Assembly: GCA_002706885.1 (NCBI GenBank)
Contig: PAKY01000076.1
Location: forward strand, 1 to 37,258
DNA length: 37,258 nucleotides
Direction: 5' to 3'
Origin: Phycisphaerae bacterium
Lineage (GTDB): Bacteria > Planctomycetota > Phycisphaerae > Phycisphaerales > UBA1924
Positions 1 to 37,258 of the stretch are shown one piece after another. The notes beneath the pieces were generated by a model, which did not search any database, was not told the DNA's origin, and saw only the letters and a list, made by a program, of their open reading frames with translations. Position 1 is the first letter of the stretch, and each line of letters opens with the position of its first letter. The position numbers and the translations under genes were made by a program.

Positions 1-41
1 CCCGGCCCGGGCCGGGCCGCCCCGGGGCGGGTGGGCGGGAG

Positions 42-69
42 AAGAAACGGCCCCCGGCGCCAGCCGGGG
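42..69 (-). terminator. possible terminator of the methyltransferase operon
   Basis: A 7-bp perfect stem with a 4-base loop lies at 52-69 (CCCCGGC, GCCA, GCCGGGG on the plus strand). Read on the minus strand it is followed by a short T-rich run at 42-49. It sits 10 bases past the stop of the methyltransferase gene, as an intrinsic terminator would. The T run is interrupted, so this is a moderate call. The flanking 1-40 is extremely GC-rich and palindromic. Confidence 0.4.
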
Positions 70-78
70 ACAGCTCCG

Positions 79-759
79 CTAGAGCTTGCGGAACACCATG
101 CAGGTCTCGTGCCGGATGGGCACGTCGAGCATCCGGGCGTACCGCTTCCGGTCCGAGGTGCAGTTGTGCTGGGTCTTGATGATGACCGAGCACAGCTCGC
201 CGATGCGGCCGCTCAGCTTCATGACTTCGTGGGCGAGGCAGTGGTACTTGCCGCTCCGGCGGACGTCTCCGATGAGCACGGCGAGCCGTCCGCTCAGCTG
301 GAGCGACTCGTGGCAGCGGACGAGGCAGGTTTCCAGCTGCTGCAGGAAGTCCTCCAGCGGCTGCGGCTTGCTCAGGTCCGACGGGTGCTCCGAGTACCGG
401 ACGATGTCCCAGTACGGCGGATGAATCCAGACGAAGTCGTACCGGCCGGGCAAGGGGTTGTTGAGCAGGTCGAAGCCGCCCCGCAGGTCCCCCGACCAGA
501 ACCGGCCGGCGAAGCGGCCGTTCTCTCCCAGCCCGCGGATGACGTCCCGGGTCGTGCCCGAGCCGACCATCGGGTCGGCGATGCGGCACGGCTGGTACCA
601 CTGGACGAGGTTCTTGAAGAGCGTCCCGTCGCAGTTGCCCCGGTAGCTCGCGTCTCCCCACAGCGAGCATCGGTGGGGACGGTCGACGATGGAGCAGAAG
701 CTCTCGTCTTGGTCGTACACCGACGGCACGCGGCGGAGCTTTGGTTGTGAAGCATTCAT
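79..759 (-). CDS. orphan DNA methyltransferase (N4/N6 amino-methylase family)
   Basis: A 226-aa protein with the two hallmark motifs of amino-group DNA methyltransferases. DPMVGSGTT at residues 62-70 is the SAM-binding motif I, and HPPY at 113-116 is the catalytic (D/N/S)PP(Y/F) motif IV. Motif I precedes motif IV. The protein is short, with no obvious separate target-recognition domain. The ATG start at 759 is fixed by a strong AGGAGG Shine-Dalgarno sequence 4-5 bases upstream. It is the last gene of a minus-strand cluster (HTH, ArdC, unknown, methylase), and no cognate nuclease adjoins it. By inference it is an orphan methylase protecting a mobile element from host restriction, or a regulatory methylase. 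The target base and sequence cannot be told from the sequence. Confidence 0.85.
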   Translation of the reverse strand: MNASQPKLRRVPSVYDQDESFCSIVDRPHRCSLWGDASYRGNCDGTLFKNLVQWYQPCRIADPMVGSGTTRDVIRGLGENGRFAGRFWSGDLRGGFDLLNNPLPGRYDFVWIHPPYWDIVRYSEHPSDLSKPQPLEDFLQQLETCLVRCHESLQLSGRLAVLIGDVRRSGKYHCLAHEVMKLSGRIGELCSVIIKTQHNCTSDRKRYARMLDVPIRHETCMVFRKL

Positions 760-812
760 GGTCCTCCTGTGATGACGAAGTGCGGCGGTCGCACCGACCG
801 CCGCGGGTGTAG

Positions 813-1193
813 CTAGACACGCTCCGTGATGAGCAGGTAAGGCTCCGATGTGTCGAAGTTCTGCCGCACCAGCAGTTCCTCGATGTCGAAGTCCTGGTAC
901 TGCACGTGCACGATGAACGCATCGACCGGCGTGAACTGCCGCGAGGCCGTCCGCACGTGCCCGAGTCTTCGGACGAGCTCCTGGCGGAAGAGCTTTGGTC
1001 CTCCTCCGAAGGTGTCACGTGTCATCACCCGGATGGCCTCGGCCGTCATCAGCACCGGGCATTCGAAGCCCGCCTCGCGGGCGAAGTCTCCCAGCGGGAC
1101 GAGCGAGTCCCTCGGGTACAACTCCCAGGCCTGCGACGCCGACTCCGGCATCACCACTTCTTCGCCGACGGGCGTTGGTTGTGCGTATTCCAT
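813..1193 (-). CDS. hypothetical protein, DUF6573-like
   Basis: A 126-aa acidic protein of unknown function. I chose the ATG at 1193 because GGAGAGAG lies just upstream; a TTG 12 bases earlier is the alternative. The segment 'DFAREAGFECPVLMTAEA' resembles, from memory, small plasmid-borne proteins grouped as DUF6573, but this match is weak and unverified. No catalytic motif, signal peptide or membrane segment is visible. It lies between ardC and the methyltransferase on the same strand, so it probably belongs to the element's transfer or establishment functions. Confidence 0.6.
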   Translation of the reverse strand: MEYAQPTPVGEEVVMPESASQAWELYPRDSLVPLGDFAREAGFECPVLMTAEAIRVMTRDTFGGGPKLFRQELVRRLGHVRTASRQFTPVDAFIVHVQYQDFDIEELLVRQNFDTSEPYLLITERV

Positions 1194-1328
1194 GTCTCTC
1201 TCCAATTACGCGGCTATCCGTCCCGCGAACGGCCGCCCCTATTCAGTTGAGTTCGCCCCGTCGCGGAACCGCAACGGGACAGGACGTCCGCGGCCGGCGG
1301 GACCGACCACTGACACCCCGAAAGCTGT

Positions 1329-2306
1329 TCAGGCGTTGGCGACGACCTCGGGCTCGGCCGGCTGCTCGTCCGTCGGGATGAGCACCGCGTCGAGAATCCG
1401 GGCGGCGGTCTTCTGCACCCGGTCGAGCACGGCGGCGAGCTTCTCGGCGTCGCCCCCGTAGCTCTGGATGTAGTCGCTGCACGCCGTGCCCGGCTCCAGC
1501 CCGATGCCGGTGCTCACCACGTAGGCGACGGCCTCGGCCTCCAGCTCCCGGGTCTGCTTGTCTCCCCGCTCGGCGTGCTCGCCATGGTGCAGCATCTCGT
1601 GTGCGAGTTCGTGCACGAGCACCGAGAAACGCTCCGGCGGAGTCAGCTCGGGGCGGATGCAGATGTGCCCGCCCATGCTGATGCCGGCGGCCTGGCCGAT
1701 GTCCATGCGGAGTTCGAGCACGATGCCCTGGTCCACGATGAACCGCTCAAGCCGTTGCAGATGTTCTTTCGGTGTGCCCTGCATCTGGGCCGGCTTCGGC
1801 AGTTCCTCGCCGTCGGTCTGCGAAACGTCGAAGACGGTCGCGGCTTTGAAGCGGAGCACCCTTTCCGGGTCCTGCCCCGGCTCGGCGTCCTGCTTCAGCA
1901 TCATCGGAGCGATGATGGTGATGCCCTTCTCGCCTTTGCGGACCTGACGGCCGAGGCCTTGCCATGTGCGGTACCCGGCCACCCTGGTGGCGTCCGGTCG
2001 CTGCGACAGAATCAGCATCACGTTGCCGAAGCTGTACCGGTGGAACTTCCCGACCATTTCAAGGAACGCTCGGAGCGTTTCGCTCCTGCCGGCGTTCAGC
2101 TCGGCGGCGAGACGTTCAATCGCCTGGTCGATGTGCTGGCGTGCTTCTTGTGCCTTGGTCATCGGGCGAGCTCCTTCCGTTGCCGGGGCCGATGCGGCCC
2201 GCTCGCCAGAACTGGCGGGCCGCTCGGACGCGGTCGGAAGGGGCTCCGATGCGAGGTCGAATGGAGTGCGGACCGAAGCAGCCCGCGGTGCGGTGCTGCT
2301 TCTCAT
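1329..2306 (-). CDS. ardC: ArdC-family antirestriction protein (ssDNA-binding plus zincin domain)
   Basis: A 325-aa protein. After a low-complexity N-terminal stretch of about 45 residues comes the ArdC-type ssDNA-binding domain, recognisable by 'HRYSFGNVMLILSQRP' and 'GYRTWQGLGRQVRKGEKG'. A zinc metallopeptidase-like domain follows, with HELAH at residues 232-236 and a downstream acidic stretch (RELEAEAVAY) that could supply the third ligand. In the family, ArdC proteins are carried by conjugative plasmids and protect incoming ssDNA or blunt host restriction. The start at 2306 overlaps the stop of the upstream HTH gene as ATGA and has GGAGGA upstream, so translation is probably coupled. The open frame continues upstream to 2480, but that part merely overlaps the HTH gene. 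Confidence 0.88.
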   Translation of the reverse strand: MRSSTAPRAASVRTPFDLASEPLPTASERPASSGERAASAPATEGARPMTKAQEARQHIDQAIERLAAELNAGRSETLRAFLEMVGKFHRYSFGNVMLILSQRPDATRVAGYRTWQGLGRQVRKGEKGITIIAPMMLKQDAEPGQDPERVLRFKAATVFDVSQTDGEELPKPAQMQGTPKEHLQRLERFIVDQGIVLELRMDIGQAAGISMGGHICIRPELTPPERFSVLVHELAHEMLHHGEHAERGDKQTRELEAEAVAYVVSTGIGLEPGTACSDYIQSYGGDAEKLAAVLDRVQKTAARILDAVLIPTDEQPAEPEVVANA

Positions 2307-2605
2307 GCGAACTCCTCCAGCGATGGGTGCACGTTGCCGCGCACCGGTGTGTAGTCGGGCCGGAGTCGACGTTCCTCCCATGCGATGACGTCGCTCAGGC
2401 GTGCGTACCTGATGCGGCCCCGCTGCTCGAACGGAAGCTCCCCCCGTTGCATGGCGTCGATGACGGTCTCCCGTCGGCAACGCTGCATCTTGGCGATCTG
2501 CTCAAGGCTCAACCATCTCGGCATGCCCTTGGGGAACGCCGAGGTGTTCAGGCTCAGTTCGTCGGACTGCTGGTGCGGCGTCCGTGCCGCTCCGTCCGGA
2601 CTCAT
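2303..2605 (-). CDS. small helix-turn-helix DNA-binding protein (excisionase/MerR-like)
   Basis: A 100-aa protein whose middle, 'MPRWLSLEQIAKMQRCRRETVIDAMQRGELPFEQRGR..YARLSDVIAWEERR', has the pattern of HTH_17/excisionase-type domains: a recognition helix after LSLEQIA, then a small wing and a W-containing helix. Proteins of this kind act as recombination directionality factors or local repressors. It is first in the cluster and overlaps ardC by ATGA. The start is uncertain: the ATG at 2605 gives 100 aa and the ATG at 2524 gives 73 aa and still keeps the domain. Confidence 0.75.
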   Translation of the reverse strand: MSPDGAARTPHQQSDELSLNTSAFPKGMPRWLSLEQIAKMQRCRRETVIDAMQRGELPFEQRGRIRYARLSDVIAWEERRLRPDYTPVRGNVHPSLEEFA

Positions 2606-2765
2606 CGAGCCCCGTCGATGATGAGGTGTCCCCGAGCGTTCGGCTCAGCGAGACGTGGTTTGGCCGCGAGGCTCAAACAGCGTTCTGCCGCATGACCCTC
2701 TGGCATGTATCTGTGTGCGTTCATGTGCATCCATCTCCTTTTCATTCACTTGTGAACCCCGCCAC

Positions 2766-2846
2766 GTGCTTTCCCAGCGGAGGGGGCTTTCGGTGGGGTT
2801 CAAGCGAAGCGGCCCCCCGAAATGCACCCGCAGCCTGGGAAAGCAC
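2766..2846. repeat. nested inverted repeat (large hairpin), possible origin, oriT or RNA
   Basis: GTGCTTTCCCAG at 2766-2777 is the exact reverse complement of CTGGGAAAGCAC at 2835-2846, giving a perfect 12-bp outer stem. Inside it, 2788-2798 (TTTCGG, bulged T, GGGG) pairs with 2813-2822 (CCCCCCGAAA) in a 10-bp inner stem around a 14-base loop. No T tract follows on either strand, so a simple terminator is unlikely. Function is inferred from position only. Confidence 0.65.
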
Positions 2847-2860
2847 CAGAAATGCGGTCT

Positions 2861-2953
2861 GAGCGACGCACGCACGTCGTGCGTGCCTGGAGCGAAGTCC
2901 ATAGACCAAAACTCCTGCTGCGGAGCGACGCACGCGGAGCGTGCCTGGAGCGA
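2861..2953. repeat. two copies of a dyad-containing repeat
   Basis: GAGCGACGCACGC occurs at 2861-2873 and 2923-2935. Its partner GCGTGCCTGGAGCGA occurs at 2881-2895 and 2939-2953. The first copy is centred on the perfect 19-base inverted repeat GCACGCACGTCGTGCGTGC (2868-2886). The second has a shorter dyad, GCACGC-GGA-GCGTGC (2930-2944 region). Paired dyads beside a ParA operon suggest protein-binding sites, such as a centromere or iterons. Confidence 0.6.
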
Positions 2954-3061
2954 CACCTTGTTCAAAGAGCGGCGGGGTCGCTCGAACACAAGCGGCGGGC
3001 ATGACGGGTGAAGCCCGGCGTGACCGGTGCGTTCGAGAGACACCATCCACTTGGTTGAGCA

Positions 3062-3490
3062 TCACCGACCTTGGAACATCCGCGAGGCTTCACCGATCGC
3101 CGCGGCGAGCACTTCGCTGACCCGTCGCTCAAACTCGGCCGTGCCCTTACGGTCGTCGTTCCGGGGGCGGACCAGCCCGTGGGTGTGTCTTGCCTTCTCG
3201 TGCAGCGATGGCTCGCACCGGTGTGCGAGCACGAGCAGTGCACGGAGCAGATTGCTCGGCCGAACGGTGACTCCCAGGCTTTCGCTCAGCCGAACACACA
3301 TCGACTCGAACCGTCGCTTGTCGTCGGGATGGATCCGTGTCCGGAGCGTGGTCTCGGTCGCTCCGGCGAGCGTCTCGCGAGGCGGAGCGGCCGGTGTCTG
3401 TGGCTTCGGCGGGTTTGGAGTGAGCATCGCGTCCATCGCGATGCCGGCGAGCGGTGAGAACGGGCGGTCTTTCTCAGATTGGGAACTCAT
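3062..3490 (-). CDS. small ParA-partner protein, possibly ribbon-helix-helix
   Basis: A 142-aa protein encoded directly after parA and overlapping its end by 17 bases. The ATG at 3490 is set by GGAGGT five bases upstream; the frame stays open to 3607 but only inside parA. The N-terminal third is Pro/Ala-rich and probably disordered. The core 'ETTLRTRIHPDDKRRFESMCVRLSESLGVTVRPSNLLRALLVL' reads like a short beta strand followed by two helices, as in ribbon-helix-helix DNA-binding proteins. Many plasmid ParA ATPases are paired with such a small centromere-binding partner instead of a full ParB. The role is inferred from pairing, and the fold is a guess from the sequence pattern. Confidence 0.65.
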   Translation of the reverse strand: MSSQSEKDRPFSPLAGIAMDAMLTPNPPKPQTPAAPPRETLAGATETTLRTRIHPDDKRRFESMCVRLSESLGVTVRPSNLLRALLVLAHRCEPSLHEKARHTHGLVRPRNDDRKGTAEFERRVSEVLAAAIGEASRMFQGR

Positions 3491-4364
3491 CGTCGACCTC
3501 CGTATCGGTGAGTGAGCCGAGTCCTCGCTGGGCGAGGACAAGGCGTGTTTCGATGCTCTCGGCCAGTTCGCCGAACTCCCGGGCGACCGGGTGGTCGGGA
3601 AAGGCATCCGGCACGGGCCGGCCGACCTTCTGGGCGGTTGGCACGACGGTCGAGCGGCTGATGGCGGGCGTGAAGCGGAATGTGTTGCCCGGCGGCATGG
3701 CGAAGGTCTGGTCGACGTATCCGACCAGCTCTCTGGCGAGCCGGGTCCGCATGTCCACGGCGTTGAGCACGACGCCGAGCAACTGGAGCTTGGGGTTCGG
3801 GCCCGAGCGGACGGCCGTCATGTCCCGGAACGCATCGGCCAACCCGGTGATGGCGAGCGGGTCGGGCGTGGCGGTCAGCAGGAACCAGTCCGCCTGGGCG
3901 TAGGCCGAGAGTGCCGGCGAGAGCACGGTGCTCGGCGGCGTATCGAGCACGATGACGTCGTACCGGTCACGGAGTGTTTGCAGGGCGTCCCCGAGCACGT
4001 CGAGCCGATTCCAGAACCGTGAGCGTGCCGCGAGTTCAGCGTCGATGGTTTCGAGCCGTCGCTTGGCCGGGATGAGGTCGAGCCGGTCCGGGAGCCATGG
4101 GTCTGTTTCGCCCCTGCTCACGACCGCTTCGGTTGGTGTGACCTCGCCGAGCAGCAGCTCCAGCGTGCCGGAGTAGACATCGGGGCTGAGCCCGAGGTGT
4201 TTGGTGGCTCCGGCGGACGGGTCCAGGTCCCAGAGCACGGTGCGGTGGCCGCGGTTGGCGAAGCCGCGGGCGATGTGGACGGCGGTGGTGGTCTTGCCGA
4301 CGCCGCCCTTCTGGTTGCCGACGGCGATGACCGTCCCGCCCCAGAGGGTTTCGAGTCCGTTCAT
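3474..4364 (-). CDS. parA: ParA-family partition ATPase
   Basis: A 296-aa protein with the deviant Walker A motif KGGVGKTT at residues 19-26, including the signature lysine K19. The strand 'WDLDPSAGATKHLG' follows, then Walker B 'VIVLDTPPS'. Length and motif order match small (type Ib-like) ParA proteins without an N-terminal HTH. ParA uses ATP-dependent DNA binding to distribute plasmids or integrated elements to daughter cells. The ATG at 4364 follows AGGAGA at a six-base gap; the longer frame to 4478 lacks support. Its partner gene overlaps its 3' end. The promoter must lie in the 4365-4817 gap shared with the divergent winged-helix gene. Confidence 0.92.
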   Translation of the reverse strand: MNGLETLWGGTVIAVGNQKGGVGKTTTAVHIARGFANRGHRTVLWDLDPSAGATKHLGLSPDVYSGTLELLLGEVTPTEAVVSRGETDPWLPDRLDLIPAKRRLETIDAELAARSRFWNRLDVLGDALQTLRDRYDVIVLDTPPSTVLSPALSAYAQADWFLLTATPDPLAITGLADAFRDMTAVRSGPNPKLQLLGVVLNAVDMRTRLARELVGYVDQTFAMPPGNTFRFTPAISRSTVVPTAQKVGRPVPDAFPDHPVAREFGELAESIETRLVLAQRGLGSLTDTEVDDEFPI

Positions 4365-4817
4365 GTGTTTCTCCTGTTGTGTGGTTATGGCCGGTTGGCT
4401 CGCGGATGAGCGGTTGGTATTGCCACGCTCACTCCCGCGGGCCACGGCGGCGTCCGGGCTCGACGGCCCGGTCGCCACACCAGCACCCGCGAGACTGCCA
4501 CAACTCGGAGCACGAAGTCAACGGTGATCCGGCGTCATCGCCTCCACGCCGACAGGGCCATCGCGGCATCAACGCCATGGCGCCATCCGGCCGCACAAGG
4601 GTCTTGCACGGACGCATCGAAGTGGGACAAGGTGAGGGAAAGGGAACGGCCGCCGTGACCACGGCGGCCATTGAGACTGGAGATCGTTCTCGGAACGCAC
4701 ACCGAGCCGATGACTCGAACCTACGACACTTCGTGCCGAGTCGTCAACGGTTGGCTCTTCCACCGACTCCGGTCTCTCCACACGGCGAGCACTCGCCGCA
4801 TCGAGAGGGAGGGGACC
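4365..4817. other. divergent promoter region between parA and the winged-helix gene
   Basis: About 450 bases with no credible gene; open frames here are shadows. It must hold both divergent promoters, but I cannot place convincing -35/-10 pairs. Its clear element is the palindrome at 4648-4669. Confidence 0.55.
4648..4669. promoter_or_regulatory. perfect palindrome, likely operator
   Basis: GGCCGCCGTG at 4648-4657 is the exact reverse complement of CACGGCGGCC at 4660-4669, with two central bases (AC) between. A dyad of this size between two divergently transcribed genes, one encoding a DNA-binding protein, is typical of an operator. Autoregulation by ParA's partner or by the winged-helix protein is inference. 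Confidence 0.5.
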
Positions 4818-5894
4818 ATGACGACGATCACGTACGCCCGAGGGCGAGACTGGCACATCGAGGCCCGCAAGCCGCGGGGCGGCTTCTGCTTCATCCACGA
4901 GCACAGCATCCATGCTGTCTGGTCGTGTTTGCGGTCGGGCGACATCGAGCTGCGAGACGTTCGGGTGTGGCTCGCGTGCCACGAGCTGACGGTTCGTCGC
5001 TGCACGCTCGAAGCGGGCCGCACGCCCCGCTACAGCGTCAAAGAGCTGCACGGTCTCGTCGGTGGGGTCGGGGGCGAGCACGTCCGCCGCTCGGTGCGTC
5101 GCCTGGAGAAGCACGGGCTGCTCCGATTCAGCGAAGATGCCATCGACACCGTTCCGTACGAAGTCCAACAGCACCCCGGCCGGCCCATCCCGGTGCCCCG
5201 GCCCGTGCTCCGTCTGCTGGCCAAGAGTCGGGGAAGGGCCTTCATCGCCACGGTGCTCGGTCACCTGCTCCGCTGCGTGTTCTACAAGAACGGTGTTTGT
5301 CGTTCCGGCGGGTGGTGCAAGGCGTCCTGGGTGGCCGAAGCTTTCGGCGTCGCCCTCCGGGCGGTGAAGGAAGCACGAGCACGCCTGCTCAAGCTGGGCG
5401 TGCTCCGGTCCGTCGCGGCCGACCAGCTCCGCCTCAACCGGTTGGGGTCCCCGCAGGTTGTTTGCCTGGACTGGAGCAACGAACCCGCACCCCGGCACCG
5501 GCAATCCACAACCGAATCTGCACCCCCAAAGAAGCACAAGGAACTCTCCTCACGGAGAGTTGATCACCAGAAACCCGCCCGGGCGGCGGGCCCGGCTGGT
5601 GCTCGAACACGAGCGAAGGAGCCGGACCTGAACAACGTGACGGTGGCCGACCTGAAAGACCCCTGGCGACTGGCGGCCCTGTTCAAACAAGCGAGGCTGC
5701 GGGGGTGGGTCCGAAAGACCGAGGCTGAGATCCTTTCGATGTTCTCCGCAGCCGCACATGCCTTGCGCACCGGAACAGAACCGGCCGCACTCTTCTCGTG
5801 GATGCTACGAACACGGCGGTACGAAACGCTTTCCTGCATCGACGAAGACGTTGGGCGTGCATCTCTAAGTGCTTTGAGAGGTGGACAGAGCTAG
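4818..5894 (+). CDS. protein with two winged-helix-like segments, candidate replication initiator
   Basis: A 358-aa basic protein. Two helix-turn-helix-like segments can be picked out. The first, at about residues 68-105, is 'YSVKELHGLVGG..GEHVRRSVRRLEKHGLLRF'. The second, at about 165-200, is 'CKASWVAEAFGVALRAVKEARARLLKLGVLR'. Both end in the 'L-hydrophobic-x-x-G-L-hydrophobic' wing entry. A charged low-complexity linker (about 230-275) and a helical C-terminal domain follow. Tandem winged helices next to ParA suit a plasmid replication initiator, but a transcription regulator is equally possible and I recognise no named family. The ATG at 4818 has GAGGGGAC upstream; the frame opens earlier at 4671. 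Its 3' end overlaps the convergent GHKL gene by 30 bases. Confidence 0.65.
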   Translation: MTTITYARGRDWHIEARKPRGGFCFIHEHSIHAVWSCLRSGDIELRDVRVWLACHELTVRRCTLEAGRTPRYSVKELHGLVGGVGGEHVRRSVRRLEKHGLLRFSEDAIDTVPYEVQQHPGRPIPVPRPVLRLLAKSRGRAFIATVLGHLLRCVFYKNGVCRSGGWCKASWVAEAFGVALRAVKEARARLLKLGVLRSVAADQLRLNRLGSPQVVCLDWSNEPAPRHRQSTTESAPPKKHKELSSRRVDHQKPARAAGPAGARTRAKEPDLNNVTVADLKDPWRLAALFKQARLRGWVRKTEAEILSMFSAAAHALRTGTEPAALFSWMLRTRRYETLSCIDEDVGRASLSALRGGQS

Positions 5895-7850
5895 ATCCTT
5901 GGCTTTGCGAGCCCCCTTGCCATGAAAAAGGTGCGGATAGCGGACCTTCAGAGTATCGAGACCCTTGGCGTGTGAAGCCTCCACCTTCAGCTGTTCACGA
6001 AAGAACTCGTACCGGGCACGAGCATCGTTCAGTACATCTGACCAACGGCGTACCCAGATGCGCACACCATTGCCGTCGAAAAGGCATCCCTCCGGGAGCC
6101 TCTCAGAGGATGTCTCTTGAACAACAAAGTCATCAAGATCATTACCGAGGAGCCAGAACTCCCAGTGGCACTTATCAGTCCTGAATCGCTCGTCCTTGGC
6201 GACTGTAAACGCGTACTTCTTTATCTGTGAGGTCTCTTCCTGCCCTAGTGAATCACGGGGCCGTTTCAGCTCGACCACAAGGTGTTCGAAACGGTCCCTG
6301 TCAACCTTGCGGCGTCGGTAGAGCATCAGGTCCGGAATGCCTTCTTTACCGTCGATGAGTTTCACGTCAGCGTCAGGAGCGAGTTCCTCTCGCTTCATGA
6401 TTGCAAGATGCTTCTTAAGTACATCGCGAAGGCCATCGTCGTCACCACCCAGCGTGTACTCCTCGCCGAGGAGCCAAATCTCATGCACCAATAGGCGGTG
6501 AAGCTGCGTCCGTTCAAGAAGCCTCTTCTTCCAATCGCCGTCAAACAGAATGTGTTCGAACGCGTGAATGACATCAAGTCGGTCAGCGACGAGTTTTCCT
6601 GCACGGATGAGATTCGTGAGCGGGGCTCTCGCCAGAAGCTCTGCGAACGCCTCTCGTTCCTCCTCTGGCAGGGCTACTACTTCGTGCAGAATCTTCGTCA
6701 GGTTATTGGGATTCGCCTCCAAGGCTTGCTTGACGAGGGCAAGCGTGAGCTTTTTGTTCTGGCTATCGGTCTTCTCAAATGACGGGTGCTGCTCGTTAAT
6801 CTGAACGGCGACGATGTCGAAGACTTCACGCTCGGCTTTGGAAAGCGGATCTTCCGGCTCATCCGTGTACGGATAGATGTTGTCGTCTTTCCATTGCTGC
6901 ACAACCGAGGTCGATTCCTCGGCGAGCCTCCCGCGAACATACTCCCTAAGACGATCCTTGGCGGTGTCAACAAGACGCTTGACCTCCTCATCGAGTTCAT
7001 CCGTGACGAAGCGAGCGGAATCCGCCCATTCGGGTGCCCGTGGTGTTCGGAGATACGCCGTGTACTCGATTCCTCGGGCCTGCACCCCAGCCGGGATATC
7101 GTGGAATGAAAAACCTTGGTCGTCGCAAATGTGCAGACGCTTCCCATCGGGTTTAAACTTCCACTCCAGAACCTGAAGTTGAGCGGGTCCCAGTGGATCG
7201 TCCCCGGAGAGCACATCGAGTGTTTCGTCACGCTCCACCAGCTCACTGACCTGGATCTCCCGACCGTCCCAATAGAGATGAACGCCGGGATAACTGGTGA
7301 GGTAGGACGCAAACGTCTCTGCGAGCTTCTCCCGTATGTCGCTCCGGGCGAGCGTGTGGTGCCCCTTGTCGATGCCTTCGAGACGGACCACGGTGCCAGT
7401 TCGCTGGCCGTCCGCGGGCTTCGGTTCACTGGCTTCGTAGTAGTCTGCGGAGTCGCGTGCCACCTTGATGGTGTACGTCAGCGTTTTGCCGTTCTCGCGA
7501 ACCGTGGTTTCCCAGACTGCGGTCGGACACAGGGACAAGGCCTTGAAACGTCCCTTACCTTCACGACCGTGATACGCACGCTGTTCAGGATTGACCTTTC
7601 GCTCGACCTTGACGGAGTTTCCGATAGCACCGAAGGCTCGCTCCAGGTCGTCTGGTCTGATCCCCGGCCCACGGTCCGCAACTTCCAGTCTGTTCACCGC
7701 CCCCAGTTCGTTCATTTGCAGCGACACATCGACTCGCTCACCGCCAGCATCGAGAGCATTCCAAATGAGCTCTTCCACAGCCTTTTGAGGCGAGGTGCCC
7801 ATCAACCTCTGTACATGGTCACGTCCAACCTCGACTTTGTGTCGTTTCAT
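5865..7850 (-). CDS. GHKL (MORC/Hsp90-like) ATPase fused to a PD-(D/E)XK nuclease
   Basis: A 661-aa protein. The N-terminus is a GHKL ATPase: the N-box 'EELIWNALDAGG' (N31, D34), the G1 box 'ADRGPGI' (D59) and the lid/G2 segment 'HGREGKGRFKAL'. The C-terminal quarter shows a PD-(D/E)XK nuclease pattern, 'GIPDLML' (D507), then 'LVVELKRP' (E527, K529). MORC/MutL-like GHKL proteins beside restriction genes are a known comparative-genomics theme. An ATP-gated clamp coupled to cleavage is inferred. It is the last gene of the restriction operon, 21 bases after res, and its local GC is lower than in the methyltransferase genes, hinting at a separate origin. Confidence 0.8.
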   Translation of the reverse strand: MKRHKVEVGRDHVQRLMGTSPQKAVEELIWNALDAGGERVDVSLQMNELGAVNRLEVADRGPGIRPDDLERAFGAIGNSVKVERKVNPEQRAYHGREGKGRFKALSLCPTAVWETTVRENGKTLTYTIKVARDSADYYEASEPKPADGQRTGTVVRLEGIDKGHHTLARSDIREKLAETFASYLTSYPGVHLYWDGREIQVSELVERDETLDVLSGDDPLGPAQLQVLEWKFKPDGKRLHICDDQGFSFHDIPAGVQARGIEYTAYLRTPRAPEWADSARFVTDELDEEVKRLVDTAKDRLREYVRGRLAEESTSVVQQWKDDNIYPYTDEPEDPLSKAEREVFDIVAVQINEQHPSFEKTDSQNKKLTLALVKQALEANPNNLTKILHEVVALPEEEREAFAELLARAPLTNLIRAGKLVADRLDVIHAFEHILFDGDWKKRLLERTQLHRLLVHEIWLLGEEYTLGGDDDGLRDVLKKHLAIMKREELAPDADVKLIDGKEGIPDLMLYRRRKVDRDRFEHLVVELKRPRDSLGQEETSQIKKYAFTVAKDERFRTDKCHWEFWLLGNDLDDFVVQETSSERLPEGCLFDGNGVRIWVRRWSDVLNDARARYEFFREQLKVEASHAKGLDTLKVRYPHLFHGKGARKAKDLALSTSQST

Positions 7851-7871
7851 CGGCTGCCCTCGTGCGGTGGC

Positions 7872-10800
7872 TTACGACACCAACTCCATGAGTTTCCCAT
7901 ATCCATCGACGACCTCGTATCGAACACGATCAGAGGCGATGCCGGCAAAGAACTTCCGGGCACAATCGATCTTCCGCTGCTCGATCTCCCGAAGCTCCAT
8001 GCTTGACATTGAGCCCTTGGTCTCGGCGATGAAGAAGACGTGCCTAACCTTATTGTGGTCGAAAGCGATGGCCCAGTCTGGGTTGTAGCCGCCAACGGGT
8101 GTCGGGATCGAGAAGCCACGCGGGAGCTTGGCGTACACGACCACCTCAGTGCTCGCGTCAAGCTCCTCGACAAACTGCCGCTCGTTCTTCGAGTCGGTGA
8201 ACACGTAGTCGTAGATGTGGCGGTTAGCCTTGAAGGCCTTGCCGAAGCTGCCCTTGGGCTTCTCTTGAGTAAAGATCTCGATGTCGTGTGTGCCCTCGAT
8301 TGGGTCGTAGGAGAGCCGCTCAACAATCACCGTCGCCTTCTGCTCGTTGATCAGCCGAGTTGCTTCTGCGATGAATCCCTCGGGGTTTGTCTTGTACTGG
8401 GCAAAGGTCGTCGCGTTGACCGATGTCAGGATCGACGCCACGGTCCGTCGCGTCAGATCGGTCTGCTCGGCGAGATTTCCGATGAGGTCGTACCGCACGC
8501 CCGAGTAGACCGATGCTCGGTGCGAGAGCGTCTCGGTTTCCCCCAATTCGAATGCGGTGCCTCCTCGTAACTGATCGACGGTGGCCCCGTCTCGTTGCTC
8601 CCCACGCTGAATCGTGTACTGGAGCGGGGACACATTCAACTGCTTGTCGAGTGCTCGGACACACTTGTCAATCAACTCGGCTGAGTCGAAGTGAACCGTA
8701 TAAGCGGCCTTCCGGTTGATCCGGTCCCAAAGTTCCTTGAACTCCTTCCGCTCAAAGTTGGCCTTGTTGATCGGATTCGTCTTTGCGGCTCGTTCATCCT
8801 CAGGAAGCGGAATCTGTACGTCGCTGAAGACACTATCGATGAGCTTGAACACCTCTTCCGCGTGCGGCTTGAGGTCATCCGGAAGCTCCGCGAGGACTCC
8901 CTGCTCCTTCGCCTCGTGGTAGGACGGGGCAACGCGGTCGTTCTCGTCGGTGTAGTCGTTCTTGAGCAGGTACTTGTAGATCTGCTTCGCCATCTGCGGC
9001 GTCACCTGGGTGGAGCCCTCCGCCGTCTTGATGGTCTTACCGGCGAAGTACTCCTCATTCGCCACGCGGGGGCGCTCCGAGAGGGAGTCGCTGATGTCCT
9101 TCTGAAGGCCAGCTACAAAGTCCTTGTAGCTCTCACTCGCGACAACCGTCAGCACGTTGACCTCGTGCACCGTAGCCGGGTCGTCGGACCGCTCGCCCTT
9201 CCGCGAACCATCCGAGAAAACCGAAAGCCGCATGCCTCGCCCGACTTCCTGGCGACGGGAGATCGTGTTGTCACTGTGCTTGAGCGTGCAGATGACAAAG
9301 ACATTGGGGTTATCCCAGCCCTCGCGGAGAGCTGAGTGGGAGAAGATGAATCGGGTTGGCTCTTCCAGGGACAGCAGCCGCTCCTTGTCCTTCAGGATCA
9401 GGTCGTAGGCATCGGTGTCGTCGCTCTCCCCCGCATTCTCGCCCCGCTTGGCAACGGTTGGGTCGACCAGTCGCCCTTTCTTCTTGTCGATGGAGAAGTA
9501 CCCGTTGTGCGTCTTGGCGGCCTCGATGCCCTTGAGATACTTCGAGTAGTCTGACTCGTACAGCGTCAGCACCTCATCCAGGTGCAGTCCATACTCCTCC
9601 TCGAACATCGTGGCGTACTCGCCCGGCTGCTCGCCGTTCTCGTCGTACTGCCGGTACTTCGCCACTTCGTCGATGAAGAACAGCGTGAGCACCTTGATGC
9701 CCTGCTCGAACAGCCGCTGCTCCTTCTCGAAGTGGGCCTTGATCGCTTCACGGATCTGAATCCGCCGGAGCGTCGACTCGTTCACGTCACCCGTCGCTTC
9801 ACCCGCCTGGATTTCGTGCCCATTGGTGAAGCTGACCGTGTCGCTTCGGGCATCGATGTCCGCGACGACGAAGCCCTTGTACTGGTCGAGCCCGCCCGAC
9901 AGGTCGTACAGACTGTCGTTGCGACCAACCCGCTTGATGACCCGCTTGATGCCGCTGCCCTGCTTGACCTCGATCTCCATCCTCGCCTCCGGCGGCTTGC
10001 TCGGGGAGATGATCACCGACTCCAGGAACAGATAGCTGTTCGTCCCACTCAGCCCCTTCACCGAGATGCCGCGGACCGCGATCTTCTTGACCAGCTTCTG
10101 GTTGTACGCATCCAAGGCGTCGAGCCGGTGCACCTTGTTGTGGCTCGTCCTGTGCGTCGCTGAGTATCGCAGGATCATCAGAGGGTTGAACTCCTTGAGG
10201 GAGTCCAGCGTCTTCTTCCCTTCCATCTTCTGCGGCTCGTCCAGGATCAGGATCGGCCGATTGGCCTTGATCACGTCGATGGGCTTGCGGGACTGGAAGT
10301 CGTCCAGCTCCTCGTAGATCCGCCTCGCGTCCTTGCCAGTCGCGTTGAAGGCCTGCACATTGATGATCATCACGTTGATGCCAGCGTCCGACGAGAAGCT
10401 CTCCAGCTCGTGCAGCCGCTTGCTGTTGTAGATGAACGCCCGGGCCTTCTTGTGATACTCCTCCAGGAAGTGCTCGGCGGTGATCTCGAACGACTTGGCC
10501 ACGCCCTCGCGGATCGCGATGCTGGGCACCACGACGATGAACTTGCTCCAACCGTACCGGCGGTTCAGCTCGAACATCGTCTTGATGTAGCAGTACGTCT
10601 TGCCGGTTCCCGTTTCCATCTCAATGTCGAGGTTGACGTCGCACACCTTGGTCTTGACCAGCTCGCTCGATTCCGGCAGGTTCTGCCGCCGCTGCACCTT
10701 CTTGATGTTCTCCAGCAGGGGCAGCGTTCGGGCGATCTCGTTGTTCCGGAAGCCCGGCAGCTCGAAGGACTCCGTCTCGCCCTTCTTCTGCTTGCCGGGG

Positions 10801-10913
10801 TCAATGCGGTACCGCCACGGCGTCGCGGGCGGTTGACCCTCGAAGCAATCCACCACCGCGTCGACTGCGGCCGTCTGGTACGCCTGTTTCTTGAACTTGA
10901 GCTTCATGGTCAT
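7872..10913 (-). CDS. res: Type III restriction enzyme Res subunit (helicase-nuclease)
   Basis: A 1013-aa protein of normal length for Type III Res. The SF2 translocase motifs appear in order: METGTGKTY (Walker A, K105), LDEPQKM (motif II, DEPQ form), RYSATH (motif III), '[20 protein letters not shown]' (motif V) and '[11 protein letters not shown]' (motif VI). The C-terminal nuclease has NPDWAIAF (D946) and AETKG (E964, K966), an intact PD-(D/E)XK site. With Mod it should translocate on or sense DNA between asymmetric unmethylated sites and cut nearby. The ATG at 10913 follows AGGA; a second ATG lies two codons later. It is 32 bases downstream of mod1. Confidence 0.95.
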
Positions 10914-10945
10914 GGTGGGCGTCCTGCTGGGCGGTTGGGCGGGGA

Positions 10946-11345
10946 TCAGAGCGTCTTGACTTCCGTGCCGGGGGAGAGCTGCTTGAAGATCTGCTCGACG
11001 TTGATCTTCACATCGTCGGAGCCGTATCCGGCATCGCGGAACACCGCCCGCAGCGGCTTGCGGGCGGCGAGGTCCTTCACGAAGGCCTCGTCGATGGCCG
11101 CGGCGAAGCAGGCCGCGAGGGCGTTGGTGTCGACGAAGTAGACCGGCTTACCGCGGAGCTGTTCCTTGGCGATGGGCAGCGACAGGTCGACACCCCAGTC
11201 GAGCAGCACCTGGAAAAGCAAGTCCTCGTCGGTCCGGTCGTCCTTGATGTTGTCCACGTGCCCGCCGAGCAGGGCCGGCGTCGCCTCGTCCGGGCGGTAG
11301 TACACGTCCTTCATGTTCGACGAATCGACCTGTAGGACACGGAAG
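10946..11345 (-). repeat. near-identical C-terminal coding segment shared by the two mod genes (copy 1)
   Basis: The 3' ~400 bases of mod1 match the 3' end of mod2 (12859-13257) with scattered, mostly synonymous differences, far closer than the middle of the genes. This suggests recent duplication or continuing gene conversion. Confidence 0.8.
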
Positions 11346-12793
11346 CCTCGGCTAGGTGAGGGCACTTCCTCAAGCAGCTGTCCGTCATCCCGCTGGAACC
11401 GCCTGAGACGTTCCTTCCCGACCTCGGCAATCGTCGAAAGCTCAAGCTCGCCGTCGTTCTCCGGCAGTGACAAGCTCTCATCCAGCTGAATAAGCAAGAA
11501 TTTGCGGGATCCTCCATCGGATGCATTCGCTTCCATGACAGCCTGGCCAGTCGTGGCCGAACCCGCGAAGAGGTCAACGACGATGTCTCCGGTATGAGAG
11601 TCGGTGCATTGTTCCACCAGATAGCGAACCAACTCCACCGGCTTCGGGAAATCGAAGTACTTGTGACCCCCGAATACCTCCTTCAGACGGTTTGTCGCCG
11701 TCTCGGTGTGGAACACGCCCAAGCTAGTGACAATCGGTACGTTCTCGTTCTTGTACTCAGACATGAACTTTTTCTGCCGAGGCATGCCATCGGGTGTTCG
11801 AGGAAAGAGGATCTTCCCCTCGGAGATCATCTGCTGGATGGTATCGGGCGAGTAAGCCCACTTGTTGGTGTACGAATGGCCCGTGTCTGGGTCAGTAAAC
11901 GTGAACGTCTTTGCCGTCGCCAGTGTGGACTTTATGTTGTCGGCTTTCCATAGGCCACGCGGGTCATTGTCGGGGTTCGCGAACGCGTCTGTGGTTCTTG
12001 GGCGGCCGGAGAAGCGAAAATCGCCCTTCGAGTAGCACACGATGTACTCGTGATTGGTCACCACCATATTCAATGGCGGCACGCCTTTGGGAGCAGTTTT
12101 GGTCACCCAGGTAAAGACGGCGGTCAGGCTGCCGTGCCCAAAGACCTCATCACAAACCATAAGTAGTCGAGCAAGTTCGCGTTCGTCAATAGAAATGCAG
12201 ACGATGCCTCCGTCGACCAACAGATTTCGAGCCAGCCGAAGCCGTGGCCACAGCATCGAGAGCCAAGTGGAATGAAAGCGGCCATTCGCTTCCGTATTCG
12301 CAACCAGCCTTTCTCCCTCGTCAGATGTCTCTCCCGATCGCTCGCGATAATCCCCAACACTCTCGGAGAAGCTGTCTCGATAGACAAAGTCTCTTCCGGT
12401 GTTGTACGGCGGATCGATGTAGATCATCTTGACCTTGTTCAGATAGGTCTCCTGGAGCAGCTTCAGGGCGTCCAGATTGTCGCCCTCGATGAAGAGGTTT
12501 TGCGTCGTGTCGAAGTCGACGCTCTCCTCCCGACACGGGCGGAGCGTCTTGGCGATTGGGGCGTTGGCCGCGAGCAGGGCCTCCCGCTTGCCAGGCCAGT
12601 TGAGGTGGTACCGCTCCTGCGGCCCTTCAACGATCTCGGGCGACAGCTCCTGGCGAAGCAGGTCGAAGTCCACCGCCCGCACGACCTCGCCCTTGTCGTT
12701 CCGCGACTCCGTGATACACCCCGGGAAGCGGGCGGCGACCCACTCGATGTTGTCGGCGACGAGGTCAGGCGTGTGCATCTTCAGCTTGGTCAT
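10946..12793 (-). CDS. mod: Type III Mod DNA methyltransferase, copy 1 (res-proximal)
   Basis: A 615-aa beta-class amino-methyltransferase. Catalytic motif IV is '[10 protein letters not shown]', and the SAM motif I '[13 protein letters not shown]' comes later, the motif IV-first order of Type III Mod. The region between, about residues 180-390, is where target recognition usually sits. The C-terminal ~130 residues from '[31 protein letters not shown]' onward are nearly identical to copy 2, and the first ~150 residues are also very similar. The middle is almost unrelated. It precedes res directly, so this is the copy that looks like the classical mod-res pair. The start ATG is 12793. Confidence 0.93.
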
Positions 12794-12858
12794 GGGTCGT
12801 GTCTCGGGCAGGTCTTGGGCGGATCGGTGGGCGGTTGGCGGTTCCGTGGGTGCGATGG

Positions 12859-13257
12859 TCAGAGGGTCTTGACTTCCGTGCCGGGAGAAAGTTGCCTGAA
12901 GATCTGCTCGACATTGATCTTCACGTCGTCGGAGCCATACCCGGCATCGCGGAACACCGCCCGCAGCGGCTTGCGGCCCGCCAGCTCCTTCACGAAGTCC
13001 TCGTCGATACCCGCGGCGAAGCAGGCCGCGAGGGCGTTGGTGTCCACGAAGTAGACCGGCTTGCCGCGGATGGTCTCCTTAGCGATGGGCAGCGACAGGT
13101 CCACGCCCCAGTCGAGCAGCACCTGGAACAGCAGGTCCTCGTCGTTCCTGTCGTCCTTGATGTTGTCCACGTGCCCACCAAGCAGGGCGGGCGTCGCCTC
13201 GTCCGGCCGGTAGTACACGTCCTTCATGTTCGACGAGTCGACCTTCAGGACGCGAAA
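12859..13257 (-). repeat. near-identical C-terminal coding segment shared by the two mod genes (copy 2)
   Basis: Counterpart of 10946-11345; see that entry. The two copies lie about 1.9 kb apart as direct repeats, so recombination between them could delete one central specificity region and leave a hybrid mod. Confidence 0.8.
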
Positions 13258-14766
13258 GCCGAGCGAGGCATTGGTGGCCGTAGCCGTTAGCGTGCCCTCG
13301 GCCTGCTCCTCAAGCTCCTTGAGCACGTTGCGGATGCGGGTCGTGCCCATCTCGAAGATGCTCGCCATGTTCGGCTCGGGCACCGGGAGCGGCTCGGCGA
13401 TCTGCACTCCGATGAACCGTCGCTTGCCGCCATCCTCCGCGTTCTGCTTGAGCACCGCGTGTGCGGTCGTGGCACTTCCGCTGAAGAAGTCGAGGATGAT
13501 CGCCTCCTCGTCGGCGGGCCCGGCGAGTTGGAGCATCCGCTGGATGAGTTCGACCGGCTTGACCGAGTTCAGCACGTTCTCGGTGTGCTGGAACGGAACG
13601 TACTTGAGCAGCGTCTTCTTGGCGTCCTGGGTGTGCCCGACTTCCTCGTAGAACCAAAGAGTCTGCGGGGTTCGGCCCCCAGACACCTCAGATAGAAAAA
13701 TCTTTACGGCTGGGATGTTGTCACCCTCTTGTCCCCACCAGATTCGCTTGTCCTTGTCGAGAGACTTGAAGCTCTTCTCATCGATGGCCCAGTACCGACC
13801 CGTCGGAGGACCGTCGAGCTTCCGGCCGGACGGACAAGTGATCGGATACACGCCTGCGTCGTAGCGATTGCGGGCTGACATGTCCGCGGGCTTCCAAGGG
13901 CCCCGTGGATCATTGTCTGGATTCTTGTAGCGTGCATCCATCTCCGCAGTGCGGGGAAGCGGCTGTGGTTGCCACTCGCCCTTGTTGCGGGCATACACAA
14001 GCACGTAGTCGTGATCTACAGAGAACCAACTCGCAGAAGGCTTGGGGCTGTAGACCTTCTGCCAGATGATCGTGGCGACGAAGTTGGTCTCCCCGAACAC
14101 CTCGTCGCACAAGCGGCGGAGGTTGCCGACTTCGTTGTCGTCGATGGAGATGAACAGAACACCGTCATCGCGGAGAAGGCTGCGGGCAAGCCGGAGCCGC
14201 GGATACATCATCGAGAGCCAGTCTGAGTGGTAGCGGCCGTTCGCCTCGGTGTTCGCGACGAGACGGGTCCCGGCGTCCGACGCCTGGCCGGAACGGAGCA
14301 GGTAGTCGTCCGCGTCCTCGGCGAAGTCGTCGTCATAGATGAACTCCCGCCCTGTGTTGTACGGCGGGTCGATGTAGATCATCTTGACCTTGTTGAGGTA
14401 GGTCTCCTGGAGCAGCTTCAGAGCGTCGAGGTTGTCGCCCTCGATGAACAGGTTCCTAGTGGTGTCGAAGGCCACGCTCTCGCCTGGGCAGGGTCGGAGC
14501 GTCTTGGCGATCGGGGCGTTGGCCGCGAGCAGGGCCTCACGCTTGCCGGGCCAGTCGAGCCGGTATCGCTCCTGCGGGCCTTCGATGACGTGGTCGGTCA
14601 ATTCCTGACGGAGCAGGTCGAAGTCGATGCCCTTGGTGATCGTGCCGTCGTCCGTCCGCCGCTCCGTGACGCATCCGGGGAACAACGCGGCCAGCTTCGC
14701 GATGTTCGCGTCGGTGAGGTCCGGGGTGTGCATCTTCAGTCGTTCCATGGGCGGCGTCTCTGTCAT
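12859..14766 (-). CDS. mod: Type III Mod DNA methyltransferase, copy 2
   Basis: A 635-aa paralogue of copy 1, also beta-class: motif IV '[10 protein letters not shown]', then SAM motif I 'DFFSGSATTAHAV'. Its central region, from about 'EVFGETNFVATIIWQKVYSP' to 'SVKPVELIQRMLQL', diverges strongly from copy 1, while both ends are conserved. That implies a different DNA target but the same interface for Res. The start codon at 14766 overlaps the DUF4391-like stop as TGATG, so translation is probably coupled. A gap of 65 bases follows before mod1. Two complete mods before a single res is unusual. Confidence 0.93.
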   Translation of the reverse strand: MTETPPMERLKMHTPDLTDANIAKLAALFPGCVTERRTDDGTITKGIDFDLLRQELTDHVIEGPQERYRLDWPGKREALLAANAPIAKTLRPCPGESVAFDTTRNLFIEGDNLDALKLLQETYLNKVKMIYIDPPYNTGREFIYDDDFAEDADDYLLRSGQASDAGTRLVANTEANGRYHSDWLSMMYPRLRLARSLLRDDGVLFISIDDNEVGNLRRLCDEVFGETNFVATIIWQKVYSPKPSASWFSVDHDYVLVYARNKGEWQPQPLPRTAEMDARYKNPDNDPRGPWKPADMSARNRYDAGVYPITCPSGRKLDGPPTGRYWAIDEKSFKSLDKDKRIWWGQEGDNIPAVKIFLSEVSGGRTPQTLWFYEEVGHTQDAKKTLLKYVPFQHTENVLNSVKPVELIQRMLQLAGPADEEAIILDFFSGSATTAHAVLKQNAEDGGKRRFIGVQIAEPLPVPEPNMASIFEMGTTRIRNVLKELEEQAEGTLTATATNASLGFRVLKVDSSNMKDVYYRPDEATPALLGGHVDNIKDDRNDEDLLFQVLLDWGVDLSLPIAKETIRGKPVYFVDTNALAACFAAGIDEDFVKELAGRKPLRAVFRDAGYGSDDVKINVEQIFRQLSPGTEVKTL

Positions 14767-15452
14767 CAGGCGGTCAGCTCGTCGATCTGGGTCTGGAGGG
14801 CACGGGCCTCGGCGTTGATCTCGACTTTGCGGTTGAACTGCTTCTCGCGGCTCAGCCGGGTCTCCAGTTTGGCGTGCTCACGCTGGAGCGACCGGATGCG
14901 GTCCAGCCGCTCCGCATGATCCTTGAGCGATTCACTCTCTCGCGGTGGGTACGGCATGAGTCGGCGGAGAAGCTGGCCGTAGAGCGACGCAAGATCGAGA
15001 GCCACGGGAAGGGGCGAGCGGGGAGTGTCCGCTGGGAACCAAGCAGACATGAAGTAGTCGCCCACGACCCACTTGGTGGAGTCGGCCTCGCTGGGCCGCT
15101 TGAAAGCCGCGACGGCCCGGACGCGGTCGGCGGCTCCGACTTCGAACAGGATCGGGAAGCCGATGGCCTTGTCGATGCAGCGGAGGACGTCCTCGGTGAA
15201 CTCGTCCTCGGCCGCGGCCTTGAGCGTCACGCCGAAGACCTGGATCTCCTCGACGCCCGCCTTGGCGGGGATTCGGATGGTCTCCGGAGCGAGCTTGTAC
15301 TTCCAGACGATCTGGGCGACCTCGTCGGTGAACCGCTGCTGAAGACGCCGGGTCGGCTTGGCGTGGGCGTAGATTTTGTTCTTGGGCAGCACCTTCTCGA
15401 AGGCGGCCTGGGGCGGGTAGGCGAAGAGTGGGCACGCGGCGTCGACCGTCAT
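14766..15452 (-). CDS. DUF4391-like protein
   Basis: A 228-aa protein. Its beginning, 'PPQAAFEKVLPKNKIYAHAKPTRRLQQRFTDEVAQIVWKYKLAPETI', and its middle, 'LRCIDKAIGFPILFEVG', match what I recall of DUF4391, a family of unknown function often found beside helicase-methylase clusters. The C-terminal ~50 residues (ESLKDHAERLDRIRSLQREHAKLETRLSREKQFNRKVE) form a likely coiled coil. No catalytic motif is visible. It overlaps the helicase gene upstream by ATGA and mod2 downstream by TGATG, so it is made together with both. By inference it is an adaptor between the helicase and the methylase-nuclease part. Confidence 0.75.
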   Translation of the reverse strand: MTVDAACPLFAYPPQAAFEKVLPKNKIYAHAKPTRRLQQRFTDEVAQIVWKYKLAPETIRIPAKAGVEEIQVFGVTLKAAAEDEFTEDVLRCIDKAIGFPILFEVGAADRVRAVAAFKRPSEADSTKWVVGDYFMSAWFPADTPRSPLPVALDLASLYGQLLRRLMPYPPRESESLKDHAERLDRIRSLQREHAKLETRLSREKQFNRKVEINAEARALQTQIDELTA

Positions 15453-18400
15453 GTCGCCTCCACCACCGCGACGAAGGCGATCAGTTCAAAGTCGTCGAGC
15501 CCCGCGATTTGGGCGGTGAGGGCCGTGGTCTTCTTGCCGGTGAACAGGCTGTCGAGGTCTTTGTCTTCCTTGAGGTCGACGATGGACCGGATGGCCCGGC
15601 TGAGCAGGCCGGAGTACTTGGTCATGTCCCGACCGTCGTCGGTCTCCGTGTTGAAGACCGAGCAGGCAGGCTTCTCGGGTTCCGACCGGTTCCGACACGC
15701 GGCCCGAGCGAGATCGAGCAGCCGCTTGACCTCCATGTGGTTGACGTTGACTTCACCTTCCATAGACACGTAGACGAGGTAGTACGGGTGCAGCCGGTTC
15801 TGCTGGTTGACATTGACGCCGTGGTGGCGATTGCGAAGGGCGAAGATCACGCCGGGAGTGAGGCCGATGGATGCGTCAGACGGGACGACGGCGTGGAGTC
15901 CGGTCGGGAGGCTTTCAAGATCCCCGTCGGCCTTGATGTAGTTGAGCAGGTCCATCCGGAAATCGTTCAGTCCGAGGTCGGTGATGGAGACTCCCGTGCG
16001 GAGGTCTTCCATCTCAATGACTTCTTCTTGAAGCTTGCGCAGCTGCTCCTGCCGGTACGAGACATCGCCCGCCTTGGCCGTGAGCACGTTGTCGTCGCCC
16101 GTCGCCGTGACGTCTGCGATCACCATACGGTTCTCGACACGCTCCTTGAGGTTGATGTACTCGTCGAGCGTGATGTCAGGCCAGTAGTTGACGAGCTGGA
16201 TGCTGGCGTTGGGCGAGCCGATGCGGTCGATGCGGCCGAACCGCTGGAGGATGCGGACGGGGTTCCAGTGGATGTCGTAGTTGATCAGGTAGTCGCAGTC
16301 CTGAAGATTCTGCCCCTCCGAGATGCAGTCCGTCGCGATGAGGATGTCGATCTCGTTGCTGTCGTCGGGCATGATGAGTGCCTTCTCCTTCGATCTCGGC
16401 GAGAAGATCGTGAGGAGCGACTGGAAGTCGTAGGACTGCTTGAGCGTCGACTTCGGCCCACCTGTGCCAGTAACAAGCCCCACGTGCACTCGCTGGTCTT
16501 TGACCAACTCGGGCGAGAGGACACGGAAGAGGTACTTCGCAGTGTCAGCGAAGGCTGTGAAGATGAGCACCTTCTTGTTGCCGGGGTTGATCGGCGATGC
16601 CAGCTTGCTGCGGATCTGCGTCTTCAGGTGCTGGAGTTTGGCGTCGTCGGTTGGCGTGACCTTGTGCATTTCCGCGAGCAACCGCTCGATGACAATCACG
16701 TCTCCCTTGAGAGCTTGTTCCCAAGAGTCGATGTCCATGTCAGAGAGCCGGACCTTGACTTTGCCGCCGATGCTGTCGTCGTCAAAGTCGGGTAGCTCGT
16801 CGTCGTCGGGGTCGATATTGGCGAACGCTCCCGCGACGTCATCGAATCCGGGATCGACGCCGGTTCGCCGGAACGTGTCGATCTTGACCAGGATGTCCCG
16901 GTGGTTCGCCCGGAGTTTGTCCAGCGTGATCCGGAACGCCTCGACGGAGCTCTCCAGCCGCTTGAGCAGGTTGACGGTCATCAGTGACTGAAGGCTTTTC
17001 TCGCGATCGACCTGCTTGAGTTTCCCGCCTCCCCCTTCGACCTCGGTGTCGTAAATGTCCTCGTACTTGGCCAATCGGCTCGGCAGGATGTAGCTGACCG
17101 GGGCGTAGATCGCGAGCACGAGCTGTGACAGGTTGGCGTAGATCTCGTTGAATCCGATGACGTCGCCGCGAGTGGTGAGCGGCGGGTGGTACGAGAGCGG
17201 CTTGCGTCGCTCAGGAAACGTGCCGATGTCCGACGTGTCATAGAAGGTCTGGATGTGCTTGCGCGAGCGCGCGATGGTGACGTTGTCAAGCAACTCGAAA
17301 AAGTCGAAGTCGAGTGCTTCGAGGATCGCGGAGGTGGTCCGCTCTTCGGGTGGGAGTTTGGACCACACATTGAACGTCGCCTGAGCCCGTCGAAAGACCC
17401 CGTCGATGTCCCGCTTCATGCCCAGACGCTCGCTGAAGGCCTTGGTGTCTCCCTCGTAGGCGAGTGCGAGCTGATTCTTCAGGTCGTTGAAGCGGTTGTT
17501 GACCGGTGTCGCGGAAAGCATGAGGACTTTGGTCTTCACGCCTTCCCTGATGACCTGCCGCATCAGTGTGTCGTACCGGGTCTCGCGATCCTTATACGGA
17601 TCCGCATTCCGGAAGTTGTGCGACTCGTCGATGACGACCAGGTCGTAGTTTCCCCAGTTTACCCTGTTCAATGGCGTTCCGAATGACTCGCCGCTGGTCC
17701 GCTGCAGATCTGTGTGGCACAGCACGTCGTAGTTGAATCGGTCACGGGCGAAGATGTTGGTCTTCAGGTTCCGGTTGTAGTTCAGCCAGTTGTCGGCGAG
17801 CTTCTTCGGGCACAGCACGAGGACTGAACGATTGCGGAGTTCGTAGTACTTGATGACCGCCAGAGCCGTGAAAGTCTTGCCAAGACCGACGCTATCAGCC
17901 AGGATGCACCCGTTGAACGTCTCCAGCTTGTTGATGACGCCGGTCGCCGCGTCTCGCTGGAAGTTATAAAGCTTGTTCCAGACCAGGCTGTCTCGGTACC
18001 CCGTGAGATCGTTGGGTAGCACGTCCTCGCTCAGGTCCTCCAGAAACTCGTTGAAGATGTGAAACAGCATCATGAAGTAGATGCGGTTGGGCGGATTCTC
18101 CTGATAGACGGCGGCGATGTGATCAGAAAGGCGTTGCGTGACGTCTGTGACGCGATCGGGATCATTCCAGATCTGTTCAAACAGAGCCAGGTACGATGCG
18201 GTGTGAGGCGCAGAGTCGATCCTCGTAACGAAGTTGGACACCGCGTCACCCTGCTGATAGCCAAGATCTACGGCCGTGAATCCGTGCAGTGGCTGATAGA
18301 CAATCTGTGTCGCGTCGCGGGCCACGGCTGCGAACTGCTGCATCGGGGCCTTGGTGCGATTCGAGCGGAATGTCGCCTTGCGACGGATCCACTCCGCACA

Positions 18401-18721
18401 CTCACGAGCGATAGCCCGCTGCATGAGCTTGTTCTTGAGTTGAAGTTCAAACTCCGAACCGTAGAAGCTCCGCTCACGTGACCGGCGTGGGATGTGGAAC
18501 TCTCGGCGTTGCTTGGCACCGCTATCCGTGACCTCGTCTGGTACGAAGGTTGGGGAGGTGAAGATGAACTCAACCGAATCAACTTGGTCCAGTTGCTCTT
18601 TGAGTGCCTCGTACGCGAAGATAGAGAAGCAGGACGCGGCGACCTTCAGTTTCGCACCCGGACGTACGGCAGCCTTCAAGTCGTCGCCGAGCAGTCGGTT
18701 GATGTTGTCGATCAACTCCAT
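15449..18721 (-). CDS. SNF2-type superfamily 2 helicase
   Basis: A 1090-aa protein. The N-terminal ~200 residues ('KLKVAASCFSIFAYEALKEQL..SVEFIFTSPTF') recall the degenerate PLD-like domain that precedes some bacterial SNF2 helicases, without a clear HKD motif. The motor has 'DSVGLGKTFTAL' (Walker A, K282), 'VIDESHNFRN' (DESH, D365-E366), 'MLSATPVNN', 'VLIFTAFADTAKYLF' and 'RILQRFGRIDRIGSPN' (motif VI). An acidic insert, 'DPDDDELPDFDDDSIGG', lies between the two RecA halves. The ATG at 18721 follows AAGGAG at an eight-base gap; the frame extends to 18784 inside the HTH gene. It probably remodels or translocates DNA for the restriction operon it heads. Confidence 0.88.
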   Translation of the reverse strand: MELIDNINRLLGDDLKAAVRPGAKLKVAASCFSIFAYEALKEQLDQVDSVEFIFTSPTFVPDEVTDSGAKQRREFHIPRRSRERSFYGSEFELQLKNKLMQRAIARECAEWIRRKATFRSNRTKAPMQQFAAVARDATQIVYQPLHGFTAVDLGYQQGDAVSNFVTRIDSAPHTASYLALFEQIWNDPDRVTDVTQRLSDHIAAVYQENPPNRIYFMMLFHIFNEFLEDLSEDVLPNDLTGYRDSLVWNKLYNFQRDAATGVINKLETFNGCILADSVGLGKTFTALAVIKYYELRNRSVLVLCPKKLADNWLNYNRNLKTNIFARDRFNYDVLCHTDLQRTSGESFGTPLNRVNWGNYDLVVIDESHNFRNADPYKDRETRYDTLMRQVIREGVKTKVLMLSATPVNNRFNDLKNQLALAYEGDTKAFSERLGMKRDIDGVFRRAQATFNVWSKLPPEERTTSAILEALDFDFFELLDNVTIARSRKHIQTFYDTSDIGTFPERRKPLSYHPPLTTRGDVIGFNEIYANLSQLVLAIYAPVSYILPSRLAKYEDIYDTEVEGGGGKLKQVDREKSLQSLMTVNLLKRLESSVEAFRITLDKLRANHRDILVKIDTFRRTGVDPGFDDVAGAFANIDPDDDELPDFDDDSIGGKVKVRLSDMDIDSWEQALKGDVIVIERLLAEMHKVTPTDDAKLQHLKTQIRSKLASPINPGNKKVLIFTAFADTAKYLFRVLSPELVKDQRVHVGLVTGTGGPKSTLKQSYDFQSLLTIFSPRSKEKALIMPDDSNEIDILIATDCISEGQNLQDCDYLINYDIHWNPVRILQRFGRIDRIGSPNASIQLVNYWPDITLDEYINLKERVENRMVIADVTATGDDNVLTAKAGDVSYRQEQLRKLQEEVIEMEDLRTGVSITDLGLNDFRMDLLNYIKADGDLESLPTGLHAVVPSDASIGLTPGVIFALRNRHHGVNVNQQNRLHPYYLVYVSMEGEVNVNHMEVKRLLDLARAACRNRSEPEKPACSVFNTETDDGRDMTKYSGLLSRAIRSIVDLKEDKDLDSLFTGKKTTALTAQIAGLDDFELIAFVAVVEAT

Positions 18722-18725
18722 GCGA

Positions 18726-18941
18726 CTACTCCTTGCCCGGTGGCTGGAACGTGGTGCCCGCACCCTGCTGCAACCAGCGATCAATCGCCTCTCGACTGAA
18801 CCGCCAATGCTTCCCGACCTTCTGCCCCGGCACCTTTCCCTCCTGGGCGAGCTTGTAGAGCGTCGACTTCGCGACCTGGAGGTAGGCCGCGAGTTCGTCG
18901 ATCGTCATGACCTGCGGCGGGTCCACGGGGGCGGCCTCCAC
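18726..18941 (-). CDS. small helix-turn-helix protein (excisionase/MerR-like) heading the restriction operon
   Basis: A protein of 71 aa from the GTG at 18941, or 60 aa from the ATG at 18908, which has a weak AGG upstream. The sequence 'MTIDELAAYLQVAKSTLYKLAQEGKVPGQKVGKHWRFSREAIDRWL' is a textbook HTH_17/excisionase-type domain. Its stop lies five bases before the SNF2 helicase start. As first gene of the restriction operon it may be a control protein that delays restriction until methylation is established, a job done by C proteins elsewhere. A recombination directionality factor is the other reading. Confidence 0.82.
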   Translation of the reverse strand: MEAAPVDPPQVMTIDELAAYLQVAKSTLYKLAQEGKVPGQKVGKHWRFSREAIDRWLQQGAGTTFQPPGKE

Positions 18942-18968
18942 GACGCCCCGGCGGGACGTTGCTGCGAG

Positions 18969-18974
18969 ATTCTA
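18969..18974 (-). promoter_or_regulatory. possible -10 box of the restriction operon
   Basis: Minus-strand TAGAAT (five of six matches to TATAAT) lies 28 bases upstream of the GTG of the HTH gene. I see no good -35 at the right distance, so the call is tentative. Confidence 0.25.
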
Positions 18975-19129
18975 CTCGTTGCTAGAACTTGCTGCTTGGA
19001 ACCACGGGGCAGGGACTGACGGCATCGTGTCAGCGATGGGTGCTCGGTCGGCCGGAAGTCATTGTGCGGTCGAGACTTGGAATGGGAGGGAGGGCCGGTG
19101 GTGCGTCCTGAACCCTCGCCGTCCGGCGG

Positions 19130-20170
19130 TCACCTCGCGAGTGCGAGCAGTGACGACGCCTTCTGGTCAACCTCCCAGCGGTCGCCCGCGTTCTTGATGC
19201 GGCCCGCGAGACGGGTCAAAGCGTCCACGACCGCGAAGATCGTGAACGCCCCCTGCTCCCGAGCGATGTCGAGAGCTTCCTTGGCGAGCTGGCGGGTGAT
19301 TCCGTGCTTGGACAGCACCTTCATCACCTCCTCTGCGTCGTCGCCCAGCCGGGCGGTCATCGCCTTGCCGATCGCGGTGGCGAAGCCATCGCGACGCTGG
19401 TCACGCTTCTCGACCAGGGCCTCGACGATCCGACGCATCTCGCGGAGCGAGTCGTGGACGTTCGCCGTGTGCTTGCGGCTGAACTCCACGACCTCGATCG
19501 CGTCCCAGACGATGTGGTTACGGCAGACGGCCTGGAACCAGAACGTCTGGATGCCGACCGACCGCTTGCCCACCTCGCTGTTCCAGACGAAGAACCCGGG
19601 AGCGAACGCCTCGCCGTTGATCTCCGTCCAGCCCGTCGGGTCGATGAGGAAGCAGAACATGTCCTGCTCGCCGCAGTACAGGCCCGTGCCTCCCTGCGTG
19701 CCCGGCGCCCCCGACTCCTGCGGCGGGACGAAGTCCGTCGCGAACTCGCGGAGCATCGTGAGCAGCTCCACGTCGTGAAGCCGGGTGTAGCTCGCCCCGT
19801 GGATGGAGCGGATGAGGTCGCCGTCGGCGTACACCTGCATCGGCTTGCCGCCCACCGGGAGCGTTTCCTCGAACACCTTCGCCGCGGTCCCCGGGCTGAG
19901 CCGGTTGACCGTGTCGCGGCTGATGTTCGCGAGGCTGCAGAGCTGGCCGAATGACCAGCTGTTGAGGCGGTGGCTGTCGATCGGCGTCGTCGCCAACTCC
20001 AATCGACCGTTCGTCGCGATCGCCTGGAGGTCATCGGCCGGCCGCCACAGCAGCTCCGACCGCTCCTTGCGTGCCTGGCAGAACTCGAAAAGGTCCTGCA
20101 TCGTGTTGAACCGCTCGTCCGGGTGTCGCCGGAAGAGCTCATCGTGTGCTCGGGTGAGCGTCTGGCCCAT
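19130..20170 (-). CDS. DUF932-family phage/plasmid protein
   Basis: A 346-aa protein. Its pattern matches DUF932, a family found on phages and plasmids: 'YADGDLIRSIHGASYTRLHDVELLTML' near the middle, 'FCFLIDPTGWTEINGEAFAPGFFVWNSEVGKRSVGIQTFWFQAVCRNHIVW' further on, and a helical C-terminus. The biochemical function is unknown; some members are suspected DNA-binding proteins. The ATG at 20170 follows AAGGAG at a seven-base gap; the longer frame to 20269 runs through hairpins and is not supported. It is transcribed alone or with the upstream unknown gene, from which it is separated by a terminator-like hairpin. Confidence 0.8.
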   Translation of the reverse strand: MGQTLTRAHDELFRRHPDERFNTMQDLFEFCQARKERSELLWRPADDLQAIATNGRLELATTPIDSHRLNSWSFGQLCSLANISRDTVNRLSPGTAAKVFEETLPVGGKPMQVYADGDLIRSIHGASYTRLHDVELLTMLREFATDFVPPQESGAPGTQGGTGLYCGEQDMFCFLIDPTGWTEINGEAFAPGFFVWNSEVGKRSVGIQTFWFQAVCRNHIVWDAIEVVEFSRKHTANVHDSLREMRRIVEALVEKRDQRRDGFATAIGKAMTARLGDDAEEVMKVLSKHGITRQLAKEALDIAREQGAFTIFAVVDALTRLAGRIKNAGDRWEVDQKASSLLALAR

Positions 20171-20484
20171 CGCTGTCTCCTTTCGGGAGAAAAGAACAAA
20201 GGCCGCGTGTCCGCACGCGGCTTGAGGAAAAACCATGTGATTGCACCACCGGCCTCCCGGGACGGACAAACTCCATCACGCGAGACCGGTCAGTCGCTTC
20301 TTCTCGGGACAGCGATGCGAGAGAGCGTGCGGGGAGCCGGATGGGGCACCGGCCGCTCCGCGTCATCCGGACTGGATAACACGAACGGGGACGCTACTCA
20401 AACGGTGTTCTTCTTCCGTCGGCCACCAGGTGGAGCAAGCCCCAATGCATGCTCAAGCGATGGGTATTTCGCCACCTTGTCCTG
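20171..20484. other. intergenic region with leader hairpins
   Basis: No credible gene. The part next to the DUF932 gene holds the hairpin and T-rich run at 20190-20221. A second small hairpin (TCTCC-TTTCG-GGAGA, 20176-20190) would bury the Shine-Dalgarno sequence. The rest shows nothing I can identify. Confidence 0.5.
20190..20221 (-). terminator. terminator or attenuator hairpin upstream of the DUF932 gene
   Basis: Minus strand: GCCGCGTG, loop CGGA, CACGCGGC (20202-20221), a perfect 8-bp stem, followed by CTTTGTTCTTTT (20190-20201). It could end transcripts of the upstream unknown gene or act as a leader attenuator, because it lies only 20 bases before the DUF932 start codon. Confidence 0.55.
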
Positions 20485-21123
20485 TCATGCTGTCTGGGCA
20501 TCCGAGTCGAGCTGTTCGAACTCGGAGCAGGCATCCCGCCAACGTCGAACGATATCGGAGAGTTGCTCACCTGCTTTGGGTTTCTGATCCGGCAGCAACC
20601 GTCCGAGCTTGTCCATCGCGTAGGCCACACTCAGGTTGTTGTAGCCGTCGGACATCTCTCGGATAAGTGCCTTGAAGAACCGGTTGAAGTCGGGGTCCCG
20701 GCGAGTCTTGGGGAGTGTGTGCAGTCTCTCCATCCGGTCGAATTCGTCGTCGTCTGGCGTACTGGCTGTAGCTTCCTCGGCATCATCTTCGGGGTGATTC
20801 GCCAGGTAGACGTCGCGGTAGCTGCCGAGCTTCCAGCCGCGTTCAAGCCAACCACGAATGGTGTCGGGAATGAAGGCCAGCGGCTCGTCGTGCGACACGA
20901 TCACACTGTGAGCGAGGAACACGCTTCGGTCGATATCCCAGATCACGTCGGTGAGATGCAGGCCGAGCGGGTCGGGACATTCGTCGAGTTCCGCACCGTA
21001 GACCACGAGGCCCGAGTACGCGGGGAAGGGCAGCTCGATGGTGCGAGTGAGCACAATCCCAGGAGCGTGCTCGCTCATCGGCGGGACAAACCGGAGGTGG
21101 AGGTCGAGACAAACGGTGTACAT
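20485..21123 (-). CDS. hypothetical protein
   Basis: A 212-aa acidic protein that I do not recognise. The N-terminal half alternates hydrophobic strands ('MYTVCLDLHLRFVPP', 'GLVVYGAELDE', 'SVIVSHDEPLAFIP'), suggesting a beta-rich domain. The C-terminal half is helical and charged after the linker 'EDDAEEATASTPDDDEFD'. No catalytic motif, signal peptide or membrane segment is visible. The ATG at 21123 has GGGAGG upstream at a good distance. It lies 35 bases after the integrase stop on the same strand, so the two may share a transcript. Confidence 0.6.
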   Translation of the reverse strand: MYTVCLDLHLRFVPPMSEHAPGIVLTRTIELPFPAYSGLVVYGAELDECPDPLGLHLTDVIWDIDRSVFLAHSVIVSHDEPLAFIPDTIRGWLERGWKLGSYRDVYLANHPEDDAEEATASTPDDDEFDRMERLHTLPKTRRDPDFNRFFKALIREMSDGYNNLSVAYAMDKLGRLLPDQKPKAGEQLSDIVRRWRDACSEFEQLDSDAQTA

Positions 21124-21158
21124 GGGGCGGCCTCCCTTCGTGACGGGACGCCTGAACG

Positions 21159-22376
21159 CTAGTCCGTTTCGAGCAGTCGCTTCCGAACCCACTCAACCAC
21201 CGCCTTGTTCTCCGGCGGCAGCGGCCGCATGTACACGTCGGCGACCTCCGAAGCGGCTGCGTGCCCGAGCCACCGCTTCATCTCGGCGATGGATGTGCCG
21301 GGCCGGGAGCCGAACTCCGTTGCCCCGAGGTGCCGGAGCACGTAGAAGCCGGAAAGCGTCTTGGGCTTCTCGCCGATCTTCGTGCGGAGCTTCGCCCACC
21401 ACTGCGTCACCGCGTTGGAACGGCCGTGCACGAGGGGCAGGCCGTCCCGCGTGACGAACACCAGCTCGCCCTCCTTGCGGCCGTTCTGCTCGATGTACTC
21501 CGACACGATCCGCCACACCAGCGGCGGCGTCGTCCCGTACCGCTCGATGCCGGTCTTGCCGCGGCGGAGGTCGTACGCCTCCGAGTCGATCTGGCCGACG
21601 CGGAGCACCGTCAGGTCCGACGCTCCGAACCCAAGCCCGATGCCGAGCCAGATCATCGCCCGCCCCCGGTCGTCGGTGGCTACGAGCAGCTTCTCTATTT
21701 GCTTCACGGTTGGCAGAACCCGTTGCTTGCTCGGCTTGCCGTGGGCGACGTCGCGGGAGTCCCAGTTCCAGGCGAGCCGCTGCTGGCCGTGCTCGGGCCG
21801 GCCGGCTCGGTCGATGATCCGCTTGACCATCTGCATCCGCTTGCCGACCTGCGACGCCGAATAGCCCTTGTCGACGAGGTGCCGGTTGAACATCTCGACG
21901 TCGGTCATGGGCAGGTCCTCGACCCGCATGTTGGCAACGGTCCCCTTGCCGTGCCGCTTGTTGATGAAGCCGAGGAAGTCCTTGATGTGGTTCTCACGGT
22001 CGACGTACACCGGGCGAGCGATCGTGCCCCGAGCCCGCGGGGCTCCCTCCTCGCGGATGGAGGCCTCCATGAGGCGGAGCACGCTCGTCGCCACTTCAAG
22101 CAGCGAACCGGGAGCCGCGGCGACGCCACTCCGAGCCGGGGTCCGCCGGACAGGCGGGGCGTCGCCCGAGCCGCTCTCGCCGGCCAAGTGCCGGGCGAGC
22201 CACTTCGTGTAGGCCACCTTCGCTTCGGCCTCGGTCTCGACCTCGAAGCGGTGCTTTTTGGCGATGCCGGTCTTGGGGTCCCGATAGTTGACGTGCCACC
22301 CGATGCCCCGGGTGGTCGTGTGGCAGAGCTTGGGGATCCGCCGCTTCAGATTGACCGAGCCGACCCGCTTTGCCAT
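21159..22376 (-). CDS. int: tyrosine recombinase (phage/plasmid-type integrase)
   Basis: A 405-aa protein. The N-terminal arm/core-binding part spans about residues 1-215, including a SAM-like helical region ('HIKDFLGFINKRHG...MTDVEMFNRHLVDKGYSASQVGKRMQMVKRII'). In the catalytic domain the second arginine is R348 (YVLR), the histidine is H372 (RWLGH), and the nucleophile is Y382 (ADVYMR). Where Arg I is expected the sequence reads GFGASDL, with Gly251 in that place, and the first His of HxxR is Tyr345. The late motifs are intact, so it may still be active with a shifted arginine. It should join DNA at the att-like sites just upstream of its start (22404-22520). The start ATG at 22376 has only a weak ribosome-binding site. 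Confidence 0.88.
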   Translation of the reverse strand: MAKRVGSVNLKRRIPKLCHTTTRGIGWHVNYRDPKTGIAKKHRFEVETEAEAKVAYTKWLARHLAGESGSGDAPPVRRTPARSGVAAAPGSLLEVATSVLRLMEASIREEGAPRARGTIARPVYVDRENHIKDFLGFINKRHGKGTVANMRVEDLPMTDVEMFNRHLVDKGYSASQVGKRMQMVKRIIDRAGRPEHGQQRLAWNWDSRDVAHGKPSKQRVLPTVKQIEKLLVATDDRGRAMIWLGIGLGFGASDLTVLRVGQIDSEAYDLRRGKTGIERYGTTPPLVWRIVSEYIEQNGRKEGELVFVTRDGLPLVHGRSNAVTQWWAKLRTKIGEKPKTLSGFYVLRHLGATEFGSRPGTSIAEMKRWLGHAAASEVADVYMRPLPPENKAVVEWVRKRLLETD

Positions 22377-22403
22377 ATACTCTGGGTGCCTCTCGACGGC
22401 GAC

Positions 22404-22449
22404 TTGGGCTGAAAAAGTCGTGCAAGTCTAGCCCAAAAAGTCGTGCAAG
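22404..22449. repeat. arm-type-like direct repeats and inverted repeat next to int
   Basis: AAAAAGTCGTGCAAG occurs exactly twice, at 22412-22426 and 22435-22449 (23-base period). TTGGGCT (22404-22410) and AGCCCAA (22430-22436) form an inverted repeat around the first copy. Short direct repeats between an integrase start and a tRNA-derived core are the normal place for integrase arm-binding or directionality-factor sites. Confidence 0.6.
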
Positions 22450-22479
22450 CGAGGCGACAACCCGGTTTTCGATACCGTA

Positions 22480-22520
22480 GCGGGTGTAGTTCAGCGGTAG
22501 AACGTCAGCTTCCCAAGCTG
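22480..22520 (+). other. 5' half of a tRNA-Gly(CCC) gene, probable attachment core
   Basis: The 41 bases read as acceptor 5' strand GCGGGTG, D-arm GTTC-loop-GAAC, and anticodon arm with loop TTCCCAA (anticodon CCC). After AAGCTG the sequence no longer fits: there is no T-arm and no matching 3' acceptor strand (CACCCGC). This is therefore half a gene, not a functional tRNA. Its place beside int suggests the crossover core. Confidence 0.7.
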
Positions 22521-23388
22521 GGAACGCATACCGCAACATCTCTTCACACAGACACTTACGATGCTCGCACGGTGACCACCAGCATAAACGCCAGCAGTGC
22601 GGATGCTGGGCTTTGCGACTCGGTGCAGGATTGGCTGGACCATTGCCCAGTCGAGTTGACGCCCGAGCAGCGCATAGCTGTCAACGTCGTGCTCGGAAGG
22701 GGACGCAACCAAGGACGGCCGCGGGTGCCGGATCGATCAGCGAAGACGGATCCGTGACCAATGGCGCTGTCCGAGGTCTGGACGCGACGCCGACGGCTGT
22801 TTCCCACGGTGCGAGCACGCATCGTCTCATGCTGGGTGCCCTTAAGCGACACAGCGACGGTCAGCGACGGAAGAGGGCCGTCCGCCGAAGCCCGATGTTG
22901 CACCTTCTTCGTCGATCCGCAGCGTGAACCTTCGCGATCGAACAGTCGGCCCAAGCACTCGCCATGGTGAACTTTCGATTCGATGAAGCTCACATTGATA
23001 TCGGCGACGCGGGCTGGGCCTGGTAAACTCGGAAGTGGCAGTGCGGCTGAGTACAGCGAGCGGCCTGATGGCTACGAGCAAGGCTGAAGACCGGTGCCGG
23101 GAACCCCAAACGGGTATCCTCGCGGGTCGCCGGACACGAGATCGGATGGATTTCGTGGTGCTAAGATCGGGCTCACTTGGTAGACGAGGGTATTTTGCTG
23201 TTTGCTGCGGCAGTCTGTTGGTTTTGGTACTGAACGGGGCCGCAGGGTGAGAGCTAGACATTGGTGTGCTCTCCGCAGTTATAAACTTTTATACCTATAA
23301 GTAATATCTCGGCGATTCTGAACGAATTCTTCTGCTGTCCCAGTCGGCTGCGTGAGTAGCGACCAATTCTCTCTGGTAGAATCCCGCG
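22521..23388. other. gene-free or decayed region between the att site and the giant helicase gene
   Basis: About 870 bases without a convincing gene. One plus-strand stretch, from a GTG near 22572 to a stop at 22757, encodes a protein-like fragment ('SVQDWLDHCPVELTPEQRIAVNVVLGRG') with no recognised relatives. The base composition turns AT-rich near 23277-23310, just before the next gene. The longer minus-strand frame at 22556-22993 has the Ser/Arg-rich look of a shadow. Confidence 0.5.
23277..23310 (+). promoter_or_regulatory. AT-rich patch with imperfect dyad, candidate promoter/operator of the giant helicase
   Basis: In an otherwise GC-rich window this patch contains ACTTTTATACCTATAAGT (23285-23302), a dyad broken by one extra T. 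It has several TATA-like hexamers and lies about 85-110 bases before the ATG. I cannot assign one -35/-10 pair. Confidence 0.35.
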
Positions 23389-26300
23389 ATGCACGAGGAC
23401 CAGGAAATCGCGGTTCCTGAACGAGAACCACATACCTTGGCGTGCGATATCGCCCTGGAGTACAGCGACCGGGTCAACTTCGCCATGCAGCAGAACGGCG
23501 TCCCTCTCGTGGACTCGGTCCGGCTGACGCTGCGAGAGGCCGGGCAAGTCGACGATCTTCTGGTCGAGCTTACCTTGGAGAACGGTGACGCAGAACCGTG
23601 GCAGGGGCGGATAGCGAGCCTCGACCCGGAGTCGACCACCTCGTTGTCCCCCGATTCATTCCTGCTTTCCGCTCGGAATCTGGCATCGCGGACCGAAGCG
23701 GAGCGGAGCTCGATCGTCTGCCGGGTCTCGAGCCCGGCCGGGCAGGTGCAGCGGTCCTTTGCCGTTGAGCTGCTCGCCTTCGACCAGTGGCCCGGGGTCG
23801 GCCACTACGCCGAGCTTACCGCGGCGTTTGTGACACCCAATCACCCGAGGATTGCCGAAATCCTCGCCGGGGCCCGGCAGCATATGGGGGAGCTGAGCGG
23901 GTCCGATGCGCTGGACGGGTACCAGTCCGGCAGCCGGCACCGGGCCTCCCATCTGGCCGAGGCGTGCTTCAACGCGCTCGTGTCCCGGCGGATCGGCTAC
24001 ATTAGTCCCCCGGCGAGCTTCGAGACGGCCGGCCAGCGTGTCCGGCTCGTCGACCGGATCGCTCGAGAGGGGATGGGGACCTGCCTCGATCTCTCGCTTC
24101 TCTTAGCCGGTCTGTGGGAGCAGTGCGGCCTGCACACGCTCGTGGTGCTGCCCGAAGGGCACGCGATCCCCGCCGTCTGGACGCACGAGGCCCACCTGCC
24201 CGAAGCCGTGATCGACGAGCCGGCCCGGATCCGCAACCTGATCGAGCTGGGCGAGGTCATCCCCGTCGAGTCGACACGCATCACCCAGCCGGACGCGTCG
24301 TTCGCATCGGCGGTCGCCGCAGCGAAGGACCGCCTGCGAAACCCCGGATCGATCTTCCACGCGATCGACATCAGATCCTCACGCAAGCGGGGCGTCCGGC
24401 CGCTGCCGCTCCGGGACGACGGCGAGTCGGGCGTCGATCTCGGGGCGTTGCGGGAGCCCGCGACGGTCGCCGCGTCATCGACGACGATCGACGCTGTATC
24501 GCTCGCGGACCGGGCGGAGGCGAGGCAGCGAGGAGACCGCAGGGAAGAGCCCTCGGAAGCTCCCTCGGATCGGATCGCGCGATGGCAGAGACGCCTGCTC
24601 GATCTCTCGCTCCGCAACCGCCTCCTCAACTTCCGCCCCAGCGGGCGGTCGCTGGGGCTCGCGATCCCGGATCTGCCGGGCGTGGAGGACACGCTCGCCA
24701 GCGGGGCGCGGTTCCGGGTTCTCCCGCGGGATCGGACGGACGAGGCGTTCCTCCGCGAGGAGTTGAAAGCCGGTCACCTGCGCTCGGACGCGACACAAGC
24801 CGAGACGCAGAAACGGCTCCTGAACCTCTTCCGCATCGCCAAGTCGAGCATCGAGGAGACCGGGGCCAACGTCCTGTACCTCGCGCTCGGCTTCCTCAAG
24901 TGGTACGAGAGCGAGACCTCCGAGACCGAGCGCCTCGCACCGCTGATTCTGCTCCCGATCACACTCATCCGCAACGCCTCGGGGGGTGGATACACCTACA
25001 CGCTGAGCCTGAGCGACGAGCCGCTCCGGCCGAACGTCACACTGCTCGAGAATCTCCGCGTTGGGTTCGGGATCGAGACCGATGGGCTCGACGACCTCCC
25101 CGAGGACGAGAGCGGGATCGATGTGCCGCTGATCCTCCGGAGCTTCCGGTCCGCGATCCGGGACATGCCGCGGTGGGAGGTCGAGGAGACCGCTTGCCTA
25201 GGGCTGTTCTCGTTCAACAAGTTCCTGATGTGGAAGGACCTACAGGACAATCTCGATCGGCTCAAAGAGAGCCGGCTGGTCGATCGGCTGGTTAGCGGCT
25301 CGGAGGAGCCATTTGACCCATCTCCGTTCCCGCGGCCCGAGGAACTCGACCAGAAGAGCGCGCCCGACGATCTGCTTTGCACGCGTGACGCGGACTCCTC
25401 GCAGCTCGCGGCCATCCGCGCAGCGGCTGATGGTCGGACATTCGTTCTTGAGGGCCCGCCGGGAACTGGCAAGAGCCAGACGATCGCGAACATCATCGCG
25501 GACACGCTCGCTCGCGGACGGCGCGTCCTCTTCGTTGCCGAGAAGATGGCGGCTCTCTCGGTGGTCCGCAAGCGGCTAGAGGACGACGGGCTCGGCCCCT
25601 TCTGTCTCGAACTGCACTCGGCCAAGGCGTCCAAAAAGCAGGTGCTCGCCCAGCTCGAAGAATCGCTCGACGCCGAGGGAGCCCGCTCGCCCCGGCAGTG
25701 GGACGCGCTGTGCCGGGACCTGCAGGCTACCCGAGACCGGCTGAACGAGTACGTCTGTGAGATGCACACGCCGCGGAAGACCGGCGAGAGCCTCTACCGC
25801 GTGCTGGGTCGGCTGAGCGTCATCGGTGACGGGCCTTCGGTCCCTCCCCCGACCGAGTCGCCCGCCGAGACGTCCGCCGAACAGCTCGACACCTGGAAGC
25901 GTGCGGTCGCTGAGCTCCATCAGCGGGCACGTCCCATCGATCCGCCCGCGGAGTACCCGCTGCGAGGGATCGGTCGCGCCGAGTGGAGCTTCTCGCTCCC
26001 GACCGAGGCACGCGACGCCATCAAGGCCGCCACCGGCAGGCTGCAGGGGCTCTCCGAGGCCTCGCGTGCTTTTCTCGTCGAGACGGGCGTAGACACCGAT
26101 CCGGCGTCGCTCGGACAACAGACCCTGCACGCGCTTGTCCAGGCGGCTGCCGAGCTACAGAAATGCCCCGTCGCGGACCGCCGGCTGATCGACGGGCGTG
26201 ACGCGAAAGGGCTGCGCGAGCAACTGCTCGGCGTCGTCTCGCTAGGGCGCGAACGCGACGGGCTCCGATTCGGGCTGCTGTCGCGGTACCGCGAGGAGTT

Positions 26301-29300
26301 CCTAGATGTCGACCCCCTTGTCCGTCTAGACGCGATCCAGCGCCACCTCAAACAGCCGGCACTGCTGCGTCTCTTCACCGCAGCCGGCGTGAAAAAGGCG
26401 CTGCGCATCTACGCGACGGGAGACCTGCCCCCGCTCGACGAGGTGGCCCGGGATCTCGAGTCCGTCCGGGCTCTCAAGGGACTTCAAGCCAAGCTCGGCG
26501 GTGACGCGGCGCGGGCGGTCGGCGGCCACTGGAACGACGGTGACGCGGACTGGGACCAGATCGAGGCGATGGTTGCCTGGACAGAGCGATTCTCGAAGTT
26601 GCTAGGCGTGATCGGGCGGGACGCCGCCGCGGGCGGGCTCGCGGACGCACTGGCGGGGATGGCCTCCGGGGCGGGCGAAGCAGACCGCGTCCGGCCGCAG
26701 ACGCGAGACATCATCAACGCGTGGAACGCGTGGGCCAAGGCGTGGGCCGAACTGAAATCAACGCTCAGGACCGATTCGAGGGGAGCGCTCGGTGACAGCG
26801 CAGGCGGATGGCTGGCGGCGCTCGCTGGTGTGTTCGAGCGGTGGGCCACCCACCTCGGCGATCTCAACACATGGTGCACATGGAGGCAGGCACGCGACGC
26901 GGCGGCGGCGGCCGGTCTCGCGGAACTCGTTGATCTCTACGAGCGGGGCGGCTGCGCTCTCGACGAGGTCAACGATGCGTTCTGGCGGAGCTTCGGGCAG
27001 GCGTGGTTCACCGCGGTAGCCGACGGTGTCGAAGCCGTTCGGACCTTTAATGCCGACGCCCAAGGTGATGCGATCGCCCGGTTCCGCCGTCTCGACACCG
27101 AGTCCATCGAGCTCGCCCGCGATGTTGTGGCAGCGAAACTCGCAGCCTTGACACCTTCGACGCCGTCTTCGGCGGCCCCGCAGTCCGAACTCGGGATCCT
27201 CCGCCGCGAACTCGAGAAGCAGCGTCGCCACCTGCCGACCCGCCGGCTGATCGAGTCGATGCCCAACCTGCTGCCCAGGCTGAAGCCGTGCTTCCTGATG
27301 AGCCCGCTCTCGGTTGCCCAGTACCTCGACACCGCGCTGAAGCCGTTCGATCTCGTGGTGTTCGACGAGGCGTCACAGATCCCGGTCTGGGACGCGATCG
27401 GTGCCATCGCCCGGGGTACCGAGGTCGTCGTCGTCGGCGACTCCAAGCAGCTCCCGCCCACCGCATTCTTCAGCTCGCTGGACGGTGACGACGATGCCGA
27501 GCCGGAGGACGGCGCCGTCGACGACATGGAGTCGATCCTCAAGGAATGCAACGCCTCGGGCATTCCCAGCCTGCGCCTCACGTGGCACTACCGTAGCCGG
27601 CACGAGACCCTGATCGCTTTCTCGAACCACCACTACTACCAGAACGAGCTGCACACCTTCCCCTCGCCCGACGAGCGTTCCGCCGAGCTCGGCGTGACGT
27701 TCCGGCATATCGCGGACGGGGTGTACGACCGGGGCGAGTCGCGCACGAATCGCGTCGAGGCGACGCGCGTCGTCGAGGAAGTGGTGCGGATGCTCCGCGA
27801 TCCATCCACTACCGATTCGATCGGCATCGTGACCTTCAACCAGGCCCAGCAGCGGCTGATCGAGGATCTGCTCGACGAGCGGCGGCGGGAGCACACGGAG
27901 ATCGAATCCCACTTCACGAACGAAGTTGGCGAGCCGGTCTTTGTCAAGAACCTGGAAAACGTTCAGGGCGACGAGCGGGACGCCATCATTTTCTCTGTCG
28001 GCTACGGCCCTGATCAGACCGGCAAGCCCTCGATGAATTTCGGTCCGCTGAACAAGGACGGCGGCGAGCGACGACTGAACGTCGCGGTGACCCGGGCCCG
28101 TCGACGGCTGATCGTGTTCTCGTCGCTCACTAGCGACCAGATCGATCTCAGGCGGACGCGGGCGGTCGGCGTGAAACACTTCAAGACATTTCTCGACTAC
28201 GCCGATCGGGGGCCCCGCGCGATCGCCGAGGCTGTCTCGCTCAGCGGCAGCTCCGAGTTCGACTCCGGCTTCGAACAGGCGGTCTGGAAGGCATTGGCCG
28301 ACCGAGGCTGGGAGGTCGACACGCAGGTCGGGTGCGCCGGCTACAGGATCGATCTCGCCGTTCGCCATCCCGAGAAACCGGGGAAATACCTGCTCGGTAT
28401 CGAGTGCGACGGGGCCACCTACCACAGTGCCAAAACCGCGCGCGACCGGGACCGGCTCCGCCAGTCCGTGCTAGAAGGCCTTGGGTGGCGGATCGAGCGG
28501 GTCTGGTCGACCGACTGGCGAGTCAACCCCGGAGGCTGCCTTGAAAAACTGGTCTGTGCGATCGAACACTCGTTACAGGCACCCGAGGATCTCGTGCTAC
28601 CGGAGGAACGTCCGGTCATCGCCGCGGTGGAATCCGAAGAACCCCCGCCGAGCGATGACGAAGCGAGTGCGACCGAATACGCCGACGATGCAGTGGAAAC
28701 GGAACCTGTCTTGTACGCGGGTGCGCCTTCGGCGGCCGCGAAACCTCCGTCAAGACCGGTACGCTCCGAGATCTATGTCGCGGCCGAGGATCTAGACGGC
28801 AGGCTTAAGGCGCTGGATGTCTACGACTCAGCTTCCAAAGCAGCCCTGGTCAAAGCACTCACTCAGATCGTTGAGGTTGAAACGCCCGTCACCGAAGAGC
28901 TCGCGATGAGGAGGCTGGCCGGCGCTTGCGGGGTGCAACGTGTGACCGAGCGGTTCCGCGAACGGTTCAAAGAGGTCCGGATCGCGGCCACGCGTGCCGG
29001 ATCGATCCGGACGCAAGGTGAGGTGCTGTGGAAATCAGATCAGGATCCGGCGGAGTTCCGATCGTTCCGAACACCAGGCGACTCCGAGGCGGCCCGGAGG
29101 GATATCGAGCATGTGCCCATCGTGGAGGTCGCCAATCTCGCGGCCACTGTGCTTCGTGAGCAGTACGGGCTGCCGCGGGAGGATCTCGTGCGTGAGGTGG
29201 CGCGGGAACTCGGGGCCAGACGCACAACCGCCCGAATGTCCGAGCGGATCGGGCAGGCGATCGACCAGCTGATCGCGGCCGGTCGGGCGGCCGAGGAGAA

Positions 29301-29334
29301 CGATAAAATCTCGCCCGTCGACAGCCGAGCCTGA
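23389..29334 (+). CDS. giant DUF4011 - SF1 helicase - Vsr-like nuclease - DUF3320 protein (Hhe-like defence)
   Basis: A 1981-aa protein. A beta-rich N-terminus leads to a transglutaminase-like segment, 'GMGTCLDLSLLLAGLWEQCGLHTLVVLPEGHAIPAVW' split by C232 and H258. DUF4011 follows at about 395-420 ('RWQRRLLDLSLRNRLLNFR'). The SF1 helicase has GPPGTGKSQ (K695), VVFDEASQI (D1326-E1327), VGDSKQLPPT, LTWHYRSR, ENVQGDERD and LNVAVTRAR. The long insert between Walker A and B (about 760-1290) is alpha-helical. A Vsr/MTES_1575-like nuclease has YRIDLAV (D1655) and GIECDGATYH (E1672). DUF3320 ends the protein (about 1830-1960). From memory this matches the single-gene Hhe system. The ATG has a poor ribosome-binding site. 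Confidence 0.9.
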   Translation: MHEDQEIAVPEREPHTLACDIALEYSDRVNFAMQQNGVPLVDSVRLTLREAGQVDDLLVELTLENGDAEPWQGRIASLDPESTTSLSPDSFLLSARNLASRTEAERSSIVCRVSSPAGQVQRSFAVELLAFDQWPGVGHYAELTAAFVTPNHPRIAEILAGARQHMGELSGSDALDGYQSGSRHRASHLAEACFNALVSRRIGYISPPASFETAGQRVRLVDRIAREGMGTCLDLSLLLAGLWEQCGLHTLVVLPEGHAIPAVWTHEAHLPEAVIDEPARIRNLIELGEVIPVESTRITQPDASFASAVAAAKDRLRNPGSIFHAIDIRSSRKRGVRPLPLRDDGESGVDLGALREPATVAASSTTIDAVSLADRAEARQRGDRREEPSEAPSDRIARWQRRLLDLSLRNRLLNFRPSGRSLGLAIPDLPGVEDTLASGARFRVLPRDRTDEAFLREELKAGHLRSDATQAETQKRLLNLFRIAKSSIEETGANVLYLALGFLKWYESETSETERLAPLILLPITLIRNASGGGYTYTLSLSDEPLRPNVTLLENLRVGFGIETDGLDDLPEDESGIDVPLILRSFRSAIRDMPRWEVEETACLGLFSFNKFLMWKDLQDNLDRLKESRLVDRLVSGSEEPFDPSPFPRPEELDQKSAPDDLLCTRDADSSQLAAIRAAADGRTFVLEGPPGTGKSQTIANIIADTLARGRRVLFVAEKMAALSVVRKRLEDDGLGPFCLELHSAKASKKQVLAQLEESLDAEGARSPRQWDALCRDLQATRDRLNEYVCEMHTPRKTGESLYRVLGRLSVIGDGPSVPPPTESPAETSAEQLDTWKRAVAELHQRARPIDPPAEYPLRGIGRAEWSFSLPTEARDAIKAATGRLQGLSEASRAFLVETGVDTDPASLGQQTLHALVQAAAELQKCPVADRRLIDGRDAKGLREQLLGVVSLGRERDGLRFGLLSRYREEFLDVDPLVRLDAIQRHLKQPALLRLFTAAGVKKALRIYATGDLPPLDEVARDLESVRALKGLQAKLGGDAARAVGGHWNDGDADWDQIEAMVAWTERFSKLLGVIGRDAAAGGLADALAGMASGAGEADRVRPQTRDIINAWNAWAKAWAELKSTLRTDSRGALGDSAGGWLAALAGVFERWATHLGDLNTWCTWRQARDAAAAAGLAELVDLYERGGCALDEVNDAFWRSFGQAWFTAVADGVEAVRTFNADAQGDAIARFRRLDTESIELARDVVAAKLAALTPSTPSSAAPQSELGILRRELEKQRRHLPTRRLIESMPNLLPRLKPCFLMSPLSVAQYLDTALKPFDLVVFDEASQIPVWDAIGAIARGTEVVVVGDSKQLPPTAFFSSLDGDDDAEPEDGAVDDMESILKECNASGIPSLRLTWHYRSRHETLIAFSNHHYYQNELHTFPSPDERSAELGVTFRHIADGVYDRGESRTNRVEATRVVEEVVRMLRDPSTTDSIGIVTFNQAQQRLIEDLLDERRREHTEIESHFTNEVGEPVFVKNLENVQGDERDAIIFSVGYGPDQTGKPSMNFGPLNKDGGERRLNVAVTRARRRLIVFSSLTSDQIDLRRTRAVGVKHFKTFLDYADRGPRAIAEAVSLSGSSEFDSGFEQAVWKALADRGWEVDTQVGCAGYRIDLAVRHPEKPGKYLLGIECDGATYHSAKTARDRDRLRQSVLEGLGWRIERVWSTDWRVNPGGCLEKLVCAIEHSLQAPEDLVLPEERPVIAAVESEEPPPSDDEASATEYADDAVETEPVLYAGAPSAAAKPPSRPVRSEIYVAAEDLDGRLKALDVYDSASKAALVKALTQIVEVETPVTEELAMRRLAGACGVQRVTERFRERFKEVRIAATRAGSIRTQGEVLWKSDQDPAEFRSFRTPGDSEAARRDIEHVPIVEVANLAATVLREQYGLPREDLVREVARELGARRTTARMSERIGQAIDQLIAAGRAAEENDKISPVDSRA

Positions 29335-29608
29335 AATCCGGTGCAGGGGTTCACCGTGTTCGATGGCTTGTGGAGGATGACGCCCACGGCACGCCGCGCA
29401 GGATCACGATAGTTTGGTCGATTTGAGGTAAGCTGCATGACCACTGGCGATCGTCTCCGAAGAGTCGGCTTCGCTAAGTTCGCCAATGTGACCGTCTCTC
29501 ATCCGGCGATCAGCGTTCGGAGTAGGTCCAAGCCTCGCTCCTGTGGTCCGACGCGCCCACCTTTATGCGATGTGACCAGGTCGCGCAGTGGTAATTCTGA
29601 CGCGCTGG
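29335..29608. other. intergenic remnant between the giant helicase and the WD40 fragment
   Basis: No credible gene, RNA or repeat seen on either strand. Confidence 0.4.
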
Positions 29609-29776
29609 TCAGGGTCGCAGCTCAGAATCGCTCAACTCTCGGCCGGCGATGGCCGGCACTTTCGCCGCCAAGTAATCCAGATCCGAGCTCCAGATGCGAA
29701 CTCCGCCATCGACCCCGCTCGCCGCATACCACGCCCCATCGGGATCCACGGTGATGTCGCGTACCGGAACGGCGGC
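29609..29776 (-). pseudogene. 3' remnant of a WD40-repeat protein gene
   Basis: The minus-strand frame reads 'VPVRDITVDPDGAWYAASG' then 'VDGGVRIWSSDLDYLA', one clear WD40 blade (the PDG turn and the DG-VRIW ending). It is followed by 'IAGRELSDSELRP' and a stop, similar to C-terminal tails of bacterial WD40 proteins. Upstream the frame runs straight into the first CRISPR repeat, so the rest of the gene is gone. It has no start of its own and is best read as a truncated gene left at the array edge. Confidence 0.7.
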
Positions 29777-31656
29777 GCCGTGGTCTGACCGGAAACGTCG
29801 CTCGATTACACTAACGGGCACGTTGCGCTCGGGGCTTCGGGTGCCGTGGTCTGACCGGAGACGTCGCTCGATTACACTCGACTGCGCGGCCCGCGTGATC
29901 GCCTGAGACGCCGTGGTCTGACCGGAGACGTCGCTCGATTACACTCTTCCCCGATCCGAAATAGGCGATTCGGATGCCGTGGTCTGACCGGAGACGTCGC
30001 TCGATTACACTGTTCCCCACGCTCGAGGCCGCCTACGCCGCGCCGTGGTCTGACCGGAGACGTCGCTCGATTACACTGAAGCCGGCTTACGTCGCCCTGC
30101 CCTCCCCGCCGTGGTCTGACCGGAGACGTCGCTCGATTACACTCCGGAACGGACTCGTACCAGTTCCCCCTGAGCCGTGGTCTGACCGGAGACGTCGCTC
30201 GATTACACTGTCATCGTCGTCGCCGTCATCGCCGTCATCGCCGTGGTCTGACCGGAGACGTCGCTCGATTACACTCGGCGCACGCGGCGCAGTCGGCGAA
30301 CGTCGGCCGTGGTCTGACCGGAGACGTCGCTCGATTACACTCTACGTCGTCAGCGGCGAAGGACGCACCGGCCGTGGTCTGACCGGAGACGTCGCTCGAT
30401 TACACTGCTGTCGGTCGTGACGTTCGCGGTGCGCGAGCCGTGGTCTGACCGGAGACGTCGCTCGATTACACTTCCGCCGCGCCCGGAAGACGCACAAGGT
30501 TCGCCGTGGTCTGACCGGAGACGTCGCTCGATTACACTTGGGGTATCTGAACACGTGGTGGATGGAGGCCGTGGTCTGACCGGAGACGTCGCTCGATTAC
30601 ACTACGGCCACATGTTCCCCGGGGATTCGTTCTGCCGTGGTCTGACCGGAGACGTCGCTCGATTACACTTGTGACGGTGACGACGCCGGAGAAGGTGATG
30701 CCGTGGTCTGACCGGAGACGTCGCTCGATTACACTTACCAGATCTACTAGGAGCCGACGTCGTGGGCCGTGGTCTGACCGGAGACGTCGCTCGATTACAC
30801 TCTCGCGCAGGCCGGCACCAACCCCGACTGGGCCGTGGTCTGACCGGAGACGTCGCTCGATTACACTCGTTCGCGCCGCCCTCGAACGTGAGAACGCGCC
30901 GTGGTCTGACCGGAGACGTCGCTCGATTACACTAGATCGGTTATCTGGTCGATCCAGAATTCGCCGTGGTCTGACCGGAGACGTCGCTCGATTACACTGC
31001 CGGCCCGGTCATCCTCCGAGCCCACGTCGCCGTGGTCTGACCGGAGACGTCGCTCGATTACACTTGGGTCGCGTCCCAGGTCCGCGTAAAGTTCGCCGTG
31101 GTCTGACCGGAGACGTCGCTCGATTACACTCCGGCACCGGGGGCACCGATGGCGATCATCGCCGTGGTCTGACCGGAGACGTCGCTCGATTACACTAAGG
31201 AGTTTCGACCATGACCGGCGAATCCGGCCGTGGTCTGACCGGAGACGTCGCTCGATTACACTTGAACGTCTCCGGGAGGCCCGCCCGCCAGGGCCGTGGT
31301 CTGACCGGAGACGTCGCTCGATTACACTTCCGGCTTGTGTGTTGCACTGCTCATACCTGCCGTGGTCTGACCGGAGACGTCGCTCGATTACACTGCCCAG
31401 CTCGAACGTCGCCGAGTCACCGTTGCCGTGGTCTGACCGGAGACGTCGCTCGATTACACTACGAACCGATCGTGGAGCGCCCGGACGAAGCCGTGGTCTG
31501 ACCGGAGACGTCGCTCGATTACACTCGAGTTCTCGGGGCTGCGCAACACCAAGGGGCCGTGGTCTGACCGGAGACGTCGCTCGATTACACTCAAGCGCGG
31601 CGGGGGCTACGGCCCCCGTCGCCGTGGTCTGACCGGAGACGTCGCTCGATTACACT
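29777..31656 (+). CRISPR. Type II-C CRISPR array, 29 repeats and 28 spacers
   Basis: A 36-base repeat beginning GCCGTGGTCTGACC and ending CGATTACACT recurs 29 times: the first copy is 29777-29812 and the last 31621-31656. The 28 spacers are 29-31 bases, mostly 30. All repeats I read are identical except the leftmost, which has A for G at repeat position 18 (29794). The plus strand is the crRNA sense, because the tracrRNA anti-repeat is its complement. Each repeat contains CTGACC (positions 9-14), a 16-base gap and TACACT (31-36), so each can act as a promoter firing into the next spacer, as in known II-C loci. The 51 bases to cas2 (31657-31707) are the candidate leader. Confidence 0.98.
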
Positions 31657-31707
31657 ACCCCTTTCGTAACCGACGTTGCGACAGGGGCTTCCAACCATTC
31701 GCGCCCG

Positions 31708-32052
31708 TCAAAAGAGCATGATTTGTGCGGGGAGATCTTCTGTCGGCTGCCGCTTTTCGCCAAAGAACACCTCCATCTTCGCAAACTGTCGGTCCGTGAT
31801 GCTTACCAGCCGCACCTGGCCGCTTGGTGGCAGCACCGATCGCACCTCGCGTCGCGTCTGCTCCGCAGAGTCGGCGCTTCGACAACACCGGGCGTAGATG
31901 CTGTACTGGAGCATTGTGAAGCCGCGAGCGATCAGTTCCTTGCGAAACTTGGCGTACTGGCGCCGTGCATCGCGCGTGGTCACCGGAAGATCGAACATTG
32001 CCATCAGCCACAAAGTTCGGTACTCCGAGAGATCAATGCCGCGGAGGTGCAC
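31708..32052 (-). CDS. cas2: CRISPR-associated Cas2
   Basis: A 114-aa protein. The core 'LSEYRTLWLMAMFDLPVTTRDARRQYAKFRKELIARGFTMLQYSIYARCC' split around D21 is typical of Type II Cas2, with the metal-binding Asp at the end of the first strand. The C-terminus 'ITDRQFAKMEVFFGEKR' also fits. I chose the GTG at 32052, which has GGAGGG eight bases upstream and keeps the usual N-terminal 'LSEYR'; the first ATG would delete the first strand. The gene overlaps cas1 by 20 bases. With Cas1 it forms the spacer-integration complex. Confidence 0.93.
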   Translation of the reverse strand: MHLRGIDLSEYRTLWLMAMFDLPVTTRDARRQYAKFRKELIARGFTMLQYSIYARCCRSADSAEQTRREVRSVLPPSGQVRLVSITDRQFAKMEVFFGEKRQPTEDLPAQIMLF

Positions 32053-32956
32053 GGTGCAGACCCTCCGGGTAGAACACGCGGTCGGCCTCGCCCGCGAATG
32101 CGGCGACGAGCGAGGTCGCGGTCCGACCGATCCAGTCAAGGGCGGTACGGTTCTCGCTCGAACCACCCCAAATTCGCTCGTGAAGCACGCCGATGAGTCG
32201 GCGCTTGATTCGCGAATCGAGTGCGACATCGCCCCCGAACGATCCAACGATCTCAGCCACTTCATCATCTACCAGCGTGCGATACGGCTCGATCAGATCA
32301 TCGGCCAGCGCCCATGCGTTCTCCCGGTGGCGATGATGTAGTGCGACCGAGGCGTGCAGGCCGGCGGCACAAATCGCCCGACCGACAGCGGCCCGCACCA
32401 CGGCATACCCGTAATTCAGCAGTCGGTTCTGATCCGATGCTTCCCGTCGGCGACGGAACATCGGGTCGCCGAATAGACGGGGCCAGTAGCGTTGGGCCGC
32501 GGTACTCTCGGCGTTCTGCCGGTCGCCGGACTGGACTCGCGCCGCGATAGCACGCAGGCCGGCGTCTTCTCCGATGTGCAATTCAAGCGTGTGAGCCTGT
32601 GCTCGGATCTTGTCCTGCACGATGCCCTTCCAGAGACGCTTTCGGAGCGGTAACCCTGCGTCGAGTTGGAACCGGATCCTTTGAGTTTGCAGCGCGTTGG
32701 CCCCAAGCGGCAGCATCATGCCGACTGGAGAATGCCCGTCGTCACAGACGACGACTGATCCGCCGTGTCGCATCACGCCGGCAAGGGCGGCTCCGGAGCA
32801 GGTGACGCGAGCGTGGCCCAGCACCACGACCGCGGTCTCGGCGAGTGGGACGAAAGAGTCCGGCTCGTCCTCGATGCGAATACGTAGTCGCTCAGTGTCC
32901 AAGCTCAGGTACGCGGGACGCATCGAGACATCAATGATACGTTCACCCCCCGGCAT
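32033..32956 (-). CDS. cas1: CRISPR-associated Cas1 integrase
   Basis: A 307-aa protein of normal Type II length. The N-terminal beta domain starts 'ERIIDVSMRPAYLSLDTERL'. The catalytic helical domain has E150 ('NAESTAAQRYWPRLFG'), H208 ('ALHHRHRENAWALADDLIEP') and D220, the metal triad of Cas1. The sequence 'N-x-x-ALADDL-x-EP' is a family signature. The ATG at 32956 lies inside the end of cas9 (14-base overlap) with a GAGG upstream, so translation is coupled. It inserts new spacers at the leader end of the array together with Cas2. Confidence 0.96.
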   Translation of the reverse strand: MPGGERIIDVSMRPAYLSLDTERLRIRIEDEPDSFVPLAETAVVVLGHARVTCSGAALAGVMRHGGSVVVCDDGHSPVGMMLPLGANALQTQRIRFQLDAGLPLRKRLWKGIVQDKIRAQAHTLELHIGEDAGLRAIAARVQSGDRQNAESTAAQRYWPRLFGDPMFRRRREASDQNRLLNYGYAVVRAAVGRAICAAGLHASVALHHRHRENAWALADDLIEPYRTLVDDEVAEIVGSFGGDVALDSRIKRRLIGVLHERIWGGSSENRTALDWIGRTATSLVAAFAGEADRVFYPEGLHRAPPRH

Positions 32957-35900
32957 TCACCACCTCGCCGAGCAGCGTGACGCGAACCTTGCGAGCACCG
33001 AGTTTGCGAAGGTTGTCGCCTCGTCCCTTGATGCGAATTCGATCCTTGCCCGAAATGGCTGACGCTCTTCCGTCATGTGTGCGTATGACCTTGATTTCCC
33101 CGTCGCTGATCGAGAGCACGCGGAAGACGTCTCGCACACCCGGCTGCTTTGGGTCTTCCATCTCCAAACACTCGCCATTGGTCAGCGTGAACAGAACGCG
33201 GGCGCCCTGCGGCAGCGTTGGCCAGATCACCACGGCGGCGTTGTCATCGCGACCCGCCGCGCCAGGCCTTGCGATGGCCACGGCATCGAGAAGTGGCACC
33301 ACTGCGTGGGCCCACTGGCCTTCTCCGCCCTCATCGCTCAGCTGGTAGACCACCGTGTGGTAGTTGCTCTCGCTCTTGACTCGGCGCACGCTCGGCCCGC
33401 GGCCGATCGTCGTCGGCCTGACGGACTCGGCCACGCGTACCCGACGCAGCGTCACGGGCTTCCCCCCCTGGCCGCGAACGGTGGGCAGGTTGGCGGGGTC
33501 CTTGAACGCCTTGGCCGGGTTGGGTTCACCGAGTTCATCGAGTTTGGCTCTGATCGCTGCCTCGGCTCGTTTGTCGATGATGCGGCCTTTGGCAAGGTCC
33601 GCCGTGGTAAGCGCCGCCAACTCCGTTCTCTTTCGATGGTGTAGGTGGGCGCCGCCGGACCGGTGCGGCTTGGAGTAAATCGTGTCCTTGTGCAGACCAC
33701 CGCGAACCTTCTTCGAGACGCGCCGGGAGACGATGATCGGCTCGATCGCCGCGGCGATGTTCGCCAGAAACCCGTCCCACGGATGATCAACCGAATCGAA
33801 CGGGCGCTCCTTCTGCACGCGCTCCATGCGTTTGGCGGCGTCGCTGAGACGCGTGATCGCGGCTTGGTCGGCGCAGGCGATGACGATTGCATCGATTGTG
33901 TGATGGCGGTGATCTTCGCGGTTCTTGCCATCGTCGGCGCCCAGCAGGGCGTCAAGGTTCCAGCCCCGCCGTAGCCATGCGGTCAGCCCGCCGGAGGGAG
34001 TGAAGATCCGCTGGCGGCCGACAGCCTCGCCGACATCCTCGGCCCGCCCCCCGTACAGCAGGCCGACGTAGTCGCAGGCCATCCGCCCGATGTAGCGTGT
34101 CTCCTGCAGGTGACGTTTCGGAAAGTCCTCCTCGACTGGCTCGGCGAAACGTTGAAGCTTCTTCCGTTTCGTCAAGGGGTCGCACTTGAAGGCCCGAACG
34201 CGTTCGAGCATCGGAGCGAGCTCATCGGCGGTGTACGCGGAGACTGGAGAGCGACCTTTCTTCCGGTTGCGGTTCTCGTCGTGATAACAGATCGTCTTGT
34301 TCATGTAGGAGTTGTCGAGGCTCTGCGACAACGGCCAGATGTGCTCGACATCGAACTGAGATTCGCGGCCGAGCAAATCGGCTGCGCCGAAATGGCGGCC
34401 GGTATAGGGGCAGACCCAGCCGCACTCCTCCGCGAGCAGCCACTTCTCGATCATCCAGCGTTTCGGGGCGTCAATACCGAGCTTCGAGGCGATCGCCGCG
34501 GCGGCCCGTTCCCGTTCCCTCTCGCGCTCACGCATACGGCGGGACTGCTGCTCGCGCCTGCTCCGCCCCGACTTCAGGTCGCGGGCGAGTTCAAGATGCA
34601 CGCGCTCGGGTTTGCCCCAGCGTCGCACGATCGTATTCACGACCTTGCGAAGCTCGGTCAGTGCCCGGGCGACCGACGGGTTACGGAGATCACTTTCCCA
34701 TTCATCGAGTGGTGGGAGAACGTCCTTCGGCTCGGCTTGGGCAAACGAATCGGGAAACTCATCCTTGCGGGCCTCGCTGTAGCTCAGCCCGTCGCGGTCC
34801 ATGCGGGCAACTAGCTTCTCGAGCGCGTCGCGGCAGTGGGCTGCGTGACCCTCCTCAAGCGTCGTATCCGCGAACGCGTCGGCGGCCTCGCCGTCGAGCC
34901 CCCACCGACGCACGCCGTACCGTCGCAACGCGTCTCGATCGCGAAACGAGCGGAGCGCGTTGACGATGGCGTTCTTGTCCGTATCGCTCAAGGGGTCCCA
35001 ACGGCCGGCCCCGAACACAGCTCGGAGCTTGGCGTCGGTCCGGTGGCCGACGAGCTTCTTTTCCCCGCCACGCTCGATACTCAGCGTGCTGCCCGGCGGC
35101 AGCCCCGCCTCGCGCCGGGCCTTGGCGATTGACACGTCTCCCTCAGTTAACAGTTTGACCACGAGGGCGTCCCGCTCCGGGCTATTCAACGGACGTTCGG
35201 TGAGATCGTCCAGCACGACGCGCAGGTGATTGACCTGCTGGAACACCCGGAACCGCTGCGCGACTCGCTCCGCAATGGGGCATCGCTTCTGGCCCGCTAT
35301 GAGGGAGCATTGACCGACAAGATGGCTTTGATCCTTGAGTGGTCGCTGAAAGAAGATCGCATTCTCAATCGCAGCCCTGTGATCATCGGAGAGACCGAGC
35401 GGCTTGGCTTGGGCCTTCCAGATGCAATCGAGTTCCTCGACGTACATTTGACGAGAGGTCCATCGGCAGCGGAGGCGTTGTTCGTCCGGGTCGAGCGAGG
35501 CGAGATAGGCCCCAAGGGTGGGCGGACGATGCGAAGCGACGGCGCTGGCGAGCTCGCCGATGCTCAGCTTCATCGCAGACTTGTCTTCATCTGAACGCTC
35601 GGGAGACCTCCGGTTGCTGAGAAACCCTCTCCGTTGAGCAAGGTGATAGAGAGCCCGACCGACCTCGTCACGCTGAAGGGGCCTCACCGCTGCGGCGGCC
35701 CTCAGGCGGTAGGGCAGGTTCTGTGCGTCTCGGTGGCCGTCACCCGCCCATCGTTCGGCGAGTTCGCGGTCTAGGGCCTTCATGTATCGATCAACTTGTT
35801 CCGGAGTCTGTACCTGAGCGGGAGCTAGCAGCCCGGCGTCCATCAGTGAGCGGAGCACCTTTCTCTTCCGCCGAGCTCGACGCCATATCTGACGCCTCGT

Positions 35901-36134
35901 TGCCCGGGCGGTGCGGCGGGGCGTCGCCTTGCTCTGCTCCCGACCCAGGAGCATCGCTGTTTCCGGATCTGACTTGCCCGGATCAATTCCGGCCTCGAAG
36001 AGATGGACACCCGCCTTGCGAACAGATGTGGGCTGACCATCTGAATCGAGGTTTACGACGGCCCAACCGATCGAGGCGACGCCGATATCCAGACCCATGG
36101 CGAATCGTGACTGACCATCAGTAGTTGCGATCAT
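32943..36134 (-). CDS. cas9: Type II-C Cas9 endonuclease
   Basis: A 1063-aa protein, the compact II-C size. The catalytic residues are all present. RuvC-I is 'MGLDIGVASIGW' (D16), followed by an Arg-rich bridge helix ('RRTARATRRQIWRRARRKRK'). RuvC-II is 'VHLELARDLK' (E515). HNH is 'FDVEHIWPLSQSLDNSYMNK' (H598) with a preceding CPYTG. RuvC-III is 'HRHHTIDAIVIACAD' (H745, D748). The C-terminal PAM-interacting region gives no clue to the PAM. I chose the ATG at 36134; another lies at 36098. The frame opens at 36209, but its extra residues (GDAARLHC) are just the translated anti-repeat. The ribosome-binding site is weak. There is no csn2 or cas4. Confidence 0.96.
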   Translation of the reverse strand: MIATTDGQSRFAMGLDIGVASIGWAVVNLDSDGQPTSVRKAGVHLFEAGIDPGKSDPETAMLLGREQSKATPRRTARATRRQIWRRARRKRKVLRSLMDAGLLAPAQVQTPEQVDRYMKALDRELAERWAGDGHRDAQNLPYRLRAAAAVRPLQRDEVGRALYHLAQRRGFLSNRRSPERSDEDKSAMKLSIGELASAVASHRPPTLGAYLASLDPDEQRLRCRWTSRQMYVEELDCIWKAQAKPLGLSDDHRAAIENAIFFQRPLKDQSHLVGQCSLIAGQKRCPIAERVAQRFRVFQQVNHLRVVLDDLTERPLNSPERDALVVKLLTEGDVSIAKARREAGLPPGSTLSIERGGEKKLVGHRTDAKLRAVFGAGRWDPLSDTDKNAIVNALRSFRDRDALRRYGVRRWGLDGEAADAFADTTLEEGHAAHCRDALEKLVARMDRDGLSYSEARKDEFPDSFAQAEPKDVLPPLDEWESDLRNPSVARALTELRKVVNTIVRRWGKPERVHLELARDLKSGRSRREQQSRRMRERERERERAAAAIASKLGIDAPKRWMIEKWLLAEECGWVCPYTGRHFGAADLLGRESQFDVEHIWPLSQSLDNSYMNKTICYHDENRNRKKGRSPVSAYTADELAPMLERVRAFKCDPLTKRKKLQRFAEPVEEDFPKRHLQETRYIGRMACDYVGLLYGGRAEDVGEAVGRQRIFTPSGGLTAWLRRGWNLDALLGADDGKNREDHRHHTIDAIVIACADQAAITRLSDAAKRMERVQKERPFDSVDHPWDGFLANIAAAIEPIIVSRRVSKKVRGGLHKDTIYSKPHRSGGAHLHHRKRTELAALTTADLAKGRIIDKRAEAAIRAKLDELGEPNPAKAFKDPANLPTVRGQGGKPVTLRRVRVAESVRPTTIGRGPSVRRVKSESNYHTVVYQLSDEGGEGQWAHAVVPLLDAVAIARPGAAGRDDNAAVVIWPTLPQGARVLFTLTNGECLEMEDPKQPGVRDVFRVLSISDGEIKVIRTHDGRASAISGKDRIRIKGRGDNLRKLGARKVRVTLLGEVVNAGG

Positions 36135-36149
36135 TGCTGGAAGTCTCAC

Positions 36150-36178
36150 TTGACAAGCTGGCGGCGATCGAAGATCAT
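36150..36178 (+). promoter_or_regulatory. tracrRNA promoter
   Basis: A perfect -35, TTGACA (36150-36155), lies 17 bases before GATCAT (36173-36178, four of six matches to the -10). This places the start at about 36184-36186, exactly at the first anti-repeat base. It is the best promoter in the window and lies within the cas9 5' leader. Confidence 0.75.
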
Positions 36179-36184
36179 TTCGAC

Positions 36185-36292
36185 AGTGTAATCGAGCGGC
36201 GTCTCCCACTCATCACGGTAAGTGGGCGAAAGCCCGCGCAGGGCAATGCAATTACGCATCCCTCGAGCGCCCACCTGTGGGCGTTTCTTTTT
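36185..36292 (+). ncRNA. tracrRNA
   Basis: The anti-repeat 36185-36206 pairs with repeat positions 15-36 over 22 bp, with one G-U wobble. After an asymmetric internal bulge (36207-36212), 36213-36219 pairs with repeat positions 1-7 as the lower stem. Then come a nexus hairpin GGGC-GAAA-GCCC (36224-36235), a second hairpin AGGG..ATGC-loop-GCAT..CCCT (36240-36263) and the terminator hairpin. Its role is to guide RNase III processing and load crRNA into Cas9. It is divergent from cas9, so the 108-nt RNA and the cas mRNA start from one short shared region. Confidence 0.9.
36268..36292 (+). terminator. intrinsic terminator of tracrRNA
   Basis: CGCCCAC-CT-GTGGGCG (36268-36283), an uninterrupted GC-rich inverted repeat, is followed by TTTCTTTTT (36284-36292), a canonical rho-independent terminator on the plus strand. 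Confidence 0.92.
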
Positions 36293-36507
36293 GCGCTTCG
36301 CTGCGGACCTGAGTGGCCAGGGCGGGTGATTTGATACGTAGTCCATAGGCATCAAAACGTGTCGTGGTAACGAATACCCGCATGTCTGGCTGCAAATATT
36401 ATCGGACTTGTTCCATGTCGCGACGGCCCGTTACACATCGAGAATGCACACCGTGCAATGGGAACATCAGACTCGACTCGACATGAACAGCTACTGATGG
36501 CTACTGA
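36293..36507. other. short intergenic region
   Basis: No gene, repeat or RNA structure recognised; it is more AT-rich than its surroundings. Confidence 0.4.
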
Positions 36508-36810
36508 TCACTGTCGACGAGCTATTTCACATCTCGTTCTCGCGGCCACAGATGGACTCAGCCCATCCGGAAGGTGTGTGTGGATCGCCGCGCCTGGCTT
36601 GCCTTCCAGAGCCTGGAGCCGCTCATCAAATTGCCGGTGGTGATAGCCATTGGACATCATCATCGAGACGAATAGCACTGTGGTCAGCATCGCCCAGAGC
36701 ATGGAGAACGCAGCCATCAACACAGAAATGAGGACGACCGGATGCTTGCGCGGGGGGCGCTTGCGCTGTTCGGAGCTCTCGGTCGATGGAGGCGTGTCTA
36801 TTTTCATCAT
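36508..36810 (-). CDS. small single-pass membrane protein
   Basis: A 100-aa protein. A charged N-terminus (Pro/Lys/Arg-rich, 'KRPPRKHP') precedes one long hydrophobic segment, 'VVLISVLMAAFSMLWAMLTT' continuing 'VLFVSMMM', then a helical, hydrophilic tail ('RQFDERLQALEGK'). That predicts an N-in single-pass topology with the tail outside the cytoplasm. Two adjacent ATGs (36810 and 36807) follow GGGGGAG at a seven-base gap. It is 17 bases downstream of another membrane-protein gene and likely shares its mRNA. No family is recognised. Confidence 0.6.
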   Translation of the reverse strand: MMKIDTPPSTESSEQRKRPPRKHPVVLISVLMAAFSMLWAMLTTVLFVSMMMSNGYHHRQFDERLQALEGKPGAAIHTHLPDGLSPSVAARTRCEIARRQ

Positions 36811-36826
36811 CGCTGCTCCCCCACGG

Positions 36827-37258
36827 TTAGGGCACTTGGCCGCCGCTGCCGGCGTTGGCAAGGACGGCCAGCAGCGCCAGTCCGAAGCCCCCAACCCCAA
36901 TCAGCAATCCTGTGCCAAGGACCGTTGTTGTGATCATGCTGACCGGATACCTGGGGAAGAGCCCGACCACTCGGCCGAGGTGGCGATCAACTCGCCACCA
37001 CGCGCTGCCTTCGCGATTCGAGGTCGCGGCTTCGGGCTCCGAGCGATTTCGGTTCGCAACTGCATCACGGATCGACGATGGCACGACGAACCCGGCGTTG
37101 GCATGAACACCTTGGCCATCTCGCTCGTCCACAGCGTCTTCGAACGCCTTCGACTCGATGACCTGATCGAAGTGATCGAACACCTGTTGGCGCAGACGGT
37201 ACTCATCGAGTACACGGTGCACGAACATCCCGATGCCGGCCAGCGCCACGAGTCGCGC
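36827..37258 (-). CDS. hypothetical membrane protein, possibly cut by the window edge
   Basis: The last 143 codons are visible; the frame stays open to the edge, so the true start may lie outside. A GTG at 37249 is the only candidate seen upstream. There is a short hydrophobic stretch at the N-terminal end of the visible part ('LAGIGMFV'), a charged middle ('LRQQVFDHFDQVIESKAFEDAVDERD') and a strong C-terminal membrane helix ('MITTTVLGTGLLIGVGGFGLALLAVLANAG'). No domain is recognised. It ends 17 bases before the next small membrane-protein gene, suggesting a two-gene unit unrelated to the CRISPR locus. Confidence 0.55.
   Translation of the reverse strand, partial: ARLVALAGIGMFVHRVLDEYRLRQQVFDHFDQVIESKAFEDAVDERDGQGVHANAGFVVPSSIRDAVANRNRSEPEAATSNREGSAWWRVDRHLGRVVGLFPRYPVSMITTTVLGTGLLIGVGGFGLALLAVLANAGSGGQVP

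What the first reader, a model, noticed from the sequence alone, without database searches (positions are those of the whole stretch)
5865..7850. GHKL ATPase carrying a PD-(D/E)XK nuclease motif at the end of a restriction operon
N31/D34, D59-x-G-x-G and GREGKG define a GHKL fold; D507, E527 and K529 fit a nuclease. MORC-like ATPases in restriction clusters have been predicted before, but the fusion with a nuclease and the link to Type III Res suggest an ATP-driven clamp that may cut on its own.
Basis: partly seen in the sequence, partly recalled or inferred. Interest (0 to 1): 0.6.

Follow-up and report, generated by a model that had tools for sequence, protein, structure and literature searches.

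The report
GHKL-gated Shedu-like anti-phage nuclease (paraMORC3)
This gene encodes a bacterial defence protein that joins an ATP-powered clamp to a DNA-cutting domain; it belongs to an already described family (paraMORC3 / GHKL-type Shedu) and seems to sit beside a Type III restriction system through defence-island packing, not as a conserved partner of it.

Summary
A 661-aa protein is encoded on the minus strand (7850 to 5865). Its N-terminal GHKL ATPase plus S5 module resembles MORC and Hsp90 (best VIA Z 19.8, MORC3). Its C-terminal domain (about residues 425-645) has a confidently predicted PD-(D/E)XK core, with E446-D507-E527-x-K529-Q542-x3-Y546 invariant in 65 of 65 relatives. The gene is last in an operon SNF2/HKD helicase - DUF4391 - Mod - Mod - Res - GHKL nuclease.

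GHKL plus restriction-endonuclease-fold fusions were described in 2008 as paraMORC3. One, VcSduA (a Shedu type I-D protein), was shown in 2025 to block phages alone, needing both the GHKL glutamate (E27) and the nuclease lysine (K557). The equivalents here are E27 and, by inference, K529.

The link to Type III Res is not conserved. The closest relatives (72% and 63% identity) lack Type III genes. The SNF2-DUF4391-Mod-Res module occurs complete without the GHKL gene. In 392 same-phylum genomes only the window's own holds both.

Best reading: a stand-alone, ATP-gated, Shedu-like defence nuclease in a defence island that also holds Cas9 with a CRISPR array. New member of a known kind.

The parts
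5865..7850 (-). GHKL ATPase - S5 - PD-(D/E)XK nuclease gene, 661 aa (paraMORC3 / GHKL-type Shedu)
   Evidence: ORF; Pfam; alignment; model
7239..7850 (-). GHKL (Bergerat) ATPase domain, residues 1-204
   Evidence: HATPase_c_3 5e-16; VIA Z 19.8 to MORC3 over residues 7-312
7749..7772 (-). GHKL motif N1: E27, N31, D34
   Evidence: invariant 65/65; E27A in VcSduA abolishes defence
7662..7676 (-). GHKL motif D59-x-G61-x-G63
   Evidence: invariant 65/65
7548..7571 (-). GHKL glycine-rich lid H94-G-R-E-G-K-G-R101
   Evidence: H94, G95, G98, G100, R101 invariant 65/65
6861..7238 (-). S5-like transducer domain and long helix, residues 205-330
   Evidence: secondary structure; VIA alignments to MORC/Hsp90 extend to residue 312 or beyond
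6579..6860 (-). helical middle region, residues 331-424, lower confidence (pLDDT about 60-80 over most of it)
5916..6578 (-). PD-(D/E)XK nuclease domain, residues 425-645
   Evidence: model pLDDT 92.6, pTM 0.89; VIA Z 9.5 EndoMS, 9.2 E. coli SduA, 9.0 B. cereus Shedu
6513..6515 (-). nuclease helix-A glutamate E446
   Evidence: invariant 65/65
6330..6332 (-). nuclease D507
   Evidence: invariant 65/65
6264..6272 (-). nuclease E527-x-K529
   Evidence: invariant 65/65; the published mutation of the nuclease lysine in VcSduA (K557A) abolishes defence; its correspondence to K529 is inferred
6213..6227 (-). RecB-type Q542-x3-Y546 motif on helix B
   Evidence: invariant 65/65
7872..10913 (-). Type III Res, 1013 aa, 21 nt upstream of the GHKL gene (neighbour, not part of the protein's conserved context)
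   Evidence: PADLOC REase_III 1106 bits
10946..12793 (-). Type III Mod (second copy), 615 aa (neighbour)
   Evidence: PADLOC MTase_III 673 bits
12859..14766 (-). Type III Mod (first copy), 635 aa (neighbour)
   Evidence: PADLOC MTase_III 722 bits
14766..15452 (-). DUF4391 protein, 228 aa (neighbour)
   Evidence: Pfam PF14335 3e-57
15449..18784 (-). SNF2 helicase resembling PADLOC HKD+Snf2, 1111 aa (neighbour)
   Evidence: PADLOC C3a139 408 bits; Pfam SNF2-rel_dom/Helicase_C

Best explanation
The gene encodes a single-protein anti-phage restriction factor of the paraMORC3 / GHKL-type Shedu (type I-D) kind. ATP binding by the GHKL domain (E27, N31, D34, D59, G-rich lid) would dimerise the N-terminal gates. 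The S5 transducer and helical middle region would pass this closure on, trapping or positioning DNA between the two subunits. Closure or hydrolysis would then license the paired C-terminal PD-(D/E)XK domains (E446, D507, E527, K529, with Q542/Y546) to cut or nick foreign DNA while sparing the host. It probably works on its own; its place behind Type III Res gives co-transcription and joint mobility in a defence island rather than an obligate complex. Shown here: architecture, motif conservation, predicted folds, lack of conserved linkage. Shown in the literature for a relative: both active sites are needed for defence, and the gene suffices alone. Inferred: dimer gating, what it recognises, that this copy is active, and that it is independent of the Type III enzyme.
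For: GHKL: Pfam 5e-16; GHKL+S5 aligns to MORC3/MORC2 with Z 18-20 over about 280 residues. Nuclease: AF2 pLDDT 92.6, VIA Z 9.5 EndoMS, 9.2 E. coli SduA, 9.0 B. cereus Shedu, 8.4 FokI; hhalign of the domain to SduA_C proteins 95.6% probability against 0.1% for reversed and GHKL controls; PADLOC SduA profile matches 8 of 65 full-length relatives and 4 of 65 isolated domains, best 8e-7 and 3e-6. All catalytic positions invariant in 65/65. VcSduA E27A and K557A both abolish defence, and the gene alone protects E. coli and V. cholerae (PMC12137116). Independence: no Type III genes near the 72% and 63% relatives, module complete without GHKL on plasmids, both present in only 1 of 392 genomes, P 0.26 for at least one overlap by chance.
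Against: The window protein itself has no Pfam SduA_C (PF14082) or PADLOC SduA hit; its sub-threshold Pfam nuclease hits are VRR_NUC and HSDR_N_2, and HSDR_N_2 matches more of the relatives (42 of 65). So the nuclease is only remotely Shedu-like by sequence. The 21-nt gap to Res argues for co-expression. No activity data exist for this copy. A dimer was not modelled here, and pTM 0.58 of the full model leaves domain placement uncertain.
Confidence: 0.72

Rival explanations
1. It is a functional sixth subunit of the Type III system: the ATP clamp loads at or marks Mod-bound sites and its nuclease cuts together with Res (the first reader's idea, close to the DNA-looping role proposed by Iyer et al. 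for MORC/paraMORC proteins in restriction operons).
For: Same strand, 21 nt after Res. Iyer et al. 2008 propose looping roles next to SFII helicases. Some relatives sit directly behind other restriction helicases (L104 HsdR, L035 Type ISP, L042 SNF2).
Against: The partner is not conserved: nearest relatives lack Type III genes, the neighbouring machine differs from relative to relative, and the SNF2-DUF4391-Mod-Res module exists complete without the gene. The own genome is the only one of 392 with both.
Confidence: 0.13
2. It is a sequence-specific Type II-like restriction enzyme of the BbrUII/HgiDII type (GHKL-bearing), whose own site is protected by one of the two Mods.
For: NCBIfam BbrUII/HgiDII matches 61 of 65 relatives, window protein 4e-17; PADLOC REase_II PDLC03485 matches 50 of 65. 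Psychrobacter relative L033 sits beside a dcm gene and an LlaMI-type endonuclease gene.
Against: Score 62 bits against an equivalog cut-off of 550; the best stretch is the GHKL region only. The nearest relatives have no adjacent methyltransferase. Two Mods for one Res are explained by differing target-recognition regions.
Confidence: 0.1
3. It is a MutL-like DNA-repair factor rather than a defence protein (Iyer et al. raised this for solitary paraMORC3 genes).
For: MutL and Hsp90 profiles match the GHKL part; some relatives stand alone.
Against: The genome carries its own MutL (C74, over the family cut-off). The gene is patchy (5 of 392 genomes), often on plasmids and here lies in a defence island.
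Confidence: 0.04

Closest known systems
VcSduA, GHKL-type Shedu (type I-D), Vibrio cholerae WASA lineage (PMC12137116)
   Same: N-terminal GHKL ATPase with the key glutamate at residue 27, C-terminal PD-(D/E)XK domain with a catalytic lysine (K557 there; K529 here by inference), single gene
paraMORC3 family (Iyer, Abhiman and Aravind 2008, PMC2292703)
   Same: GHKL + S5 + C-terminal RecB/restriction-endonuclease-fold nuclease with E-D-ExK motifs; sporadic distribution; restriction context or standalone
   Different: No defining feature found to differ
Shedu SduA (E. coli 8ps4/8ps5; Bacillus cereus 8ti8/8ti9)
   Same: Nuclease domain fold (VIA Z 9.2 and 9.0, about 142-154 residues aligned)
   Different: Those proteins carry other N-terminal domains in place of GHKL (own knowledge); sequence identity in the nuclease 10-15%
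BbrUII/HgiDII restriction enzymes (NCBIfam NF050001)
   Same: GHKL region similar (4e-17), overall length about 660
   Different: Far below the family cut-off (62 against 550 bits); no methyltransferase gene conserved beside the nearest relatives
MORC2/MORC3 ATPases
   Same: GHKL + S5 module fold (Z 18-20)
   Different: MORCs have CW/coiled-coil parts and no nuclease domain (own knowledge)

Membership tests
GHKL ATPase superfamily | motifs N1 (E-x3-N-x2-D), DxGxG, G-rich lid | tested here: met
   E27/N31/D34, D59-G61-G63, H94-G95-G98-G100-R101 invariant 65/65; HATPase_c_3 5e-16
PD-(D/E)XK nuclease superfamily | alpha-beta-beta-beta-alpha-beta core carrying E-D-ExK | tested here: met
   AF2 domain model pLDDT 92.6; VIA Z 9.5 EndoMS, 8.4 FokI; E446, D507, E527, K529 invariant
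PD-(D/E)XK nuclease superfamily | metal-dependent DNA cleavage | not testable with these tools
   needs purified protein
paraMORC3 | GHKL followed by an S5-fold domain | tested here: met
   residues 7-312 align to MORC GHKL+S5 at Z 18-20
paraMORC3 | additional C-terminal RecB-like restriction-endonuclease-fold domain with E-D-ExK motifs | tested here: met
   criterion from PMC2292703
paraMORC3 | grouping in a tree with the published paraMORC3 sequences | not tested
   published alignment not at hand
MORC family proper | GhXhhpXXRhl motif in the S5 domain | not tested
   motif not scanned; the nuclease-bearing architecture fits paraMORC3 instead
Shedu (type I, GHKL = type I-D) | DUF4263 / SduA_C nuclease domain by sequence profile | tested here: inconclusive
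   window protein: no Pfam SduA_C or PADLOC SduA hit; relatives: PADLOC SduA 8/65; profile-profile 95.6% against 0.1% controls; fold Z 9.2 to E. coli SduA
Shedu (type I, GHKL = type I-D) | anti-phage activity needing the nuclease lysine and the ATPase glutamate | not testable with these tools
   shown for VcSduA only (PMC12137116)
Type III restriction-modification system (as a subunit) | conserved genetic linkage with Mod and Res | tested here: not met
BbrUII/HgiDII restriction enzymes | NCBIfam NF050001 equivalog cut-off of 550 bits | tested here: not met
   61.9 bits

The most novel reading that the evidence does not exclude
The GHKL nuclease has been recruited in this lineage as an ATP-gated back-up or partner of a two-specificity Type III system (two Mods sharing one Res), for example sensing DNA ends or translocating Res complexes and cutting there. 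That would be a physical union of Shedu-type and Type III restriction not described in the papers found here.
Probability: 0.08. Interest if true: 0.5.

Novelty: new member of a known kind. Interest (0 to 1): 0.22.

Why it matters
It adds a member, in a genome whose sampled phylum rarely carries it, to a recently validated class of ATP-gated defence nucleases. Its catalytic residues and nuclease boundaries are now mapped by a 65-member alignment. It also warns that adjacency to a Type III operon is not evidence of a joint machine: the two modules travel separately. How GHKL closure licenses a Shedu-type nuclease, and how host DNA is spared, remain open and are testable on this family.

Tried and rejected
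Single-protein scan of genome contigs found nothing; an alignment of plasmid relatives was needed. Relatives in the same family and order mostly matched only through short GHKL stretches that look like MutL, so they were not used. Whole-model fold searches were filled by Hsp90/MORC/MutL and barely tested the C-terminal part, so the nuclease was folded and searched alone. Foldseek on the nuclease alone gave only weak hits (best 2e-3 EndoMS; no Shedu among the 50 rows shown); VIA brought up SduA and Shedu chains. A sequence profile of the nuclease domain found no solved structure. A promoter/terminator scan of the operon gave nothing above shuffles. Rfam: no match in the window. Gu et al. 2025 (Shedu classification) is not held; it is cited only through PMC12137116. 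MutL replacement rejected: the genome has its own MutL.

Full report
What is there. The ORF is on the minus strand, 7850 to 5865, 661 codons, ATG start, TAG stop. It is the last gene of a tight minus-strand run: a SNF2 helicase resembling PADLOC HKD+Snf2 (18784-15449), DUF4391 (15452-14766), two Type III Mod genes (14766-12859 and 12793-10946), Type III Res (10913-7872), then the GHKL gene after 21 nt. Pfam HATPase_c_3 matches residues 20-135 at 5e-16.

Conservation. An alignment of plasmid relatives was used to scan genome contigs, giving 495 relatives, 80 kept. In a 65-member alignment whose relatives are 32-72% identical to the window protein, the ATPase residues E27, N31, D34, D59, G61, G63, H94, G95, G98, G100 and R101 and the nuclease residues E446, D507, E527, K529, Q542 and Y546 are identical in all 65. 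The last two match the Q-x3-Y motif of RecB-type nucleases (own knowledge), which agrees with the RecB relationship reported for paraMORC3 in PMC2292703.

Structure. The full model has mean pLDDT 87.9 but pTM 0.58, so domain placement is uncertain. Residues 7-312 align with MORC3 and MORC2 at Z 18-20 over about 280 residues: a GHKL plus S5 module. Most of residues 331-424 are lower-confidence helices. Residues 425-645 folded alone give pLDDT 92.6 and pTM 0.89. The nearest solved chains by VIA are EndoMS/NucS (Z 9.5), E. coli SduA (9.2), B. cereus Shedu (9.0), Nt.BspD6I (8.9) and FokI (8.4); Z values within 1 are ties, so this shows a PD-(D/E)XK fold with Shedu among the closest, not Shedu alone.

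Shedu question. By sequence the window protein matches neither Pfam SduA_C nor PADLOC SduA. Among relatives, PADLOC SduA matches 8 of 65 whole proteins and 4 of 65 isolated nuclease domains, while Pfam HSDR_N_2 matches 42 of 65. A profile-profile comparison of the domain with seven SduA_C proteins from the same phylum gave 95.6% probability; reversed and GHKL controls gave 0.1% (sequences). Membership by profile is therefore recorded as inconclusive, with fold and profile-profile support.

Literature. Iyer et al. 2008 (PMC2292703) define paraMORC3 as GHKL + S5 with a C-terminal RE-fold nuclease bearing E-D-ExK, in restriction operons or standalone. The 2025 study of V. cholerae (PMC12137116) shows that VcSduA, a GHKL + DUF4263 protein of the kind earlier called paraMORC3, protects E. 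coli and V. cholerae by itself; E27A and K557A each abolish protection; the culture survives infection, consistent with direct restriction. The authors model an entwined dimer and propose that the GHKL domain controls the nuclease. E27 has the same number here; the lysine is K529. VcSduA was not aligned directly because its sequence was not at hand; residue spacing is 530 there against 502 here.

Neighbourhood. The two closest relatives, L040 (72%) and L041 (63%), have no Type III genes on the DNA held, about 3 kb and 10 kb upstream. L042 (53%) has a SNF2 helicase upstream; L043 has a Type III-like Res and Mod in convergent orientation. Others lie behind HsdR (L104; L070 with one gene between), Type ISP (L035), HsdS (L046), near dcm and LlaMI (L033), beside conjugation genes (L032), DNA polymerase I (L109) or a UvrD helicase (L110). 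Conversely, SNF2-DUF4391-Mod-Res with Res 65-67% identical to the window's is complete on E. coli, Raoultella and Aeromonas plasmids without the GHKL gene. In 392 genomes of the phylum, 23 carry such a Res (E up to 1e-50) and 5 the GHKL family (E up to 1e-60); only the window's own has both, against P 0.26 for at least one shared by chance. The association is best read as local packing, though a lineage-specific partnership is not excluded.

Mechanism. Most likely: ATP-dependent closure of a GHKL dimer around or upon DNA activates paired PD-(D/E)XK domains. Shown here: fold and motifs. Shown elsewhere: need for both sites in VcSduA. Inferred: dimer gating, target recognition, activity of this copy, and independence from the Type III enzyme.

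Verdict. The fusion is a published architecture and the Type III link is not conserved. New member of a known kind; modest interest.

Noticed in passing
window 12859-14766 and 10946-12793 (-): Two tandem Type III Mod genes share their N-terminal part (about 75-90% over columns 81-200) and their last 127 residues (about 94%), but only about 20-40% over columns 201-520. This looks like two target specificities served by one Res.
   Followed up: partly
window 29772-31658: CRISPR array of 29 repeats, spacing 65-67 nt, next to Cas2 (31708-32268), Cas1 (32033-32956) and a Cas9-like protein (32943-36209), all three on the minus strand.
   Followed up: partly
window 23389-29334 (+): 1981-aa DUF4011 - helicase - MTES_1575 nuclease - DUF3320 protein, a further likely defence gene.
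   Followed up: no
window 1329-4478 (-) and 21159-22376 (-): ArdC-type anti-restriction protein (1329-2480) and a ParA-like ATPase (3474-4478), with an integrase at 21159-22376: signs of a mobile element carrying the island.
   Followed up: no
L163, L164, L165: SNF2 - DUF4391 - (ATP-binding/AAA/DUF4276 extras) - Mod - Res is a recurrent plasmid-borne module; only one paper in the library mentions DUF4391.
   Followed up: partly
L162 (G065 contig C193, 284-2032): A Res 92% identical to the window's in another genome of the same order appears broken: residues 520-788 are missing between two matching pieces.
   Followed up: no
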